DNA from: Natronorubrum thiooxidans
Lineage (GTDB): Archaea > Halobacteriota > Halobacteria > Halobacteriales > Natrialbaceae
Reading direction: 5' to 3'
Assembly (NCBI RefSeq): GCF_900156475.1
Contig: NZ_FTNR01000002.1
Coordinates: 62,001-126,000 of the forward strand
DNA length: 64,000 nt
Shown: positions 1 to 64,000 of the stretch, piece by piece
How the letters are laid out: each line of letters opens with the position of its first letter
How positions within the stretch are numbered: the stretch's first letter is position 1
The notes under the pieces: model-generated
What the model was told of the DNA's origin: nothing
The model's database searches: none
The model's input: only the letters and a program-made list of their open reading frames with translations
Translations under genes and position numbers: made by a program

Positions 1-2
1 AG

Positions 3-965
3 ACGATGCACAAAGGCGAGGAGATGAACGTCCGGATGGAGTCCTACGAGTACGAGTCGGCCTACGCACTCGGCCCGAACTCCGGCCACACCGACCGCGA
101 CGCCGTTGCGCTCATGATCGATCGCTGTAACGACATGGGCGTCGACACCATCGAGACGGGCAACATGATGGCGATGGCCATGGAGATGTCCGATGAGGAC
201 AAACTCGAGGAAGGCGACCTCGAGTGGGGCGATGCCGAGACGATGGTCGACATGATCGAACGGATCGGTCGCCGTGAGGACGACCTCGCGGACCTGCTCG
301 CGGAGGGGCCACGCCGCGTCGCCGATCGCAAGGAGGCCCACGACAACTCGCTGGCGGTCAAAGGCCAGACGATCGCCGCCTACGACCCACGCTGTATGAA
401 AGGCATGGGGATCGGCTATGCCACCTCGAACCGCGGGGCCTGCCATCTGCGCGGGTACACACCCGCCGCCGAAATTCTGGGCATCCCGGAGAAGGTCGAT
501 CCCTACGAGTACGAGGGCAAGGGCGAACTCACCGCTGCCTTCCAGGATCTCCACGCGATCAGCGACTCCTTCGACATCTGCAAGTTCAACGCCTTCGCCG
601 AAGGCATCGAGGAGTACGTCCTCCAGTACAACGGCATGACCGGCCTCGACGTCACCGAGGACGAACTCATGGAGGCCGGCGAGCGCGTCTACAACTTAGA
701 GCGCTACTACAACAACTTGAACGGCTTCGACGGCGCGGACGACTCCCTGCCCGCACGCTTCCTCGAGGACGGCATCCGCGGCCAGGGCGCAAGCGAAGGC
801 GAGTACTGCGAACTCGAGGAGATGAAAGACGAGTACTACGACCACCGCGGCTGGGTCGACGGCGTCGTTCCCGACGAGAAACTCGAGGAACTCGGCATCG
901 ACATCGGGCCGGGGACGGGCGTCAGCGCCGACAGCGGCGGTGCGGCGGCCCCGAGCGACGACTAA
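3..965 (+). CDS. Aldehyde ferredoxin oxidoreductase, C-terminal part (5' end cut off)
   Basis: The reading frame is open to the window edge, so only about the last 320 residues of a protein usually near 600 residues are visible. The fragment has the C-terminal AOR signatures: a segment with CNDMGVDTIETGN, the pterin/iron-sulfur region with CMKGMGIGYATSNRGACH, and SFDICKFNAF, whose Cys matches the last 4Fe-4S ligand of AOR family enzymes. These are tungsten-bispyranopterin enzymes oxidising aldehydes to acids with ferredoxin as acceptor, in the cytoplasm. The Met at base 6 is internal, not the start. The tail is Gly/Ala/Ser rich and acidic, as is common in haloarchaea. Substrate range (aldehyde, glyceraldehyde-3-phosphate or other) cannot be decided from this part. 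Confidence 0.9.
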   Translation, partial: TMHKGEEMNVRMESYEYESAYALGPNSGHTDRDAVALMIDRCNDMGVDTIETGNMMAMAMEMSDEDKLEEGDLEWGDAETMVDMIERIGRREDDLADLLAEGPRRVADRKEAHDNSLAVKGQTIAAYDPRCMKGMGIGYATSNRGACHLRGYTPAAEILGIPEKVDPYEYEGKGELTAAFQDLHAISDSFDICKFNAFAEGIEEYVLQYNGMTGLDVTEDELMEAGERVYNLERYYNNLNGFDGADDSLPARFLEDGIRGQGASEGEYCELEEMKDEYYDHRGWVDGVVPDEKLEELGIDIGPGTGVSADSGGAAAPSDD

Positions 966-1004
966 TCGACGACCGATCCCCCGCGGTCGGCGCCGGGGGC
1001 GACG

Positions 1005-1022
1005 GGTAGCGGTCGTTTTTTT
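1005..1022 (+). terminator. T-rich terminator after the AOR gene
   Basis: A run of seven T (1016-1022) follows a GC-rich stretch about 50 bases after the AOR stop codon and before the next gene. Archaeal termination mainly needs T-rich tracts. Shorter T5 tracts in similar positions occur at about 10963 (after the cupredoxin gene) and 16446 (after formaldehyde dehydrogenase). Confidence 0.4.
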
Positions 1023-1084
1023 AGCCCGATCGGCTCGAGCGGTCCTGCCGACTGTCGAGAACCGATCACCGCCGCAACGAGGAT

Positions 1085-1849
1085 ATGGACCTGTATCGGT
1101 ACAATTTCGGCGTCTATCACTGGCGGCGACGATTCGCATCGATCGGCGCCGCCCTCTCGGCGACTGTGATCGCTACTGCGGTCGGTCGCCGGACGGAGCG
1201 CCGTCGCCGAAAACTCGCCGCCGCGGCGGTCGGTGCCGGGGCGGCACTGGGAGGTACTCGAGTGGCGACTCGAGCGCTCTCACCGCCGCCCTGGAAGATC
1301 GATCGGGAGAAATACGAGGCGCTCGCGAGCCGGCTTCCGCTCGACGACGCGGCGCGGCTCCTTGACGTCGGCTGTGGGACTGGTCGGTCGCTCGTTGGCA
1401 TCGCACCCGCCGTCCCACAGGGATGCGAGACGATTGGCCTCGACGTCTTCGACGACCGAATCATCCTCGGTAATGGCCCGAGACTCGCGCGGCGAAACGG
1501 GCGTCGCGCCGGACTCACCGTGACGCCGATCGCTGGCGACGCGACGCGGCTTCCGCTGAGTGCGGGGTCGTTCGACGTCGTCACCGCCTGCCGGGTCTTA
1601 CACGACCTCGAGGCGCCGGCCGTCGACCGGACGCTCCGCGAGATCCACCGCGTCTGTACCCCCGACGGGTCGGTCGGGATTCTCGAACTCCCGCTCGTTC
1701 CGACCGACGTCTCAGCCGATCCGGAGACGTACTGGCCGGATCGCGTCTCGGCGGCGGGGTTTCGGATCGATGCGTACGAGCGCATCGAACGCGGTGGCGG
1801 TGGCGAACCGTATCTGTTGCTCGTGGCGACGCCGCGTTCCGATCGCTGA
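1085..1849 (+). CDS. Class I SAM-dependent methyltransferase with hydrophobic N-terminus
   Basis: The 254-residue protein has motif I of Rossmann-fold methyltransferases (LDVGCGTG, residues 93-100), an acidic residue at the end of the next strand (GLDVFDDR) and a later strand with FDVVTACRVLHDLE, typical of UbiE/Methyltransf_11 enzymes. Residues about 20-60 contain two short Ala-rich hydrophobic stretches, so the protein may sit at the membrane. The acceptor is unknown. It stands alone between the AOR gene and an ABC transport locus and I see no functional link to either. Confidence 0.8.
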   Translation: MDLYRYNFGVYHWRRRFASIGAALSATVIATAVGRRTERRRRKLAAAAVGAGAALGGTRVATRALSPPPWKIDREKYEALASRLPLDDAARLLDVGCGTGRSLVGIAPAVPQGCETIGLDVFDDRIILGNGPRLARRNGRRAGLTVTPIAGDATRLPLSAGSFDVVTACRVLHDLEAPAVDRTLREIHRVCTPDGSVGILELPLVPTDVSADPETYWPDRVSAAGFRIDAYERIERGGGGEPYLLLVATPRSDR

Positions 1850-1960
1850 CTGCCACCACGGAGTGTGTCCCTGATGACGGTCATACGAGGGGGACTGCTT
1901 AACGATATGTACAAATGTTTTATTTCCGACTCCGTGGATAGCTGCCGAATGTGAGAGGTA

Positions 1961-3034
1961 ATGACTCGCATAGATCATGCGCGCCGGTGTTTCCTAGCGG
2001 CCACGGGAGGGACGATCCTCGCCGGCTGTATCGGTGGGTCCGGCGACGACTCGTCCGGTTCGACGGCTGACGGCGAGCCGGACGTCGGCTCCGTTACGCT
2101 GTTGCTCAACTGGCGGATGAGCGGGCTCCACGCACCGTACGTCGCAGCCCGAGAGAACGGGTTTTACGAGGACGAAGGGTTTCAGGAGGTGACGATCGAA
2201 AGCGGGGACGGCTCCGACTTCGCCGCGAATCAGGCAGGCCTCGAGAACGTCGAGTTCGCGATCACGAGTAGCGATCAGCTCCTCAACGTCAACAGTCGCG
2301 GGCTCTCACCCCGCTGTGTCGCGGTCGTCATGCAGCGAAATCCGAACGTCGTCTTCGCCACCCGAGACGGATTCGGTGAACTGACCGAGCCCGCGCAACT
2401 CGAGGGCGCGACCGTCGGCAGCGGTCCCGGAATGGTCCGCCAGATGACCCAGGCCTACCTCGAGCACCACGACGTCCTCGAGACCGTCGAGTACGTCGAC
2501 ACCGGGTTCGACACCGTTCAGCAGTTACTCGCGGGCGATATCGACGCTGCCGGCGGCGTCTTCGGTGACGTCGTCGACGCCGAACAACAGGGTGGCACTG
2601 TCGACACCCTGTCGATCGACGAGACGATCCCGTCGTACGGGCATCTCGTCGCGACCGGTGCGGAGTTCGCGACGACCAACGAGACGACAGTTCGGTCCTT
2701 TCTCCGGGCGACTGCCAGAGGCGCTGTCTGGGCGTCCAATAACCCAGATGCAGCGGTCGACCTGCTGATCGAGGTGCAGCCGGAACTCGAGACGGTACGG
2801 GAGAATCAACTCGACAAGTGGAACCGGATGCGCTCGGAGTACATGCAGTCGGACTCGGTGGCCGAACACGGCTGGGGCTGGAACGAGCCATCGCCGTGGG
2901 AACGGACCTACGACACCCTCGAGGCGGCCGACGTCTTCGAGAACGACGTCGATCCGGAGACGGTGTGGACGAACGATTATCTCGACGATGCAGACGAATA
3001 CATCGCCGACTACGCCGAACTGGTCGAGACCTAA
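1961..3034 (+). CDS. ABC transporter substrate-binding lipoprotein, NMT1/THI5-like
   Basis: The 357-residue protein begins with a twin-arginine motif (RR at 8-9) and a lipobox ending at Cys23 (LAGC), so it is predicted to be exported by Tat and lipid-anchored outside the cell. After an acidic Ser/Gly linker comes an NMT1/THI5-like (SsuA/TauA/ThiY) binding-protein fold: LNWRMSGLHAPY (49-60), then an EHGWGW motif at 302-307. A GAGG ribosome-binding stretch lies just before the ATG. The permease at 3122 follows after 87 bases. No ATPase lies in this direction; the one encoded at 4733-5476 on the other strand is the likely partner. Ligands of this family include pyrimidine or thiamine precursors, sulfonates and nitrate. 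The exact ligand is not readable here. Confidence 0.88.
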   Translation: MTRIDHARRCFLAATGGTILAGCIGGSGDDSSGSTADGEPDVGSVTLLLNWRMSGLHAPYVAARENGFYEDEGFQEVTIESGDGSDFAANQAGLENVEFAITSSDQLLNVNSRGLSPRCVAVVMQRNPNVVFATRDGFGELTEPAQLEGATVGSGPGMVRQMTQAYLEHHDVLETVEYVDTGFDTVQQLLAGDIDAAGGVFGDVVDAEQQGGTVDTLSIDETIPSYGHLVATGAEFATTNETTVRSFLRATARGAVWASNNPDAAVDLLIEVQPELETVRENQLDKWNRMRSEYMQSDSVAEHGWGWNEPSPWERTYDTLEAADVFENDVDPETVWTNDYLDDADEYIADYAELVET

Positions 3035-3121
3035 CCGCCCGCACTCGAGTTTGCGGCTGCCGGTGTCGACGACCGAACCACACGCTGTCGATGCTGGCGG
3101 GAACGAAGCCGTGAGGGGGCG

Positions 3122-3952
3122 ATGACCGACGGCCGCGGCGATCGGCACTGGAGACAGCACGTCTGGCCCCGCTCGCGACCGTACTCGCGGGGGCTCCGCG
3201 AGCGCCTCGTGGCGGTGAGCGAACGTCTCGTGCCACCAGCCGCCGTCCTCGCGGCGTTGCTCGTTGCGTGGCAGGCCGCCGTCGTCGCCACCGAGCTGCC
3301 GACGGTGATTCTCCCATCTCCAATCGATGTCGCGAACGCATTGCTCGAGACGTACCCGACGCTGGCAGACGCCGCGATCGTTACGGGCACCACCGCTGCG
3401 ATCGGATTAGTTGGTGGCGGCGTCGTGGGGCTCGTGCTGGCGTTCGCAATGACGTACTCGCGAACCGCGACACGGACCCTGCTCCCCTATATCGTCGCGT
3501 TGCGAATCGCGCCCCTGATCGCCATCGCGCCGTTGCTGTTTCTGTGGTTCGGCCGCGGGATCCTCGCGCGATCGCTGCTCGTCGCAACCCTCACCGTCTT
3601 CCCGATGACGATCGCCACGCTCGACGGACTGCGGAACACGCCGACGGCCTATCTCGAGCTCGTGGAGTCGGTCGGGGCGTCACGAACCACCGCGTTCCTG
3701 TTCGTTCGAGTGCCAGCGGCCGCGCCGAGTGTCATCGCGGGGTTCAAAATCGCCACGACGCTGAGCGTCATCGGCGCCGTCGTCGCGGAGTTCGTCACCC
3801 TCCAGTCCGGCCTCGGTTATCTGGTGTTCGACACCGCGGCGTACCTCCGAACGGCCGAGACATACGCCGCACTGGTCGTCTTGACGGCGCTCGGCGTCGG
3901 CTTCTATCTCGTTCCGGTCGCCCTCGAACGAGTGCTCTGGTCCGATTCGTGA
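3122..3952 (+). CDS. ABC transporter permease (SsuC/TauC/ThiX type)
   Basis: This 276-residue protein has about six hydrophobic segments and the EAA-type cytoplasmic loop (ELVESVGAS followed by VPAAAPSVIAG, around residues 178-203) that contacts the ATPase in binding-protein-dependent transporters. It lies downstream of the lipoprotein gene at 1961 on the same strand. Its stop lies six bases before the end of an oppositely oriented paralogous permease gene (3958-4740), an unusual convergent pair. The two permeases may form a heterodimer sharing one ATPase. That is inference. Confidence 0.88.
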   Translation: MTDGRGDRHWRQHVWPRSRPYSRGLRERLVAVSERLVPPAAVLAALLVAWQAAVVATELPTVILPSPIDVANALLETYPTLADAAIVTGTTAAIGLVGGGVVGLVLAFAMTYSRTATRTLLPYIVALRIAPLIAIAPLLFLWFGRGILARSLLVATLTVFPMTIATLDGLRNTPTAYLELVESVGASRTTAFLFVRVPAAAPSVIAGFKIATTLSVIGAVVAEFVTLQSGLGYLVFDTAAYLRTAETYAALVVLTALGVGFYLVPVALERVLWSDS

Positions 3953-3957
3953 ACGCG

Positions 3958-4740
3958 CTACCGTCGTCCCGTCGAGCCGAATCCGAGCCACTGCTGGACG
4001 CCGCGCTGGGCGAGCACGATACCGCCGTACAGGGCGATTCCCTCGAGCAACAGGACGACGAGTGCTGCGAGCATGACATCCGGTCGGACGTTTTCCGAGC
4101 CGATCAGGACGAGAAAGCCGAGCCCGTCGTCCGCGATCACCCACTCCGCGACGACGGCGCCGACGACGGCGAGCGTCACTGACTGTTTGAGCCCTGCGAA
4201 CACGTCCGGAAGCGCGTACGGGAGGTCGACGAACCAGACCCGCTCGAGGAACCCGGCGTCGACCGACCGCAGCAGTTCGTGGTGCGCCGACGACGCCCGG
4301 TCGAGACCCGCTGCCGTGTTCAAGACGAGTGGAAAGAACGTAATGAGCGCGATGAACACGACCGCCGTCGTCGTGCCCGTCCCGAGATAGATCAACAGCA
4401 GCGGTGCGATGGCGAGTTTCGGCAGGACCCGGACGGCTACGAGGGAGGGATACACCGCGGTTCGGAACCACGGGAGGTACGCGACGAGCACTGCCAGAAC
4501 GAAGCCGGCGAGAACGCCGACGCTGCCGCCGTAGACCACCTTCTCGAGCGTCCGGATGGCGTTTTCGGCGTACAGCGCCGAGTTCTCGAGCAACTGTGAG
4601 CCAACGGCTGTCGGTGACGGTAACACGAACGACGGCACGTTGCCGAGAGCGGCCACCGCCCACCAGCACAGGAGCCCGATAGCGAGGGCGACGGCTGGAT
4701 ACACCACGTCGCCCACGATGGCGAGGTGTCGACTACGCAT
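3958..4740 (-). CDS. ABC transporter permease, second of the locus
   Basis: The frame is open further upstream, but the Met at 4740 (MRSRHLAIVGDVV) is the sensible start because the ATPase reading frame ends at 4733, giving an 8-base overlap typical of a translationally coupled operon. The 260-residue product has six or so membrane segments and an EAA loop (ELLRSVDAGF then DLPYALPDVFAG). It is a paralogue of the permease at 3122. Operon order in transcription is regulator (6753), ATPase (5476), permease (4740). Confidence 0.87.
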   Translation of the reverse strand: MRSRHLAIVGDVVYPAVALAIGLLCWWAVAALGNVPSFVLPSPTAVGSQLLENSALYAENAIRTLEKVVYGGSVGVLAGFVLAVLVAYLPWFRTAVYPSLVAVRVLPKLAIAPLLLIYLGTGTTTAVVFIALITFFPLVLNTAAGLDRASSAHHELLRSVDAGFLERVWFVDLPYALPDVFAGLKQSVTLAVVGAVVAEWVIADDGLGFLVLIGSENVRPDVMLAALVVLLLEGIALYGGIVLAQRGVQQWLGFGSTGRR

Positions 4741-5476
4741 AATTTTCGTGAAGCGTCTGTCGGACCTGCGCCACCTGTTCTTGGAACGATCGGGTGCCGA
4801 ACACGTCTTCCTCGCGGGGTTCGGGAAGGTCGACATCGAACGTCGCTTCGATCCGGCCCGGTTGGCCACACATGACGAGACACCGATCGGCAAGAAACAC
4901 CGCCTCGGGAACGCTATGAGTGACGAACACCACTGTCTTCCGTTCCCGACGCCATAGATCCCGGATCTCGACGCCGAGTTCGTCCCGCGTGATTTCGTCG
5001 AGTTCCCCGAACGGTTCGTCCATCAAGAGGACGTCCGCGTCGAGATGCAGGGCTCGAGCGATCGACACCCGCTGTTTCATTCCGCCGGAGAGTTCCTTCG
5101 GGCGGGCATCCTCGAATCCCTCGAGCCCCATCGATCGGAGCAACGCCCGTGCGGCGTCTGCCTCCGGCGCGTTTCCGGCCGTCTTTCGAAGGAACGTGAC
5201 GTTCTCGAGCGCGCTTTTCCAGGGAAAGAGTGTGTGTTGCTGGAACACGAAACCGATGTCCGCGTTCGTCTGAGCGGCCTCCGGCGACCGTCCGTCGATC
5301 CGCACACGGCCGCTCGTCGGCTCCTCTAAGCCGCCAATCGTTCGCAAGAGCGTCGTTTTGCCACAGCCTGACGGGCCGACGATCGTGACGAACTCGCCCT
5401 GCTCTACTCGGAGATCGACGTTCGAAATCGCAGTAAACCCGTCGAACGCGACAGTGACGTCCTCGAGGGAAATCAT
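4733..5476 (-). CDS. ABC transporter ATP-binding protein (SsuB/TauB/ThiZ type)
   Basis: The 247-residue ATPase starts with MISLEDVTVAF at 5476. Its ATG overlaps the stop of the upstream regulator gene as ATGA. Walker A is GPSGCGKT (34-41), the Q-loop Gln is at 80, the ABC signature is LSGGMKQR (129-136) and Walker B is LLMDEPF (150-156). It is the only ATPase in the locus, so it probably drives both permeases encoded at 3122 and 3958. It acts on the cytoplasmic face of the membrane. Confidence 0.93.
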   Translation of the reverse strand: MISLEDVTVAFDGFTAISNVDLRVEQGEFVTIVGPSGCGKTTLLRTIGGLEEPTSGRVRIDGRSPEAAQTNADIGFVFQQHTLFPWKSALENVTFLRKTAGNAPEADAARALLRSMGLEGFEDARPKELSGGMKQRVSIARALHLDADVLLMDEPFGELDEITRDELGVEIRDLWRRERKTVVFVTHSVPEAVFLADRCLVMCGQPGRIEATFDVDLPEPREEDVFGTRSFQEQVAQVRQTLHENYA

Positions 5477-6753
5477 GCGGGATCGGGGAGGAGACCGCCG
5501 TGCTCGAGTGCCGTTCGAAGCCGATCCCACGCTGCTCGGCGCTGCCATCCCCATCCGTGTTCGCGGACGGCCTCGCTCTCGCCGAACGCCGAGACGGCCC
5601 GATCGAACGTCTGCCGGATTCGCTCCGGGCTGTCGTCGCTCGTCGCGGCGAGCCGATCGACTGCCGGGGCTGGATCCCGACGCGCTTGGGCCCACCCGCC
5701 GGTCGTCCCCGCCAGAAACCCCTCGAGTGGTGCCCGCTGCGCCTCGAGCGTCGACTCGTGGACGACCAGCGCCGGTCCGGCGACCGGAAAGTGGTCGGCG
5801 AGCCGGATGGTGTCGACGGTCCGGTCTCGCCGCTCCAGCGCGTCTGGATCCGAAAACGAGCCCGTCACGACGTCCGCCGTTCCGTGGCTGAGCGCCGCCC
5901 GCTCTTCGCCGTTCGTATCGACGATTCCGACGTCGTCGAACCCGGTCTGGGAGAGAAAGAGTCGCCCGAGGAGTCTCATCTCGGAGTCGGGTGGCATCCC
6001 GACGCGTCGCCCCTCGAGTTGCCCGACGCTCTCGAGCGGTTCGCCGAAGACGCTCCGGATCGTATAGAGCACCGTCATCGCGCGCTGGTAGAGCAACGCG
6101 ACCGGGACGATCGGTTCGCCGGCGGCCCGCGCGCGAGCGACCGTCGCAGCCCCGACGACTGCGACATCGGCCACACCGGAGCGGACCCGCTCGAGCGCCC
6201 GTCGAGAGCCGTCGTGGTGGTCGAGCCGAACGTCGACGTCGAACGCGGCGTACCACTCCGCCGCGATCGCGGCGTGAATCGGCACGTGGAGGGCGTTCGG
6301 CCGCCAGTTGAGCGCGACCTCGAGCGTGTGTGACGGTGTGGCCTCCGCCTCGGATCGCGATCGGCGCGTGTCCTCACGCTCGTGACGGTCGTGACACTCG
6401 AGCGCGTGGTCGATCAGCGCGCTCGCGTGCGTCCGATACGTTCGCTCGATCGTCGCTTCGAGGTCGTCGATCGGCCCCCACGCCGTCTGCGGTCGGCCAG
6501 GATCGTCCGCTCGAACGGACGATCGGTCGACTAACTCGCGCTCCTCGAGGGTCGTCGTGGCGTCGTTGATCGTCGTTCGATTCGACTGGGTGCCAACCTG
6601 CAGGTGCGTACTCGTCGCCGGCTGCTCGACGCGGCGGTCCCGCAAGAGGAGGTACGCGAGGACTCGTGCCGGCGAGCGGCCCAGACCGGCCGCGATCCTA
6701 TCGACGACCGGCGCGTCGTCGTCGTCGAGTACCCAGTAGGAGCGCGCGTGCAT
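5473..6753 (-). CDS. Winged-helix regulator fused to an ABC binding-protein-like sensor domain
   Basis: The 426-residue protein has no signal peptide. Residues 1-85 look like a winged-helix DNA-binding domain of MarR/TrmB kind (VLAYLLLRD, then TTINDATTTLEERELVDR), followed by a charged linker. Residues from about 145 to the end resemble NMT1/THI5 binding proteins and share motifs with the lipoprotein encoded at 1961: LNWRPNALHVP (148-158) and EHGWGW (398-403). The natural reading is a one-component regulator that senses in the cytoplasm the ligand transported by the neighbouring system. It is first in a coupled operon with the ATPase and permease. An alternative is a cytoplasmic scavenger protein that does not bind DNA. 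Confidence 0.8.
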   Translation of the reverse strand: MHARSYWVLDDDDAPVVDRIAAGLGRSPARVLAYLLLRDRRVEQPATSTHLQVGTQSNRTTINDATTTLEERELVDRSSVRADDPGRPQTAWGPIDDLEATIERTYRTHASALIDHALECHDRHEREDTRRSRSEAEATPSHTLEVALNWRPNALHVPIHAAIAAEWYAAFDVDVRLDHHDGSRRALERVRSGVADVAVVGAATVARARAAGEPIVPVALLYQRAMTVLYTIRSVFGEPLESVGQLEGRRVGMPPDSEMRLLGRLFLSQTGFDDVGIVDTNGEERAALSHGTADVVTGSFSDPDALERRDRTVDTIRLADHFPVAGPALVVHESTLEAQRAPLEGFLAGTTGGWAQARRDPAPAVDRLAATSDDSPERIRQTFDRAVSAFGESEAVREHGWGWQRRAAWDRLRTALEHGGLLPDPA

Positions 6754-7092
6754 TGGGTCGTGGTAACTACCTGCGTGATACGTATAATGGTTTCCCGGCG
6801 GCGCAGTCAGCGGTTCGACCTGCCTACACGGGAGGTTCCCCCTCTCGAGTGCCGGCTGCTGGAGTATGCACTGCCTGTCGTCGATCCAGTGGTTGCGTCG
6901 CCGCCGAAATCACAGCGAACGGAACCGTATCCGACTCCTACACAACGGATGTTTCGAGCCCGTCGTTCACGCGCGAGCCACGGCGAGAGTGGTGTGAGTC
7001 GTATTATATGAATTTAGATATTGATTGTGGTATTGGAATTCTTTGATAATCATTATCCAATTCTACGGTGTCGTAACAAGTGTGGTGTTAGC
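6754..7092. promoter_or_regulatory. Divergent intergenic region with a palindrome (339 bases)
   Basis: This gap separates the divergently transcribed regulator operon (start 6753) and the gene at 7093. Its right part is AT-rich (about 7000-7060, including a TATTATATG-like stretch) in contrast to the surroundings. At 7045-7057 is the perfect palindrome GATAATCATTATC, flanked by further complementary pentamers (ATTGG at 7032 and CCAAT at 7057). No small gene is convincing here. The site is a plausible operator for the gene at 7093. Confidence 0.45.
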
Positions 7093-7995
7093 ATGCACCA
7101 AATATCTACCCAACCGAACGCGACGGCTGCGGATAGACGCAGTTTAGCCGCGACACTCGGTGTCGATACCGCTGGCGACGAGGCGGTAACGTGGGACCGG
7201 TTGGCGGGAACGGTCGAACCAGTAGCCGACTCGACATTTGCTTCTCGAGGCGAGGCGATACGGGCAGACCTCGCGGGGAAACTGGACGTGGAGTTACTCG
7301 AGCGAGAACGACGCGCGCTTTGGACGGAGCTCGAACGGCTCGCGGACGTCCGCGCCGCTGGCGTCCCGGACGAGCCGGGCGAATTGTACGACGAGGTAGC
7401 AGCCCCGGGGTGGCGACTGTATGACCACTTCCTCGAGATCGGATTCTTCGAGAGCCTCGACGAGAACCTGCCGCGGTTCACCGCCGACCACATCGAAGCG
7501 ACGGCGCGCGAGTTGATTCTGGCGGCTCCCCTCTCGTCGGCGCTCGACGACGTCGGATTCGAAGAGCCCGAAAAGCTGGCACTGTTGAGCACCGTGGCGA
7601 ACAACACCGAGCGACTCGCCCGGTGGGTGCCGTCGAATCAGATTCCGGACGGCGTCGAGTTCGATACCACGAACGTGCCGCCGCTCCATCAGCGCGCGAT
7701 GGGCGGGGCGCTGCTGTGGATCGACGGCCTCGACAGACACCTCTGGCAGAACGAGGTGCTCGTCACAGACGACATCCTCGACGACGCCGCACGACACGTC
7801 AAGGCGATGCTAGGCGGGCTGTTCGTCTCGACGACCGCGATCCACGACCTCGCCACCGACGAGACGTTCACAGACGAGCAGTTGACCGCCGCGCTCACCG
7901 CCGGCACGGCCGTCCAGATCGTCAGCCAAGAGGAGTTGCTCCACGATGTCTTCTACATCACGGACGACATGCGCGCGCCGAGCGAACTGAGGTGA
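7093..7995 (+). CDS. Unknown helical protein upstream of PQQ dehydrogenase
   Basis: I do not recognise this family. The Met at 7093 (MHQISTQPNATAADRR) is preferred over one 72 bases upstream, which lies in AT-rich promoter-like sequence. The 300-residue product is acidic, lacks a signal peptide and membrane segments, and looks mostly helical. Its stop is six bases before the start of the PQQ dehydrogenase gene, so the two are co-transcribed. It may be a chaperone or accessory factor of that enzyme. This rests only on context. Confidence 0.7.
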   Translation: MHQISTQPNATAADRRSLAATLGVDTAGDEAVTWDRLAGTVEPVADSTFASRGEAIRADLAGKLDVELLERERRALWTELERLADVRAAGVPDEPGELYDEVAAPGWRLYDHFLEIGFFESLDENLPRFTADHIEATARELILAAPLSSALDDVGFEEPEKLALLSTVANNTERLARWVPSNQIPDGVEFDTTNVPPLHQRAMGGALLWIDGLDRHLWQNEVLVTDDILDDAARHVKAMLGGLFVSTTAIHDLATDETFTDEQLTAALTAGTAVQIVSQEELLHDVFYITDDMRAPSELR

Positions 7996-8001
7996 TCCCG
8001 T

Positions 8002-9711
8002 ATGGCACTTCGCAACGATAGGGCCGTTCAGGCCGCACGCGACATCGAACTGGTAGAGATCGAAGACGGCTATACGCTGGTCGGTGGCCCCGAGGACTCG
8101 GTCACCGAACAACACGACACGGACCGCATTCCGGAGGTGGACGTCGATCAGGAGATGCTGAGCAACACAGGGGAAGACCCCGAGTCCTGGCTCATGTACG
8201 GCGGGAACTACGAACAACACCGCGTCACACCCGCCGACGTCATCACGCCCGACAACGTCTCCGACCTCGAACTCGAGTACGAGCTGTCGGTCGGGACGGG
8301 CTCGAGCATGGAGGGGACGCCCGTCGTGATTCCGGGTGACCCGCCGGTCATGTACCAGACGAACGGGCCCAATCACATGAAGGCGATCGACCCCCGCGAG
8401 GGGGAGGTCCTCTGGAGTTACACCTACGCGCCGCCGGTCGGCGTCGAACTCTGTTGTGACGACAACAACCGCGGAGCGGCCGTCTACGGCGACAAGGTGT
8501 ACATGACGACGCTCGACTCGGGCGTCGTCGCGCTGGATCGGTACACCGGCGAGGAGGTCTGGTACACGAGCACGGCAAACCACGAGGAGGGGTACTCCGC
8601 GACGTGGGCCCCGGTGATCCACGACGGGACGCTCTACACGGGCAGCGCCGGCGGCGAGTACGGCGTCCTCGGTTTCGTTGCCGCCCTCGACGCCGAGAGC
8701 GGCGATATCCTGTGGCAGACCGATACGCTCCCCGAAGACGAGTGGATCGGCGCGAGCCGCGAGCACGGCTGTGGCACGACCTGGATGACGCCGACGATCG
8801 ACGAGGAACGGGGCGTCCTCTACACGGCGGTCGCGAATCCCGGGCCGGACTTCGACGGGACGGTCCGGCCGGGGCCGAACTTCCCCACCTGCGGGACGAT
8901 CGCGATGGATATGGAGAGCGGCGAGCACCTCTGGGGCTTCCAGAGCAGCCCGCACGACGTGTGGGACTACGACGCGGTAGCCCCGCGGGTGCTCCTCCGC
9001 GACGTGGAGACCGACGACGGGACGATGAACATGGTCGTCGGCTCGGACAAGACCGGCTGGGTGTACATGATGGACGCCGAGTCCGGCCGGCTCCACGAGC
9101 GCAGTGAGGAGATCTGCCAGCACATCAATATGTGGGAGATGATCCCCCACATTAGCGAGGACGAGCGGATCCCGTTCGTCCCCGGCGCGCCGGGCGGCAA
9201 CGACTGGCAGCCACCGTCGTACAATCCGGCGACCGGATACGTGTACGTCATCCACCAGAACTACCCGCAGGACCTCGTCTGGCGCTACGAGGAGTACGAT
9301 CAGGGCAACCCCTACTGGGGCGGCGATCTGGACGATCCGGCTTCGGAGTTCCCCGACGAGTGGAACGGCTCGATCACCGCCTTCGCCGCGGTCGATCCAG
9401 CGACGGGCGAGCGCGTCTGGCGCGATTGGATCGAAAGCGAGGACGATCACTATATGTGGGGCGGCTCGATGTCGACCGTGACGGGACTCGTGTTCAACGG
9501 CACCCAGAACGGCACCTTCGTCGCCTACGACGGCGAGAGCGGCGAGCGCCGCTGGGAGCACGAGTTCGACGTGCCGATCAGCGCCTCCCCGATGAGCTGG
9601 TACGACCCCGGCGAGGAGAAACAGTACGTCGCCGTGCAGGTCGGTGGCAGCGGCTGGCTCCGACAGGGGCCACGCGGGAGCACGCTTGCCGTGTTCTCGA
9701 TAGACGCCTGA
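8002..9711 (+). CDS. PQQ-dependent alcohol dehydrogenase family enzyme
   Basis: The 569-residue protein is an eight-bladed quinoprotein propeller: repeated W-motifs, vicinal cysteines CC at 151-152 (VELCCDDNNRG) like the disulfide over PQQ in methanol and ethanol dehydrogenases, Glu219 in GGEYGVLGF and Asn279 in ANPGPDF at the metal-ligand positions, and WDYD at 321-324 with the likely catalytic Asp. It would oxidise an alcohol or sugar and pass electrons to a carrier such as the blue copper protein encoded at 9736. No N-terminal signal peptide is visible although such enzymes usually act outside the membrane. No PQQ biosynthesis gene is present in the window. Confidence 0.85.
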   Translation: MALRNDRAVQAARDIELVEIEDGYTLVGGPEDSVTEQHDTDRIPEVDVDQEMLSNTGEDPESWLMYGGNYEQHRVTPADVITPDNVSDLELEYELSVGTGSSMEGTPVVIPGDPPVMYQTNGPNHMKAIDPREGEVLWSYTYAPPVGVELCCDDNNRGAAVYGDKVYMTTLDSGVVALDRYTGEEVWYTSTANHEEGYSATWAPVIHDGTLYTGSAGGEYGVLGFVAALDAESGDILWQTDTLPEDEWIGASREHGCGTTWMTPTIDEERGVLYTAVANPGPDFDGTVRPGPNFPTCGTIAMDMESGEHLWGFQSSPHDVWDYDAVAPRVLLRDVETDDGTMNMVVGSDKTGWVYMMDAESGRLHERSEEICQHINMWEMIPHISEDERIPFVPGAPGGNDWQPPSYNPATGYVYVIHQNYPQDLVWRYEEYDQGNPYWGGDLDDPASEFPDEWNGSITAFAAVDPATGERVWRDWIESEDDHYMWGGSMSTVTGLVFNGTQNGTFVAYDGESGERRWEHEFDVPISASPMSWYDPGEEKQYVAVQVGGSGWLRQGPRGSTLAVFSIDA

Positions 9712-9735
9712 CAATCACTACCGAACGACAGACCA

Positions 9736-10935
9736 ATGAGCAACCAACACACGCGCGAAGACGTTTCGCGACGCGGTGTACTGAAGGGAACGGCAGCGGT
9801 CGCCGGGACGGCTGCGACCGCCGGCACCGCCGGCGCCTACCGCGATGCGATTGATTTCCGACTCCCGGCGGCACAGAACGACGGCGATGGCCGAACCTTC
9901 TCACTGCTCGGTATCGTCGGCGGCTGGATCGGGGTCTCGCCCGCGGAAATCGACGGGGCCTCGAACCCGACGCTGCGACTGATCGAGGGCGAAGAACACG
10001 AAGTCATCTGGACGAACGGGGACGGCTCACGCCACAACTTCGTCCTCGCGGACGAGGAGGGCGACGTGATCGAGTCGACGGACTTCCTCGCCGAACAGGG
10101 CGAATCGCTGTCGCTCGAGTTCACCCCCGACGAGGAGATGGCCCAGTACTACTGTATTCCACATCCGGTCCAGATGCGCGGCCCGATCGAAGTGGTCGAC
10201 GCCGAGGACGTCCACGAACTCCGCGTCCGCGTCGAGGACGAGGCGGGCGATCCACTCGGTGCGGAAGTATTCGTCGGGGACCAACACGCGTTCTCCAGCG
10301 TGGCGTCGAAGCCGAGTCCGGACGCCGAGGAGGAAGAAGATCCGCCCGCGGTCGCCCGCTTCGACATGCTCGAGGACGGCGAGTACGAGATCGACGTCTG
10401 GACGTTTGGCCACGAACGGGTGACCGACACGGTGACGATCGACGGCGACGACGCGGAACTCACCGTCACGCTGCCAGCCGTCGAACCGGGCGAGCCGACC
10501 GAGACTGTCTCGCTTCGACTCGAGGAGGGGCAGTGGGTCGGTGGCGACAGCGACGAGGCGAACCCGACGCTCGAACTCGAGGCCGGCGAGACCTACGCAG
10601 TCGAGTGGGAGAATACGATTGGGCGGCACCAACCCGAGCGAGAGAGTCGGAGCTTCGAACCGCTGCCCGGTCACAACTTCGCGATCGCCAGCGACGGCGA
10701 GACGAACGAGTGGAACACGTACGTTCGGTCGGCCTTCACAAGCGAGGAAGGGGCCACGCAGACGGTTGAGTTCGTCGCGAACGAAGACATGGGTGTCTAC
10801 CTCGATCAGGCCCAGTTAGACGCCGTCGGAGAGATCAGCGTTACCGGCGACAGCGGCGGTACGGACAACGGCGGTGCGGTTGAAAACGGGGACGAGGCGG
10901 GCGACGACGAGTCCGCGGAGACCGACGACGACTGA
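9736..10935 (+). CDS. Tat-exported blue copper (cupredoxin) protein with a degenerate second domain
   Basis: The 399-residue protein opens with a Tat signal (SRRGVLK, residues 11-17, then a hydrophobic Ala/Gly stretch). Residues about 55-155 form a type 1 copper domain: His100 (SRHNF), Cys140, His143 and Met147 (YYCIPHPVQM). A beta-rich middle part (about 160-250) resembles a carboxypeptidase-regulatory-like domain. A third part (about 255-375) is arranged like a cupredoxin (GHNFAIASDGE) but has VYLDQAQLDAVG where the Cys-His-Met loop would be, so it probably binds no copper. An acidic Gly-rich tail ends the protein. It follows the PQQ dehydrogenase gene by 24 bases and is its likely electron acceptor. 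Confidence 0.86.
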   Translation: MSNQHTREDVSRRGVLKGTAAVAGTAATAGTAGAYRDAIDFRLPAAQNDGDGRTFSLLGIVGGWIGVSPAEIDGASNPTLRLIEGEEHEVIWTNGDGSRHNFVLADEEGDVIESTDFLAEQGESLSLEFTPDEEMAQYYCIPHPVQMRGPIEVVDAEDVHELRVRVEDEAGDPLGAEVFVGDQHAFSSVASKPSPDAEEEEDPPAVARFDMLEDGEYEIDVWTFGHERVTDTVTIDGDDAELTVTLPAVEPGEPTETVSLRLEEGQWVGGDSDEANPTLELEAGETYAVEWENTIGRHQPERESRSFEPLPGHNFAIASDGETNEWNTYVRSAFTSEEGATQTVEFVANEDMGVYLDQAQLDAVGEISVTGDSGGTDNGGAVENGDEAGDDESAETDDD

Positions 10936-10983
10936 GACGAACGGACGCCGGCTCCGCTTCGTTTTTCGAGAGTAGACACCGAC

Positions 10984-12096
10984 TCACCACGTGTAGTTCG
11001 CGATCCAGTAGACGACATAGAGGGCGACGAGTGTCGCGCCGCCGAGACGGGTCACGCGACTGCGAGCCAACATGGCCGTCACGACGAGCAGACACGCCGC
11101 GAAGAACGGCCAGTGGACCGTCATCACCGCGCCGCTGGTGTCGATCGGGTGGAGAAGCGCGATCAGGCCGACGTTCGCCGTCATGTAAAACATCGTGCTT
11201 CCGACGACGTTGCCAACGGCGAGGTGCGGTCGACCCTGTCGTACCGGCTCGACGGTGAGCGCGAGTTCTTCGATGGAGGCGATGAAGCTCAGCACTGTCG
11301 CCCCGAACGCGAGCCCTGAGATGCCGAACGCGACGAACATCCGCTCCGCGCTGACCACCGTGATCAGCGACCCGACGGTCATCCCGACGATCGAGAGGAT
11401 CGCAACCCCGAGCGCGAACAGTCCGCTCCGGTGTTCGAGTTCGGGGACGAACTCGTCCGGATCGAGGTCGAGATCCAACTCGAGCGGTCCGGATCTGCGC
11501 TCGTCGCCGTCCCCACCCTCGACGGCGGCCTCAGTCGCGCCATCGCCGTTCGATGCCCGGGGCCGCTCGGACGCTTCCTCCACGAGGTCGGCGTCGACGA
11601 CCTCCTGAACCGCTTCGGAGAGCAGATAAATCGTCTCCGACCGCCTCTCACGCCAGAAGATGTACGCGAGCAGCGGGACAAACACGGCGACGAGCACTGC
11701 CCCGTGCTGCAACTCGATCGTCCCGTCGAGTGACATCGCGAACACCGGGAGCGGAACGAGCAGCAACAGCAACAGGTACGCTCTCGGGACGTCGATCTCG
11801 AACGGGACGAACAGGCCCGCGATACCGACGGCGACGGCGAGGACGAACAGCGACTCGCCGAAGACCGTCCCGATAGCGAGATCGGGCAGCGCGACGAAAG
11901 CGGCAGTGACCCCCAGTACGGCGTTCTCGAGGTCGACACCGGCCAGGATAACCGCGAGGAAGAACCCGGAGATACCGAGCGAGACGGCACTCTGTGCGAC
12001 CGCGTCGATGAAGATCTCCACACACCAGATGACCAGGCCGACACCCAGGAGAAACAGGCCGACGAAGAGGCCGATCTCCACCTCCGCTGCGACCAT
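10984..12096 (-). CDS. Sodium/calcium exchanger (CaCA) family membrane protein
   Basis: The 370-residue protein has about ten hydrophobic segments in two halves separated by a long acidic cytoplasmic loop (residues about 140-210). The second half has the CaCA alpha-repeat-like pattern SIEELALTVEPVRQG followed by HLAVGNVVGSTMFYMTANVG, where canonical exchangers have an acidic residue and GNxxGSNxxN. The first repeat is more divergent. It is the second gene of a two-gene array with the paralogue at 12173-13276 and would exchange Ca2+ or another cation for Na+ or H+. The exact ions are not deducible. Confidence 0.8.
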   Translation of the reverse strand: MVAAEVEIGLFVGLFLLGVGLVIWCVEIFIDAVAQSAVSLGISGFFLAVILAGVDLENAVLGVTAAFVALPDLAIGTVFGESLFVLAVAVGIAGLFVPFEIDVPRAYLLLLLLVPLPVFAMSLDGTIELQHGAVLVAVFVPLLAYIFWRERRSETIYLLSEAVQEVVDADLVEEASERPRASNGDGATEAAVEGGDGDERRSGPLELDLDLDPDEFVPELEHRSGLFALGVAILSIVGMTVGSLITVVSAERMFVAFGISGLAFGATVLSFIASIEELALTVEPVRQGRPHLAVGNVVGSTMFYMTANVGLIALLHPIDTSGAVMTVHWPFFAACLLVVTAMLARSRVTRLGGATLVALYVVYWIANYTW

Positions 12097-12172
12097 GGGT
12101 AGTCACACGACGGTGGATTACTTAATTCGACGACCGGCAAAGCGGCTCGTGTCGGCCGCCGAAATCGGGATC

Positions 12173-13276
12173 TCAGAGTGGATCCGGGATCGGAACGCCG
12201 CCGAAGACGAGGACGGCGAGCACCCAGTAGGCGACGTAGAGGCCGAGAAGCACGTACCCATGTCGCCGACGAATTCGTCCGGTAGAGATGTAGTACGCGG
12301 CAACGGCGGTCAAGATAATAACTGCGGGGAGATGGAAGACGAGGACGTCTCGCGGAACGACCACATCGGCGACGAACGCGATGATACCGACGTTCGCCGT
12401 CACGGAAAAGATCACGCTGCCGATGACGTGACCGATTCCGATCTCCGGAACGCCGCGGCGAACCGGTTCGATCGTCAACAGCAGATTCTCGAAAGTCAAC
12501 ACGAGCGTCAGGATCGTCGCGCCGAAGACTGTTTCTTCGATCCCCCACGTTTCGGCGATCACCTCCGAACTCGCCTCGAGGAGTGCCGCTCCCGCGACGA
12601 GACCGAGCAGCGCGACGAGCGACAGCCCGATCCAGAAGAGCCCTTCGTACGACCGGTCCGCGACGAATCGGTCTTCCGGAATGTCTTCGAGGACCGCTCG
12701 GTTGTCGACGTCCGTAACGGTGAGTTCGTCGATTGGGACGCCGCCGTCAGCCTCGATCCGCTCTGCAATCTCCGAATCCCTGAAGACGGGGACGTCGCGC
12801 TGAATTTCACGATAGATGATATACCCGAACAGAACGACGAAGATCGCAGTGAGCGCAAGCCCGTGAACGAACGTGAGCGTGCCGACGAAAATGAACGGAA
12901 TCAAGACCAGCGGCGACAGTACGAGCAGTAGCAGATAGTCCGGCGGGATCTCGACTGGAAACGGCTTGTAGATGGCGGCGACGGCCAGCGTGATCCCCGT
13001 GATTGCGAGTGCGGTTCCCAGCGCCGTCCCAAGAGCGACCTGCTCGAGGCCGCCAGCACCGAAGACGAGTGCGACGGCGGTGTCGTCGAATTCGAAGCCG
13101 GTGAAGACGATCGCCAGGCCGAAAATCGAGACACCCAGCCCAAAGGCAGCACGTGTCAGGTAGCTAATTAGCTTTTCGACGCTGTAGGTCAGGACGACCG
13201 CCCCGACGAGGAGCATGAGATACGCCATCCAGACGCCTTGTGACTCGATGAACCCCTCGATGAGCTCTTCGACCAT
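12173..13276 (-). CDS. Sodium/calcium exchanger (CaCA) family membrane protein, paralogue
   Basis: This 367-residue protein shares length, membrane layout and acidic central loop with the protein encoded at 10984, 76 bases downstream. Its second repeat is FENLLLTIEPVRRG then GIGHVIGSVIFSVTANVG. The first (LEQVALGTALGTALAITGI) departs from the canonical Asn-rich alpha-1 motif, so ion selectivity may differ from classical exchangers. A TATA-like box lies 24-29 bases upstream of the ATG, implying a leaderless transcript, and sits inside an inverted repeat. Confidence 0.8.
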   Translation of the reverse strand: MVEELIEGFIESQGVWMAYLMLLVGAVVLTYSVEKLISYLTRAAFGLGVSIFGLAIVFTGFEFDDTAVALVFGAGGLEQVALGTALGTALAITGITLAVAAIYKPFPVEIPPDYLLLLVLSPLVLIPFIFVGTLTFVHGLALTAIFVVLFGYIIYREIQRDVPVFRDSEIAERIEADGGVPIDELTVTDVDNRAVLEDIPEDRFVADRSYEGLFWIGLSLVALLGLVAGAALLEASSEVIAETWGIEETVFGATILTLVLTFENLLLTIEPVRRGVPEIGIGHVIGSVIFSVTANVGIIAFVADVVVPRDVLVFHLPAVIILTAVAAYYISTGRIRRRHGYVLLGLYVAYWVLAVLVFGGVPIPDPL

Positions 13277-13292
13277 AGCACCGTATATGAGT

Positions 13293-13348
13293 CATGATAC
13301 CATATATCTATCATGTCGTGTATACGATTCCGTTGAACTCGTATACAC
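13293..13348 (-). promoter_or_regulatory. Promoter with two inverted repeats upstream of the exchanger genes
   Basis: Two perfect inverted repeats lie side by side. CATGATA (13293-13299) pairs with TATCATG (13309-13315), with a TATA-like CCATATATC spacer. GTGTATACGA (13318-13327) pairs with TCGTATACAC (13339-13348) across 11 bases. The first encloses the predicted TATA box of the exchanger gene starting at 13276, the classical place for a repressor; the second lies just upstream of it. The neighbouring ArsR-type regulator is the obvious candidate binder. Confidence 0.55.
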
Positions 13349-13422
13349 GGATCGAGAATCGGGGTGCCGACCGACCGCTCGCCGATTCCGTGTGACGGTG
13401 TCGCGGGTACGACCGGGCCCGG

Positions 13423-13764
13423 TCATCGTTGGGGCCGGTCTTCGCCATCGATCGATTCAGCCTGCAGAAGGAACGTCCGTTCCGGCGGCGGCGCGATCTG
13501 CAGTTCGATGGTGGCAGCCAGTTCGTAGTACTTGCGGTTCCCGCGCATGTACCACTCGACCAAGCCAGCCTCCTCGAGCGTCGAGAGATGGTGGACGGCA
13601 GTCTTCCCGTCCATTCCGGTCGCCTCTGCGAGTTCCGAGACGTACTTCGGTTCTCGGGAGAGTTCACGTAGAATCTCGAGTCGCGTCCCGTTCCCCAACG
13701 TCTCGATGAGTGACATGCGCTCGTCTTCGGTCCCGGCAGCAAGAAGGATTTCGCCGGGTCGCAC
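13423..13764 (-). CDS. ArsR-family winged-helix transcriptional regulator
   Basis: The core LIETLGNGTRLEILREL, EPKYVSELAEATGMD and AVHHLSTLEEAGLVEW is a standard ArsR/HTH_20 winged helix. The C-terminal strand-rich tail (about 25 residues) is common in haloarchaeal members. The start is uncertain: I chose a GTG at 13764 (113 residues) because ATG starts at 13830 or 13845 would overlap the divergent gene at 13829 and leave no promoter. A TTTATGAG-type element at about 13799-13806 could serve both directions. No metal-binding Cys cluster is visible. The location suggests control of the adjacent exchanger genes. Confidence 0.75.
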   Translation of the reverse strand: MRPGEILLAAGTEDERMSLIETLGNGTRLEILRELSREPKYVSELAEATGMDGKTAVHHLSTLEEAGLVEWYMRGNRKYYELAATIELQIAPPPERTFLLQAESIDGEDRPQR

Positions 13765-13828
13765 CGCTTGACGCTCGGTCTCTGATGGGTGCTCCGGGTT
13801 TATGAGACTATGTGTGGTACTGTACAGC

Positions 13829-14131
13829 ATGTCCGATCGAGTCACCCTTCCGGAAGATCGAAATCACGAACGTCGTACGATCACGGACGGCTTTTTCGAA
13901 CGGGAGGTGTACCTCTCCCGCGACGAGACGGCCGCGTTCCTCCGTGATCTCGCCGATCAGATCGAGGCCGAGACGACGGTAACAGTCGCGGGATCGGGAT
14001 GGGAAATCCCCTTCGAGTATCGCGATCCGATCGAGGTCGAGATCGAGTTCACGAAACAGCGCGACCGCGAACTCGAGATCGAACTCGAATTCAGCGAGCC
14101 ACGTGGCGGATCGGATCTCTCCATCCGGTGA
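13829..14131 (+). CDS. amphi-Trp domain-containing protein
   Basis: The 100-residue acidic protein has the pattern of the haloarchaeal amphi-Trp domain: an N-terminal FEREVYLSRDETAAFLRDLADQ helix, then WEIPFEYRDPIEVEIEF and alternating hydrophobic/acidic strands. Function is unknown. The ATG at 13829 is preferred over an upstream in-frame ATG because a TATA-like element (TTTATGA, about 13799-13805) lies 25-30 bases before it, which fits a leaderless transcript. It is divergent from the ArsR gene. Confidence 0.8.
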   Translation: MSDRVTLPEDRNHERRTITDGFFEREVYLSRDETAAFLRDLADQIEAETTVTVAGSGWEIPFEYRDPIEVEIEFTKQRDRELEIELEFSEPRGGSDLSIR

Positions 14132-14188
14132 TCGACACCGGTACCTGGCCGTCTGTCACTCGAGCGGCGACGATGATTCGCCGCATCG

Positions 14189-15040
14189 TCAGTCGTCGGC
14201 CTCGACTGCGGTTTCAGTCGCCCCAGCCAGTTCGAGCCACGGCTCGGCGTTCGACTCGGCGACGGCGAGGTCGACGAGCGGCTGCTCACATCCGTCGCAG
14301 ATGGACCGAACGACGACCGCCGACCGTCGACAGCAGTGTTCGAGCCGGTCTACCGTCGTGTGCAGTTCTTCCCCGCAGGCTGGACAGCGGTCGCGGAGCA
14401 GTCGCACTCCCATCAGGAGGTCCCGACGCTCGCTCGTCTCGAGCCCGTCCCACCCCTCGAGTCGGGTTCGGAGGACGGCCACTGCAGTGGCGTCTGCCCG
14501 TAGCGCTGCAGTCGACTCCCAGCGAACCCGCTTGCGTCCGTCGAGAACGAACGCCGCGTCGTCGAGGCGCTCGATCTCGTCGGCAGCGAACAACGATTCG
14601 ATCGCGTCTGGAATCGAATCGGCCTCGTCGCGATCGGTGAGTCGCTCGTTCCATCGCTCGCGAACGGACGGTCGCAGTTGGACCTCGCCGTCCCGTTCGG
14701 TCGCGACGTCGGCGGCGAGCAGCACGCTCTGTAGATCCGCGGCCGACACCGTCTCGATCGTCGGCCTACTCGGCACCGGTTTTCCAAGGCGTTTGAGGAC
14801 CCTGGCGGGAAGATATCGACGGGTGATCGTCGGCGTTCTCGGGAGCAGGTAGCCCCGGAGGCGGATGATCGCCAGAAACGCGCCGAACGCGAGCGTACCG
14901 ACGGGAACGGAAATCGCGATACCGATACCAGTCGCGAGCACGACCGCGATTACGACGTTTACCACCGTACACGGGAGACAGCGGTTTTCCCCGGTGTACT
15001 CGGGTTGCTCGAGCCGTGCGATTACGTCTGAGACGGTCAC
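14189..15040 (-). CDS. Haloarchaeal membrane protein with C-terminal zinc-ribbon-like cysteines
   Basis: I do not recognise a named family. The 283-residue protein has a CLPC pair near residue 21, two adjoining hydrophobic segments (about 25-62), a long acidic soluble part and C-terminal cysteines arranged CPAC, HCC and CDGC (about residues 220-255), likely a zinc ribbon. It is probably a membrane-anchored protein with a cytoplasmic metal-binding domain. It stands alone, convergent with the amphi-Trp gene. Confidence 0.65.
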   Translation of the reverse strand: MTVSDVIARLEQPEYTGENRCLPCTVVNVVIAVVLATGIGIAISVPVGTLAFGAFLAIIRLRGYLLPRTPTITRRYLPARVLKRLGKPVPSRPTIETVSAADLQSVLLAADVATERDGEVQLRPSVRERWNERLTDRDEADSIPDAIESLFAADEIERLDDAAFVLDGRKRVRWESTAALRADATAVAVLRTRLEGWDGLETSERRDLLMGVRLLRDRCPACGEELHTTVDRLEHCCRRSAVVVRSICDGCEQPLVDLAVAESNAEPWLELAGATETAVEADD

Positions 15041-15251
15041 TGGTGTCTAGTGTCATACTAGTGGTGTCGAACGCCGAAAAACCGCCCCCTGTCCATCCCT
15101 CGCTCGACGTTCGCTCGAAGACGACCGTCTCCGACGCCAGTCTGTTTTACAAACCAAACGGATCGTCGGTAAATATTGTCCATCGAGCGTTCATACTCAC
15201 AGTAAGATTTACATCGGTGTTTGTGGTTCCCCGAACGAGGTTTGATACCAA

Positions 15252-16418
15252 ATGTCAATGGACGCAGTCGTCTATCAGGGACCGCACGACGTCGCTATCG
15301 AGGAGGTTGGCGAACCCGAAATCGAACACGAGAACGACGTTATCGTCGACATCACGACGACGTGTATCTGTGGTTCGGACCTCCACATGTACGAGGGACG
15401 AACCGCAGCCGATCCGGGAATCGTCTTCGGACACGAGAACATGGGAACCGTCACCGAGGTCGGCGACGCCGTAACGACGCTCGAGGAAGGCGACCGGGTC
15501 GTCATGCCGTTCAACGTCGCCTGTGGCTTCTGTCGGAACTGTGAGAACGGCTATACCGGCTTCTGTACCAACGTCAATCCCGGTTTCGCCGGCGGCGCGT
15601 ACGGCTATGTCGCGATGGGGCCGTACAAGGGCGGTCAGGCGGAGAAACTCCGCGTCCCGTTCGCCGACTTCAACGCGTTGAAACTGCCGGAAGGCGACGA
15701 ACACGAGGATTCCTTCGCGCTGCTTGCGGACATCTTCCCGACGGGGTGGCACGGCACCCGACTCGCCGATCTGCAACCCGGCGAGTCGATCGCGATCTAC
15801 GGGGCCGGCCCCGTCGGCCTGATGGCCGCCTACAGCGCCAAGATCCAGGGGGCTGCCGAGATCTACGTCGTCGACCGCGTCGAGAGCCGCCTCGAGATGG
15901 CCGAAGACCACTGCGACGCCCACGCGATCAACTTCGAGGAGGGCGACCCCGTCGAGCAGATCGTCGACGCCCACGGCGACGAAGTCGACAAAGGGGTCGA
16001 CGCCGTCGGCTACCAGGCGATCGACCCCGAGACCGATCCGGGTGACGACGCCTATGATCCGGCCCGGGAGAACCCCGCAATCGTGCTCAACCAGCTCATC
16101 GAGACCGTTCGACCGACGGGGCAACTGGGTATTCCGGGACTGTACGTCCCGTCCGACCCCGGCGCACCCGACGAGATGGCAGCCCAGGGCCGACTCGGCA
16201 TCGACTTCGGCAAACTCTTCGAAAAAGGGCTGAAGCTCGGAACTGGCCAGTGTAACGTCAAAGAGTACAACCGGGAGCTGCGAGACATGATCATCGAGGG
16301 TCGTGCCGACCCGAGCTGGGTCGTCTCCCACCGCGTCGACTTAGACCGTGCACCCGAGATGTACGAGAAGTTCGACGAGCGCGAAGAAGGTGTCATCAAG
16401 GTCTTGCTCGAGCCGTAG
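15252..16418 (+). CDS. Glutathione-independent formaldehyde dehydrogenase (zinc alcohol dehydrogenase family)
   Basis: The 388-residue protein matches the Pseudomonas-type FdhA branch of medium-chain zinc dehydrogenases: catalytic zinc site around CICGSDLHMYEG and FGHENMG, structural zinc cysteines in CGFCRNCENGYTGFC, the branch-typical insert GGAYGYVAMGPYKGGQAE, and a Rossmann motif GAGPVGLMAA (about 178-187). It oxidises formaldehyde to formate with NAD in the cytoplasm without glutathione. Other aldehydes or alcohols remain possible. ATGs at 15252 and 15258 are equally good. A TATA-like AGATTTACA lies some 45 bases upstream. Formate could be handled by the formate dehydrogenase encoded at 18924. 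Confidence 0.88.
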   Translation: MSMDAVVYQGPHDVAIEEVGEPEIEHENDVIVDITTTCICGSDLHMYEGRTAADPGIVFGHENMGTVTEVGDAVTTLEEGDRVVMPFNVACGFCRNCENGYTGFCTNVNPGFAGGAYGYVAMGPYKGGQAEKLRVPFADFNALKLPEGDEHEDSFALLADIFPTGWHGTRLADLQPGESIAIYGAGPVGLMAAYSAKIQGAAEIYVVDRVESRLEMAEDHCDAHAINFEEGDPVEQIVDAHGDEVDKGVDAVGYQAIDPETDPGDDAYDPARENPAIVLNQLIETVRPTGQLGIPGLYVPSDPGAPDEMAAQGRLGIDFGKLFEKGLKLGTGQCNVKEYNRELRDMIIEGRADPSWVVSHRVDLDRAPEMYEKFDEREEGVIKVLLEP

Positions 16419-16522
16419 CGCCCCTGCTATCGAAATTCGATTCCGTTTTTCAGTCCGATACCTGCACATCGAACCAGTTACGATCGACGGCTGTTTCTCG
16501 CTCGGCCGAACGAGCTGTCGTG

Positions 16523-16684
16523 TTAGCTTCGCACCCAGGCCATCGGGTGGTCGTCGCGAAGATGGTCGTGGTACTTTTTGACAAGCTTCGGGTACGAGCC
16601 CGCAACCGCATACCAGTCGCAGTGCTTACAGCCCCGTTCGACCGTGTCGCTCGCCCGTTGTACGTACCCGCCGGTTCGGTTCAT
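16523..16684 (-). CDS. Small zinc-finger-like protein
   Basis: The frame continues upstream, but the family-like start is the Met at 16684, giving 53 residues (MNRTGGYVQRASDTVERG...). It contains CKHCDWYAV followed by a helix ending HDHLRDDHP, an arrangement like a C2H2 finger with spare histidines. Such micro-proteins are abundant in haloarchaea and mostly uncharacterised. It lies near a CobW GTPase gene, which may be relevant to zinc supply. Confidence 0.65.
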   Translation of the reverse strand: MNRTGGYVQRASDTVERGCKHCDWYAVAGSYPKLVKKYHDHLRDDHPMAWVRS

Positions 16685-16805
16685 GCCCAACGCGGGCCGT
16701 CGTGACAGCATAACCTTTCTGTATCGGCCGCCACGCGTCGGTCCTCGAGTTCGAGCCCCTCCCATCGGAGAAACAGGTATGCCACTAAGCGACATACTCC
16801 GATAT

Positions 16806-16964
16806 ATGTGCCAGTACTGCAGCTACTCCCTGCACGACGGCTGGACGCAACTGCTCGAGTACGACGACGTCTATCAAAACGCCCTTCCCGACCGGTTGAC
16901 CGACCAGTCGACCCACGGCTTTCACGAATCCTGGGAGGAACTCAGCGACGAACTCGCGCCGTAG
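16806..16964 (+). CDS. Small CxxC protein
   Basis: The 52-residue protein begins MCQYCSYSLHDGW. A Met at 16779 (MPLSDILRYMC) is an alternative start. Only one CxxC pair and a lone HGFH are present, so metal binding would need dimerisation. It is acidic and rich in aromatic residues. Function is unknown. It converges with the CobW gene, ending three bases from it. Confidence 0.55.
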   Translation: MCQYCSYSLHDGWTQLLEYDDVYQNALPDRLTDQSTHGFHESWEELSDELAP

Positions 16965-16967
16965 GCA

Positions 16968-18122
16968 TCACAACGGGAACGGATCGACCGTCGCGTCCGC
17001 GTCCTCGAGGTCGTCGCCATCGATCACACACGCCTCGAGCGCCTCTCGAATGCGCTGTTCGTCCATCTCGCGGCCGATGAACACCAGTTGCGTCCGCCGG
17101 TCGTCGGTCGGCCGCCACTCGCCGATCGGGCCGGCTCTGACCGATGGCCCGGCCTGACTGACGCCGATCACCTCGTCGCGATTCGCGACGTAACAGACGC
17201 CTTTCGCTCGGATGATCGCACCGTCCCAGTCTTCGGCCTCGAGCCAGGCGGCAAGTCGCGTCGGGTGGAACGGTCGGTCGGCGCGGAAGACGAACGACGA
17301 GACGCCGTGACGCTCGGCGGCGCTCGGCTCCGCACCGTGGTCGTGCCCGACGTCTGCCTCTCCATCTCGGCTCTCGTCTTCGTGTCCGTGATCGTGCTCG
17401 CCGCGCAGGTGGCGTTTCCACCCTGGCGAGCGCTTTGCCGTCTCGAAGTCGAACTGCCCGGTGTCGAGGACGAGTTCCGGGTCCACCTCGCAGTAGCTCG
17501 TTCGGCGCCGCGTCGCCCGCGGCTGGAGTCGGTCGACGACGGTCTCGATCTCCGCTACGACGTCGTCGGGGACCATGTCGGTCTTGTTGAGCAACAGGAC
17601 GTCACAGAACTCGATACCCTCGATCAGGACCTCGCTCAACGGGCGCTCCGCGTCCGGCTGTAGCCCCTCGGGCAACTGCGCGCCGGCGTCGAACTCCTTC
17701 CAGAAGCCGTACGTGTCGAGGACGGTGACCATGGTATCCAGCCGAAACAGGGTCGTCGGGTCCACGTCGCTCGCGTCCGTCCCGTCGGTGAACACCTGTG
17801 CGATGGGGATCGGCTCGCTGATCCCCGACGCCTCGACCAGCAGGGCGTCGAACTCCCGGCTTTGTGCCAGCCGCGTCGCTTCCTCGAGCAGATCACCGCG
17901 TAGTCGACAGCAGATACAGCCGTTCGAGAGGTCCACGATCCCGTCGTCCTCGGTGGCTCGCTCGAGTCGATCCGCGTCGACGTTGATCTCTCCCATGTCG
18001 TTGACGATCACCGCGACTTGCCGCCCGCCGGGGTTCGACAGTACGTGATTGATCAGCGTCGTCTTGCCCGCCCCGAGGTAGCCGCTGACGACGGTGACGG
18101 GAATCACACCGGAACCAGTCAT
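16968..18122 (-). CDS. CobW/COG0523-family GTPase, metal chaperone
   Basis: The 384-residue protein has Walker A in SGYLGAGKTT (13-22), the family metal motif CxCC at Cys69-Ile70-Cys71-Cys72 (NGCICC), and LLVEASGISEP. A charged His-rich stretch (HDHGHED and GHDHG, about 240-260) precedes the CobW C-terminal domain (FVFRADRPFHPTRLAAWLE). COG0523 proteins are GTP-driven chaperones inserting zinc, cobalt or other metals into client proteins. Genes for small zinc-finger proteins lie next to it. Candidate local clients include zinc-dependent formaldehyde dehydrogenase, but no client is proven by context. Confidence 0.88.
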   Translation of the reverse strand: MTGSGVIPVTVVSGYLGAGKTTLINHVLSNPGGRQVAVIVNDMGEINVDADRLERATEDDGIVDLSNGCICCRLRGDLLEEATRLAQSREFDALLVEASGISEPIPIAQVFTDGTDASDVDPTTLFRLDTMVTVLDTYGFWKEFDAGAQLPEGLQPDAERPLSEVLIEGIEFCDVLLLNKTDMVPDDVVAEIETVVDRLQPRATRRRTSYCEVDPELVLDTGQFDFETAKRSPGWKRHLRGEHDHGHEDESRDGEADVGHDHGAEPSAAERHGVSSFVFRADRPFHPTRLAAWLEAEDWDGAIIRAKGVCYVANRDEVIGVSQAGPSVRAGPIGEWRPTDDRRTQLVFIGREMDEQRIREALEACVIDGDDLEDADATVDPFPL

Positions 18123-18172
18123 ATGCTACCGAGGACCACGATACGGACGGTACTAAGTGACCAGGGTTACTC

Positions 18173-18745
18173 TCACGGTGCGTCTCGAGCGCTCGCTCCC
18201 AACTGCCAGAGCGCCCGGTACAGCGTCCACATGTCACAGTCGAAGCGCTCGCCCAGTGAGCGGCAGGTCTCGAGGTAGCGGTCGTAGGCTGCGGGCGACA
18301 GCGGGTCCGGGTACGGGTCGGCCAGCTCTCCGGCGTCGTACAGCACCGTCCACTCGCGCTCGCCGACGACGAGACACGACTCGGGACCGACGAACAACAA
18401 AAAGGCGGATGCAACCGGGACGTCGACGCCCTCGAGGGCCGTCAACCGGTCGATGTGAGTTACCGGATCGTCCGCCGTGGCCACGTCGATGAGCGCGTCG
18501 CGGATGTCCTCGAAGTCGTTGCGGTCGAACTGTGCTTCGCGTTCGCGGCGCGTGGCGTTCGGAATCGCGCCGAGGAATCGTCTGTAGTGCCACCTGACGA
18601 CCCACTTGGCATCCCGCCAGCCGAACTCACCTGTTCGGAAAGCCGTCGGCAACGTCTCGACTCCCTCCTGTTCGACGGGATACAGCGGGTGCTCGTCGCG
18701 GTACTCGTCGGCCGTCGATTCGACGAGCGACTGAGAGAGGTCCAT
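18173..18745 (-). CDS. Unknown protein with helix-hairpin-helix-like segment
   Basis: Translation probably starts at 18745 (MDLSQSLVESTADEY), giving 190 residues. The part ALEGVDVPVASAFLLFVGPES followed by a WTVLYDAGELADPY segment resembles the helix-hairpin-helix and following region of HhH-GPD DNA glycosylases, where a gated Gly-rich hairpin is followed by a conserved Asp. No 4Fe-4S cluster is visible. I regard the resemblance as weak and list it as unknown. The gene is divergent from formate dehydrogenase. Confidence 0.6.
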   Translation of the reverse strand: MDLSQSLVESTADEYRDEHPLYPVEQEGVETLPTAFRTGEFGWRDAKWVVRWHYRRFLGAIPNATRREREAQFDRNDFEDIRDALIDVATADDPVTHIDRLTALEGVDVPVASAFLLFVGPESCLVVGEREWTVLYDAGELADPYPDPLSPAAYDRYLETCRSLGERFDCDMWTLYRALWQLGASARDAP

Positions 18746-18923
18746 CGTATGAGGGTATTTGACACATAGGCTGGTGAACGTTTCCCCGTCTGCGGCGTCG
18801 TGGCGCGCTGTGGAATCGCGTCTCGGCGTCTCACTTCGCTGAATGCTAGAAAGACTCATGCACGTGGACGAAGACCGTACACATGTCAGATCGGACTCCA
18901 CTCCGAGATCACTACTCAGAACA

Positions 18924-21065
18924 ATGTCCAGTGACAAACAAGACACAGTCAAGACGATCTGCCCGTACTGCGGCGTCGGCTGCGGGATTCAGGTCAGTCA
19001 GGGCGACGAGCCCGGTGATGTACAGTTCATGCCGTGGGGAGATGCTCCGGTCAACGAGGGGCGCGTCTGCATCAAAGGCGGCGCGGCGACGGAGGTCGTC
19101 GACCACGAGGATCGACTCACCGACCCACTGATCAGAGACGACGACGGTGAGTTCCGCGAGGCAACCTGGGAGGAGGCCTACGAGTACATCGTCAGCGAAC
19201 TCGAGCGAATCCGCGACGAGTACGGCCCGGACGCGATGGGCTTTTTCGGCTCCTCGAAGACGATGAACGAGGAGAACTACCTGCTGCAGAAACTCGCCCG
19301 CCGGTACGGCACCAACAATGTCGACAACTGCACACGGATGTGTCACGCCTCGACGGTCTGGGCGCTGCGGACCAGTCTGGGCGCGGGGGCGATGACCAAC
19401 AGCATGCGTGACCTCCGCGAGGCGGCCGACGTCTTCTGGATTCAGGGCGCAAATCCCGGCGAGCAACACCCCATCGCCAACAGCCAGTACTTCCGGCAGG
19501 CAGTGCTCGAGGGTGCGACCGTCATCCAGGTCGACCCACACGCGAACAAGACGACCCGGTCGTTCCAGATCGACGACACCGATCGCCACCAGCACCTCCA
19601 GTTGAATCCCGGAACCGACATTCCGCTGTTGAATATCGTCCTCAAGACGATCCTCGAGCACCACGCGGACCATCCCGAGGACGGCTGGGTGGACGAGGCG
19701 TTCGTCGAGGAACGGACGGAGGGGTTCGACCACCTGAAAGCGACGCTCGAGGAGTTCGACAAAGAGGCCGCGGCCGAGGAGTGTGGCGTCGCGCTCGCCG
19801 CCATCGAACTCGCCGCCGAGAAGTACGCGACCGCCGACAACGCGGCCATCTTCACCGGGATGGGGATGAGCCAGCACGCCTGCGGCGTCGACAACGTCCA
19901 AAACGAGATCAATCTGGCGCTGATCACGGGCAACCTCGGTCGGCCCGGCACGGGCGTCAACCCGCTGCGCGGCCAGAACAACGTCCAGGGAACCTGTGAC
20001 GTCGGCGCGATGCCGAACGTTTTACCGGGCTACCAGCTCGTCGACGACGACGCGGCCCGCGAATCGGTCGAGGACGTCTGGGGATTCGAGGTTCCCGACG
20101 AGCCGGGGCTGACGAACGTCGAAATTTCCTACGAGGCGGGCGACTCGGTCAAAGGCCTCTACGTTATGGGCGAAAACCCCGTGATGAGCGAACCCGACGC
20201 CAACAGCGTCGCCGAGCGGCTCGCGGATCTCGAGTTCATGGTCGTCCAGGACATCTTCATGACCGAAACGGCGGAGTACGCCAACGTAATTTTGCCGGCC
20301 ACCACCTGGGCCGAGCGCGGCGGCACTGTCACGAACACCGACCGCCGGGTCCAGCGCATGCGCGGCGTCGGGAAAGTCCACGAGAACACCAGACATGACC
20401 GCGAGATCCTGACCGAAGTCGGGACGCGCCTGTTCGAAGAAGGGTTCGACTTCGAGAATCCCGAGGAGATCTTCGAGGAACTCCGGCAGGTCTGTCCGAG
20501 CTACCACGGGATGACCTACGACCTGCTTGGCGAGGAGGGACTGCACTGGCCCTGCTACGAACTCGGCGACGAGGGCGATCCGTTCCTCTACGAGGACGAG
20601 TTCGACACCGAAAGCGGCCTGGGCCACATCGAGGGCGTCGAACACACCCCGCCCGCAGAGACGCCCGACGACGAGTACCCGCTGATCCTCACGACCGCGC
20701 GACTCGAGGAACACTACAACACCGGGACGATGAGCACCCGCTCGCCGACGCTCAACCGGCAGACGCCGGAGAACTTCGTCGACGTCCACCCCGACGACGC
20801 CGCCCGCTACGGGATCGAGGACGGCGAGTACGTGAAGCTGCGCTCGCGGCGTGGCGAGATCACCCTCGAGGCCCACGTCACCGAAGACACCAAAGAGGGC
20901 GTGGTGTGGACGACGCCACACTTCGCTGCCGCCTCGGCGAACAAACTCACAAACCACGTCCTCGACGACCGGGCGAAGATCCCCGAGTACAAAGCCGCCG
21001 CCGCGGAGATTGAGGTCGATGTCGAACCGCTGGGCGAGACTGCCGATCCCGCGGCCGACGACTGA
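18924..21065 (+). CDS. Formate dehydrogenase catalytic (alpha) subunit, molybdopterin type
   Basis: From the Met at 18924 the protein has 713 residues. The N-terminal 4Fe-4S domain has Cys13, Cys16, Cys20 and Cys49 (CPYCGVGC ... GRVCIKGG). The active-site cysteine is Cys140 in NCTRMCHAST, followed by LGAGAMTNS as in FdhF-type enzymes, with Cys rather than selenocysteine. The C-terminal molybdopterin-binding domain contains TGTMSTRSPTLN. It would oxidise formate to CO2 (or reduce CO2) in the cytoplasm. No beta or gamma subunit, diaphorase or FdhD lies beside it, so its electron partner must be encoded elsewhere. Confidence 0.9.
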   Translation: MSSDKQDTVKTICPYCGVGCGIQVSQGDEPGDVQFMPWGDAPVNEGRVCIKGGAATEVVDHEDRLTDPLIRDDDGEFREATWEEAYEYIVSELERIRDEYGPDAMGFFGSSKTMNEENYLLQKLARRYGTNNVDNCTRMCHASTVWALRTSLGAGAMTNSMRDLREAADVFWIQGANPGEQHPIANSQYFRQAVLEGATVIQVDPHANKTTRSFQIDDTDRHQHLQLNPGTDIPLLNIVLKTILEHHADHPEDGWVDEAFVEERTEGFDHLKATLEEFDKEAAAEECGVALAAIELAAEKYATADNAAIFTGMGMSQHACGVDNVQNEINLALITGNLGRPGTGVNPLRGQNNVQGTCDVGAMPNVLPGYQLVDDDAARESVEDVWGFEVPDEPGLTNVEISYEAGDSVKGLYVMGENPVMSEPDANSVAERLADLEFMVVQDIFMTETAEYANVILPATTWAERGGTVTNTDRRVQRMRGVGKVHENTRHDREILTEVGTRLFEEGFDFENPEEIFEELRQVCPSYHGMTYDLLGEEGLHWPCYELGDEGDPFLYEDEFDTESGLGHIEGVEHTPPAETPDDEYPLILTTARLEEHYNTGTMSTRSPTLNRQTPENFVDVHPDDAARYGIEDGEYVKLRSRRGEITLEAHVTEDTKEGVVWTTPHFAAASANKLTNHVLDDRAKIPEYKAAAAEIEVDVEPLGETADPAADD

Positions 21066-21182
21066 GGTCCCGTCAGTCGGCCGTGTCGACCGGACGGCCG
21101 CCTCGCGTTCCGTCGGGCACGGACGGTTTCCCGTCGTGGAGATCGGTGGCTACTTTTCTCCGCAGTATGTTGGCTCTTCTAT

Positions 21183-22292
21183 ATGTCCCCGAGTCGGTCC
21201 CTTCGTCTCCAGATGGTCGTCTCGATCGGCCTCCTCGTCGGGCTCACGCTCGGTTTTCTCCTCGGTATCTGGCTCGTCAGTTACGGCCTCCTCGAACTGC
21301 TCGAGACCGGCGCACTCGAGGTCGTAACAGTCGGCTCCGCGGCGTTGTTGACCGTGGCTGTCGTCGCCGGCTCCGGGCGACTCGAGGCGCTGCTCGCCTT
21401 TCCCGTCGTATGGCTCGCTATCTACGCCCTCGCCGTGTTCACAGCACCCAGTTCGTGGGTGCTCGCGACGGTCGGGAGCGCCAGTCTGCTTGCCGCGATT
21501 GCCACCCTCGAGTACAGACAGGTCGGGACGATCGAGCGTCTCGGCGGCGCGGTCCCGATCGAGCCCGACGATGCCCCATACGTCCATCGGACGGCGACCC
21601 GGGTTGCGACGCTGTACGATGTCCCCGTTCCGACGATTGCGGTGTCCGAACGTGAGGCTCCCGAGGCGATGGCCGTCGGGCTCCGTCCCGGGAACATCCA
21701 CCTCGTGCTCTCGCTCGGGACGCTTCGGGCGCTCTCGGACGACGAACTCGAGGCGGTAATCGCTCACGAACTCGCACACGTCGCCAACCGCGACGCGATA
21801 GTGATGACGGCCGCCTCGGTGCCGGTCGTCCTCGCCGAGGGTATTCGGACGCATCTCGACGACGATAGTTCGGGAACGGGTGTGGTCGTGACCGTCCCGC
21901 TGGTGGTCGTCGCCGGCGCAACGGCGCTGCTCGGTCGGGTCGTCACCGCGGGCCTCTCGCGGACCAGAGAGCGCGCGGCCGATCGGGCCGCAGCCGAGGC
22001 GACAGGCTCGCCAGCGGCGCTCGCAAGTGCCCTTCGGACCCTCGACGAGCGAATCGACGAGACCCCATCGCGGGATCTCCGGGCGGTCTCGAGTGTCTCC
22101 TCGCTGTCGATCCTGTCGCTCGAGGACGACACCGTCGAGAAACTGATGCTCGGCCCCGATGGCGACGTCGAACCCTCTTACTGGTGGCTCAGGAAGCGAC
22201 TGCAGCGGCTGTCGAACTGGCTCGTTCGAACGCACCCGCCGACGACGGCCCGCCTCGAGTCGCTACGAGCACTCGAAGACAAGTACCGGTGA
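21183..22292 (+). CDS. HtpX-like M48 family membrane metalloprotease
   Basis: The 369-residue protein has paired N-terminal membrane helices (about 12-42 and 46-64), two more around 75-108, the zinc-protease motif HELAH at 195-199 in a VIAHELAHVANRDA context, two further hydrophobic segments and a later Arg/Glu helix (TRERAADRAAAEATG) carrying the third ligand, as in HtpX. It probably degrades misfolded membrane proteins with its active site on the cytoplasmic side. It stands alone, convergent with a wHTH regulator gene. Confidence 0.87.
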   Translation: MSPSRSLRLQMVVSIGLLVGLTLGFLLGIWLVSYGLLELLETGALEVVTVGSAALLTVAVVAGSGRLEALLAFPVVWLAIYALAVFTAPSSWVLATVGSASLLAAIATLEYRQVGTIERLGGAVPIEPDDAPYVHRTATRVATLYDVPVPTIAVSEREAPEAMAVGLRPGNIHLVLSLGTLRALSDDELEAVIAHELAHVANRDAIVMTAASVPVVLAEGIRTHLDDDSSGTGVVVTVPLVVVAGATALLGRVVTAGLSRTRERAADRAAAEATGSPAALASALRTLDERIDETPSRDLRAVSSVSSLSILSLEDDTVEKLMLGPDGDVEPSYWWLRKRLQRLSNWLVRTHPPTTARLESLRALEDKYR

Positions 22293-22404
22293 TCAAACGG
22301 AGACAGAAACGCTCGAGAATCGTAGTCCGCTGTGGCCGCGTGGCCCTCCACAACACGTCCCTCGAGCAGTGCCGTGACGACACGTCGTGGACGCGTCGAA
22401 TCGA

Positions 22405-22788
22405 TCAGTCGTCGGCGACAGCGTAGGTGCCGGCGTCCGCCTCGGCGTCGGGTTTCGTGATTTCGATCGTGACGTCGCCGCCATCGACCGAGACGAGCAC
22501 GTCGTCGAAACACTTGCGGTACTCAGTCGCGTGTTTGCCGGAGGTGTTGATCCGGACTCGTTCTTCGACGAGGTCGGCATCCGTCAGTTTCTCCACCTTG
22601 CGATAGGCTGTCGACATCGGAATCTCACACTGCTCGGAGAGTTCCGTCGCGGTCAGTGACTCCTCGCTCGTCGCCTCGAGGATGGCTCGACAGGCAGTGT
22701 CGTCCAGGGCGGCGAGTACCGCCTCCGTGTCGACGGCGTGGTCATCTGCCAGCCAGCCTCGCTTCGGAGTAGAGTTTGTCGCGGACAT
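22405..22788 (-). CDS. Winged-helix transcriptional regulator
   Basis: The Met at 22788 (MSATNSTPKRGWLADD) gives 127 residues. The core is ACRAILEATSEESLTATELSEQCEIPMSTAYRKVEKLTDADLVEE, a helix-turn-helix plus wing of the ArsR-like type common in haloarchaea, then a strand-rich acidic tail. The promoter is AT-rich and has an inverted repeat immediately before the ATG, which suggests self-regulation. Confidence 0.83.
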   Translation of the reverse strand: MSATNSTPKRGWLADDHAVDTEAVLAALDDTACRAILEATSEESLTATELSEQCEIPMSTAYRKVEKLTDADLVEERVRINTSGKHATEYRKCFDDVLVSVDGGDVTIEITKPDAEADAGTYAVADD

Positions 22789-22793
22789 TGTGT

Positions 22794-22855
22794 TCACTCC
22801 AAGAGAGTGACCCTGCCCCCTCCAAATGAATCCCAATAAATATAGGGTGTTTTAT
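22794..22855 (-). promoter_or_regulatory. Promoter and inverted repeat of the wHTH regulator gene
   Basis: On the minus strand TATAAAAC and CTATATTTATT stretches (about 22835-22855) precede the regulator. Five bases before its ATG lies TCACTC-CAAGA-GAGTGA (22794-22810), a 6+5+6 inverted repeat. Its position between promoter and start fits an autoregulatory operator. Confidence 0.4.
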
Positions 22856-23054
22856 AAGCAGTGTCGAGTCTCGGCCTCAAGGCGATGGTGAGACCGGTCG
22901 CGTGCGCGGCGAGGGTGGACTTTTATTGGAACGACTAAGCCGGGTGACACCCCATTGCAGAGCCGTCGGGCGATGGGCTGTGTCGCGATCGTGAGTGGCA
23001 CGATAGCTCGTATCCGTCACAGGGTTTAGGAGGTCCCACTCCCAACAGTCGTTG

Positions 23055-23720
23055 ATGACCTCGGGGATTCGCGCGGAAATAACGATCGACGATCCGGCTA
23101 GCTGTGTCGTCACAGCGGCTGCTGAGGCGGCACAGGGTCGTGTCCAATCGGTCTCGAAGAGTACGAATCCGAACGCGCCGACGCGTGTCTCCGAGGAGTT
23201 CATGCTCGAGGCCGAGGCGTATCCGGACACCTTCGACACCGACGTCGATCTGTCGCCGATCTTTTCGTATGGCTCGAGTCGCGTGTATCGATTCAGTCGC
23301 GAACTCGGCCGTGGCTGTCCCTGTGAGTGTATCGAACGCCACGACTCGCCGGTGGTCGACGTTCGAACGCGGGGCTCGTCGCTCTTTCTGACGTTCCATG
23401 CGTCGGATATGGAGACGTTACAGGCGATTATCGGTGACCTGCAGGACCAGTACTCGAATCTCGACGTGCAGCGACTGCTGCAGTCAGAGCAAGCCCATAC
23501 AGAACAACAGCTCGTCTTCGTCGACCGGAACGAACTGACCGCTCGGCAACTGGAGGTGCTCGAGACGGCCCATCGGATGGGCTACTTCGACCATCCAAAG
23601 CGAGCCAACGCCGGCGAGGTCGCCGACGAACTCGAGATCGCCAGCACCACGTTCGCCGAACATCTCGCGGCCGCACAGCGGAAACTGCTCGATTCGATCC
23701 TCGAGTACGACGAGGGCTGA
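23055..23720 (+). CDS. Bat-type helix-turn-helix regulator (HTH_10)
   Basis: The 221-residue protein has an N-terminal half rich in strands (GCPCECIERHDSPVVDVRTRGSSL region) and a C-terminal HTH_10 domain: LTARQLEVLETAHRMGYFDHP, GEVADELEIASTTFAEHLAAAQRKLLD. This is the domain of the bacterio-opsin activator Bat and of haloarchaeal regulators such as NarO and DmsR. It lacks an obvious PAS or GAF domain. The CPCEC motif could bind a metal or respond to redox. That is inference. It starts at 23055; a TTG three bases earlier is less likely. Confidence 0.85.
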   Translation: MTSGIRAEITIDDPASCVVTAAAEAAQGRVQSVSKSTNPNAPTRVSEEFMLEAEAYPDTFDTDVDLSPIFSYGSSRVYRFSRELGRGCPCECIERHDSPVVDVRTRGSSLFLTFHASDMETLQAIIGDLQDQYSNLDVQRLLQSEQAHTEQQLVFVDRNELTARQLEVLETAHRMGYFDHPKRANAGEVADELEIASTTFAEHLAAAQRKLLDSILEYDEG

Positions 23721-23903
23721 CTGACGGGGTAACCGCTCGGCCATCCACTGAGATCGTGGGACAGTCCAGTGTCCGTGATCTTTCTAATGGGGTGTACAGT
23801 GACGAGCTGTGGCTACTGTAGCCTTCGTCCAGAGTGAAACAGGGATGGGTGGCAACGAGTCGCTCCCACTCCTGGGTCAAGAAACCTTCGACAACTACTG
23901 AAT

Positions 23904-23934
23904 TTCGGATCCGAACCGTAACCCTATATATATT
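23904..23934 (+). promoter_or_regulatory. Palindrome plus TATA box before the zinc-ribbon gene
   Basis: The perfect 12-base palindrome TTCGGATCCGAA (23904-23915) sits immediately upstream of a strong TATA-like CCCTATATATATTCC (about 23921-23934). The next gene begins at 23991, so the transcript would have a leader of some 30 bases. A palindrome directly before the TATA element is a common site for activators in haloarchaea. Confidence 0.45.
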
Positions 23935-23990
23935 CCACACACAGCTATGCACGTAGACACACAACGTTTCACACGAATGTCGTCCCCCTC

Positions 23991-24140
23991 ATGAGCAGAT
24001 ACGAATTTACCTGTCCCGACTGCGGACAAACAATCGAAGTCAACGAGTCAATGCGTGAGGCCACGTTGACACACGGGTGTCCGGTCTGTGGTGCCGATGT
24101 CTCCGCCGAGGATTTTGCCGCCGAACAACCAACGAACTGA
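23991..24140 (+). CDS. Small zinc-ribbon protein (49 residues)
   Basis: The short gene encodes MSRYEFTCPDCGQTIEVNE and continues to CPVCGADVSAEDF, so two CxxC knuckles (Cys8, Cys11 and Cys30, Cys33) form a zinc ribbon of the rubredoxin-like kind seen in many haloarchaeal small proteins. Function is unknown. It has its own promoter-like region with a palindrome. The antisense frame here is longer but lacks features of a real protein. Confidence 0.75.
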   Translation: MSRYEFTCPDCGQTIEVNESMREATLTHGCPVCGADVSAEDFAAEQPTN

Positions 24141-24186
24141 TCGCCGGACAGATAGGTACCCGTTCGAGACACAATCGCTAGTGTCG

Positions 24187-24639
24187 TTACTCCTCGCGAT
24201 CGACGTCCGTTCGCCGACCGTTGAGCGAATCCGGTGTGAGTCGATAGAGTTCGATATCGAGTGCGTCTTTTTGCTGTGCCCAGATTTCGAACAGCGGTCG
24301 TCTTGCGTCGCCGTACTGGGCGATCTGCTCCGCCGTTAGCTCCGCCGGTGGGATGTTCTCGAGCGTTCCCGCCGCGATCACGCTTCGGTAGCTCGAGTCC
24401 TGTTCGTCGTAGACAACGAGCCGTGCCGACGGCGCGGCATCGAGAAACTGGCGTTTCTCGCTTTCCGGTGTCGATACGAGCCGCATATAGAACACCCGAT
24501 TCTCGTCATCATATCCATACGAGATCGGAATCGCATAGGGATCGTCGGTGCGTGCAAGCGACAGTACCCCCGTCTCGTGACGAGCGAGGAACTGATCTAT
24601 CGCCGCATCAGTCATTTCGGTCTCCTGATCGATGGCCAT
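24187..24639 (-). CDS. Pyridoxamine 5'-phosphate oxidase family flavin protein
   Basis: The start at 24639 (MAIDQETEMTDAAIDQFL) gives 150 residues. The split-barrel pattern is clear: HETGVLSLARTDDPYAIPISYGYD, then YMRLVSTPESEKRQFLDAAPSARLVVYDE. Members bind FMN, F420 or heme, and haloarchaea have many copies. The substrate is unknown. On the minus strand a TATA-like CTATAAAGAG lies about 35 bases upstream. Confidence 0.83.
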   Translation of the reverse strand: MAIDQETEMTDAAIDQFLARHETGVLSLARTDDPYAIPISYGYDDENRVFYMRLVSTPESEKRQFLDAAPSARLVVYDEQDSSYRSVIAAGTLENIPPAELTAEQIAQYGDARRPLFEIWAQQKDALDIELYRLTPDSLNGRRTDVDREE

Positions 24640-24733
24640 CGTCTCAGTGCATCGAGAAAGGGTGAACACGCTCTTTATAGTTGTCATCGACTCTGGGATC
24701 CCTATTCATCCGGTATCGGTACAGGAGTCCGTC

Positions 24734-25114
24734 TCACACGTCGCCGCCGTCGTCTCCATCGATCCCGATACAGATCGGCTCCCGAATCTCGAGTGCCGTC
24801 TCGAACGTCTCCTCACGGTCGGTTCGTCGGCCGATCCGTAACAGCTGTTCCTCGTGGGCACGGCGGATCGCCGACAGCTCACGGTCGGTAACGCCGAGTT
24901 CCTCACTGATCGACGACCAGTGGCCCCACTCCACGGCGAATACCTCGCGGTCGTCGTCCACAGCGAGGCGTTCGTACTCGCGACGGTAGCGCTCGAGTTC
25001 CGGCTCGAGCGTTTCCTGTGCTCGTTCGACGAGCGCTGGCAGCCGGGACGGCGGGACGCTGGCTTTCGCGGCCGTGAGGATGAGTACCTGCCCGTCGATC
25101 GGCTCGCCCGCCAT
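24734..25114 (-). CDS. Conserved-looking small protein of unknown function
   Basis: I do not recognise this 126-residue acidic protein. It is largely helical with a central VEWGHWSSISEELGVTDREL segment that resembles a small HTH or helical hairpin, and it has no signal or membrane segment. Its ATG directly follows the stop of the gene at 25115-25375 with no base between, so the two are translated from one message and may form a complex. Confidence 0.65.
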   Translation of the reverse strand: MAGEPIDGQVLILTAAKASVPPSRLPALVERAQETLEPELERYRREYERLAVDDDREVFAVEWGHWSSISEELGVTDRELSAIRRAHEEQLLRIGRRTDREETFETALEIREPICIGIDGDDGGDV

Positions 25115-25375
25115 CTAGCCACCCGCTCGCATCGCCTTCTGTGCGAACTCGTCGACGAGTGGCTCGAGGGTCTCCGTTTCGCCCTCGAACACGATCGTGA
25201 TCTCGGTCAACGTCAGCGAGGGACCGATAGCGACCGTCTCCGAAGCGAACGTCGCCGTCCAGTTGTCGCCCTCGACGGTGTCGTCGGCGACCTGCTCGCC
25301 ACCCAGATTCGTCAGATACCGAGCCGTAAGCCGCTCGGAGATGCCGCGAAAAGATCGTTCAATGTGTGTTGTCAT
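25115..25375 (-). CDS. Small alpha/beta protein of unknown function
   Basis: The 86-residue protein begins MTTHIERSFRGISERLTARYL and continues with strands (NWTATFASETVAIGPSLTLTEITIVFEG) and a C-terminal helix. I do not recognise the family. It abuts the gene at 24734-25114 in a two-gene operon. There is no cofactor motif. Confidence 0.65.
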   Translation of the reverse strand: MTTHIERSFRGISERLTARYLTNLGGEQVADDTVEGDNWTATFASETVAIGPSLTLTEITIVFEGETETLEPLVDEFAQKAMRAGG

Positions 25376-25436
25376 ACGTCGAATTCGACCGCCACACCAA
25401 TAAAGTCGAGGATGACGGTATCCGGGCTGCTGGCGG

Positions 25437-25784
25437 TCACACGACGGTTCTTAGTATCACGACGGAGACGACACCGGCACACAGCGCCAGCAGGATGTTC
25501 TCAACTCGCCACATCACGGCCAGCACGACCGCCGCACCACCCCACTCCGCGGGACCGCCGGCCGCAAGCTCAGGCCCGATGACGGCGATTACGATCGCGC
25601 CGGGCAAGACGTCGAGACCGGCCTCGAGTCGATCGCTCACCTCGACTCGGCGGACGAGCCAGGTCCCGCCGACTTTCGCGAGGAGCGTGACGGCGGCCAT
25701 CGCGAGGATAACGGCGATCACGAGCGGGTCGAGCGAGAGCGCCCCGCCGAACGGTGTCCCGAAAGCGAGCGGGTCAGTCCTCAT
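25437..25784 (-). CDS. AzlD-family branched-chain amino acid transport protein
   Basis: From the Met at 25784 the protein has 115 residues and about four membrane helices, with the AzlD-like pattern LAMAAVTLLAKVGGTWLVRR and LDVLPGAIVIAVIGPEL. AzlD is the small partner of AzlC in branched-chain amino acid export. Its start lies inside the azlC-like gene, overlapping by 11 bases, so the two are coupled. A longer upstream extension of the frame is not real, as it would run antiparallel to nothing but through azlC in another frame. Confidence 0.85.
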   Translation of the reverse strand: MRTDPLAFGTPFGGALSLDPLVIAVILAMAAVTLLAKVGGTWLVRRVEVSDRLEAGLDVLPGAIVIAVIGPELAAGGPAEWGGAAVVLAVMWRVENILLALCAGVVSVVILRTVV

Positions 25785-26550
25785 GACGGACCACCTCAAC
25801 GAGGGCCGCGGTGAGTCCGCCAAGCAGGATATACCACTGGCCCGGGAGGACACCTGCAGTGACGACGCTCGTCCCGAGCGCGACGACCCACGGCACCAGC
25901 GTCGACCGGCCGTCCCAGAGTTCGGCCACGAGCGCGACGAAGACCGCGACGAGGATGAAGTCGACGCCGTATCGGGTCGGATCGCCGATCGAGCCACCGG
26001 CGACGGTCCCGAGGATCGTCGAGGCGACCCAGAACAGCCAGAGCGCGATGCCGCTGCCGAGCAAGAACGCACCGCGTCCGTTGCCGGCTCTGAGATCACG
26101 CATCGTCAGCGCCCAGTTCTCGTCGGCCATCAGAAAGAGGCTACTGTAGATTTTCGCTGGCGAGAGCCGACCGATCCAGGGCTGTAACGCCACTCCCATC
26201 AGCGAGTACCGCAAATTGACGACGAACGTCGTCACGACGAGTGCGGCAACCGGAATCGGATCCGCCCAGAGTTCGACCGCGATGATCTGTGCGGCACCAG
26301 CGAACACCGCCGCACTCATTAGCGTCGCTTCCGCGACGCTCAGCCCGGCCTGACTGGCCAGGATGCCGAACGCGACCCCATAGCCCGCGACGCCGAACGC
26401 GATCGGGATGCAGGTGAGAAAGCCAGCGCGGATACCCGATAGCTCGAACGTCACGGGCTCGTTTTCGGATTGCCGTGTGGGGTCCGTTGGCTTCTCGCTG
26501 GTCGTCACGCCCGACTCTCGAGGGGGCTTCCTGCTCGATTCCTGTTCCAT
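25774..26550 (-). CDS. AzlC-family branched-chain amino acid transporter subunit
   Basis: The 258-residue protein has a polar N-terminal stretch of about 35 residues and then the AzlC fold with some seven membrane segments. The motif AGAAQIIAVELWAD and the following VVNLRYSLMGVAL are typical. With AzlD it forms an exporter in the cell membrane, in bacteria linked to isoleucine, leucine or azaleucine. A second ATG three bases upstream (26553) is possible. Confidence 0.87.
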   Translation of the reverse strand: MEQESSRKPPRESGVTTSEKPTDPTRQSENEPVTFELSGIRAGFLTCIPIAFGVAGYGVAFGILASQAGLSVAEATLMSAAVFAGAAQIIAVELWADPIPVAALVVTTFVVNLRYSLMGVALQPWIGRLSPAKIYSSLFLMADENWALTMRDLRAGNGRGAFLLGSGIALWLFWVASTILGTVAGGSIGDPTRYGVDFILVAVFVALVAELWDGRSTLVPWVVALGTSVVTAGVLPGQWYILLGGLTAALVEVVRHED

Positions 26551-26659
26551 CACAACGCTCTATGTCACTCTCGGAGCGTCGTCGCCTAAATCGTTCTCGG
26601 AATCGCCGTCCGGCGGTCGGATTCCCGCGTTCCAAAACGGGAGTTCCCCGTCGGCACCA

Positions 26660-26950
26660 TCACCCACCTGCAACCGGTGGAAACACCGACAGCGTATCCC
26701 CGTCCTCGAGTACCGTCTCGGGGCCCGCCATGTGGACCACGTCGCGGCCATTTTTCAGCACGCTCAACTGCGGTCTGATTGCCAGTCCATCCGCGCCGTC
26801 CTCGAGCAACTGGCCCTCGAGGCCCTCGTACTCGGTCTCGAGAGCGCCGAGCACGTCGCCGACCGTGGCCTCGTCCTCGAACCCACGTGTCCGTGTCTTT
26901 TCACCGACGGCCTCACGAAAGGTCGCGAAAAACCGCAACTCGATCTCCAT
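26660..26950 (-). CDS. MoaD/SAMP-type ubiquitin-like protein
   Basis: Starting at 26950 (MEIELRFFATFREAVGEKT) the protein has 96 residues, a beta-grasp pattern (TVGDVLGALETEYEGLEG, DGDTLSVFPPVAGG) and the C-terminal diglycine needed for adenylation by an E1-like enzyme. It can act as the small subunit of molybdopterin synthase or as a small archaeal modifier protein for conjugation or tRNA thiolation. In haloarchaea one protein can do both. Several molybdenum or tungsten enzymes are encoded in the window (1, 18924 and 29540). Confidence 0.87.
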   Translation of the reverse strand: MEIELRFFATFREAVGEKTRTRGFEDEATVGDVLGALETEYEGLEGQLLEDGADGLAIRPQLSVLKNGRDVVHMAGPETVLEDGDTLSVFPPVAGG

Positions 26951-27080
26951 ACAGGATGCTCGGGGGCAATAGTGATAAGTTCGGGTGCTCGCTCGCCCGG
27001 TCATACGGTCTACTGTCCATCAGTTCCGGCGTGACCGCCATCCCGCGTGCGGTTGCGCCGGGACACAGGGACAACCCGTC

Positions 27081-27431
27081 TCAGTCCGCGGACGCCGCTG
27101 GCGAGGAGGTGTACGTAAGCGGGGTGACGTCGGCACGCTCGAGAACGTCGTCGATCGCGCTGGCACCGATCGACGCCGCTTCATCTGCGTCGTCGGCCTC
27201 GACGACCACGGTAATCGAGAACTCGAGCGTGATCGTGTACGGATCGAACGGGGCGGTCGGCTGTTCGTACACCGACGCATCATCGATCTCCCACGCGGAG
27301 ATCGTGCCTTCAGCCTCGAGCCGCTCGAGGATCGCAGCGAGTTGCTCGGTAGCTTCATCGCGAGCGGTGGTATCACTGCCCCCGTGTAAGGTGATGAGCG
27401 TCGTTCCGTCCCGCGACACTGCAAACTCCAT
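27081..27431 (-). CDS. Unknown acidic protein
   Basis: From the Met at 27431 (MEFAVSRDGTTLITLHGG) it has 116 residues. An upstream in-frame Met at 27479 is possible but adds an unlikely stretch. The layout is short strands, a long helix (EATEQLAAILERLEAEG) and more strands, without known motif, signal or membrane segment. I do not recognise it. It lies alone between the MoaD-like gene and another unknown gene. Confidence 0.6.
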   Translation of the reverse strand: MEFAVSRDGTTLITLHGGSDTTARDEATEQLAAILERLEAEGTISAWEIDDASVYEQPTAPFDPYTITLEFSITVVVEADDADEAASIGASAIDDVLERADVTPLTYTSSPAASAD

Positions 27432-27549
27432 ACCGTCTTCTATCAACTCGAGGGATTTGAACGCTTGGGATATATTCACAGTTCACGATCCAGTCTTTCG
27501 GATCGTCTCTTCCGACGAACGTCGTCGTAACACCGTCATGGTCGGGCCG

Positions 27550-27936
27550 CTACAGGTCCTGCATCCGAATCCCGTCTTCGACCAGCCGTGCGTTTCGCTC
27601 CCGATCGAGGTGCTCACCGAGGTCGTCGTGGGCGTAGAGTTGAGCGATCACGTCGGCATAGAGTGTCCGCCACGCGATGGCGTAGATCGGCGACTGCCCC
27701 CACGCGCGCAGTTCCGGCACCAGATCGTCGTACGTTTCGTGGCGCTGTTCGAACCGATCGATCGCCTCGAGCACACGGGCCGCGGCCTCCCGGTCGTCGT
27801 CGGCATCGTCGACCGCCTGGTTCAGCCGTTGTTCCCAGCCAGCGACTGCCTCTTGCATGTCCGTACCGGCAACCTCGTCGTCTGCTGGCAAGCGCTCGAG
27901 CACCGGTTTCGGCACGCCGAGTGATATTTCGTCCAT
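27550..27936 (-). CDS. Unknown helical acidic protein
   Basis: The 128-residue protein (MDEISLGVPKPVLERLPADDE) is almost wholly helical, with RVLEAIDRFEQRHETYDDLVPELRAWGQSPIYAIAWRTLY as its least acidic part. I do not recognise a family. It is followed upstream by a GNAT gene on the same strand (stop at 27967), 30 bases away, so the two may be co-transcribed. Confidence 0.62.
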   Translation of the reverse strand: MDEISLGVPKPVLERLPADDEVAGTDMQEAVAGWEQRLNQAVDDADDDREAAARVLEAIDRFEQRHETYDDLVPELRAWGQSPIYAIAWRTLYADVIAQLYAHDDLGEHLDRERNARLVEDGIRMQDL

Positions 27937-27966
27937 ACCGCGAGTAGGCCGCCGATTGTCAAGAAA

Positions 27967-28812
27967 CTACGGCCATGTCGCGAGCATAATTTCGTCGACG
28001 AACGCGTCGTCGATGCGGTACTGGTCCTCGTGTTCACCCTCGCGTTGCCAGCCGTTGGCTTCGAGGAACTCGATCGCGCCCTCGTTGGTCGCGGGGACGT
28101 TCTGGTACACCTTCCGATAACCGGCGTTTTTGGCCCACTCGAGGCCGTACTCGAGGAGCTGCGAGCCGATCCCGTCGTGGCGCATGTCGGCCGCGACGCC
28201 GACGGTGAGTTCGGCGGTGTGGGATAGCGACGGGAGTTCGTTGGCATCGATGTGGAGCCAGCCGACGACGCGTGCGTCGCCGTCGGCGTCGTCCGCCGTT
28301 CCGTCCTCGTCGTCGGCCGCGGCCGACGGCTCGAACACCGCGACGAAAAAGACTCGCGAGCGGTCCTCGTTTGCCCGAACCAGCGCCGACTCGCCCTCGA
28401 GTTGGGTCGCGACGTTCTCGGCGACGATGTACGTGCCTTCACGTGCGACCGCACGCATCGTGTCGATGACGCCGCGTCGGTCTTCCTCCTGTGCCGCCCT
28501 GATCGTTACTGTGCCGTCCTCGAGGTCGACAGTAATCGGCGTCGTCGAGAGCGCAACCCGGAACTTCCCGTCGGATTCGGCCAGATAGCCCTGTGTCTGC
28601 AGCGCCTCGAGACAGGACTCGAGGTCGTCCATCGAGGGACAGATTGACTCGGTATACGACCCCGATCGGGCGGGTTTCGAGTGGGCTGGCTCCGACTCGA
28701 GTTGGATCGACCGCGCCAGTTCGTCGGGTTCGACGGCACCGTTTCGTTCGACGTACTCGTAGACCGCTCGCTGGAGTTCGGTGTCGAACGATAACGTTGG
28801 GTGAACGCTCAT
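27967..28812 (-). CDS. GNAT-family N-acetyltransferase with N-terminal HTH-like part
   Basis: The start at 28812 (MSVHPTLSFDTELQRAVYEY) gives 281 residues. Residues 1-95 look like a winged-helix domain (ELQRAVYEYVERNGAVEPDELARSI ... LEALQTQGYLAESDGKFRV). From about 100 comes a GNAT domain (VTIRAAQEEDRRGVIDTMRAV), with the acetyl-CoA-binding segment VAADMRHDGIGSQLLEYGLEWAKNAGYRKVY and the typical end FLEANGWQREGE. An acidic insert (EPSAAADDEDGTADD) interrupts the fold. It probably acetylates a small molecule or a protein N-terminus. Confidence 0.85.
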   Translation of the reverse strand: MSVHPTLSFDTELQRAVYEYVERNGAVEPDELARSIQLESEPAHSKPARSGSYTESICPSMDDLESCLEALQTQGYLAESDGKFRVALSTTPITVDLEDGTVTIRAAQEEDRRGVIDTMRAVAREGTYIVAENVATQLEGESALVRANEDRSRVFFVAVFEPSAAADDEDGTADDADGDARVVGWLHIDANELPSLSHTAELTVGVAADMRHDGIGSQLLEYGLEWAKNAGYRKVYQNVPATNEGAIEFLEANGWQREGEHEDQYRIDDAFVDEIMLATWP

Positions 28813-28990
28813 ACGAGCCCCACCGCCGACGAACGACATTAGTATGGGCACTGTATCCGCAAGCAACGGTCGACGATGGATCTCCGCGAGGCCCCTCACT
28901 GCCGTTTGGACCGCAGCCCGGAACGTCGGATACCGCCACGCACGACACCGTACTGATACGAATCTTTTTACTCAGCGCCAACATTGTGAG

Positions 28991-29068
28991 ATGTGGACAC
29001 ACATCATGTTAGTAGCCACTGGCGTTTTCATCGCCGAGTCGCTTGTTCACGGAGCGGTGTATCGATGA
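28991..29068 (+). CDS. 25-residue hydrophobic leader ORF before the molybdenum hydroxylase operon
   Basis: A minimal ORF encodes MWTHIMLVATGVFIAESLVH plus five more residues and ends in ATGA with the start of the 2Fe-2S subunit gene at 29065, the same coupling style as true operon genes. A T-rich TATA-like element (CTTTTTAC, about 28964-28971) lies 20-27 bases upstream of its ATG, so a leaderless transcript would begin at this ORF. The peptide is one short hydrophobic helix. It may be a membrane micro-protein or only a ribosome-loading leader. Confidence 0.4.
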   Translation: MWTHIMLVATGVFIAESLVHGAVYR

Positions 29069-29547
29069 CCGAACACGACATTACGCTGTCAGTCAACGGC
29101 ACCGAACACGAGCTGACCGTCGAGCCGCGCACGCTGCTCGTCACTGCGCTCCGAGAGGACCTCGGCTACACTGGCGCGAACGTCGGCTGTGAAACCGCTC
29201 GCTGTGGCGCGTGTACTGTCCGCGTCAACGGCGAGGCGATCAAATCCTGTATGCGCTTTGCCGTCCAATCGGACGGGGCGGAGATCGAAACCGTCGAAGG
29301 ACTCGCCGAGAACGGCGATCTCGCGCCGCTACAAGAGCAGTTCCAGGAGAATCACGGGCTTCAGTGTGGCTTCTGTACGCCCGGGATGCTCATGACGGCG
29401 GATACGTACCTGAAAGACGCCGACGACCCCTCCCGCGAGGAAATCCGCGAGGCGATCGAGGGCAACCTCTGTCGGTGTACCGGCTACCACAACATCGTCG
29501 ACGCGATCGAGGCAACGCTCGAGCAACGGGAGGCAAGCCATGAGTGA
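29065..29547 (+). CDS. 2Fe-2S small subunit of a xanthine/CO dehydrogenase-family enzyme (CoxS-like)
   Basis: The 160-residue protein has the two cluster domains of the family: plant-ferredoxin-like Cys42, Cys47, Cys50 and Cys62 (GCETARCGACTV) and the helical domain with Cys101, Cys104, Cys136 and Cys138 (CGFCTPG ... LCRCTGY). It transfers electrons from the molybdenum subunit to the FAD subunit. The gene order here is small-large-medium, with overlaps to both neighbours, unlike the medium-small-large order of classical cox operons. Confidence 0.93.
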   Translation: MTEHDITLSVNGTEHELTVEPRTLLVTALREDLGYTGANVGCETARCGACTVRVNGEAIKSCMRFAVQSDGAEIETVEGLAENGDLAPLQEQFQENHGLQCGFCTPGMLMTADTYLKDADDPSREEIREAIEGNLCRCTGYHNIVDAIEATLEQREASHE

Positions 29548-31912
29548 GAGCGATCAGCCAGCGGACAAACGCGGCTTCGGCGATCCGATCGAACGTGACG
29601 AGGACGTCCCGCTGCTAACCGGCGAGGCGACCTATACCGACGACATCCAGCTTCGAGGGACGGCACATCTGGCGATTCGTCGCTCCGATCACGCACACGC
29701 CCGCCTCCTCGAGGTCGATACGAGTGCGGCCGAGGCGATGGACGACGTCGTCGCGGTCTACACCGGCGCGGATGTCGAGGACAGTGGCGTCCCGAACACC
29801 ATTCCGACCGCCTGGATGTTGCCCGGACTGGTGACGCCGCAGTATCGCATGCTCGCCGTGGACAAAGTCCGCCATGAGGGCGACGGGATCGCCGCCGTCG
29901 TCGCCGAAACACCACAGGCGGCCCAAGATGCACTCGAGGCCATCGACGTCGAGTACGAGGCACTCGAGCACGTCACGGACCCCGTCGAGTCGGTCGATCG
30001 CGACGTGCCGCCGGTCCACGAGGAGGCCGAGGACAACGTCGCCTTCGACTTCGAACTCGGCGACGCGGACGCCGTCGACGAGGCGTTCGCCGACGCCGAC
30101 CGGGTTGCGAGCGTTGACCTCCGCCAGCCGCGGCTGATTCCGAACGCGATGGAGCCGCGGTCGGCGCTGGCTGACTGGGACGTCGCGACCGAGAAACTGC
30201 GCCTCTGGATGACGAGCCAGAACCCCCATCTGCACCGAATGCTGTTGTCGGCCGGCACGCTCGGGGTTCCGGAGAACAAGATCCAGGTGATCGCCCCCGA
30301 AGTCGGCGGCGGCTTCGGGAGTAAGATCTACCACTACCCCGACGAGGCCGTCACGGCCTGGTGTTCGATGCAACTCGGCCGGCCGGTCAAGTGGAAAGCC
30401 AGCCGGATGGAAGGCTACGTCACCGACTGCCACGGTCGCGACCACACGACGAGCGCCGAAATCGCCGTCGACGACGACGGCACCGTCCGCGGGATTCGCG
30501 TCGAAACCCACGCTGGACTGGGCGCACAGCTCTCGCAGTTCGCCACCGCGACACCGTCGTATCTGTACGCGACGATCCTCTCCGGCGAGTACGCAATTCC
30601 GGCCATCCACTGTCGAGTCATCGGCGCGTTCACCAACACGACGCCGGTCGACGCCTACCGCGGGGCCGGCCGCTCGGAAGGGATCTACGTGATCGAACGG
30701 CTCATGGACGTCGCCGCGCGGGAACTCGAGATGGACCCTGCCGAACTCCGGCGGACGAACCTCGTCCCGCCCGACGAGTTCCCCTACGAGACCGCCGCGG
30801 CCGTCGTCTACGACAGCGGCGAGTACGAGCGGGCGATGGACACGGCACTCGAGCACGTCGGCTACGACGACCTCCGGGAGCGACAGGCCGAACTCCGCGA
30901 GGAAGGCCGCTATCTCGGCATCGGTGTCGCCAACTTCGTCGAATCGGCCGGGCTCTCGCCGTCGGGACTCGCCGGCGACCTCGGCGCGCAGGCCGGCGGC
31001 TGGGAGAGTTCGATCGTGCGCTTCGACTCGACGGGAACCGTCACGGTCCTCGTCGGCACGGCCGATCAGGGACAGGGCCACCGGACGACGTTCGCCCAGA
31101 TCGCCGCCGAGGAACTCGGCGTCGACGTCGACGCTATCGACGTCGTCGAAGGCGACACTGACCAGATCCCACAGGGGTTGGGAACCTACGGCAGCCGAAG
31201 CGCCTCCGTCGGCGGCGGGGCCATCGCCCGCGGCGCACGCGAGGTCCGCGAGAAAGCCCGCGAGATCGCCGCCCACCAGCTCGAGGCCAGCGTCGACGAC
31301 ATCGAGTTCGACGACGGCGAGTTCCACGTCGCGGGTGCACCCGACCGCTCCTATCACATCCAAGAGATCGCCGCCGAGGCGTATCTCGGCCACGATCTCC
31401 CCGAGGAGATGGATCCCGGGCTCGAGGCGACGAACTTCTACGACCCGGAGAACTTCACGTTCCCCTTCGGCACGCACGTCGCCGTCGTCGAAATTCAACC
31501 CGAAACGGGTGAGATCGACCTCGAGCGCTACGTCGCCGTCGACGACTGTGGCGAGATCATCAACCCGATGATCGTCGAGGGGCAGGTCCACGGCGGGATC
31601 GCCCAGGGGATCGGCGCGGCGCTGTATGAGGGGGCCGCCTACGACGACGATGGCCACCTCCTGACCCGCCGGATGGACGAGTACGCCGTCCCACACTCGA
31701 CGTACGTGCCGGACTTCGAGACCGACCACACGGTCACGCCCAGCCCGCACAATCCCATCGGCGTCAAAGGCGTCGGCGAGTCGGCGACCATCGCTGCCGC
31801 TCCGACCGTCGTCTCCGCCGTCGTCGACGCCCTCGAGCCATTCGACGTCGACCACCTCGATATGCCGATCACACCAGAAACGGTCTGGCAGGCCATGGGG
31901 GGCGAGGAGTGA
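29540..31912 (+). CDS. Molybdopterin large subunit, xanthine dehydrogenase family (form II CoxL-like)
   Basis: The 790-residue protein carries the molybdenum hydroxylase fold: GGGFGSK at 256-262, the active-site loop AYRGAGR at 372-378 and the catalytic glutamate in GVGES (Glu747). AYRGAGR is the form II type; true aerobic CO dehydrogenases have AYxCSFR with the copper-binding Cys. It should therefore hydroxylate an aldehyde, purine or other heterocycle rather than CO. It has no Tat signal, so it is cytoplasmic. It overlaps the small-subunit gene by eight bases and the medium-subunit gene by one. Confidence 0.92.
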   Translation: MSESDQPADKRGFGDPIERDEDVPLLTGEATYTDDIQLRGTAHLAIRRSDHAHARLLEVDTSAAEAMDDVVAVYTGADVEDSGVPNTIPTAWMLPGLVTPQYRMLAVDKVRHEGDGIAAVVAETPQAAQDALEAIDVEYEALEHVTDPVESVDRDVPPVHEEAEDNVAFDFELGDADAVDEAFADADRVASVDLRQPRLIPNAMEPRSALADWDVATEKLRLWMTSQNPHLHRMLLSAGTLGVPENKIQVIAPEVGGGFGSKIYHYPDEAVTAWCSMQLGRPVKWKASRMEGYVTDCHGRDHTTSAEIAVDDDGTVRGIRVETHAGLGAQLSQFATATPSYLYATILSGEYAIPAIHCRVIGAFTNTTPVDAYRGAGRSEGIYVIERLMDVAARELEMDPAELRRTNLVPPDEFPYETAAAVVYDSGEYERAMDTALEHVGYDDLRERQAELREEGRYLGIGVANFVESAGLSPSGLAGDLGAQAGGWESSIVRFDSTGTVTVLVGTADQGQGHRTTFAQIAAEELGVDVDAIDVVEGDTDQIPQGLGTYGSRSASVGGGAIARGAREVREKAREIAAHQLEASVDDIEFDDGEFHVAGAPDRSYHIQEIAAEAYLGHDLPEEMDPGLEATNFYDPENFTFPFGTHVAVVEIQPETGEIDLERYVAVDDCGEIINPMIVEGQVHGGIAQGIGAALYEGAAYDDDGHLLTRRMDEYAVPHSTYVPDFETDHTVTPSPHNPIGVKGVGESATIAAAPTVVSAVVDALEPFDVDHLDMPITPETVWQAMGGEE

Positions 31913-32778
31913 TGTACGCGAACGATTTCGAGTACTACCGCGCCGAAAGCGTCGACGAGGCCGTCGACCTGCTTGGCGACCACGAGGGGGCCGAACTGCT
32001 CGCCGGCTCACACGGCTTGCTCCCCCGAATGCGGACCGGTGAGGAGGCCCCGCCAGCGCTCGTCGACATGAACGCAGTCGACGGGCTCTCGAGTATCGAA
32101 CATATCGACGGCGACCTCTCGGTGGGCGCGCTCGTGACCCACGCGGAACTCGCCGAGTCAGAACTCGTTCGGGAACACGCGCCAGCGCTTGCCGACGCTG
32201 CGGGCGAAGTCGGCGACATTCAGGTCCGAAACGGGGGCACCATCGGCGGCAACCTCGCCCACGGCGACGCCCGAACCGACCACCCCGCTGCCGTCCTCGC
32301 ACTCGGCGGCTCGCTCGACGTGACGGGCCCCGACGGCGACCGCTCGATCGACGCCGCCGACCTCTTTACCGGCCACTTCGAGACCGCCGTCGGGGAGCAG
32401 GAAGTCGTGACTGCGCTTCGGGTTCCGCTCGAGGACGACGCCTCGAGTACGTATCACAAACACCGCAACCCCCTCTCAGGCTATCCGCTGATTGGGGTTG
32501 GAGCGTGGGCACAGACCGACGGCGAGACGATCGAGCGCGTTCGCGTCGCTGCAACGGGCAACCTCGCCCATCCCAAGCGGTTGGCCGCTGTCGAAGACGC
32601 ACTCGAGGGCGAATCGCTCGAGGCGGACACGATTACGGCCGCAGCAGAACAGGCGACGTCGCTCGGCGACGACGAGTTCCGACCGGACGTGCAAGCGTCG
32701 CCGACGTACTGTCGTCACCTGCTGTCGGTCTACACCGAACGAGCCCTTCGGGACGTCCTCGGTGTCGACGGCGAGTAA
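31912..32778 (+). CDS. FAD-binding medium subunit (CoxM-like)
   Basis: The 288-residue protein shows the FAD motifs of the family: AGSHGLLPRMRTG (about 34-46), VGDIQVRNGGTIGGNLAHGDARTDHPA (about 101-127) and the C-terminal CO_deh_flav_C domain with YCRHLLSVYTERAL. It accepts electrons from the iron-sulfur subunit and passes them to an external acceptor. Its ATG shares a base with the stop of the large-subunit gene (TGATG). It is the last gene of the operon; no CoxD/MoxR-type maturation gene follows. Confidence 0.91.
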   Translation: MYANDFEYYRAESVDEAVDLLGDHEGAELLAGSHGLLPRMRTGEEAPPALVDMNAVDGLSSIEHIDGDLSVGALVTHAELAESELVREHAPALADAAGEVGDIQVRNGGTIGGNLAHGDARTDHPAAVLALGGSLDVTGPDGDRSIDAADLFTGHFETAVGEQEVVTALRVPLEDDASSTYHKHRNPLSGYPLIGVGAWAQTDGETIERVRVAATGNLAHPKRLAAVEDALEGESLEADTITAAAEQATSLGDDEFRPDVQASPTYCRHLLSVYTERALRDVLGVDGE

Positions 32779-34141
32779 TCGTCCTGCGCTGAACCGCTGG
32801 ATGCCGTCACGCGTACAAGCGGTCGGCTCGAGTCGTCCTTGACACCGGTTGCCGGTGTGTTGCGCTCTGTTTCTCACGATCTAAGTTTCGCTGCGGGATA
32901 CGTTCGAATCGCCCCCGAACGGATTCGATTCAGACGAATCGTTGGGAGTTGCTGCAATCGCATATTTGATATCGCAATATATGATTTATCAGAGCCGCTC
33001 GTTGCCGATCGTTATGATGACTCACCCGATCGGTTCTCGAGCGCTCGACTCGAGCCGAATAATCACGGAAGAACGTTACCCGATCGACATGCAGCAACGA
33101 TTGGTAGCGACACCGGATCTGGAGGCCGATCAGTGTCGGATGGATTCGCAACTGATCATGATGGTGAGTTCCCCGTCGCTCGAGGTCCGTGCACGTTCCG
33201 GCTCGGAATTGTGAGAGAAAAGAACACAATGGGTCGCTTGTCGGTCACCGAAACCGTATCGTCTCGGTACTCTCTCGTTGACGATGTGCCACGTTGGGTA
33301 ATTCATCAGGTGGAATGTGGTTTTCTCAACTGCGAAGGCAGGGGTACAACCCCATCGGAGGACGGCCGGCAGCCGACAGGGTATCGTAACGACTGATATG
33401 GTTACACTCGGTCGCACGACAGCTGTTCGATCGGGTATGCACTGACTGTCAGTGGCTACCGCCGTTCGGACTCACCGATGTCGGATCAACCTCCAGGTGG
33501 CCCCGTTCGACGACAGATAACGCACGCGCCACGAGTGCAGTATCTCATACTGCCGGACAATAGTCAGTAACCACCTGATCGCGTCTCATGGCTCGTCGCC
33601 GAAGGCGATGCTCGTTCGCGTAGGTCGGTGCGTGAATCGTTTTGCCCGGCAGTATCACTGATCCACACCACTTTTGCATCCAGTGACGTCGTCGATATCC
33701 GACGCTAGCGTTCTCAAGCGAGACGCAGTCGTCCCAACTGTGTGATAGTGCCAGTCGGGAGGCAACCAAGTCGATAGCTGCGACTCTGGGTCACGGTCAC
33801 AATGTTTTCGTGGTAAATCGGTGTCACCACTGTCTCAATCGTCTCTTTATCCCGCTTCTGTCCGTTTCGTCTCCTGCCGGATTCGCATCAATAAATTCTA
33901 TACTGCGATATAGAATTTCGCTCAAACCGACCAGTGCGGACCTATGATCGAACGCGGACGGCGGAAGTGGTCTCTCAGAGTCGTCTCTATCGGTGTCATT
34001 GGCCGGCAGTATCCGAATGGAGGAATAGAGCTGTCAACGACGTGCCGTCGCTGCGGGCTCCCAAACAAAATGAGCGGCAACGAACGTTACGAGACAGCGG
34101 ATTCGGTTGTCACTGGAAGCGCTCGATATTACCCTGAGCCA
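32779..34141. other. 1.36 kb AT-richer region without convincing genes
   Basis: Short frames exist on both strands, but none has the acidic, GC-rich-wobble character of the neighbouring genes or a recognisable motif. Base composition is visibly lower in GC than on either side. A minus-strand frame near 33545-33769 is basic and aromatic (RRRHWMQKWCG), faintly like a transposase scrap, but too short to call. AT-rich motifs sharing the core ATATCGCArTAT occur at about 32969-32980 and 33900-33912. The region may be decayed foreign DNA, a regulatory island or an unrecognised RNA locus. Confidence 0.55.
33893..33918. promoter_or_regulatory. Perfect 10+6+10 inverted repeat
   Basis: AAATTCTATA (33893-33902) and TATAGAATTT (33909-33918) are exact complements around CTGCGA. 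The symmetry and AT-richness in GC-rich DNA point to a protein-binding operator rather than a terminator, as no T tract follows. No intact gene starts close by on either strand. Confidence 0.5.
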
Positions 34142-35248
34142 TCACTTGAACGACCAGTGAGAATCGTCAGAGAACCCGAACTCGTCGTCGGCTGTCGTCG
34201 GCACCTCATCTGCCGACGTCTGGACGCTCTGATAAAGGTGCTCGAGGTGCTCGAGCGTGCGCTGGATGTCATACTGGTCGACGGCCGTCCGGGTGTCGCG
34301 GTCCGTCTCGAGACACGTTTCGATCGCGGCGGTCATCGCCTCGAGGTCGCCGTATGCGAAGCGCTCCCCGTTGTCCGCGTCGATTGTCTGGTCGAACGGG
34401 GCCGCGTCGGCTGCGGCGACAGGCGTCCTGCAGGCGTTGGCCTCGAGCGTGGAGAGGCCGAGCGTGTCGGCCGTCGAGGCGGTGACGAAGGTATCGATCG
34501 ACGAGTAAAAGATCGGCAACTCCTCGCGGGGGAGGAACGGTCGCAACTCGACGTTGTCGGGGGCGTCGCGCTCGAGGGAGTTTCGGTAGGGCCCTTCGCC
34601 GACGATGACGAAGTCGTAGTCGGACAACTCTTCGGCGGCGCGCAGGATCTCGCTGACGTTTTTCTCCATACTGAGCCGCCCGCTGTAGCCGATGACCGTT
34701 CGATCCGGATACCAGTCCGCTGCGGTCGGCTGGAAGAACTCCATGTCGATCCCCACCGGGAGCTGGACGTGTTCGACGTCGCGTTCGATCCGTCCGGTCG
34801 AGGCGGTCACAATGTCGAAGCTTTCGAGGAACGCGTTTTCCAGCGGAACGTACAGTTTCGAAAGGGCGTTTGCGACCGACTCGAGTTTGACGCTCTGGTG
34901 GAAGTACTCCTCGATCGGCGTGTGGTGGGTGTAGATCGTCGGCAGGTCGTGTTTCTTGGCGTAGTAACGCCCGAGGATGCCGACCGGTGCAGGACCGTGA
35001 CAGTGGACGACGTCGAGGTCCGGGAGCGTCGACGGGCGTCTGAAAAGCGGGATCCGATAGCCGGCATAGAACGGGTTCGGCAGCGATTGCACCGGAATCT
35101 CGCGGTCGCCGGGCTCGTAGTCACCGTCGGGGTAGACGACGTAGACCTCGTGGCCTTTCCGCTCTAATTCCTCGCGCCAGAGTTTGATCGTATACGTTAC
35201 ACCATCGATCTCGGGGAAGTAACTGTCTGTGAAGAATCCAATTTTCAT
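34142..35248 (-). CDS. GT4 glycosyltransferase, lipid glycosyltransferase-like
   Basis: The 368-residue protein begins MKIGFFTDSYFPEIDGVTYT, the N-terminus of diacylglycerol-glycosyltransferase-like GT4 enzymes. The donor-site half has GYSGRLSMEKNVSEILRAAEE, VGEGPYRNSLE and TASTADTLGLSTLEANACRT. In the last, the first Glu of the usual EX7E pair is Asp, as in DTLG-type lipid glycosyltransferases. It probably adds a sugar to a membrane lipid at the cytoplasmic face. It starts one base from the stop of the gene at 35249 and is last in a four-gene minus-strand group reaching 38868. Confidence 0.87.
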   Translation of the reverse strand: MKIGFFTDSYFPEIDGVTYTIKLWREELERKGHEVYVVYPDGDYEPGDREIPVQSLPNPFYAGYRIPLFRRPSTLPDLDVVHCHGPAPVGILGRYYAKKHDLPTIYTHHTPIEEYFHQSVKLESVANALSKLYVPLENAFLESFDIVTASTGRIERDVEHVQLPVGIDMEFFQPTAADWYPDRTVIGYSGRLSMEKNVSEILRAAEELSDYDFVIVGEGPYRNSLERDAPDNVELRPFLPREELPIFYSSIDTFVTASTADTLGLSTLEANACRTPVAAADAAPFDQTIDADNGERFAYGDLEAMTAAIETCLETDRDTRTAVDQYDIQRTLEHLEHLYQSVQTSADEVPTTADDEFGFSDDSHWSFK

Positions 35249-36232
35249 TCAGATCACCTCCTCGTACAGCGATCGATACTGGTCTGTGACCGCCTCGAGC
35301 GAGAAGTCCTCGCTTCGAGCGGCCGCGTTCGATCCGAGTCGACGCCTGAGTTCCGGGTCTGTGAGCCGCTCGAGGGCCGCTTCGAACCCGTCCACACCCG
35401 ACCCCGACACTTTCAGACAGTCCTCGCCATCCTCGAGCCACGAGAACGTCTCGATGTCGCGGACGAGGAGGGGTTTCCCGGCGGTCATCGCCTCGAGCAG
35501 CGCGATGCCCTCGTTTTCCTCGTGGGTGGGGAAACAGAAGATGTCGCCGGCCGCGTACGCACCGCGGATGTCGTCGACGTAGCCGGTGAACGTGCAGTTT
35601 TCGGGTGCGTCTTCGATCAGCGCCGTCGTCTCCCGCCCTTTCAGGGAGAGATCCAGCGGGCCGAACCAGGCGAAATCGACGTCGGGCAGCCGACGGGCCA
35701 GTTCGACGAACGTTTCGAGTCCCTTGCGCTTGATGACGTGGCCGACGAGGAAGACGGTCGGCGACTCGAGGTCGTATCGTTCGCGGTACTCGTCCTCGAG
35801 CGCGTCGAACCCGACGAGTTTCTCGCGATCGACGCCGTTCGAGATCACTGTCGTCGGCGTGTCCGTGTAGGTCTCGATCAGTCCCTGATTATACGCGGAG
35901 GGACAGACAAGCGCGTCGGCCAGTCCGTAGGCTCGCTCGAGATACGGCTTGAGCGGCTTCGCGAGGGTGTTCGTGAACCGAAAGCTGTCGCCGAAGTCTT
36001 CGGCGGTCACGTGCGTGTTCGCGACGACCGGGATGTCGCGTGCGCGTGCTCGTTTTGCGTACCAGACCGACCGCGGTCCCATGAGATTACAGTGAAAGAT
36101 GTCGGCGTCGAGGTCCGGTTCGGTCGTGTACTGCAGGTCGAGTCGGTTCAGCATTTTCCGCTGGTGGACGACGGATTCACGAATGCCGCCGGTGACGTGG
36201 TCCTCGAATTCGAAGTAGTGGCTGATCTCCAT
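35249..36232 (-). CDS. GT4 glycosyltransferase
   Basis: The 327-residue protein has a shortened acceptor half and a clear GT4 donor half: VFLVGHVIKRKGLETFVELARRLPD, FTGYVDDIRGAYAAGDIFCFP and the EX7E motif in HEENEGIALLEAMTAGKPL. It is directly followed by the second GT4 gene without a gap, so the two likely act in sequence on the same glycan or lipid. Donor and acceptor are unknown. Confidence 0.86.
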   Translation of the reverse strand: MEISHYFEFEDHVTGGIRESVVHQRKMLNRLDLQYTTEPDLDADIFHCNLMGPRSVWYAKRARARDIPVVANTHVTAEDFGDSFRFTNTLAKPLKPYLERAYGLADALVCPSAYNQGLIETYTDTPTTVISNGVDREKLVGFDALEDEYRERYDLESPTVFLVGHVIKRKGLETFVELARRLPDVDFAWFGPLDLSLKGRETTALIEDAPENCTFTGYVDDIRGAYAAGDIFCFPTHEENEGIALLEAMTAGKPLLVRDIETFSWLEDGEDCLKVSGSGVDGFEAALERLTDPELRRRLGSNAAARSEDFSLEAVTDQYRSLYEEVI

Positions 36233-36312
36233 CCGAGTGGGTTAGTCGCGAGTTCCGTTGGTGACACGATACGGCCGGACCGGTAGCGAACGCCGGGTGT
36301 GGCAGCGACCCC

Positions 36313-37170
36313 TTACTCGACTTCGAGCCACGGGACCTCCATGAGCGGCGAAATGTGTGTCTCGATGTGGTGTTCCCAGACGCCCTCCTCGCCGAAGGCT
36401 TCCCCGTGGTCGGCCGTCACAATGACTCGGCCGTCCAGTTTCTCGACCAGTTCGGCGACGGACTCGAGGGCGATTCGCAGGTTCTCCTCGTAGAGTGCCA
36501 TCGCCGCCTCGCGGGTGCCGTTCGTGACGACGTCGGTGGGATCGAGTTCGAGCCAGAGGCCTGCCTTCTGGGCGAGTTCGCTGCCCTCGAGTTTGTCTTC
36601 GACTTTCGGGCGGAGCGTATCGCCGAGCGAAGCGAGTGCACCGCCGTTGTCTCCGCTTTCCTCGGCTTCTTCCTGTTTCCGAATCCCTTTCTGGATCTGT
36701 TTGAGCTTCTGGCCCTTGCCGCGGGCGAGGTAGGGGGCATGAGGTTGCATGTAGTGGAGGACCGTCCGATCGGCCTCCTTGACGGCGGCTTGATGGTCGT
36801 AAAACGCCTCCGTCAGTCCCTCCGGTGGAACCGTACCGAGGTCGTCGTCCCAGCCGCTTTTCCAGACGTCGAAGACGTTGCTGATGTGGTCGGAGGCCGT
36901 CCATTCGTAGTCGCAACTGGCCCCCCACTTGAGTTCGTTCAGCGGAATTCCGAGGTCGTTGATGAAGGGGTTCCCCGAAAAGTACGCGATGTCGTGATCG
37001 CCGGTAAACGTCCGGTAGGCCCACTCCGGCGTCGACGAGCCGGTGCTCCAGCGCTTTTCCAGCGTCCCGTCGAGGTAGTCGTCGTAGACCTCGCTGAATA
37101 CGTCGTATCGGCACGCATCCAGCACCAGACAGTAGTCCCACTCCGACTCGAGGAAATGCTGGTCCTGCAT
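36313..37170 (-). CDS. Alkaline-phosphatase-superfamily protein (sulfatase-like), short form
   Basis: The 285-residue protein starts MQDQHFLESEWDYCLVLDACRYDVF, where VLDACRYD matches the first metal-binding strand of the superfamily, followed by SSTPEW with a possible Thr nucleophile and a late VIVTADHGEAFGEEGVWEHH carrying the other metal ligands. No Cys or Ser formylglycine motif is present, so it is not a classical sulfatase. It has no signal or membrane segment. The neighbourhood of glycosyltransferase genes suggests a phosphotransfer or hydrolysis step on a glycan or lipid. Confidence 0.72.
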   Translation of the reverse strand: MQDQHFLESEWDYCLVLDACRYDVFSEVYDDYLDGTLEKRWSTGSSTPEWAYRTFTGDHDIAYFSGNPFINDLGIPLNELKWGASCDYEWTASDHISNVFDVWKSGWDDDLGTVPPEGLTEAFYDHQAAVKEADRTVLHYMQPHAPYLARGKGQKLKQIQKGIRKQEEAEESGDNGGALASLGDTLRPKVEDKLEGSELAQKAGLWLELDPTDVVTNGTREAAMALYEENLRIALESVAELVEKLDGRVIVTADHGEAFGEEGVWEHHIETHISPLMEVPWLEVE

Positions 37171-37293
37171 TAATTGGCGATACCTTTCGAGTCTCCCTAC
37201 GTATGCTTATTGGTTTTTGGACTTTCTCTGTGGCTGTCCGACGCGCGTCGAGCCGACGCGGCCGCGTTGGCGGTCACCCGTCGACCCGAGACC

Positions 37294-38868
37294 TTACTCG
37301 AGGTAGCCGAGTTCCCGAAGTCGGTCGCGGGTCTCCTCGTCGGCTTCGGCCAGCGCGTCGGCCTCGTCCGCGTCGGTCTCGGACGGATCGTCCCACGCAC
37401 CGCCGGCGTGCTCCTCGAAGCGGGCGAGTGCCCGTTCGGTTGCGGCGACGACGTCGTCGTCGGTCGGGTCGACCGGTGACCGCTCTGCGGGGTCGTCGTC
37501 GAGTCGGTATCCCTCGTCGGAAATTCGGTCTGCGCGGACGTACTTGGCGTCCGTGCTGCGGGCTGCGCGCAGCCGCGAGTACGCGCGATGGTCATCCGAG
37601 AGGTCGATGCCGGCCTCGCTCGCTTTCTGTTCTAGGTGGTGGAGTTCGATGACCGGCTGGGCGTACTCGACGAACGCGTAGTCATCGGCTGTGTCCTCGC
37701 CCTCGAGGACGGCCCGTTGTCCAGCGTCGGGATCTGTGGCCCCCCCGAAAGTACGGTACTCGTCGGCGAGCAGCGACCGCGTCGAATCGCGAGAAACGGC
37801 ACTATCACCGAACTGTCCGACTGTGTCAGGATCGACGTCCAGCGCGTCGAGTGTCGTGTGGTAGAGATCGAGCAACTCGACGAGGTCGTCGCGACGGTCG
37901 GCCTCGAGATCGGGATGTTTCACCAGCAGCGGAACGTTGATGAGCTGGTCGTAGAGGGCGAACTCGTGGCCGTAGAGGTCGTGTTCGCCGTGGAGTTCGC
38001 CGTGATCGGCCGCAACGACGACGGTCGTCTCTTCCCATTGCCCCGTTTCGCGCAGCCAGTCGAACAGGCGGCCGAGCTCGGCGTCCATGTGGGCGATCTC
38101 GGCATCGTAGAGCCCGCGGATGGCATCCCACTCCTCGTCGTCGATGTCTCGTGCGCCGGAGTTGTACTCCTTCGAATTCTGGCAGACGTCGTCCGGATCG
38201 ACGCCGGGGGCGAACGCCTCGCGGTACTCCTCGGGCGGGTAGTACGGCAGGTGCGCGTCCATCAGGTTGATGAACGCGAACCAACCCTCGTCGCTGTCGC
38301 TGTCGTCGATGAAGGACTTCGTGCGGTCGATGACCGAGGGCGTCTTCGAGTCGGCACCCTCACCGCTGGCGAGTTTGGCGTGGGCCATCGCGCCGAGGTG
38401 AACGAGTTTCGACGCGAGTTCGCGGAGGTAGTCGTTGTCGTTGACTGCCTGCCACGCGCTCGCAAGCGGGCCCGAGAAGACGTCGCCGGGCAGCACCTCG
38501 AAAAACGAGTCCTGAGCATCAAAGCCCTCGGTAAGGCCAGTGTAAGGCGTGATCCACGCGTTCGAGGAGTAACACGCCGTATCGTAGCCGGCCGCCGACA
38601 AGACCGACGCGAGGGTCACGTCATCGTCGAGGTACGGACTCCCCTGATCGGCCCCGTGCTGACTCGGGTAGCGCCCGGTAAACAGCGAGGCGTGGACCGG
38701 CAGCGTCCACGGTGCGGGCGCGACCGCCGACTCGAAGACGGTCGCCTCCCGCGCAAACCGCGAGAGTTCGGGCGTCGTCTCCCGTTCGTATCCGTACGGA
38801 CCGAGGTGATCCTTCCGAACCGTATCCAGAACGACGAAGAGGACGTTCGACTGCCGAGTTTCGTCCAT
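37294..38868 (-). CDS. Sulfatase-family protein with Thr at the nucleophile position
   Basis: From the Met at 38868 (MDETRQSNVLFVVLDTVRKDHLG) the protein has 524 residues. Asp15 is a metal ligand. PWTLPVHASLFTGRYP (53-68) aligns with the sulfatase signature CxPxRASLLTGR, but Thr55 replaces the Cys or Ser needed for formylglycine. A later AADHGELHGEHDLYGH carries metal ligands. Thr is the nucleophile in phosphoethanolamine and glycerophosphate transferases of this superfamily, so phosphotransfer or phosphodiester hydrolysis is likelier than sulfate ester cleavage. It is first of the four-gene group ending at 34142, and no export signal is visible. Confidence 0.83.
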   Translation of the reverse strand: MDETRQSNVLFVVLDTVRKDHLGPYGYERETTPELSRFAREATVFESAVAPAPWTLPVHASLFTGRYPSQHGADQGSPYLDDDVTLASVLSAAGYDTACYSSNAWITPYTGLTEGFDAQDSFFEVLPGDVFSGPLASAWQAVNDNDYLRELASKLVHLGAMAHAKLASGEGADSKTPSVIDRTKSFIDDSDSDEGWFAFINLMDAHLPYYPPEEYREAFAPGVDPDDVCQNSKEYNSGARDIDDEEWDAIRGLYDAEIAHMDAELGRLFDWLRETGQWEETTVVVAADHGELHGEHDLYGHEFALYDQLINVPLLVKHPDLEADRRDDLVELLDLYHTTLDALDVDPDTVGQFGDSAVSRDSTRSLLADEYRTFGGATDPDAGQRAVLEGEDTADDYAFVEYAQPVIELHHLEQKASEAGIDLSDDHRAYSRLRAARSTDAKYVRADRISDEGYRLDDDPAERSPVDPTDDDVVAATERALARFEEHAGGAWDDPSETDADEADALAEADEETRDRLRELGYLE

Positions 38869-39050
38869 TACTGGTGCCAACTAGGTCCATCCAGATAAAA
38901 TGAGTTAACTGTTCCGTGTTACCATTCTACATTCCTCGTCCACCACGGGCCGAGGGAGTTGCCTCGAGTAACGGGCGAAACAGGCCATCGATACCCACTC
39001 TCGCTGGCAGCAACCAGACGTTTCAAGTTCGCTAACGATTCATATTCGCC

Positions 39051-40085
39051 ATGGATACTCGAAACCGGCGCGCCTTTCTCCTCGGCGCCTTCGGGACGAT
39101 TGCGGTCTTTGCCGTCCTCCTTTTCGTCGTCGGCGCGAGACGCGTCGTCGACTCGCTGCTGTCGGCAGACCCGTCGCTGGTCGCCGTGACGTTCGCGCTC
39201 GCGATCTGTTGGCTCGCCGCCTGGAGTTTGATGCTCCGGACCGTCCTCGTCACGCTCGGCGTCACCATCCCGGTTGCGAAGGCGTTTTTCGTTTACTCCG
39301 GAGCCGTGTTCGCGAACAACGTCACGCCGTTCGGGCAGGCCGGTGGCGAACCGGTCGCGGCGCTGCTCATCTCGAAAGTTTCCGATTCGCGCTACGAGAC
39401 CGGGCTCGTCGGCATCGCGAGCGTTGACGTTCTCAACGTTGTCCCATCCATCTCGCTTATTTTCGTCGGTGTCGCGTACTACGCGACGACGGCCGCCATC
39501 GGTGAACGCCTCGAGACGGCCGTCAGTTCGGCTGTCGTGCTGATCTCCGCAGTTGTCCTCGTTATCGGCCTCATCTGGCGGTATCACGGGACGATTATCG
39601 ACCGCCTCCCCGCCATCGTTGCCCCGCGACTCGAGCGACTCGGACTTGAGCGACTCGGACTCGAGCGATTCGACTCACAAACGCTGGAAGCAGATCTTGC
39701 GGACCGGTTGCAGCGGTTCTTCGAGAACATCGAACGCGTCGCGGTCGATCGCTGGCGGCTCGTCGCCGTGGTCGGCCTCTCACTGGCCGGTTGGCTCTTC
39801 CAGACGGCTGCACTCATGGCAGCGTTCGCCGCCCTCGGCTACAGCGTGCCGCCGTACGTCCTGTTGTTCGTGATTCCACTGGCCAACCTCGCCGGGGCTG
39901 CGCCGCTTCCGGGCGGCCTCGGCGGGATCGAAGCCGCGTTCGTGACGCTGCTCGTGCCGACGACCGGCGTCGAGGCGTCGGCTGTTACTGCGGCTGTCCT
40001 CATTTTCCGCGGCGCGATCTACTGGATGCCGGTGCTGATCGGCGGCGTGTCGGTGTCGGCCTTCGGCGTCCGCACGCTCCGGTGA
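39051..40085 (+). CDS. Lysylphosphatidylglycerol-synthase-TM-domain (UPF0104) membrane protein
   Basis: The 344-residue protein has about eight membrane segments with the family pattern AFFVYSGAVFANNVTPFGQAGGEPVAALLISK and PLANLAGAAPLPGGLGGIEAAFVTLL. These proteins are flippase-like and in archaea are often found with glycosylation genes. A short tandem repeat encodes LERLGLERLGLERF in a cytoplasmic loop (about residues 195-208). It is likely part of lipid or lipid-linked-glycan transport in this envelope region. Confidence 0.85.
   Translation: MDTRNRRAFLLGAFGTIAVFAVLLFVVGARRVVDSLLSADPSLVAVTFALAICWLAAWSLMLRTVLVTLGVTIPVAKAFFVYSGAVFANNVTPFGQAGGEPVAALLISKVSDSRYETGLVGIASVDVLNVVPSISLIFVGVAYYATTAAIGERLETAVSSAVVLISAVVLVIGLIWRYHGTIIDRLPAIVAPRLERLGLERLGLERFDSQTLEADLADRLQRFFENIERVAVDRWRLVAVVGLSLAGWLFQTAALMAAFAALGYSVPPYVLLFVIPLANLAGAAPLPGGLGGIEAAFVTLLVPTTGVEASAVTAAVLIFRGAIYWMPVLIGGVSVSAFGVRTLR
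39628..39672 (+). repeat. Three 15-base tandem repeats inside the UPF0104 gene
   Basis: GACTCGAGCGACTCG at 39628 is followed by two near-identical copies (one or two changes each) to 39672, in frame, giving three LERLG-like units in a loop. This is probably a slippage product and may vary in length between strains. Confidence 0.7.
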
Positions 40086-40149
40086 CTGCTCGAGCGATGT
40101 CGACCGAGAAGTTGATTCTCGTCCGTCACGGAGACGTACACTACGCGTC

Positions 40150-40647
40150 ATGTATCGGGGAGGCCACGCCGGATTCAACGCGCTGTTGTACGCCCCGTTC
40201 GTCCCGCCCGTGAGCTACTACTGGTCGCTCAAGCTCGCGCTATTGGGTGCAGTGATTGCCGTCGGCGTGGCGAACCTGCCGGATGTCGACGAGCCGCTGC
40301 CGTGGCTTCGCCACCGCGGGCCGACGCATACGATCTGGTTTGCGGTCTTCGTTGGACTGCTCTCCGGCGCCGGTGCCACAGTTCTCGTGCCCGCGATGCC
40401 GCAGGCGTTTCAGTTTGGCTTCGTCGTCGGCACCGCCGGCATTCTCGCCCACCTCGCGGGCGACATCGTGACACCGATGGGAATCAGCCCCTTCGCGCCC
40501 CTCTCGAGCTATCATGTGACGCTCAACTGGTTCAAATCCAAGAACAGCCGCATCAACCGGGCCGTCCTGCTTGTCGGGACGGCCGCACTGGGCGCATCGC
40601 TGCTGCTCGCGGTCGGCCTGTCGACCGTGTTCGCCTCCGGCGGCTGA
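40150..40647 (+). CDS. YdjM-type membrane-bound metal-dependent hydrolase family protein
   Basis: The 165-residue protein has about four membrane segments and the family residues GGHAGFNALLYAPF, LPDVDEPLPWLRHRGPTHTIW and ILAHLAGDIVTPMGISPFAPLS, with His and Asp positioned to bind metal. It starts 64 bases after the UPF0104 gene on the same strand and may be co-transcribed. The substrate is unknown; related proteins are linked to membrane lipids or the DNA-damage response in bacteria. Confidence 0.83.
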   Translation: MYRGGHAGFNALLYAPFVPPVSYYWSLKLALLGAVIAVGVANLPDVDEPLPWLRHRGPTHTIWFAVFVGLLSGAGATVLVPAMPQAFQFGFVVGTAGILAHLAGDIVTPMGISPFAPLSSYHVTLNWFKSKNSRINRAVLLVGTAALGASLLLAVGLSTVFASGG

Positions 40648-40685
40648 TCGGACGGCATTCGACCGTCGATCGCTCGAGGCGTCCG

Positions 40686-41138
40686 TTATTGGGCCCGAGA
40701 CAGCACGTCCGTCCGCCACGCGAGCACCCCGAGCGATAGCGTCCACAGCAGGATCGTCGCGCTCAGTCCATGAACGGCGAGTCCGGGACCCCACGTCGTC
40801 TCGAGCGGGAACAGCCAGGCGATCCCCGTCGACGAAAGCGAGTCGATCGCGAGGTGTGACCCCATCGCCAGCCCGACGGCGATTGGGACCGCTCGTTCCC
40901 GTCGGATCGCGTACGCACCGGCAACGATCCCCAGTGCGAAAAGCGGCGTGTGGGTGAGCCCGCGGTGAACTAGCGGCCAGTTCCACGCTGCGGGGAACAA
41001 AAAGTCCGCGTCCGGACACACACCGAGGACGACTCCGAGCCGCGGATCGGCGTCGGTGAACGCCCGAACGAGGGCGTACCCGACGACGGCATGGGTCGCG
41101 AACGCCCCCGCGAGATACAGCATCCGTACTCCCTCCAT
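40686..41138 (-). CDS. YdjM-like metal-dependent hydrolase family protein, paralogue
   Basis: The 150-residue protein (start MEGVRMLYLAG at 41138; 41147 and 41123 are alternatives) has AFATHAVVGYALV, LGVCPDADFLFP, LVHRGLTHTPLF and AMGSHLAIDSLS, a second version of the pattern in the protein encoded at 40150. It is convergent with that gene, so the two are a divergent pair of the same family facing each other. The enzymatic role is unknown. Confidence 0.8.
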   Translation of the reverse strand: MEGVRMLYLAGAFATHAVVGYALVRAFTDADPRLGVVLGVCPDADFLFPAAWNWPLVHRGLTHTPLFALGIVAGAYAIRRERAVPIAVGLAMGSHLAIDSLSSTGIAWLFPLETTWGPGLAVHGLSATILLWTLSLGVLAWRTDVLSRAQ

Positions 41139-41298
41139 CGCGGTCACGTTCGACCGACGCCTCGACGTAGTTTGTGGCTGCTATCGCCCGGTTTGCGGCC
41201 CCGTGGCGCGTTCGTCCTCGGTCCCTCGAGCCGTCGCGTGGCGTTCGTTACCGCGGTTGACACCAACACTTACACTCGAGTCCATTGACTATCCACTA

Positions 41299-41826
41299 AT
41301 GGTGCTGCTGCAACTCGAGGAAATGCCCTCCTGGCTCGAGTCGATGCTAACGTCGGAACTCGCCTTGCTCGTCCTGTTCGGGATCTGCATCCTCGAGGGC
41401 GCGATGATGTTGCGGTTCATGCCGAGCGAACTCGTCGTGCCGGGCGCGTTAGCGTTGATCGGCTCGTCGATGCCCGAACTGGTCACGATCGTCGCCATCG
41501 CGGTCGTCGGCACGACGATCGGGCAGGCCGTGCTGTTCGTTCTCGTTCGTCGTGCTGGCCGGGAGTACGTGCTCCAGAAGCGGTGGTTCCCGGTCACGGA
41601 ATCGCGACTCGAGCGGTTCGACGGCTGGTTCGATCGTTGGGGGGCGATCGCCGTCGCCGGCAGCAACACGATGCTGTTCGTCCGCGGGCTGTTGACCGTT
41701 CCGGCCGGCCTCTCGGAGATGGACGCGCGGTCGTTCGTCGCCCTGTCGGCGATCGGCTCGCTGTCGTTCCAGTCGATCCTCACCGGGCTCTACCTCCTCG
41801 GTGGGCATCTGCTCGTCTTCGGATAA
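41299..41826 (+). CDS. DedA-family membrane protein
   Basis: The start at 41299 (MVLLQLEEMPSWLESML) gives 175 residues. It shows the DedA/SNARE-associated (VTT) domain: LFGICILEGAMMLRFMPSELVVPGALALIG, RFDGWFDRWGAIAVAGSNTMLFVRGLLTVPAGLSEMD with the conserved Gly and Arg, and a last membrane helix. DedA proteins include phospholipid flippases and half-transporters. It fits the membrane-lipid theme of this region. The longer frame upstream is not supported. Confidence 0.84.
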   Translation: MVLLQLEEMPSWLESMLTSELALLVLFGICILEGAMMLRFMPSELVVPGALALIGSSMPELVTIVAIAVVGTTIGQAVLFVLVRRAGREYVLQKRWFPVTESRLERFDGWFDRWGAIAVAGSNTMLFVRGLLTVPAGLSEMDARSFVALSAIGSLSFQSILTGLYLLGGHLLVFG

Positions 41827-41856
41827 TCACACCACGGTTTGGGACCGCAGCCGAGT

Positions 41857-43302
41857 TCAGTCGTCTCGCCGATAGACCGGCAGCCGGAACCGAATGCCGG
41901 CATCGCGGAGTTGCCACCTGAGCTCCGCGCCAGCCCATATCAACCCAGTCAGGAGGCCGATAGCGATCGCCGCGAACTCGGCCGATCCCATCCAGATCGG
42001 CGTCGCGTACAGCAGGCCGTTATACACGCGATGCGGGAGGAGTTCCTCGAGGAGGTCGCCGAAGAACTCGAGCGGGTTGACGCCGAAGCCGCTGTCGCTG
42101 GCTCCGCCGCCACCGCCGCCACTATCGGCTTCCGTGCGAGACTCGAGGCCGAGTTCGGCCGCGCTCTGGCCGCCCTCGCTTTCCTCGCCGGTCTCTAAGC
42201 GTTCCGCCTCGTAGGGGAGCGTCGAGCCGACTTCCCACACGATCTCGCCGGATTGGTCGACCTCCATCACGCGGTTGCCGTGGGAGTCGGCGATGAGCGT
42301 GTTCCCGTTGGGCAGGCGGTCGGCGTCTCTCGGCCACTGAATCTGGTCGTCTTCCCACTCCCAACTGCGGGTCCACTCGCCGTCCGCACCGCCCTCGCGC
42401 TGGAACTCTTGGACGCGTCCGTTCTCCGAGTCGGCGACGACGACGGCCGGGCCGCCCTGCGATTCGGGGATGTAGTCCGGGTTGTGCTGTTCGTACTGGA
42501 CGTCGTAGTCGTTCTCGCTGCCGAGCGTCCAGTCGTCGACCAGCCCGTCTTCTTGATCGATGAAGACGACCTGATCCTGGTTTCGCAGACTGACCATGAT
42601 CCGGCCGTCGTTCGGATCGCCCTCGGCTTCGATGTACGAGACGTCGTTGATGTGGGCCCAGTCTTCTGGATACGGGCCGGCCTCCTCGACGGGGAAGTCG
42701 CTCTGGGCATCCCAGAGCCACTCGACGACCTCCGTTTCGGTGTTCACGATGAACACTTGATCCGCGACGATGTCGGCGATCGCCACGCGCTCGTCGTCGA
42801 TCCGCGTCGAGTCGTGCCACTCGCCCGCGGTCTCTTTGTAATCGTACCGTTCGTAGAGCACCTCGACCTCACCGGTCTCGAGGTCGACGCGCTCGAGGAC
42901 GTTTCTCGCACACGGTGGATCGCTACACGTCGGTCCTTCGGAGTGAACGGTGTCCGTGGCCACGTACTCGATGGTCATCGGATCGTCTTCGACAGGATCG
43001 ACGTCGAAGTACTTCGTGCGCGTGTTGTTGTAGTAGATCACCTCGCCATCGGGCGCGTAGGCGGTGATCGTCCCGGCACGGCCCGATTCAGTGATGACCG
43101 TGTGATTTTCGGTCTCCGGGGCGGTCGGCACGTCCGATTCGGACGCCGTCGAGAGACCGTCGTTCGACGACGCACTGACGACGGCCGCAGCCGATACGAG
43201 CAGTATCGCGACGAATACGATTCGGAGTCGGTTCCGCGAGATTGTCGAGCGAAGCCGCGCAAGCGACGGGCGAACGCGGTCGGTCACGGGGCGTTCACCC
43301 AC
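41857..43302 (-). CDS. Arylsulfotransferase (ASST)-like beta-propeller membrane protein
   Basis: The 481-residue protein has an N-terminal membrane segment (about 27-47), a propeller-like domain with repeated (D)xxGxxVW motifs (PEDWAHINDVSYIEAEGD, WPRDADRLPNGNTLIADSHGNRVMEVD), a Gly/Ser linker and a C-terminal membrane helix (about 440-465). This matches the haloarchaeal arylsulfotransferase-family proteins, which have the ASST fold; the catalytic His of true sulfotransferases cannot be assigned with certainty. The propeller probably faces outside. Its neighbours are envelope genes. Confidence 0.8.
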   Translation of the reverse strand: MGERPVTDRVRPSLARLRSTISRNRLRIVFVAILLVSAAAVVSASSNDGLSTASESDVPTAPETENHTVITESGRAGTITAYAPDGEVIYYNNTRTKYFDVDPVEDDPMTIEYVATDTVHSEGPTCSDPPCARNVLERVDLETGEVEVLYERYDYKETAGEWHDSTRIDDERVAIADIVADQVFIVNTETEVVEWLWDAQSDFPVEEAGPYPEDWAHINDVSYIEAEGDPNDGRIMVSLRNQDQVVFIDQEDGLVDDWTLGSENDYDVQYEQHNPDYIPESQGGPAVVVADSENGRVQEFQREGGADGEWTRSWEWEDDQIQWPRDADRLPNGNTLIADSHGNRVMEVDQSGEIVWEVGSTLPYEAERLETGEESEGGQSAAELGLESRTEADSGGGGGGASDSGFGVNPLEFFGDLLEELLPHRVYNGLLYATPIWMGSAEFAAIAIGLLTGLIWAGAELRWQLRDAGIRFRLPVYRRDD

Positions 43303-43548
43303 GAGCGAGTTGACGCGGAGGAGACTGTTGAGTTCGACATATGGTTCGGCAGTTATGTTTGTATTCTGAGCAAGGCATTAGGATATTTGTTAATATATCT
43401 GATACGAATGGTGGCAGAACGGCTACCCGATGCCTGACATCCCTTCCAACGGACTGGTTACAATCCACGACTCGCTCCGCGGACCGGCATACACTGCTCG
43501 AGCACGAGACGTCGAGTTGTGGAGGCTGATTTGCTCGAGCGGCGACGT

Positions 43549-44901
43549 CTAGCTCCGATTGATCCGATCGGGCCAGCCGTCACACGTCTGTGCGTCCAGT
43601 CGGTCGTCGGTCATCGAGATCCACCGCACCTCGTTCCAACTCAATCGGTAGTGGCAGGTATCCGGTTGCAGTTGCTCCCAGTAGATGGTCTGCATCGACG
43701 GGACGTCCGCGTCGTCGGGCGTGATCGGGACGCTCCCCCCTGGCGTCGCCTCTTGCTCCATCGTCTGGAGCGTCGACTTCGGTGCCGGTGAGCCGATGTT
43801 CCAGGCTAACCCCGAGAGGATGAGCACACCGATCACGGCGACGACGATCCACCGATGGCGAGCCGTTCGGGTCACGTCAGGATCGGCGTGATCCATTTCA
43901 GTTCTCGTCGATTGCCACGCGATCACGCGCTCGACGGTGATGGCGACGCCGAGCGCGACGAACGAGAGCCACAGGACCGCATCGGTTGAGCCGTCCATGT
44001 CGATGTACAACACCTGAAAAGCGAGTATCGCGCCACCGACTGGCACCCACCACCGTACTCGAGGGTCGCAGACGGCTGCGTGTGCCCAGCCGTAGAATGC
44101 CACCGGAAGGAGCACCGAGCCGTAGCCGAACACCAGCAGTACCGTGTAGATGTGCTCGGCCCAACTGTGTGGCGAGCCGGCAACCAGCGGCGCAAGTATC
44201 GTCTGGACGACCATCGGAACGAGTGCGCCGGCAGCAGCGAACACGAGGACGACGATTCCGGTCACGACGCCACCACCTGCGACCGCCGAGAGGGCCCCGT
44301 TTCGGCCCCGTCGCTGATAGGCCATTCCAACGATCAGGAACGCGAAGACGGCCCCCGACTGCCACGAACCAGCGCTCAGCGCCGCGACAGCCCCGGCGAG
44401 AAACGGCCGGTCGCGGAGAACGAGTGCGAGCGAAGCGGTGCCGAAAAACAGCGCGTAGAACTGGGCCCGAACCCCTTGCAGCGGGAGGACGTAGAGTTCC
44501 GGGACGACGAGCATCGTGAGGCCGGCGGCGACCGCCGCCGCGTTCTCTTCGGTCACGAGATACGCTATCCACGCGACGAACACCACGCTCGCGGCAGCGA
44601 CGAGCGATGTAAGCGCCGAACTGAGACCGTACAGGACGAGCATATTGCCGCCCGACAGCGCCGACAGAACAGCCGTAATGGCGAACGGAACGGGCGGGTT
44701 CACGTCCCAGACGTCGATGTACGGGACGCCGCCCTGGAGGACGTACCAGCCCGTGTGCTGGAAGAACGCTGGGTCGGTCGCAAGCGACGGCCACTCGAAT
44801 CGGTAATACAGGGCGAATCCAGCGATGAACAGGACGACGACGATCGGACCGAGCGTGGTGAGCCACTCCGAACGCGATCGGAGGGATGTGCGTAGTGCCA
44901 T
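43549..44901 (-). CDS. GT-C membrane glycosyltransferase (dolichol-phosphate-sugar type)
   Basis: The 450-residue protein has about ten membrane segments. The first outside loop (SLATDPAFFQHTGWYVLQGGVPYIDVWDVNPP) has the acidic residue and the NPP pattern of GT-C enzymes such as PMT/ArnT-like proteins and DolP-mannose mannosyltransferases. A short soluble C-terminus with two cysteines (DTCHYRL, AQTCDGW) may form a disulfide outside. It would transfer a sugar from a polyprenyl-phosphate carrier to a glycan or protein on the outer face. Confidence 0.82.
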   Translation of the reverse strand: MALRTSLRSRSEWLTTLGPIVVVLFIAGFALYYRFEWPSLATDPAFFQHTGWYVLQGGVPYIDVWDVNPPVPFAITAVLSALSGGNMLVLYGLSSALTSLVAAASVVFVAWIAYLVTEENAAAVAAGLTMLVVPELYVLPLQGVRAQFYALFFGTASLALVLRDRPFLAGAVAALSAGSWQSGAVFAFLIVGMAYQRRGRNGALSAVAGGGVVTGIVVLVFAAAGALVPMVVQTILAPLVAGSPHSWAEHIYTVLLVFGYGSVLLPVAFYGWAHAAVCDPRVRWWVPVGGAILAFQVLYIDMDGSTDAVLWLSFVALGVAITVERVIAWQSTRTEMDHADPDVTRTARHRWIVVAVIGVLILSGLAWNIGSPAPKSTLQTMEQEATPGGSVPITPDDADVPSMQTIYWEQLQPDTCHYRLSWNEVRWISMTDDRLDAQTCDGWPDRINRS

Positions 44902-44994
44902 GTGTGGGACTTACCGGCGTGCAGATCCGACCGATGGGACGTGACCTGATTCTTGGGGGTGCAGTGAAACGAGCATCATCGGGTTCGACTCCGT

Positions 44995-46086
44995 TTAGAT
45001 GCGCTGTGAGACCTTCTTCGCGGCCGCGAGGGCACCCTGATCCCACGCAACGCGGTGGTCGAGACCGGTCTCGTCGGCCTCCTGGTCGGCGTCGTAGTGC
45101 TCCAGATACCACTTGTACGTCTCCACGAGCGCCTCCTCGTTCGAGTACTCGGGCTCCCAGTCGAGGCGTTTCAGTTTCTCGACGGAGACGTAGGAGTCCT
45201 CGTGGGCCGTCTCGTAAACCCACGGATATAGCGGGGAGAGGTTCAGCCGCTCGAGGACGCGAAGGACCGCGACCGTGAGGAACGCGGGCGTTCCGATGGT
45301 GCGCTTGTCCGTCCCCGCATAGTCGAGGGGGGCCTGAAAGTCCTCTTTCATCGTGCCGAACTCGTCGGTGCCGACGTTGAACGTGTCGTTCACGTCGGCT
45401 TCGTCGCCGGTGAGCATCAGTTCGATGGCGGTGACGAGGTCGTGGACGTGGAGCAACTGGTACTTGTTGTTCCCCCAGCCGACGAGCGGGACGTTCGCGC
45501 CGTCTTCGATCCAGTCGAACAGCACCTGGAAGACGCCGAGTCGCTGCGGACCGATGAACGTTTTCGGGCGGAGGATGGGGACGCACATGCCCATGCGCCG
45601 GAAGTCCTGGCAGATCTTCTCGGCCTCGATCTTGGCCTCGCCGTAGGGGCCGACTCCATCCAGCGACGACTCCTCGGTGATGGGGTGGTCGTCGTGTGTG
45701 CCGTACACCGCAGTCGAGGAGATGTAACAGACCCGCTCGACGCCGCGTTCGTTCGCCGCCCAGAGCACGTTTCGCGTCCCGTCGATAGTCGTCTCCCGGA
45801 TGCGGTCGGCGTCCCACAGCGGAAGCGCGGCGGCCGCGTGGACGACGGCGGTCGCCCCGCTTTCCTCGAGCGCGTCGGCGACGGACTCCTCGCGCTGGAC
45901 GTCGCCGCCGATGAAGTCGATACCGTCCGTATCGTCTTCCGGTTCGAAGGGTTTGAGATCGAATGCGGTGACGTCCCACCCCTGATCGCGGAAGTACTGG
46001 CACGTGTGCAGGCCGAGGAATCCGGTGCCTCCCGTGACGAGAACCGACCCGGTCGAGTCGTCGCTGGTGCGCTCACTATCGCTCAT
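44995..46086 (-). CDS. NAD-dependent epimerase/dehydratase (extended SDR)
   Basis: From the Met at 46086 (MSDSERTSDDSTGSVLVTGG) it has 363 residues. The NAD motif is TGGTGFLG (18-25), the catalytic pair is Tyr148 and Lys152 (GPYGEAK) with STAVYG before it, so the active site is intact. The protein resembles UDP-glucose 4-epimerase and 3-beta-hydroxysteroid dehydrogenase-like sugar enzymes. It is divergent from the UbiA operon and probably supplies a nucleotide or lipid-linked sugar. Confidence 0.86.
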   Translation of the reverse strand: MSDSERTSDDSTGSVLVTGGTGFLGLHTCQYFRDQGWDVTAFDLKPFEPEDDTDGIDFIGGDVQREESVADALEESGATAVVHAAAALPLWDADRIRETTIDGTRNVLWAANERGVERVCYISSTAVYGTHDDHPITEESSLDGVGPYGEAKIEAEKICQDFRRMGMCVPILRPKTFIGPQRLGVFQVLFDWIEDGANVPLVGWGNNKYQLLHVHDLVTAIELMLTGDEADVNDTFNVGTDEFGTMKEDFQAPLDYAGTDKRTIGTPAFLTVAVLRVLERLNLSPLYPWVYETAHEDSYVSVEKLKRLDWEPEYSNEEALVETYKWYLEHYDADQEADETGLDHRVAWDQGALAAAKKVSQRI

Positions 46087-46475
46087 CGTGATGTCGGCCG
46101 TGACGTCAGTCCGATGCCTCAATAGTATGTCGACGTTTCACTGGGTGTATACCGTCCTTATTCTCACCGCCGAACGCAACGATCGACTGTCGCACTGTGT
46201 GATCGCGCGCCGTCGTCCTCACAGACACGGAACGGGTGGTCCCGTCAGCAAAGTCGTCGTTTACCCTGTAACAGTCGGCTCGGTGATCAATCGGCTCACC
46301 GACACGTACTACTCGAGTGGCCTCGACCTGTCAGCGCAGCCGAGCGCACATCTATACCAAAAGTTACCAGTCCCTGTATAAATGAATACTGCCGCGTAAC
46401 GTTCTGATAACCCACTGTACCGAATAACGCAAGCCGGGTCTTTTTGCTATCTTCTCTGGAGGATGACAGATATAG
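46087..46475. promoter_or_regulatory. Divergent promoter region (389 bases)
   Basis: This gap lies between the epimerase gene and the UbiA operon. It has a TATA-like GTATAAATG (about 46377-46385) and a GGAGG ribosome-binding site at 46458-46462, somewhat far from the UbiA ATG at 46476. A 7-base inverted repeat (TCGGTGA and TCACCGA, 46280-46302) lies near the middle. No gene is convincing within it. Confidence 0.4.
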
Positions 46476-47390
46476 ATGGCCAGCGTCCACAGCACCCGGA
46501 ATCGGGTCGTGGCGACCGCCTCCGGGCTGGTAAAGGAGATGCGTCCCTGGCAGTGGTACAAACAGAGCATTCTCCTTTTGGGGCTCGTCTTCTCCGGCAG
46601 CCTGTTCGATCCGGCTGCCGTCACGAACGTCGCCCTCGGCATCGTCGCCTTCTGTGCGATCGCGGGGACGACGTACATCGGCAACGATATCCTCGACGTC
46701 GAGGAGGACCGCAACCACCCGCGAAAGAAACACCGCCCCATCGCCAGCGGACAGGTTTCGATCACCGTCGCGGTGGTGTTTGCAGCCGTGTTGTTCGTCG
46801 GCGGACTCTCCCTCTCGTGGTATCTCGGCCCACTGCTCCTCCTCGTCGTGCTCACGTACCTCGCCCAGAACGCGCTCTACTCCGTCTTCCTCAAAGAGTT
46901 CGTCATCGTCGATGTGATGGTCATCGCGATCGGGTTCGTCCTGCGAGCGATCGCGGGCGTCGTCGTCATCGACGTCTATCTGAGCCCCTGGCTCGTCGTC
47001 TGTACGTTCCTCGGGGCGTTGATGCTCGCCCTCGGCAAGCGTCGCCACGAGATGGCCGTCAGCGACGATCCGGCCGCCTCGAGGGCCACCCTCGCCGAGT
47101 ACACCGAGGAGATCCTCGATCAGCTCCTTATCGCCGTCCTCGCGGCGCTGATCGTCTCCTACTCGCTCTATACGTTCTTCCGCGGCGGGCTGTGGATGAT
47201 GGCGACGCTCCCGTTCGCCTTCTTCGCGACCTTCCGATACCACTATCTCACGCACACCGAATCGCTGGGCGGCGATCCGAAGTTCCTCTTCGGCGACCGG
47301 CCGTTTTTCGTCAACTTCGTCGTCTGGGGCCTCGTCGTCGTCGCCGTCCTGTATCAGGTTCCGCCCCGACTACTCGAGGTGATTGTGTGA
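46476..47390 (+). CDS. UbiA-family prenyltransferase resembling DPPR synthase
   Basis: The 304-residue membrane protein has about nine helices. The first Asp motif is NDILDVEEDRNHPRKKHRPIASG (70-92) and a later one is VDVMVIAIGFVLRAIAGVV. The HPxKxxRPIASG continuation is the pattern of decaprenyl-phosphate 5-phosphoribosyltransferases (the mycobacterial Rv3806c family), which attach phosphoribose from PRPP to a polyprenyl phosphate. It is first in a tight operon with a PHP hydrolase and a flippase-like protein. A plain quinone or tetraether prenyltransferase cannot be excluded. Confidence 0.84.
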   Translation: MASVHSTRNRVVATASGLVKEMRPWQWYKQSILLLGLVFSGSLFDPAAVTNVALGIVAFCAIAGTTYIGNDILDVEEDRNHPRKKHRPIASGQVSITVAVVFAAVLFVGGLSLSWYLGPLLLLVVLTYLAQNALYSVFLKEFVIVDVMVIAIGFVLRAIAGVVVIDVYLSPWLVVCTFLGALMLALGKRRHEMAVSDDPAASRATLAEYTEEILDQLLIAVLAALIVSYSLYTFFRGGLWMMATLPFAFFATFRYHYLTHTESLGGDPKFLFGDRPFFVNFVVWGLVVVAVLYQVPPRLLEVIV

Positions 47391-47412
47391 CGACCCGCTT
47401 CCCGAGCCATCC

Positions 47413-48093
47413 ATGACACGTCGATACGACCTGCAGGTCCACACGGACGCCTCGCCCTGCTCGAGTACCCCGCCCGAGCGCGTCGTTGCGGCGGCGGTCG
47501 ACGCCGGCCTCGACGGCATCGCCGTCACCGACCACGACACGCTCGCCAACGTCGACGCCGTTCGTGCCGCTGCGCCGGCCGCCCTCGAGGTGATCGCCGC
47601 GGTCGAGGTGACGACGACCGAGGGCCACCTCCTGGCGCTCGACGTGACGGAGCCACCGCCGCAGGACGACCCGCTGACGGTGGTCGACCACGTCCACGAG
47701 CAGGGCGGCGTCGCCGTCCTCTCGCATCCCTTCGACACGTTGCGGCAGGTCTACGAGACGGACCTCGAGGCGCTCGCGACGGCCGTCGACGGCGTCGAGG
47801 CGATCAACTCCCGCTGTGTCCGCCGCCGGTTCAACGAGCGCGCGGCGACGTTTGCGGCCACCCACGGGCTGGCGGCAACCGGTGGCAGCGACGCCCACTT
47901 CCCGGTGGAGGTCGGCCGCGCGTACACCTGCGTCGAGGGGGACGGCTCGCTCGCCGACGCCATCCGCGACGGACGCGTCCGGCCGGGCGGTCGCGGCCGA
48001 TATCTCTCGGGCCACGTCGCGACGAAACTCCACCAGTTTCGCACCGCCTCCGCTCGCGCCGTCTCGAACCTGTCGCTGGGGCGATCACCGTGA
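47413..48093 (+). CDS. PHP-domain metal-dependent phosphoesterase
   Basis: From the Met at 47413 it has 226 residues. The four PHP motifs are visible: LQVHTDAS (7-14), AVTDHDT (37-43), SHPFD (104-108) and GGSDAHF (157-163), binding two or three metal ions. PHP enzymes hydrolyse phosphomonoesters or phosphodiesters. Lying 22 bases after the UbiA gene and two bases before the flippase-like gene, it could remove the 5-phosphate from polyprenyl-phosphoribose, a step done by another phosphatase family in mycobacteria. This role is inference. Confidence 0.86.
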   Translation: MTRRYDLQVHTDASPCSSTPPERVVAAAVDAGLDGIAVTDHDTLANVDAVRAAAPAALEVIAAVEVTTTEGHLLALDVTEPPPQDDPLTVVDHVHEQGGVAVLSHPFDTLRQVYETDLEALATAVDGVEAINSRCVRRRFNERAATFAATHGLAATGGSDAHFPVEVGRAYTCVEGDGSLADAIRDGRVRPGGRGRYLSGHVATKLHQFRTASARAVSNLSLGRSP

Positions 48094-48095
48094 CG

Positions 48096-49055
48096 ATGAA
48101 CGTCAAAGCCGTCGTCGACCGGAGTCGGGCGATCGTCCGCGACCACGGCATCTGGCTGACGGCGCTGCTGACGGTCGTCGTCTTCCTCGGCCTCGCCGCC
48201 TACACGGGCCTCGAGGATGTGACGAGCGCCCTCGTCGCGCTGGAGTGGACGACGTTCGGTGCCGTTGTCGGCCTGACGACCGTCGGCTACGGCTTTCGTT
48301 TCGCCAAGTGGCACTACTATCTCCGGCGGCTCGAGATCGACGTGCCGCTCGGTGCGAGCGCTATCACCTTCTTCAGCGGCCTGATGATGGTCGTCACGCC
48401 GGGCAAAGCCGGTGAGGTCTGGAAAGCGTGGTTCCTCCGCGACAAGCGCGGCGTGCCCGCGAGCACGATCACGTCCGTCGTCGGTGCCGAACGGATCACT
48501 GACCTCATTGCGCTCTGTGCGATGGCCGCGCTCGGACTGGTACTCTACAGTCGCTCGTCGCTGCCTGTCGTCGTCGTCCTCGCCGCTATCGTCGCCGTCG
48601 TCGGCCTGCTGCGGTGGCGAGCAGCCTCGCTCGCGGTGCTCGACCGACTCGAGTCGGTTCCGGTCGTCGGCGACTACGCAACCGAACTCGAGCAGTTCTA
48701 CGAGAGCACGTACCGCCTGTTTCAGGTGCGTCCGCTGACCGTCTCGACTGTGTTCAGTCTCGCAGCGTGGGGGTTAGAGGGTGTCGCGCTCTGGATCGTA
48801 CTCGAGGGGTTCGGCGTCGAAGCCAGCGTCGTGATCGGACTGTTCGTCTTCGGCCTCGGCTCGGTAATCGGCGCGATCTCGATGCTGCCCGGCGGACTCG
48901 CGGCGGCGGAGGCGTCGATGGTCGGCGTGTTGCTCACGTTTGGCTACCCCGAAGCCGTCGCGGCCGCGGCCACGATCGTGATCCGCGTCGGGACGCTGTG
49001 GTACGCCGCAGCGCTCGGGATGGTGGTGTTTCTCACGTACAAGACGACGCGCTGA
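48096..49055 (+). CDS. Lysylphosphatidylglycerol-synthase-TM (UPF0104) flippase-like protein
   Basis: The 319-residue protein has about eight membrane helices with the family pattern FAKWHYYLRRLEIDVPLGASAITFFSGLMMVVTPGKAGEVWKAWFLR and SMLPGGLAAAEASMVGVLL. It is last in the UbiA-PHP operon (two-base gap), so the likely cargo is the lipid-linked sugar made by the first two enzymes. It is a distant paralogue of the protein encoded at 39051. Confidence 0.85.
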   Translation: MNVKAVVDRSRAIVRDHGIWLTALLTVVVFLGLAAYTGLEDVTSALVALEWTTFGAVVGLTTVGYGFRFAKWHYYLRRLEIDVPLGASAITFFSGLMMVVTPGKAGEVWKAWFLRDKRGVPASTITSVVGAERITDLIALCAMAALGLVLYSRSSLPVVVVLAAIVAVVGLLRWRAASLAVLDRLESVPVVGDYATELEQFYESTYRLFQVRPLTVSTVFSLAAWGLEGVALWIVLEGFGVEASVVIGLFVFGLGSVIGAISMLPGGLAAAEASMVGVLLTFGYPEAVAAAATIVIRVGTLWYAAALGMVVFLTYKTTR

Positions 49056-49155
49056 GCGTCCGCATTCAGTGACACAGTGGGTCGTCTCGGGGTGGCCTTA
49101 GCCTCGTTGGCTGTGTTGTGCGCTGCATCGACTTCCGTCCCCAGTCCAGTATTCC

Positions 49156-49163
49156 TATATAAA
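49156..49163 (+). promoter_or_regulatory. TATA box for the gene at 49184
   Basis: TATATAAA lies 21-28 bases before the ATG at 49184, the classical distance for an archaeal promoter whose transcript starts at or next to the start codon. Confidence 0.6.
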
Positions 49164-49183
49164 TTCCGTCGCAACCGGTTCGT

Positions 49184-50110
49184 ATGCAGAACACTCGAGT
49201 GCTCGTAACCGGCGGTGCGGGATTCATCGGCTCGAACCTCGCAAACACGCTCGCTGCGGAGAACGAGGTTATCGCCGTCGACAACGGCTATCTCGGAACG
49301 GCCGCGAATCTCGACGATGACGTGACGTACGTGGAGGCAGACGTCCTCGAGGACGACCTGCCGACCGACGTCGACGTCGTCTATCACCTCGCCGCGCTCT
49401 CGAGTCGCCAGATGCTCGAGGAGAACCCGCGTCAGGGTGCTCGTGTCAACGTCGAGGGCTTTGTCAACGTCGTCGAACAGGCGATCGAAGACGGCTGTCG
49501 GACGACCGTCTACGCGTCGACGTCGTCGATCTACGGTAGTCAGACGACGCCAACAGCCGAAGACGCAGCGGTCGAGGCGGCGACGGGCTACGACGCCTCG
49601 ATGCTCACCAGAGAGCGCTACGCCGAGTACTACAACAACGTGGCTTCCGAGATGTCCCTTGCCGGAATGCGATTCTTCTCGGTCTATCAGGGATACGGCG
49701 GGTCCGAGAAGCACAAAGGCGAGTACGCGAACACAGTCTCACAGTTCGCTGACAAGATAGCGAACGGCGAGTCGCCCGTGCTGTGGGGCGACGGCACGCA
49801 AACGCGGGATTTCACGCACGTCGACGACATCGTTCGCGGCCTCGAGTTGGCCGCAGACCACGACCTCGAGGGCGTCTACAATCTCGGTACGGGCGAGCCG
49901 TACTCGTTCAACGAGACCGTGTCGCTGCTCAACGACGTGTTGGGAACGTCGGTCGAACCAACGTACGAACCGATCCCGCTCGAGAATTACGTCCACGATA
50001 CGTATGCGGACAGTTCGAAGTTCCACAGCGAAACGGGGTGGGAGCCCCAGGTCGACTTCGAGGAGGGTGTCAGGCGCGTCTGTCAGCCGTATCTCCCGGT
50101 CACGGAGTAA
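49184..50110 (+). CDS. Epimerase/dehydratase-like SDR lacking the catalytic lysine
   Basis: The 308-residue protein is an extended SDR with NAD motif GGAGFIG (10-16), STSSIYG and a dehydratase-like DFTHVDDIVRGLELA. At the catalytic YxxxK position it reads YDASM: Tyr136 is present but Lys140 is replaced by Met (codon ATG). Classical epimerase or dehydratase chemistry needs this Lys, so the protein may be an inactive partner, use another residue, or bind NAD without catalysis. It has its own TATA box and follows the UbiA-PHP-flippase operon. Confidence 0.82.
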   Translation: MQNTRVLVTGGAGFIGSNLANTLAAENEVIAVDNGYLGTAANLDDDVTYVEADVLEDDLPTDVDVVYHLAALSSRQMLEENPRQGARVNVEGFVNVVEQAIEDGCRTTVYASTSSIYGSQTTPTAEDAAVEAATGYDASMLTRERYAEYYNNVASEMSLAGMRFFSVYQGYGGSEKHKGEYANTVSQFADKIANGESPVLWGDGTQTRDFTHVDDIVRGLELAADHDLEGVYNLGTGEPYSFNETVSLLNDVLGTSVEPTYEPIPLENYVHDTYADSSKFHSETGWEPQVDFEEGVRRVCQPYLPVTE

Positions 50111-50341
50111 CACTGTCGGGCAGAACGATTCGAAGGTCGGTGACCGGCCCCGCACGTATATCCGTGTTCACGGCGAAACACGACCAACAGTGACCACCCT
50201 TCGTTCGGGACGATGGGATCGGTATCGACCCCTGCGGAGTAGCTCGTCTCGTCGACGCGTTCGATCGGCTTTCGAACAGCACAACGGATGCCGGACCGGG
50301 ACGGAGACAGTAAAACTGGCTCGACAGCACATCAGATCGCA

Positions 50342-50806
50342 ATGAGTGATTCCAAACAGTTCGGACCGAAACCAGCACAGATCCTGTTAGTCGAAGATAA
50401 TCCGGGAGACGTCCGACTGACCGAAGAAGCGTTCAAGCAGGGCCGTATCGAGAACGACCTTCACGTCGTGTCCGACGGCAACGAAGCGCTCGAGTTTCTC
50501 TACCAGCGTGGCGAGTACGCCGACGCGCCGCGGCCGGATCTCATCCTGCTCGATCTCAACTTGCCCCGGAAAGACGGCGAAGACGTCCTCGAGGAACTCA
50601 AAGATGATTCGGAACTGCGATCGATCCCGGTAATCGTCCTGACGAGCTCTCGGGCCGAAGAGGACGTCGTCAGATCCTATGAGCTACACGCAAACGCCTA
50701 TCTCACGAAGCCGGTCGATCCGGACGAGTTTATCGAAACCGTCCGCGCATTCGAGAAGTTCTGGTTTTCCGTCGTTCGACTCCCGCCCGAGGATGAGCGC
50801 TCATGA
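50342..50806 (+). CDS. Single-domain response regulator (Rcp1-like)
   Basis: From the Met at 50342 the protein has 154 residues and one receiver domain: acidic pocket Asp19, phospho-acceptor Asp71 ([12 protein letters not shown]), switch Thr101 and Lys123 ([12 protein letters not shown]). The long loops match the Rcp1/CheY-like group that pairs with phytochrome-like or PAS kinases. There is no output domain. Its stop overlaps the start of the next regulator (ATGA), so the two are coupled, and no histidine kinase is adjacent. Confidence 0.9.
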
Positions 50807-52485
50807 GCGAAACGAACACACAGACTGAATCGAACGCTGATACCGAGACCTTAGCGATCCTCTTGATCGAGGACAACCCCGGTGATGCACGCCTGATCCA
50901 GGAGATGCTTCGAGGGACCGAAGAACTCGCCCAGCGTATTAGCTCTGACGAGTCGGCTGGACACGTCCCGGAGATCACCCGTGAAACCCGGCTCGAGGAC
51001 GGCCTCGAGACGCTCGACTCGATGGCCGTCGACGTCGTCTTGCTCGATCTAAATCTACCCGATAGCGAGGGACTCAGGACGCTCGAGCGGGTTCATTCGG
51101 AAAGCGAGGAGACGCCAATCGTCGTCCTGACTGGCGTTCGTGACCAGCAAGTCGGCGTTCAGGCGATCCAGCGTGGTGCACAGGACTTCCTCGTCAAAGA
51201 CGAGGTGACAAGCGAGTTGCTCGTGCGGACGATTCATCACGCAATCGAACGGGCCCGCCAAGAGCGCGAGCGCCGTCGACAACGCGAGCAACTGGAGGCG
51301 CTGAATCGTCTCAATCGGATCGGGCACGCGATCACACACGCCGTGATCACGACCGAGACGCGGCCAGACTTAGAACAGCGCGTCTGTGAGCGTCTTGTCG
51401 CGTCCGATGCCTACCGGTTCGCGTGGATCGGCGAGGTCAATCCGGGCAGCGATCGGATCGTGCCGAAGGCTGCGGCCGGCGTCGAAGAGGGCTACCTCGA
51501 CGACGTCGAGATCAGTATCGATGAAGACGACGAAAGCGGGCAGGGGCCGGCTGGAATGGCGCTTCGAACCGAAAAAGTGCAGGTGATGAACGACGCGCAG
51601 ATGGATCCCCAGTTCGAGCCGTGGCGTAAAGCGGCGCTCGAACGCGGCTACCACTCCTCGGTTGCGATCCCGATCATCTACGAAAATCTCGTCTACGGCG
51701 TGTTGAACGTCTACTCATCGTCACCGCGCGCGTTCGAGGGGGCAGAAACGACGATCCTCGCCCGGATCGGCGACGTCATCGCACACGCGATCACGGCCAT
51801 CGAGCGGAAAGACGCCCTCGTCAGCGACGCTGTCATCGAACTCGAGTTCCGCGTCGATGAGATGGCCGAGCCATTGGTCGCGCTCTCGGCGGCCGAATCG
51901 TGTCTGATCGAACTCGAGCAACTCATCCGCGGCGATGAGGCGTTGCTCGCCTACGGGTCGGCACAGGGCGTCGATCAAGAGCTGTTTCGTGACGCAATCG
52001 CCGAGACTGACGGATTCAGCGAGGTTCGATTTCTCACCGTCAGACGCGACGAATTCGAGTTCGAACTCGTCGCCCCAACTGCGGTCTCGCTGTTCGAGAC
52101 GATCGCGACCCATGGCGGCCGGGTTCAGTCCGCGACGATCGACGACGGCGAGTTCCGCTTCGTCGTCGAACTCCCGCGCGGCCGGGACACTCGCCAGATG
52201 ATCGAACTCATCAACGAACAACGCGACGACGTCAGCTACCTCGCCCAGCGAACCAGCGAGCGTAGCGAGCACGAGGAGTCTGGGTCGTCATCGGTCCTCA
52301 AGGAGGAACTCACCGACAAACAGCGAGCGGCTCTCGAGACGGCCTACTTCGCGGGCTACTTCGACTGGCCCCGCGAGAGTACCGGCGAGGAGATCGCCGA
52401 CCGACTTGGAATCGCGCCGGCGACGTTCAACCAGCACCTCCGGACGGCCGAACGGAAGTTCTTCGATTCGGTGCTGGGCGAGTAG
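50803..52485 (+). CDS. Receiver-GAF-HTH_10 transcriptional regulator (Bat-like)
   Basis: The 560-residue protein combines a receiver domain (about 15-150; Asp24, Asp82 in [11 protein letters not shown]), a coiled region, a GAF domain (about 165-335, ending in [25 protein letters not shown]), a Bat-type middle domain (about 345-475) and a C-terminal HTH_10 ([50 protein letters not shown]). Phosphorylation and GAF ligand sensing could both control DNA binding. It is coupled to the single-domain response regulator before it. Its target genes are unknown; the nos-like genes begin 160 bases downstream. Confidence 0.9.
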
Positions 52486-52584
52486 CGCTCCACTCGGTCT
52501 CGAGGACCGAAGTCGGTCGCGCGCCTGGCGTCGAGGAACGAGAATGTGAGATCTCTCCTTCGAAGCCACTTTTCTGGTTTGATC

Positions 52585-52600
52585 GTCGAATTAATTCGAC
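52585..52600 (+). promoter_or_regulatory. Palindrome matching the CGAA-N4-TTCG type, upstream of nosL
   Basis: GTCGAATTAATTCGAC is a perfect 16-base palindrome whose core CGAA-TTAA-TTCG fits the inverted repeat that I recall for the haloarchaeal anaerobic regulator NarO (an HTH_10 protein). A TATA-like GATATGATTTACA follows at about 52611-52623, about 25-35 bases before the nosL ATG at 52646. Palindrome then TATA then start is the expected order for an activator site. The literature motif is from memory. Confidence 0.55.
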
Positions 52601-52645
52601 AACAGTACCAGATATGATTTACAACATCCCTGCGTTGGATGATGT

Positions 52646-53311
52646 ATGGTGAAGCCAACTACGCCAGCGTACAGACGACGAACCCTCCTCAGTTCGATCG
52701 GCATCGGTACAGCAGTCGGTCTTGCAGGTTGTCTCGGTGGTGACGAGTCGGAACCCGAGGACACCGACGATGAGACTGCTGACAACGGTAACGGGGACGA
52801 TACCGACGGTGATGGGGATGGCGACCTAGAACTCGAGGAAGCGGCGAGTTTTCCGGACGACCAGGAGTGTGCGGTGTGTAGTATGACTGCTGCCGACCAC
52901 CCAGACTGGAACGCACAGGCGGTCCACGCCGACGGCCACCGAGAGTACTTTTGCTCGTCGGGCTGTCTGGCTGCCTACTACGCCGCACCCGAGGAGTTCG
53001 GCGGCCCCGACAGCGAGATCGAAGGCGTCTGGGTCACCGACTTCGAGACAGGGGAGTTGATCGACGGGACGGACGCGTCGTTCGTGCGCGTGACCGATCC
53101 CGATCACGTCGACGACATCATGATGCGGAATCCGACGCCGTTTGCCGACCGCGCAGACGCCGAGGCGTTCGTCGACGAGTTCGACGCCTACGACGAGGAC
53201 GACATCATCACCCTCGAGGAGTTCGACATGGAACTGGCAGAACTGTATCGGAGTCAGTTCTTCGGCGACGACGATGGCCACGGTCACAACCACAATCTGA
53301 GTGCCGTCTAG
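52646..53311 (+). CDS. NosL-family copper lipoprotein
   Basis: The 221-residue protein has a Tat-type lipoprotein signal (YRRRTLLSSIGIG, lipobox Cys29), a highly acidic linker and the NosL core: ECAVCSM (Cys75, Cys78, Met80), YFCSSGC (Cys103, Cys107) and FADRADAEAFVDEF, ending in a His-rich tail (HGHNHN). NosL binds Cu(I) and helps mature the copper sites of nitrous oxide reductase. The upstream palindrome suggests oxygen-limited expression. A membrane protein and a SafE-type transporter gene follow on the same strand. Confidence 0.9.
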   Translation: MVKPTTPAYRRRTLLSSIGIGTAVGLAGCLGGDESEPEDTDDETADNGNGDDTDGDGDGDLELEEAASFPDDQECAVCSMTAADHPDWNAQAVHADGHREYFCSSGCLAAYYAAPEEFGGPDSEIEGVWVTDFETGELIDGTDASFVRVTDPDHVDDIMMRNPTPFADRADAEAFVDEFDAYDEDDIITLEEFDMELAELYRSQFFGDDDGHGHNHNLSAV

Positions 53312-53341
53312 CCCACCAGCTACCGAGTGAAAGGATCTCAA

Positions 53342-53761
53342 ATGGTCGATGACAGCGGTATGGTGATTCCGGCTCTCGCTGAGCCGTTCGATGCTCGGTC
53401 ACTCGAGACGTGGGATTTCCAGTTCTCGCTCTTTTCGTTCGGTGACTGGTTGGCACCCTCTCTGGCTCCGGTCCTCGTCGGTGTGATCGTCCTCGCCGTG
53501 TTGGGGACAATGATACTCTTTATCATTGGACTGTTCGGATACCTGCAACGACAGACCATGCAGTATCTCGTGTTGATGGTCGTCCTCGGTACGCTCGTAG
53601 CCCGATCGATCGTCGGCATGGGCACCGTGTTGGGTCTCGTACCGATGACCGCACATCATCTCATTGAACACAGTTCCGACGTGTTTATCGCGACGTTGTT
53701 GCTCTCGCTGATCTTCTGGTACGGGCCAGTTGGGAGGGGGATCGAGAGATCATCGGAGTAA
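53342..53761 (+). CDS. Small membrane protein between nosL and safE
   Basis: The 139-residue protein (MVDDSGMVIPALAEPFDARS) has three or four hydrophobic segments after a short acidic N-terminus, with HHLIEHSSDVFIATLLLS in the last part. I do not recognise the family with certainty. It lies 30 bases after nosL and is probably co-transcribed; the His residues could bear on copper or heme handling. Confidence 0.68.
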   Translation: MVDDSGMVIPALAEPFDARSLETWDFQFSLFSFGDWLAPSLAPVLVGVIVLAVLGTMILFIIGLFGYLQRQTMQYLVLMVVLGTLVARSIVGMGTVLGLVPMTAHHLIEHSSDVFIATLLLSLIFWYGPVGRGIERSSE

Positions 53762-53864
53762 GGCCACAGTCGGTGGTCAGGCCTTTGGGTGTGGACTGAA
53801 CTCATCCTCACGATAGACGATTGCACCAGACGCTACTTGGGGACCTGCTCCATACCGTCCACCA

Positions 53865-54050
53865 ATGACCCAACGCAGCGTTTCTGGGGGCGGGGCCACG
53901 GCCGAGCCGACCGCTGCTGTGGCTGTTCGACGGAACTGGGTGGGACCGACGCAACCGGAGTCGTGGCGTCAAGTCCACTGGAGGGTACTCGATATCGACG
54001 ACGCGAACTGGTTGATTTCGGCGACCGGTAGCCCTGCGTTCGACCAATGA
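53865..54050 (+). CDS. Possible small protein coupled to the SafE-type gene
   Basis: A 61-residue frame (MTQRSVSGGGATAEPTAAVA...) ends in ATGA with the next gene's start, a coupling found at many real junctions in this window. The middle (WRQVHWRVLDIDDANWLISATGSPAF) has no known motif. The codon use is less typical than that of the neighbours. It may be real or a chance frame in a 285-base gap. Confidence 0.35.
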   Translation: MTQRSVSGGGATAEPTAAVAVRRNWVGPTQPESWRQVHWRVLDIDDANWLISATGSPAFDQ

Positions 54051-54898
54051 GTGATCGCTCCCTGACCTCGGCGCTCGAGCCCGTTTTACTCCAACAGTGT
54101 TACGACCCGTCGCTCGATCCGGCGGTGAGCGAGCCGGTGGGTCTGGCCGTCTTCGGGCTGATCGGGCTGCTCGGCGGTGCCCACTGTCTCGGAATGTGTG
54201 GGCCACTCGTGACGACGTACTCGGACCGACTGCGAGCACAAAACGACACCTCGACGAGGCGAAACGAGGTGACACTCGGCATGGTTCGCCAACATGCGCT
54301 GTTCAATCTCGGCCGAGCGGGGAGCTACGCCGTCCTCGGCGCAATATTCGGGCTCGCCGGCTCGGTCGTCTTCGTCACGCCACAAACGGTGACAGCGGTC
54401 GCCACCGACGTCCACGCAATCGCCGGCATCGTCGTCGGGACGATAATCATCGCGATGGGCCTCCACTACCTGTTGGGCCGCGGCTTACTCGGTGGGGCGG
54501 TCAGTATCCCATTTCTCGAGCCCGTGCTCAACCGCGTCCACGGATGGCTGATCGCCCACGTCGACTCGTGGGTCGGCAACACCCGGATCGCCGGGCTTGG
54601 GGCGGCCCACGGGTTGTTGCCCTGTCCGCTGCTGTACCCGGCGTTTCTGTACGCGTTCGTACAGGGCTCCCCGCGTGGGGGCTTTCTCGCGCTGGCCGCG
54701 CTCGGCCTCGGGACCGTGCCGTCGATGTTCATTTATGGCACCCTCTTCCAGTCACTCAGCGTCGAAACCAGAATCAAGCTCCACCGCGTTCTCGGGATCG
54801 CGTTCCTCGCGCTTGGCTACATTCCGCTCCAACACGGCCTCGCAACGCTCGGGATCTTTCTGCCCGCGATTCCGCTCCCACATTACCAGCCGCTGTGA
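54047..54898 (+). CDS. SafE/TauE-type membrane protein (copper or cytochrome maturation)
   Basis: The 283-residue protein has about six membrane helices and the two conserved half-motifs of the sulfite-exporter-like/DsbD-like family: LLGGAHCLGMCGPLVTTYS (His46, Cys47, Met50, Cys51) and AAHGLLPCPLLYPAFLYAF. Members near nos, cbb3-oxidase or nitrite reductase genes usually serve copper supply or cytochrome assembly. It shares the neighbourhood with three NosL proteins, which supports copper transport. Confidence 0.86.
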   Translation: MSDRSLTSALEPVLLQQCYDPSLDPAVSEPVGLAVFGLIGLLGGAHCLGMCGPLVTTYSDRLRAQNDTSTRRNEVTLGMVRQHALFNLGRAGSYAVLGAIFGLAGSVVFVTPQTVTAVATDVHAIAGIVVGTIIIAMGLHYLLGRGLLGGAVSIPFLEPVLNRVHGWLIAHVDSWVGNTRIAGLGAAHGLLPCPLLYPAFLYAFVQGSPRGGFLALAALGLGTVPSMFIYGTLFQSLSVETRIKLHRVLGIAFLALGYIPLQHGLATLGIFLPAIPLPHYQPL

Positions 54899-54910
54899 GC
54901 GCTCGAGTGA

Positions 54911-55507
54911 CTACGGAAGTCGAGCACTTCGGTAGATTCTCGCGGTATCCGTATCGACGTCCGAGAGGGTGATGATATCGTCTTCGTCGAGATCGTCGTA
55001 CCGTTCGACGTACTCGAGTGCGGTCGACCGATCGTCGTACGGGCGCGGATCGATTCGCATCGGGTCGTCGGCACGCTGTTCGTTGTGTTCTAAGACGTAG
55101 ACGGCGTCGTAGCCGTCGATGAGCCGCTGCATCTCGAACTCGGTGACCCAGACGCCGACGATCTCGGCTTCGGAACCGCCGAAATGGGTTGGTTCAGCGT
55201 AGTACGCAAACATACACCCGGGGCTACAGCACATCATGCCGACGCCGTCTTCGTGGGCGACCTGACAGTTCCGTTCGGGGTAATCGGTCACGGTCATCGA
55301 ACAGACGCCACACATTTGATCGTCGCTGAACTCCTTTGGCTCGTCGACCGGGTGCTCGACGGTGAAATCGAAGCCCCTGTCCGGGTCAGCGACGTTCGGA
55401 TCGGTCCCGTCGTCGCCGGAACAGCCTGCGAGTCCGCCCGTAACACCGACACCAAGTGCGGCGAGTAGCTGGCGACGGCTTCGTGGAGAGCCGTTCGACC
55501 CCATCAT
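54911..55507 (-). CDS. NosL-family copper lipoprotein, second copy
   Basis: The 198-residue protein has SRRQLLAALGVG and lipobox Cys29 (LAGC), then CGVCSMTVTDYPERNCQVAH, MMCCSPGCMFAYY and a C-terminal acidic region. It shares the CxxCxM and C-x2/3-C pattern with the first copy but has two extra cysteines. It lies downstream of a third NosL gene with a 12-base gap, so the two form one transcript. The ATG at 55507 overlaps another in-frame ATG at 55504. Confidence 0.88.
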   Translation of the reverse strand: MMGSNGSPRSRRQLLAALGVGVTGGLAGCSGDDGTDPNVADPDRGFDFTVEHPVDEPKEFSDDQMCGVCSMTVTDYPERNCQVAHEDGVGMMCCSPGCMFAYYAEPTHFGGSEAEIVGVWVTEFEMQRLIDGYDAVYVLEHNEQRADDPMRIDPRPYDDRSTALEYVERYDDLDEDDIITLSDVDTDTARIYRSARLP

Positions 55508-55519
55508 TTTCCGCTCAAC

Positions 55520-56125
55520 TCACGCTCCGAGACTGTCAATCAGTTCCCGCGACACCGACTCGTGATCAAACCGCTCACCGCCGTACTCGTCGGCAAACGA
55601 GTCGGCGTCCTCACCCGACGTAAAGCCAATGAGTGACTCACCCATCGCACCGAAGACGTCGCTGTCGACGACGAACTCGAGGTCGGTCGCCGGGGCGTGA
55701 GCCTCGGCCTCGAGGTGGGCGCTAATGAACTCGATGCCCTGTTCGTCGGTGATTGTCCAGTCGACCGACGAGTAGTCGGTCAGGTACAACACGGTCGGTT
55801 CGTGGCCGGCCTCGAGCTGTTCGAAGTAGTACTCGTAGGCACAGGCGCTGCTGCAGTAGTGGACGACGCCGTCCTCGATACCGCGAAGGGTGTCGTCGTC
55901 GTAGAACGCGTGTCCAGACGGGCCGGGATGGTTCTCGATCACCATGTTACAGACGGCACAGTCGTGGTCACTCTCGATCGAAATCGGGTCGGGGACGTCG
56001 GTTTCGTCGTTGCCGCTACCGAAACAGCCGGCGACGACGACGGTGCCCGCGACGCCAGCCGATTGGAGGAACCGTCGCCGGGGGATGTCGGTCGTCGCGT
56101 TCGCCCAGCGGTCTGGTCGTTCCAT
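55520..56125 (-). CDS. NosL-family copper lipoprotein, third copy
   Basis: The 201-residue protein has a Tat signal (PRRRFLQSAGVAG), lipobox Cys34 (VAGC), CAVCNMVIENHPGPSGHAFYDD, VHYCSSACAYEYY and a NosL C-terminal motif (IGFTSGEDADSFADEYGGERFDH). It is the most complete of the three relative to bacterial NosL, which also has the late Gly-Gly motif. It is first in the operon with the second copy and is divergent from the NosD-like gene at 56244. Confidence 0.9.
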   Translation of the reverse strand: MERPDRWANATTDIPRRRFLQSAGVAGTVVVAGCFGSGNDETDVPDPISIESDHDCAVCNMVIENHPGPSGHAFYDDDTLRGIEDGVVHYCSSACAYEYYFEQLEAGHEPTVLYLTDYSSVDWTITDEQGIEFISAHLEAEAHAPATDLEFVVDSDVFGAMGESLIGFTSGEDADSFADEYGGERFDHESVSRELIDSLGA

Positions 56126-56243
56126 GGTCGCGATTCGAACGCCGACACATTAGCGAATCTGGTACGATTGCCGTATCGAACCCTCCAAATGCTTCGATAA
56201 CCGAACCAGATCCCCTATTGTTGGGTGTCACCCACGAACTGGT

Positions 56244-58160
56244 ATGGCCGAGACCACGCGGTATCTCTTGCTCTCGCTTGCACTCGGCGTGGTGCTGGTC
56301 GGCGGTGTCGGGCTCTTCGTCGTCGATACCGGGTCGACGTCTCCTGATCCGGTCCTGTTCGAGGACACAGTCAAAATGGGCGTCACCTTGGAGAACGACC
56401 CCGACGCTGACGAGATCGAGATCCCGAAAGCGCAGGTGTTCTACTCCCAGTACGAGTACGTCGTCGGCTATCAGGGCCTCGAGCGGTTCGTCGACGACCG
56501 CCAGCAACCGGGCCACCAGGAACGGTTCGGGTATCCGATCACCGTCTACGTCTCCGATTTCAGCGAGACGACTGTCGAACTGACCGAAGACGGCTATCCG
56601 ACTGCCGACGGACGGCTCGGCTGGACCGACGCCGAATCTGCCGCCTTCGTCGTCGGCAGTGACGCGGCTACACCCGCCGGCGAGACAGTCATGCCGTTTT
56701 CCGACCGGGACGACGCCGAGGCGTTCACAGCGGCCCACGGCGGCGAGGTGCTCTCCTGGGAGCAACTCCTCGAGTCGGACTTCGAGATCGATGACGCCGG
56801 GACCATCCGGGACCGCGTCGACGACCGCCATGCTCGTGCTGACGACCAGGTCGCGGCCTCGAGAGCCCTAGTCGATCGCCCCGAGGACGTCGTCGTCGGC
56901 GAGGACGCAGCCACGATTCAGGACGCAATCGATGCCGCGCCGGCGAACACGACGGTCGTCGTCCCCGAGGGAACCTACGAGGAACACGTTGAGATCGGCA
57001 AACCGATCACGCTCGCTGGCGAGGGGAACGCGACGATTCGGGGTGACGGAACTGGGACTGTCGTCGCCGTCAGCGCTGATCGGGCCGCCGTCACGGACCT
57101 CGAGATTACTGGTGTCGGAAACGCGACCAGTCCTACGGATCAAGAGACGACCGCAGACGGCAGCGAAGGCGTCCTCGAGATGGCTTACGGACGGGGCGAC
57201 GCCGGTATCGAGGTCGACAGCGCGAACGAAACGCTGATCGAGAACGTGGTGATCGAGACGCCAGCCAATGGGGTTTTGCTCCGGGACAGTCCGGCGGCCG
57301 TCGTCCGAAACGCCTCCGTCTACGGTAGCGACTACTGGAGTGACGGCTACATGGGCGTCATGACGATGCGCTCACCCGACGGCGTCATCGAAGACTCACG
57401 GTTCGTCGACGGTCGGGATGGCATCTACACCCACCGATCACATGGCCTCGTCTACCGGAACAACACGCTCGATCGAAACCGAATCGGCGTCCACCTGATG
57501 TACACCTCGAACGTGTTGATCGCCGACAACCGGATCAGAAACGCGGGCTCGACCGGGATCGACGTCATGACCAACCCCGAACACAACGCCATCGTCGGCA
57601 ACGAGATCCAGCACACGTCTCGAGGCCTCCTGATGGCGGGGTCGCGATCGTACGTCGCGGACAATCTCATCACCGATACGGACGTCGGGGTCGCGGCCGG
57701 TGCGGGCAACTCGATCTACGAGGACAACGTCATCGCCGGCAACGTCGACGGGATGCAGGCGAACCACCTCCTGCCGACAAATCAGGTCGTCGGCAACGAC
57801 TTCGTCGGCAACTACCGCCACGCGACCGCGCGAGTGGGTGTCCTCCGAATCTGGACGGAAAACGGCGCGGGCAACTACTGGCACGGCGCGGTTGGACAGC
57901 CCGACGGAGCGGTCCTCCACCGGTCGTACTCGCCGACCGACCCCGTCGACGAACGGCTCCACCGCGTCGGCGGGACGCCCACACTCGCACAGGCACCCGC
58001 ATCCAACGCCCTCGCCGCGCTGGAAGGCTCGGTCTCCGGGATGCGAACGCAGAGTATCATCGACACGGCCCCGCTCTGTGCACCATCGAATCCGGACTTG
58101 CTCGAGCGAACCGAGTGGGAGGCGCCCGAGCGCGAGTGTGGTGAATCGGCCGCAGAATAA
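56244..58160 (+). CDS. NosL-NosD fusion protein (copper-site maturation)
   Basis: The 638-residue protein has an N-terminal membrane anchor (about 6-27), a domain of about 200 residues with the NosL-type end PFSDRDDAEAFTAAHGGEVLSWEQLL, and then a right-handed parallel beta-helix (CASH repeats): AATIQDAIDAAPANTTVVVPEGTYEEHV, then repeats such as IYTHRSHGLVYRNNTLDRNRIGVHLMYTSNVLIADNRI, typical of NosD. In bacteria NosL and NosD are separate and NosD works with the NosFY ABC transporter to build the CuZ centre outside the membrane. It is a paralogue of the protein encoded at 61995. Confidence 0.9.
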   Translation: MAETTRYLLLSLALGVVLVGGVGLFVVDTGSTSPDPVLFEDTVKMGVTLENDPDADEIEIPKAQVFYSQYEYVVGYQGLERFVDDRQQPGHQERFGYPITVYVSDFSETTVELTEDGYPTADGRLGWTDAESAAFVVGSDAATPAGETVMPFSDRDDAEAFTAAHGGEVLSWEQLLESDFEIDDAGTIRDRVDDRHARADDQVAASRALVDRPEDVVVGEDAATIQDAIDAAPANTTVVVPEGTYEEHVEIGKPITLAGEGNATIRGDGTGTVVAVSADRAAVTDLEITGVGNATSPTDQETTADGSEGVLEMAYGRGDAGIEVDSANETLIENVVIETPANGVLLRDSPAAVVRNASVYGSDYWSDGYMGVMTMRSPDGVIEDSRFVDGRDGIYTHRSHGLVYRNNTLDRNRIGVHLMYTSNVLIADNRIRNAGSTGIDVMTNPEHNAIVGNEIQHTSRGLLMAGSRSYVADNLITDTDVGVAAGAGNSIYEDNVIAGNVDGMQANHLLPTNQVVGNDFVGNYRHATARVGVLRIWTENGAGNYWHGAVGQPDGAVLHRSYSPTDPVDERLHRVGGTPTLAQAPASNALAALEGSVSGMRTQSIIDTAPLCAPSNPDLLERTEWEAPERECGESAAE

Positions 58161-58175
58161 GCGGGTGTCGCGAGG

Positions 58176-58775
58176 TCAGGCCCCGCGCGGTTCGGCTGCC
58201 GACGGACTTTCCTTCTCGAGCGAGCGGTTCGCGGCAGCGACGACGCCCATCGAGATACCGGTCGTCAGGAGGCTGATGCCGACGAGCAGGCCGATTGCCC
58301 ACGCCGCACTGGCCGGGAAGCCGACCCAGAGCAACCCCGCGAGGAGCAACGAGAGGACGCCACTGACGGCGACCGCTGCACGGCCGGGGCGGTCGGTCAT
58401 TCGAGTCGCCATCCACAGCTCTGCGACGCCGTCGACGAGCAGGTAGCCGACGAGCAAGAGCGTCAGACTCGCGAGTGCAACGACGGGATTGACGATCAAG
58501 AGGAGGCCGGCAACGATCGATACGATGGCAAGCGAGAGCTGCCAAAGTGAGCCGGACCAGCCACGGACGGTGAACGCGTGAGCCGCGTGGACGATCCCGC
58601 CGAGGACGAGGAGCACACCAAGACCGAGCGTGATCGAGATACCCGTCGCGAACGGGAACACGATCGCGAAGAGACCGATCAGTCCGAGGACACCACCGGC
58701 GATCGCGAGCGTCTGCCAGCTCTGTTTCTGGGGGTATTCATCGGCTGGGCTGTTTTCTGTTGTAACTGAACTCAT
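58176..58775 (-). CDS. HdeD-family membrane protein (DUF308)
   Basis: The 199-residue protein has six membrane helices in three hairpins with HdeD-like motifs: LGVLLVLGGIVHAAHAF, LLIVNPVVALASLTLLLVGYLLVDG and LLWVGFPASAAWAIGLLVGISLLTTG. HdeD proteins are linked to acid or stress resistance in bacteria; the haloarchaeal role is unknown. It converges with the NosD gene. A TATA-like TTATATACG (minus strand, about 58807-58815) lies about 32-40 bases upstream. Confidence 0.85.
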   Translation of the reverse strand: MSSVTTENSPADEYPQKQSWQTLAIAGGVLGLIGLFAIVFPFATGISITLGLGVLLVLGGIVHAAHAFTVRGWSGSLWQLSLAIVSIVAGLLLIVNPVVALASLTLLLVGYLLVDGVAELWMATRMTDRPGRAAVAVSGVLSLLLAGLLWVGFPASAAWAIGLLVGISLLTTGISMGVVAAANRSLEKESPSAAEPRGA

Positions 58776-58943
58776 TATTTGTCACCATTTACAAGGACGC
58801 AGTGTACGTATATAATAATAGTTTATATATTGACAGTAGTTCAGAACAATCGACCAGTCACGGGACGGGACGAAACCGGCAGGATACATCCTCGAGTCCG
58901 TCGTCAACGGCCGCGAGGATGGTCGAAACAGTTCGATTACTGG

Positions 58944-59807
58944 TTACAATAGTCGCCGGACTCGTCCGGAGAGGTTTTTTGCCAGCACCCGTCCCGAAAA
59001 CGAGAGTGTGCGCCGCTGGTCTCGATAGTGGAACTCACCCAACTGCTCGTCGGGAACGGTTCGTGGCTCGAACGTTGGATCCTGCAAGTTCGTGATCCCC
59101 TCGGTCAGCAGCGTAATCTGGAGTGCCATGAGCCGATCGAAGACGTCCCAGAGGGTGTCACATCCCTCGAGTGAGACCTCGTCGTATGCGACAATTTCGC
59201 CGCCGTCGATCGATTCGTCCAGTCGCTGTAACGTCGCGCCGGCGCGGTCCCGCCCGTCGTGAAAGATGGCCGGGGGGCCCATGCCACGATACGTCCGGAT
59301 ATCTGCAGGATGGAAACTCAAGACGCCATATTTCGGGGCGGTCAGAACCGCTCCACGAACGAGCCCGAACCCGAAGCGGATCGCGACATCGCAGTCCGCC
59401 TCGAGTCGGTCGACGACATTGGCTGGGAACTCGGTCCACCCGTTTTTTGTCCGCGCCGCACACGGTACGTACTCGGCGTCGGCGAGACTGTCGATGGTCT
59501 CGACCGTGTGTCGATGCCAGAGTTGCTGGTCGTCGCCAAGCAACCGACCGAGATTGCGTTCAGCGAGGACGAGTGCCCACGCTCGTTCGCGTCGAACGAC
59601 GTCGACGAACTGCATTGCCTCGTCGAGACCGGGCCGTGTTTTTGTGTTCCAGGACTCGGCCTCGGACTCCGTGTCGGCCGCGTTGTGTACGACCAGCGTC
59701 ACGGTGACATCGGTCTCGTCCTGTAACCGTTCGATGGCGCGCACCTGCCATCCGTACAGAAACGGTTCAGTCAGAACACCAACCGTCGCTGGCTTGGCCT
59801 CGGACAT
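58944..59807 (-). CDS. Formyltransferase-family protein with altered active site
   Basis: From the Met at 59807 (MSEAKPATVGVLTEPFLYGW) it has 287 residues. The segment GVLSFHPADIRTYRGMGPPAIFHDGRDRAGATLQRLDESIDGGEIV (about 161-206) is the core of formyl transferases such as Fmt and PurN, with His166 and a likely Asp201. The catalytic Asn two residues before the His is Ser164. Related proteins add formyl groups to sugars (ArnA-like) or amino acids. Whether this one does is uncertain. The next upstream ATG at 59849 adds an unlikely segment. Confidence 0.75.
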   Translation of the reverse strand: MSEAKPATVGVLTEPFLYGWQVRAIERLQDETDVTVTLVVHNAADTESEAESWNTKTRPGLDEAMQFVDVVRRERAWALVLAERNLGRLLGDDQQLWHRHTVETIDSLADAEYVPCAARTKNGWTEFPANVVDRLEADCDVAIRFGFGLVRGAVLTAPKYGVLSFHPADIRTYRGMGPPAIFHDGRDRAGATLQRLDESIDGGEIVAYDEVSLEGCDTLWDVFDRLMALQITLLTEGITNLQDPTFEPRTVPDEQLGEFHYRDQRRTLSFSGRVLAKNLSGRVRRLL

Positions 59808-59968
59808 GCCCACACGGATCGGACTGTACACCATAGTTACCGTCCGCATTCAGCGTGGATATCCAGCAAAATCGATACGCTACAGGCTGCCTACAGCAGG
59901 TGTTTCGACAATACAAGTCGGTCCGTCAACTATACTGTCTCTCCGGTTGTTCGTTCTTCGACACACCT

Positions 59969-60082
59969 GTGACCGAGAACACCGGCGAAAACCAAACGCA
60001 CCGTGAATGCGAATACTGTGGCGAATCTGTCCCGGCAGCGATCTACCACGAACACCTGCTCAAAGCCTGTCCGGGCAAGTGA
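59969..60082 (+). CDS. Small C2H2/C2HC-like zinc-finger protein
   Basis: Starting from a GTG at 59969 the peptide has 37 residues and contains CEYCGESVPAAIYHEHLLKAC, an arrangement of two cysteines, a His pair and a last Cys typical of tiny haloarchaeal zinc fingers. An upstream ATG at 59855 would add a Cys-rich, less plausible N-terminus. Function is unknown. It is convergent with the arcS gene. Confidence 0.55.
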   Translation: MTENTGENQTHRECEYCGESVPAAIYHEHLLKACPGK

Positions 60083-60115
60083 GACGCCACGTAGCGACGT
60101 CGACTCGCGCTGTCG

Positions 60116-61873
60116 TTACTTCTCTTCGACGTGGCGGATCTCACAGGCGATGCCGCGCGTACTCGATTGCATCTCGCGGCCGAACATCTCCGCGCGGCCA
60201 ACGCCGAAGGCCTTCGGACCTTCGACGATCACTTCATCACCGACACGAATCTCCTCGTCAGCGTCGACGACGCCCGGTGCGAGCACGCTGCCGTGGGGAA
60301 CGAAGCCGTCGATTTCGACTCGCTTGGTCGGGGCGTCGCTGTCAACCCACCGTTTCGCCCCCTCGAGCGTGAACGAAAGCGTCCCGTACTGGGGCACCAT
60401 CGTGGCGAGCTGGGTGTCCTCGCGGTCGCGAACCTGGATCTTCGGGTAGCGACTCGTCGTCTGGATGTCGGTAAAGAGGTCATCACCCGCGCCGTCGCCG
60501 AGCAGGTAGTCCGCGATCGCGCGAACGGTGTTGTGTTCGCGTTCGCGCTTGGCGTACTTCAGTTCGCCCGACAACGCCGCCGAGAGGTTCGCAAGCGACT
60601 CGTCGTCGGTCGGGTGGCCACCCTCGGGAACAGTGTAGATAATCTCGAGGTCCAGTGCCTCCTCGACGCGCTCGACGATGTCGCGGTAGCCCTCGTCGGG
60701 GACGTGGGCGATAATCTTCGGGTACTCGTTGCGTTCTAGATAGCGCTCGAGGACCGAACTCACGAACCCTTTCTCGTCTTCGGACCAGCGGCCCGTGACG
60801 ACGGTGTCGTACTGTTGGGCCGGATAGGTCGTCTCGAGTTCCTGTGGGACGACGCCGATCGGACTCGTCATCGAGACCAGGTGGCCACGCCACTGGACGG
60901 CGTCGTGGAACTGGCGGTGGCTCTGGGACTCGCTGTAGGGTTTCGTCGCCGAGCAGGGGACCAACACGAGCGGGTTCGAAAACCGGTTGCGATAGCGGGT
61001 CGTCACACGGTCGGCGAAGCGCTGGATCTCCACTCGACGAATGGTGTCCTCGGTCGCTGCGTTGATCTGGGCATCCCGGAGGATCGGCGTGCGCTCCTCG
61101 AGATACCCCCACTGGGAGTCGAGTTCGCGCATGGCGGCGGTGAGCCACTGGTCGTGACGGGCCTGCCCTTCCACGTAATCCCGGAGGCGGCCGTCACGGA
61201 TGCGCCGACGGACGATGCCGAGTTCCGCTTCGAGGGCGTTGACGTTGTGTTCGGCACAGTCCTTGCGGGTGAACTCTTCTCGGGGCTGCTGGCAGGCCGG
61301 ACACGAACAGGGGAGGTCCTCGAGGTCCTCGAGGAAGTAGGCCTCGTCGGTCGTCAGATAGCGGCCCTCCATCCCCTTGACGACGGCCGCGGTCTCGTCG
61401 AAGCAGTCGACGCCGGCGTAGGCGAGCACGGCGACGTTGCGCGGCGTCGCGACGCCGGAAAACAGCAGTGCAGTGTCGGCGGGAATCGCCTTGCGGGTGT
61501 TGACGACGGCCTCGACGAGCGCTGCGCCGTGGCCCGTGATCGACTGCACATCAGAGACGGCGTAGGCGTCCGTGCCGTGGTCTGTGGCGTGTTCGCTCGA
61601 GACGACGGCGACGCTCGGGTAGTCGACGTCGGGGTAGTCGACGGCGAACGACTCCTGGACCTCCGGGGCCGTGCCGCCGGGAAACGCTCGGTGAGGGAGG
61701 ACGGTCAGCGTCGACTCGTCGCCCTCCGGAACGTCCCGGTCGGCGCTCCAGAGCGACCCCGCATCCTCGAGGACGTCGTCGACGAGTGCGGGCGTCGTGC
61801 GGGGCGACTCGAGGCGGAGTTCGCCCACGCGCGCGGCCCCGTCGCGAGCGTGTACTTCGAAGTAGTCGGTCAT
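60116..61873 (-). CDS. arcS: Archaeosine synthase ArcS (tRNA-guanine transglycosylase family)
   Basis: The 585-residue protein begins MTDYFEVHARDGAARVGELR at 61873 and has a TGT-like catalytic barrel region, a zinc site CSCPACQ with His209 (Cys189, Cys191, Cys194), the ArcS motif PCSATKPYSESQSH (306-319) and a C-terminal PUA domain (about 510-585: DGFVPHGSVLAPGVVDADEEIRVGDEVIV). ArcS takes part in converting preQ0 at position 15 of archaeal tRNA to archaeosine, with a partner radical-SAM enzyme in some archaea. A long upstream extension of the frame is antisense to the next gene and not real. It lies between the two NosD-type genes. Confidence 0.93.
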   Translation of the reverse strand: MTDYFEVHARDGAARVGELRLESPRTTPALVDDVLEDAGSLWSADRDVPEGDESTLTVLPHRAFPGGTAPEVQESFAVDYPDVDYPSVAVVSSEHATDHGTDAYAVSDVQSITGHGAALVEAVVNTRKAIPADTALLFSGVATPRNVAVLAYAGVDCFDETAAVVKGMEGRYLTTDEAYFLEDLEDLPCSCPACQQPREEFTRKDCAEHNVNALEAELGIVRRRIRDGRLRDYVEGQARHDQWLTAAMRELDSQWGYLEERTPILRDAQINAATEDTIRRVEIQRFADRVTTRYRNRFSNPLVLVPCSATKPYSESQSHRQFHDAVQWRGHLVSMTSPIGVVPQELETTYPAQQYDTVVTGRWSEDEKGFVSSVLERYLERNEYPKIIAHVPDEGYRDIVERVEEALDLEIIYTVPEGGHPTDDESLANLSAALSGELKYAKREREHNTVRAIADYLLGDGAGDDLFTDIQTTSRYPKIQVRDREDTQLATMVPQYGTLSFTLEGAKRWVDSDAPTKRVEIDGFVPHGSVLAPGVVDADEEIRVGDEVIVEGPKAFGVGRAEMFGREMQSSTRGIACEIRHVEEK

Positions 61874-61994
61874 ACCCGATATGACCGGGGAGCGCGAAAG
61901 AGACTGTCGATAGCGAGCGAGCGCGAGCAAGCGCTGGCGACGGCTTCGAGAGCTAAACCAGACCGCATACCACACCCGAACTCTGAGTGTTCGT

Positions 61995-63923
61995 ATGGTC
62001 GCGATTTCACGGACGGGATGGCTGGTCGTCGCCATCGCCATCGTCCTGTTCGGGTCTGGCGCGCTCTTTGCCGCCGATGTCGGGACCTCCTCGCCCGATC
62101 CGGTCGAGTTCGATGACACCGTCCAAGTCGGCCTCTCGCTCGAGGAGCAGTTTGCACTCGAGGACGACGTCAAACTCCCACGAGCACAGGTATTTTACTC
62201 CAAGTATTCCTACGTCGTCGGCTACCAGGGCGTCGAGCGGTTCGTCGACGAACGCGCACAGTCGACCCACACCGAACGCTTCGGCTATCCGCTCGCGGTG
62301 TACGTCTCCGACTACAGCGCCGTCGACGTCTCCCTGACGGATGACGGCTATCCAGTCGCCGACGAAACGCCACCGTGGATCGACGCGGAGTCGGCCTGGT
62401 TCGTCGCCGGCAGCGATGCACGCTCGCCGGCCGGGGAGACGGTCGTGGCCTTCTCCGATCGGGACGATGCCGAGGCGTTCGCGGAGACCCACGGCGGTGA
62501 GGTCCTCGCCTGGGACGACGTCCTCGAGGCCGAGTTCGACGTCGACGATGCCGAGGTCGTCCGCGATCGACTCGACGATCGACTGGCTGAGGCCGACGAG
62601 ACGGGCGAACGGGCCGAGACGCTCAGGGACCGTCCCGTCTCGACCGTCGTCGGCGAGGACACAGAAACCATTCAGGCAGCCGTCGACGCCGCGCCGGCGA
62701 ACACGACCGTCGTCGTCCCGGCGGGACGCTACGACGAACGGGTCGAGATCGACAAACCGCTCACGCTCGCCGGTGAGGGGGACGCGACGATCGCCGGCCC
62801 TGGCTGGGGAACCGTTGTGACGGCGACGGCCGATCGGACCGCAGTCACCGGTTTCGATATCACCGGCGTCGGCGACGAAACGGCCGGAACCGATACGGTT
62901 CCGGATCACGGCCCCGAAGATCGGGAAGACCGAGGTGAGGGCTGGGACGAGGAACTGACCGACCACTACGCCGGCGGGGATGCTGGCGTCGCCATCGTCG
63001 GTGGGGCCGAGGGATTGGTCGCCGACGTCATCATCCGGACGCCCTCGAACGGCGTGTTGCTCCACGAAAGTCCGGATACCGTCGTCCGGAATGTCACCGT
63101 CGACGGCGCCGAAATTTCGCGCGAGGGGCGGGCGGGTGTCAACGCGATTCACTCGGCGGCAGTCATTGAAGACTCCACGATCCGCGACGGCCGTGATGGG
63201 ATCTATACCCACGAATCCCAGGATATCGTTATCCGGAACAACACCATCGTTGGGAACCGCCTTGGTGTCCACCTGATGCACACCTCCGACGCGGTGATCG
63301 CCGGCAATGAGTTCCGCGAGCAGGATACCACCGGGATCTACGTCATGACCGGTCCCGAACGGATTGCGATCGTCAACAATACGATCCGAGACACTGAGAC
63401 GGGCATTATCCCGGATAGCGACGACTCGTATATCGCCTCGAACGTCGTCGAAGGGACTCGTATCGGCATCCAGCAGAACACGGCTGCTTCGGTGATTGAA
63501 CACAACGTCATCGCCGGCAACGCCGTGGGTATCGATGAACGGTCGGTGTTGCCGACGAATCGGATCGTCCGAAACGATTTCGTGGGCAACCGCGATCACG
63601 TCACCTCCTCGAACGGCCCCCTTCGAATCTGGAGTCAGGACGGCGTCGGCAACTACTGGCAGGGCGCGACGACACTTTCCGACACCGGCGAGCGCCCGCC
63701 GGCATACTCGCCGACCGATTCGGTCCACGAACGCCTGCACCTGACCGATGGCACCGCGATGCTCGCCCGTGCGCCGGCACTCGAGGCCGTCTCCGGCTTC
63801 GAGGGCATGGTCCCCGGCCTGCGAACCGGCGCAGTAACCGATTCAGCGCCGACCTGCGAGCCGAACAATCCGGAGCGACTCGAGCGCACGGCGTGGGCTG
63901 ACCAGGCCTGGACCTGCGAATAG
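61995..63923 (+). CDS. NosL-NosD fusion protein, second copy
   Basis: The 642-residue protein is a full-length paralogue of the one encoded at 56244: membrane anchor (about 8-28), NosL-type segment AFSDRDDAEAFAETHGGEVLAWDDVL, beta-helix repeats (ETIQAAVDAAPANTTVVVPAGRYDERV ... IYTHESQDIVIRNNTIVGNRLGVHLMHTSDAVIAGN) and a shared end (PTCEPNNPERLERTAW). It is divergent from arcS. nosF, nosY or nosZ could lie just beyond the window. The last 77 bases carry only a TATA-like TTTTATACG, likely the promoter of a next gene. Confidence 0.9.
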   Translation: MVAISRTGWLVVAIAIVLFGSGALFAADVGTSSPDPVEFDDTVQVGLSLEEQFALEDDVKLPRAQVFYSKYSYVVGYQGVERFVDERAQSTHTERFGYPLAVYVSDYSAVDVSLTDDGYPVADETPPWIDAESAWFVAGSDARSPAGETVVAFSDRDDAEAFAETHGGEVLAWDDVLEAEFDVDDAEVVRDRLDDRLAEADETGERAETLRDRPVSTVVGEDTETIQAAVDAAPANTTVVVPAGRYDERVEIDKPLTLAGEGDATIAGPGWGTVVTATADRTAVTGFDITGVGDETAGTDTVPDHGPEDREDRGEGWDEELTDHYAGGDAGVAIVGGAEGLVADVIIRTPSNGVLLHESPDTVVRNVTVDGAEISREGRAGVNAIHSAAVIEDSTIRDGRDGIYTHESQDIVIRNNTIVGNRLGVHLMHTSDAVIAGNEFREQDTTGIYVMTGPERIAIVNNTIRDTETGIIPDSDDSYIASNVVEGTRIGIQQNTAASVIEHNVIAGNAVGIDERSVLPTNRIVRNDFVGNRDHVTSSNGPLRIWSQDGVGNYWQGATTLSDTGERPPAYSPTDSVHERLHLTDGTAMLARAPALEAVSGFEGMVPGLRTGAVTDSAPTCEPNNPERLERTAWADQAWTCE

Positions 63924-64000
63924 ATGGCGAGATAGCCTATATCGCTTTGTGGGTTTTATACGGTCTGCTGTACCGATTTGCCACCGCTCACCAGAGGAGG

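Follow-up and report, generated by a model that had tools for sequence, protein, structure and literature searches.

The locus described here raises the question of whether a transporter binding protein has been recruited as the ligand sensor of a transcription factor encoded in the same gene cluster, and which compound such a sensor would detect. The window, meaning the whole stretch of Natronorubrum thiooxidans DNA that was analyzed, comprises 64,000 nucleotides (64 kb).

Domain architecture of the predicted regulator

An ORF check at 5473-6753 confirmed the reading frame on the minus strand, where it starts with ATG. According to the original prediction, its product combines an N-terminal winged helix-turn-helix (wHTH) domain with a binding-protein domain and has no signal peptide. 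The protein, termed REG, was assigned the following elements.

5473..6753, minus strand: predicted one-component regulator (REG), 426 aa; wHTH, long helix, linker, and NMT1/ThiY-type binding-protein fold
6469..6753, minus strand: N-terminal wHTH domain of REG, residues 1-95; AlphaFold2 (full protein; residues 1-127), TrmBL2 Z 10.3, MarR-like
6379..6462, minus strand: long helix of REG, residues 98-125; AlphaFold2, with a putative dimerization role by analogy with TrmB/MarR-type regulators
6337..6378, minus strand: poorly ordered linker of REG, residues 126-139; pLDDT < 50 at 128-137
5476..6336, minus strand: sensor of REG, type-II periplasmic-binding-protein fold, NMT1/THI5 family, residues 140-426; ThiY 3ix1, PF09084

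The AlphaFold2 model of the whole protein, obtained with an alignment of 25 orthologues, has a mean pLDDT of 91.5 and a pTM of 0.91. It consists of a wHTH at residues 11-95 with four helices (11-24, 26-41, 48-55, and 59-71) and a two-stranded wing (75-80/89-94), then helix 98-125, which is probably a dimerization helix, and a complete type-II binding-protein fold from residue 140. Residues 1-127 modeled separately gave a pLDDT of 90.0, and the fold search with this part identified TrmBL2 (Z 10.3, rmsd 2.5 over 103 residues), MarR-type regulators and AbfR2 (Z ~9), and also ST1889. By sequence, the wHTH is faint in the window protein (MarR_2 E 0.059; NCBIfam Lrs14 E 0.005 and MreA E 0.002), and MarR_2 reaches E 9.7e-6 in the orthologues, among which the GRP..W wing motif and the region of helix 59-71 are conserved. 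For the sensor, the fold search returned the FAMP-binding protein ThiY (3ix1; Z 29.7, rmsd 2.8 over 279 residues), as well as thiamin-bound 4nmy (Z 26.9), Thi5 (25), SsuA (23), and the PQQ-binding PqqT (9b1u; 21.4). The NMT1 family PF09084 was recognized in REG with E 3.9e-24 (86.2 bits vs the curated cut-off of 20.5) and in 25/25 orthologues (E up to 0.01). Both domains of the proposed fusion, the wHTH and the binding-protein fold, are present in the predicted structure.

Inspection of the window sequence revealed neither a signal peptide nor a lipobox in REG. The N-terminal hydrophobic maximum is 0.89 in REG vs 1.81 in the lipoprotein encoded at 1961, and the orthologues have acidic N-termini that align with one another. 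Together with the conserved wHTH N-terminus, these sequence features predict that REG is cytoplasmic, as had been supposed.

Searches for the defining domains of known regulator families were negative. No match was found for the LysR domains (HTH_1 and the LysR substrate domain) or for LacI HTH and Peripla_BP in the window protein or in the 25 orthologues, none for the TrmB family up to E 1 in the window protein or up to E 0.01 in the 25 orthologues, and none for the ThiN domain in REG, the C-terminus of which has the NMT1 fold. Assignment of REG to LysR, LacI, TrmB, or ThiR was rejected because these domains are absent.

Transporter locus and relationship of the sensor to the lipoprotein

The gene of REG adjoins the following transporter genes.

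4733..5476, minus strand: ABC transporter ATPase (ABC_tran E 2.4e-36)
3958..4740, minus strand: ABC transporter permease B (BPD_transp_1 E 5.9e-19)
3122..3952, plus strand: ABC transporter permease A (BPD_transp_1 E 9.7e-23)
1961..3034, plus strand: class A substrate-binding lipoprotein with an RR + lipobox (LAGC) signal (PF09084 E 3.9e-31)
5473..5476, minus strand: ATGA overlap of the REG stop and the ATPase start (translational coupling), the same overlap being present in 37/39 loci

The layout in which REG-ATPase-permease B face lipoprotein-permease A is recurrent among the loci. Of the 39 loci that have a neighboring ATPase, 37 show an overlap of exactly 4 bp between the REG stop and the ATPase start, and the remaining two have spacings of -8 and +8. 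A PHROGs search gave no match.

The motifs that the original prediction had noted in both REG and the lipoprotein, LNWR...LHxP and EHGWGW, lie within an alignment far beyond chance. BLASTP aligned the two proteins with 28% identity over 281 residues (E 2e-24), covering REG residues 143-417, and comparison of profile against profile gave E 3.2e-47; the first motif reads LNWRPNALHVP in REG and LNWRMSGLHAP in the lipoprotein, and EHGWGW is identical in both. The sequence search returned ThiY (3ix1) as the best solved relative of each. Haloarchaea hold two families related to the REG sensor. Class A comprises the lipoproteins adjoining the transporter, and class B comprises cytosolic paralogues of ~321 aa that have no signal and start right at the domain (MSSISFQLNWEPNGFQAP...). 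A recurrent gene order around class B is cupin-c16-c28-B-VOC, where c16 and c28, too, encode NMT1-fold proteins without a signal.

In a tree of 87 domains, REG, class A, and class B each formed one clade (support 100, 99, and 99). The grouping of REG with class B had a support of 84, which is not significant, and the grouping of REG with class A stayed unrejected in the AU test (p 0.66); therefore, the donor of the sensor may be either the lipoprotein or class B. The original prediction that a binding protein was internalized as a sensor thus stands as regards the homologous fold and the shared operon, whereas the transporter lipoprotein is only a possible donor and a cytosolic relative on the class B side may have been the donor instead.

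Positions kept in REG, class A, and class B include L148, N149, W150, G182-S183, R233, D294, G298, G326, W401, and W409, among others. ThiY has L148, W150, H156, D294, G298, and W409 and departs at N149, 182-183, 233, 326, and 401. H156 is kept in REG and class A and is Gln in class B. Other positions are family-specific: at 258, REG has Glu, the lipoproteins have Met, and class B has Lys, and at 283-284 the residues are Glu-Glu, Asp-Thr, and His-Thr, respectively. As judged from the alignment, some of these positions would line the pocket, and it is plausible that the REG sensor and the lipoprotein bind related ligands.

Candidate operator upstream of the lipoprotein gene

A search for palindromic motifs in 25 class A promoters, followed by a scan of the 64-kb window, yielded one candidate site.

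1900..1921, no strand assigned: candidate operator, the 22-bp imperfect dyad TAACGATATGTACAAATGTTTT, abutting the TTTATTT promoter element of the lipoprotein gene

The 22-bp element has the consensus aAA.gaTTcg..cgAAtc.TTt. The likelihood of the palindromic motif was 173 vs 27-36 for shuffled promoters, the symmetry peaked only at the dyad center (5.0 of 11 pairs vs ~3 at other offsets), and the site at 1900-1921 was the top-scoring one in 64 kb (15.2, with the next at 9.5). However, a non-palindromic promoter model fits better (227 vs 173), and thus the element is partly an ordinary BRE/TATA. The same motif search and scan found no dyad in REG's own promoter and no palindrome common to the REG and lipoprotein promoters. 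Four class A promoters outside REG loci, not used in training, scored 0.2-7.8 vs mostly 10-15 for the REG loci, which are the training set; the lower scores outside REG loci are suggestive only. The dyad at 1900-1921 is accordingly presented as a predicted operator.

Genomic distribution and link to a quinoprotein alcohol dehydrogenase

The fusion was sought in 391 haloarchaeal genomes (the class). It recurs beside ABC genes: the full-length REG fusion is present in 59 of the 391 genomes, and 39 loci have a neighboring ATPase. The carriers include Natronococcus, Haloterrigena, Halalkalicoccus, Halorubrum, Haloplanus, Natrinema, Halolamina, Halomarina, Halogranum, and Haladaptatus. Seventeen of the 59 REG genomes are without this transporter (class A); therefore, the transporter is not the sole concern of REG. 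A PQQ-type alcohol dehydrogenase, together with its presumed helper P7093, is the most constant partner of REG. Overall, the original interpretation is partly supported. The corresponding genes in the window are as follows.

7093..7995, plus strand: P7093, 300 aa, found in the same genomes as the dehydrogenase; Tat-like RRxFLK N-termini in orthologues
8002..9711, plus strand: quinoprotein alcohol dehydrogenase (methanol/ethanol family) with vicinal CC and WDYD (PF01011 E 2.2e-51)
9736..10935, plus strand: Tat-exported plastocyanin-like copper protein, candidate electron acceptor (PF00127 E 1e-7, TAT_signal)

The methanol/ethanol family TIGR03075 matched the quinoprotein with E 1.4e-107, yet below the curated cut-off. 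The vicinal CC is at 151 and WDYD at 321, and the latter is present in 17/17 quinoprotein homologues among the matches listed. An extra Asp marks lanthanide-dependent enzymes, e.g., PedH (PMC5487730), and the WDYD of the quinoprotein would, as judged from the motif, represent this lanthanide-type Asp. P7093 and its Tat-bearing orthologues gave no usable family in Pfam up to E 10 and no NCBIfam family; the Tat-like RRxFLK start was seen in the orthologues from loci L108, L109, and L124. Hence, P7093 may mediate export of the signal-less dehydrogenase.

P7093 and the quinoprotein occur in exactly the same 69 of the 391 genomes. They are present in 58 of the 59 REG genomes (p 9e-57, ancestry ignored), and 11 of the 69 dehydrogenase genomes are without REG. 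All 69 dehydrogenase genomes have class A or the cytosolic module containing class B (class A only in 16, the module only in 24, and both in 29); elsewhere, one or the other was found in 3 of the 322 genomes without the dehydrogenase (p 8e-74, ancestry ignored). The co-variation of the set recurs within several genera, and in the window's own genus two genomes have the full set and six have none of it. The c16 gene is present in 54 of the 391 genomes, 53 of which have the quinoprotein. The cytosolic module may make or salvage the cofactor of the quinoprotein.

Several further features were observed at these loci. The cytosolic module (L057:1168-6949, L043, L047, L051, and L160-L176) consists of a divergent cupin, three consecutive signal-less NMT1-fold proteins (c16, c28, and class B), and a VOC protein. 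In genome G193, which is without the quinoprotein, a C-terminal remnant of REG (~180 aa) lies at L093:7992-8543 and the class-B-like copy also carries a stop; the whole set is decaying in this genome. Two tandem Na/Ca-exchanger-family proteins are encoded near REG in the window (10984-13276), exchanger matches are found in 36 of 60 loci, and any connection of the tandem exchangers with the supply of Ca or lanthanides is speculative. Genes of an ArsR-type HTH protein and of an amphi-Trp protein often lie near REG as well, each in 29 of the 60 loci. The C-terminal part of an aldehyde ferredoxin oxidoreductase at 6-965 (AFOR_C E 3.4e-99) is beside the locus also in the window's close relatives and may act on the aldehyde formed by the dehydrogenase.

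Proposed mechanism and ligand

In the mechanism that we propose, the wHTH of REG would bind DNA as a dimer, with the long helix holding the halves together, and the ThiY-type domain would close on a small, probably aromatic, molecule already in the cytoplasm. Closure on the ligand would alter the binding of REG at a putative operator in the promoter of the lipoprotein-permease operon, the direction of control being likewise conjectural. Since the dyad overlaps the promoter element, the simplest model would be ligand-controlled access of TBP/TFB. REG would be produced in step with the transporter ATPase and the second permease. The ligand would most likely be a compound required by the neighboring quinoprotein, namely PQQ, a PQQ-like cofactor, or a precursor, which this transporter would import and which in other haloarchaea the cytosolic module would handle. 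Taken as a whole, this explanation (a one-component regulator with a ThiY-type sensor, the lipoprotein promoter as its target, and a PQQ-type ligand) appears on balance probable to us.

The occurrence of class A or the module in the dehydrogenase genomes suggests a compound that is imported or dealt with in the cytoplasm and is needed by the dehydrogenase, for which PQQ is proposed as the obvious candidate. The identification of the ligand itself as PQQ or a close relative is tentative. The solute-binding protein PqqT binds PQQ with a Kd of 50 nM (PMC12124388), but the sensor family is nearest by sequence to thiamine/FAMP binders and not to PqqT, which gave no profile match to the lipoprotein or to class B up to E 5. 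Among the PQQ biosynthesis proteins sought, PqqE gave sub-cutoff general radical-SAM matches only, and PqqC gave no match, as was also the case in the control genomes.

REG could instead respond to an alcohol, aldehyde, or acid that the dehydrogenase consumes or forms, and it would then be an ordinary catabolic switch. Regulators of catabolism often adjoin the transporter, and the genes nearby include, besides that of the quinoprotein, the C-terminal part of the aldehyde ferredoxin oxidoreductase (6-965) and a zinc alcohol dehydrogenase (15252). Against this, 16 dehydrogenase genomes have the importer only and 24 the module only, which is odd for a scheme of import and degradation, and the known ligands of the NMT1/ThiY family are mostly heterocycles, sulfonates, and anions. 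The import-or-module pattern is easier to reconcile with a compound that is required than with a plain growth substrate, and we consider a catabolic switch rather unlikely.

A thiamine-type pyrimidine (HMP, FAMP, or thiamine) as the shared ligand of the same regulator, with an indirect link to the dehydrogenase, is unlikely. It draws on the fact that ThiY (FAMP) and thiamin-bound 4nmy are the best sequence and structure relatives of REG, of the lipoprotein, and, with THI5, of class B. However, no thiamine gene is among the recurring neighbors that were identified, and the Rfam scan of window positions 1-20000 gave no match and thus no TPP riboswitch. The loop GTYINHE of ThiY has a role in pyrimidine binding, and the alignment shows that it is not conserved in REG. 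Furthermore, the presence of the set tracks the dehydrogenase almost perfectly, which is unexpected for thiamine salvage.

The strict coupling of REG to the ATPase gene would also suit a non-transcriptional role, in which the wHTH serves protein contacts or the sensor has lost its ligand and REG tunes the transporter in the manner of the C-terminal binding-protein-like domains of the ATPases NrtC/CmpC, whose cytoplasmic NMT1-type regulatory domains (9uak and 9u9z) appeared in the fold search. The 17 of 59 REG genomes without the transporter, the conserved wing motif GRP..W and helix 59-71 region, and the dyad upstream of the lipoprotein gene make such a role quite improbable. An exported binding protein with an odd N-terminus from a misread start, as the public name "ABC transporter substrate-binding protein" of the orthologues might suggest, is scarcely credible given that the first 130 residues are conserved across the orthologues and fold confidently, with no signal and no lipobox.

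The preferred reading is therefore that of a transcriptional regulator with a cofactor-type ligand. In its broadest form, REG would be a PQQ sensor amid a haloarchaeal quinone-cofactor economy, in which either a PQQ importer or a cytosolic module that makes or salvages the cofactor serves a quinoprotein with the lanthanide-type Asp; this extended scenario we regard as doubtful. We know of no earlier transcriptional PQQ sensor, and our literature search found no paper on haloarchaeal lanthanide/PQQ alcohol dehydrogenases. REG thus leads to the testable question of where haloarchaea that carry PQQ-type alcohol dehydrogenases get the cofactor and by what means they sense it.

Comparison with known systems

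REG is thus real and conserved, a predicted one-component regulator whose sensor is of the ThiY type and whose gene lies in the operon of a transporter that has a homologous catcher. Public records hide the regulator under the names "ABC transporter substrate-binding protein" and "hypothetical protein," and the literature search found no paper describing this wHTH-binding-protein fusion.

Among archaeal regulators, REG is similar to TrmB of Thermococcales (maltose/trehalose), a one-component regulator with an N-terminal wHTH and an effector-binding C-terminus, and the wHTH of REG is structurally closest to TrmBL2. The trmB gene lies beside malK within the very ABC transporter operon that TrmB controls, and a palindrome precedes malE (PMC4158304); the position of REG beside the transporter ATPase resembles that of trmB beside malK in the trehalose/maltose operon. 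In contrast to TrmB, REG is without the TrmB Pfam domains (PF01978 and the effector domain sought), and its sensor is a complete ThiY-type binding-protein fold. In ThiR, likewise archaeal, the HTH is joined with a domain borrowed from thiamine metabolism. Its ThiN sensor is derived from an enzyme, unlike the NMT1/ThiY binding-protein fold of REG; ThiN-domain repressors are cited in PMC8305020.

Among solute-binding proteins, ThiY of Bacillus halodurans (3ix1) shares its fold with the REG sensor but is an exported transport protein with 21% identity, and its loop GTYINHE is not kept in REG. PqqT of Methylorubrum has the same superfamily fold and a link to PQQ alcohol dehydrogenases; unlike REG, it is exported and has no DNA-binding domain, and profile searches with the lipoprotein and class B gave no match to it.

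The union of a DNA-binding domain with a periplasmic-binding-protein fold is known from the LacI/GalR and LysR regulators, and the LacI/GalR sensors come from sugar-binding PBPs (PMC6079105). REG differs from both in its HTH class, in the NMT1/THI5 branch of the PBP superfamily, and in its archaeal host, and the recruitment of its sensor is independent of theirs. The combination of an archaeal TrmB/MarR-like wHTH with the NMT1/ThiY branch is new as far as the sources searched go. Synthetic PBP-DBD chimeras demonstrate that fusing a binding protein to a DNA-binding domain yields a functional sensor (PMC6079105), and REG would be the natural, conserved version of this design, in which an archaeal transcription factor has taken up a ThiY-type transport protein fold for sensing. 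Because the operon cluster that includes REG has kept the gene of the exported relative, sensor recruitment and ligand retention are amenable to parallel tests.

Follow-up and report, generated by a model that had tools for sequence, protein, structure and literature searches.

Gene content, linkage, co-occurrence and active-site conservation point, with somewhat better than even probability, to an archaeal module for lipid-linked pentofuranose glycosylation, whose reactions, sugar and acceptor we infer. The module lies within the 64,000-nt stretch of DNA analyzed here (the window; all coordinates are positions within it). Three genes on the + strand form one tight run, the core operon (46476–49055). 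The UbiA-family gene (46476–47390, 304 aa) encodes a predicted polyprenyl-phosphate phosphoribosyltransferase of the DPPRS/PPPRS type. It is followed by the gene of a PHP metallohydrolase (47413–48093, +, 226 aa) and by that of an LPG_synthase_TM flippase-like membrane protein (48090–49055, +, 321 aa). The length of the PHP protein is counted from an ATG located 22 nt after the UbiA gene, while a TTG at 47383 gives 236 aa. The GTG start of the flippase gene overlaps the PHP stop by 4 nt, and an in-frame ATG is present at 48096. In agreement with the operon described in the original prediction, these reading frames carry the expected Pfam domains (UbiA, 1.5e-30; PHP, 6.8e-9, with PHP_C, 1e-14; LPG_synthase_TM, 6.2e-39).

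To the left of the operon, the - strand holds the genes of an extended SDR (44995–46122, 375 aa; Epimerase, 6.7e-43), a candidate epimerase of lipid-linked pentose, and of a GT-C glycosyltransferase of the Mannosyl_trans4 (AglS-like) family PF15971 (43549–44901, 450 aa), a candidate pentosyltransferase. The SDR is counted from a TTG, with an in-frame ATG at 46086. Both divergent genes belong to the module, which is larger than its core of three genes. Next to them is an arylsulfotransferase-like gene (41857–43302, -; PF05935, 1.4e-10), a frequent neighbor of uncertain membership; relatives of it are found on either side of the module and fall into two identity classes (~30% and 76–95%). At 34142–40085, the window encodes two GT4 glycosyltransferases, two sulfatase-fold proteins, and a second LPG_synthase_TM protein (39051–40085, +). 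Much of this run is also found near the module in several relatives, as a larger surface-glycan region.

The UbiA-family protein and its active site

The NCBIfam model of decaprenyl-phosphate phosphoribosyltransferase, NF008977, matches the window UbiA with 241.5 bits, clearing its cut-off of 234 by only 7.5 bits. Two further decaprenyl models score above 63.9 bits and PRK08238 reaches 172.6 bits (cut-off 351); all other UbiA models, including those of quinone, haem, and archaeal lipid enzymes, give at most 63.9 bits. The best solved relatives are PDB 8j8j (E 6e-36) and 8j8k, both of Rv3806c from M. tuberculosis.

For a comparison of active sites, the eight UbiA proteins of the genome were aligned with Rv3806c and 15 positions were read off, comprising 13 substrate contacts named in the parts of PMC10994848 used here and Asp74 and Asp81 of the motif. 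At 12 of these 15 positions, which bind PRPP, Mg, and the lipid phosphate, the window UbiA is identical to Rv3806c, the changes being Gln135 to Asn, Tyr157 to Phe, and Lys208 to Ala. The Rv3806c-specific residues Lys28, Tyr70, Lys87, Lys143, and Lys191 are all retained. According to the same parts of that paper, Lys28 and Lys191 of Rv3806c contact the lipid phosphate, and Lys28 also the 5'-phosphate of PRPP. The other seven UbiA proteins, of which the distant paralogues align less certainly, all lack equivalents of these two lysines. Because of this absence, and with 12 of the 15 positions kept, only the window protein among the eight looks like a phosphoribosyltransferase. The motif quoted in the original prediction is present as NDILDVEEDRNHPRKKHRP (residues 70–88), and the type of enzyme that it proposed, a phosphoribosyltransferase and not another transferase, is upheld at the sequence level by NF008977, 8j8j, and the active-site residues.

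Linkage, co-occurrence and breadth

A search of 125 genomes of the family (Natrialbaceae) with NF008977 revealed a strong match in 24 of them (219–256 bits; the next best score is 31.6 bits). Twenty of these homologues pass the curated cut-off and four lie below it. We compared the surroundings of 23 UbiA loci, over at most 19 kb each; together with the window, these loci make up 24 family loci. UbiA and PHP occur together in 23 of the 24 loci, and the contig ends in the remaining one; the flippase joins them in 22. The SDR is linked to UbiA in 23 loci and the GT-C in 22, and an arylsulfotransferase-like relative is observed within the fetched stretch in 15. One carrier (G006) has neither the SDR nor a flippase beside UbiA, and in another (G016) the PF15971 protein is encoded far from UbiA. 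Epimerase-like genes had been predicted on both flanks of the operon. Both exist, but only the upstream SDR is a regular companion of UbiA; the downstream one (49184–50110, +) is found in 2 of the 24 loci, the window and one near relative, and was dropped as a module member.

In profile searches of the 125 genomes, the module PHP is present in all 24 UbiA-positive genomes (377–453 bits) and in none of the 101 UbiA-negative ones, where the best score is at most 153 bits; the dividing line was drawn after this gap in scores was seen. The SDR profile, at E 1e-60, detects 23 of the 24 UbiA-positive genomes and none of the other 101. PF15971 is found in 23 of the 24, as well as in five UbiA-negative genomes, one of them with a weak match. 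The high PHP and SDR scores of the carriers arise partly by construction, since the two profiles hold rows from the same family genomes, which leaves the absence elsewhere unaffected. Fisher tests give p values of 3e-26 for PHP, 3e-24 for SDR, and 3e-19 for PF15971, computed over related genomes, which are not independent. The joint conservation of UbiA, PHP, and flippase genes far exceeds what chance would produce.

More broadly, 392 genomes drawn from the phylum and 14 control genomes were searched at a UbiA threshold of E 1e-25. Matches were obtained in 19 of the 392 and, among the controls, in Corynebacterium only. Of the 17 matching loci that belong to genomes outside the family, 12 have a PHP gene no more than about 2 kb from UbiA (L161 and L169, among those lacking it, are short contigs), and 11 have the flippase gene no more than about 4 kb away. 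The three genes are consecutive in Halococcus morrhuae, Halalkalicoccus paucihalophilus, a Methanobacteriaceae MAG, and a Methanosarcina MAG; Natrinema zhouii and Natronococcus jeotgali are further culturable carriers. The joint conservation on which the prediction was staked is thus observed in haloarchaea, methanogens, and other archaeal loci.

Most methanogen-type loci lack the window SDR and PF15971 proteins, and DUF362 is frequent in them, so the later steps differ there. A DUF362 protein, 56–72% identical between loci, is encoded near UbiA in 9 of 13 non-haloarchaeal archaeal loci (L068 at 12581–13705, L071, L159, L160, L162, L164, L166, L167, and L168) and is a candidate pathway enzyme. 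Directly downstream of UbiA, 72 mostly bacterial loci encode HAD in ten cases, LPG_synthase_TM and DUF362 in four each, and an epimerase and PHP in two each. The archaeal PHP gene occupies the slot of HAD in other UbiA loci, and the arrangements suggest that phosphatase and flippase are exchangeable around a conserved UbiA core.

A quick tree was built from 104 UbiA rows, in which Rv3806c and L164 are on long branches and L072 is mostly missing. One group of 34 rows (SH-aLRT 91, below 95) holds nearly all archaeal rows, with L170 outside. The PHP label requires 4 changes on this tree, compared with 27.5 when shuffled, and none of 500 shuffles was as low. The UbiA of L076, a locus labelled Bacteroidales that has two PHP relatives, groups with the archaeal proteins, through either lateral transfer or misbinning of an archaeal contig.

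Phosphatase, flippase, epimerase and glycosyltransferase candidates

A structure model of the PHP protein, calculated from 12 rows (pLDDT 89), matches RNase AM, other PHP phosphoesterases, and the PHP domains of polymerases. Seven residues, H10, H41, E65, H105, E129, D160, and H162, are invariant in all 12 rows; the conserved motif residues are presumed to be the metal ligands typical of the PHP family. The first His of the HxH motif (47434–47442, codons 8–10) is Gln in the eight haloarchaeal rows, all of which read QxH, and HxH is intact in the methanogen and bacterial rows. Asp40 is Asn in 4 of the 12 rows. The haloarchaeal metal site is predicted to be non-canonical because of this Gln and, in some rows, the Asn. 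The PHP protein is a candidate 5'-phosphatase of lipid-linked phosphoribose, a substrate assignment made entirely from its gene position and its co-occurrence with UbiA.

The LPG_synthase_TM protein scores over the cut-off of the flippase-like model TIGR00374; a search by sequence found no solved relatives. LPG_synthase_TM genes also adjoin UbiA in Geosporobacter and Marinisporobacter contigs, which supports a flippase role in the pathway.

In the SDR, the motifs TGGTGFLG and YGEAK correspond to the TGXXGXXG and YXXXK of the SDR epimerases of xylofuranose systems. Its relatives (~48–51% identity) adjoin UbiA in contigs of Chloroflexota, WOR-3/TA06, and Margulisbacteria, and in L170, an archaeal genome of the phylum that did not contribute to the SDR profile, an SDR scoring 530 bits is encoded beside UbiA. 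The SDR gene of one carrier (L051:10216–11338) is split over frames, by decay or assembly error. A search of the genome with a single Pfam model found no DprE1-type ALO-domain protein, and arabinofuranose formation via DprE1/DprE2 is, on that one model, not favored. The pentose may be a ribose epimer. Our first guess, by analogy, is xylofuranose, because a single SDR makes this sugar in Citrobacter and the genome gave no ALO-domain match; the alternatives may be ribofuranose or other epimers.

The window GT-C is the sole PF15971 protein of its genome (99.6 bits; cut-off 33). We take PF15971 to be the AglS family, which fits the observation that Haloferax volcanii is the only match among the 14 control genomes. 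No solved structure in the PDB matched the GT-C profile, and a model obtained from three rows (pLDDT 38) was unusable. Other archaeal loci encode GT-C proteins of the PMT_2 type near UbiA (6 of 61 neighbors scanned). In a Natronococcus jeotgali contig the GT-C gene is split (L067:7371–8714), again by decay or assembly error.

Proposed pathway and relation to known systems

In the proposed pathway, UbiA would use PRPP to form polyprenyl-phosphate-phosphoribose, from which PHP would remove the 5'-phosphate to give polyprenyl-phosphate-ribofuranose. In most haloarchaeal carriers, the SDR would then invert one hydroxyl group of the ring through an NAD-dependent oxidation followed by a reduction. 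The LPG-TM protein would flip the lipid sugar outward, and the AglS-like GT-C would move the pentose onto a surface glycan, as AglS does with dolichyl-phosphate-mannose. The original prediction saw in the three core genes a complete route to an outward-facing polyprenyl-phosphate ribose. Its core is supported at the level of predicted functions, and it is not mistaken but incomplete. A dedicated SDR and the AglS-like GT-C are part of the module as well, so this GT-C is the probable user of the lipid sugar once it faces outward. A bolder form of the proposal, to which we lend somewhat less than even credence, is that lineages from haloarchaea to methanogens have their own version of the pathway, with a PHP phosphatase, an LPG-TM flippase, a haloarchaeal SDR likely producing xylofuranose, an AglS-type GT-C, and an undescribed pentose of the surface glycan.

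The fate of the lipid sugar and the role of PHP could each be read differently. Polyprenyl-phosphate-ribose, or a ribosylated terpenoid, might itself be a membrane-lipid end product and not a donor, with GT-C and SDR serving another pathway. Such an end product would suit the lack of a known acceptor glycan, the large distance between the GT-C and UbiA in G016, and the occurrence of PF15971 in 5 of 101 genomes without UbiA. However, the GT-C is within the locus in 22 of 24 cases, PMT_2 GT-C proteins are found near UbiA in other archaeal loci, and the operon includes a flippase-type gene, so that we regard this reading as unlikely. We judge it similarly improbable that the genes form a pentose donor route in which PHP acts in regulation, nucleic-acid turnover, or on another intermediate, and the 5'-phosphate is removed elsewhere. 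In favor of this reading, RNase AM and polymerase domains are among the nearest PHP structures, and haloarchaea have an altered metal motif; against it stand the exact co-occurrence of PHP with UbiA, their tight linkage in two archaeal groups, and the HAD gene at the equivalent place in other loci.

On the family scores and active-site residues, we rejected a quinone or lipid prenyltransferase reading of UbiA. In its wider form, where UbiA would be an ordinary quinone, haem, or lipid prenyltransferase in a fortuitous operon, we consider this reading very improbable: the UbiA fold and the margin of only 7.5 bits for NF008977 are compatible with it, but the Rv3806c residues Lys28, Tyr70, Lys87, Lys143, and Lys191 are kept, UbiA models other than the decaprenyl ones and PRK08238 stay at or below 63.9 bits, and the neighboring genes co-occur with UbiA.

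If the glycosylation module acts as proposed, lipid-linked pentofuranose glycosylation extends to a second domain of life, and one subgroup of PHP proteins and one of LPG-TM flippases acquire a function. Furanose pentoses would then be predicted in the surface glycans of Natrinema zhouii, Halococcus morrhuae, Natronococcus jeotgali, and Halalkalicoccus paucihalophilus. We know of no pentose in the glycan of any carrier strain. Our searches of the open-licence literature in PubMed Central, which covered pentoses in haloarchaeal and other archaeal glycans as well as phosphoribosyl and arabinofuranose lipids of archaea, found no archaeal pathway of this kind. A similar pathway is known from bacteria (PMC11127046), and in the parts of that paper used here the word 'archaea' occurs only in a reference title; an archaeal version has apparently not yet been reported.

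Among known archaeal systems, the AglD/AglS system offers a parallel for the last step. According to the parts of PMC4973528 used here, the S-layer N-glycan of Haloferax volcanii is mannosylated by AglS, a dolichyl-phosphate-mannose mannosyltransferase. The GT-C of the module, from the AglS Pfam family, would likewise act outside the cell with a lipid-monophosphate sugar as its donor. In contrast to that system, its lipid sugar would come from PRPP via UbiA and not from a dolichyl-phosphate-mannose synthase, and the AglS-like gene is located beside the module, whereas AglB was not found near it and is on another contig. The mycobacterial decaprenyl-phosphoryl-arabinose pathway comprises Rv3806c, Rv3807c, DprE1/DprE2, and Rv3789, as outlined in portions of PMC10994848 and PMC11127046. 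It shares with the module the first enzyme and its active site, as well as the proposed order of transfer, dephosphorylation, epimerization, and export. The phosphatase and flippase families are different, the single Pfam model found no DprE1-like ALO-domain protein in the genome, and one extended SDR lies beside the operon.

The closest known system is the three-component extracytoplasmic pentofuranose addition of Citrobacter youngae O1/O2 (Kelly et al. 2024, PMC11127046). As set out in the parts of this paper used here, a fused HAD domain removes the 5'-phosphate, an SDR with TGXXGXXG and YXXXK is required for xylofuranose instead of ribofuranose, and homologues of DprE1/DprE2 are found in systems that add arabinofuranose. 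On the archaeal side, the 304-aa UbiA protein consists of a UbiA domain only, and no HAD was found among the 17 window genes scanned. Set against that description, the phosphatase is a separate PHP protein and not a fused HAD domain, the flippase is LPG_synthase_TM and not MATE, the GT-C is assigned by Pfam to PF15971 (AglS-like), where the bacterial one is of family GT136, and the host is an archaeon and not a bacterium. With PHP in place of the HAD phosphatase and LPG_synthase_TM in place of the MATE flippase, the module is therefore not a strict member of the three-component systems. It would nevertheless work alike, through a UbiA-type polyprenyl phosphoribose synthase, a 5'-phosphatase, a flippase, a GT-C, and one SDR, whose likeness to the xylofuranose epimerase lies in the two shared motifs.
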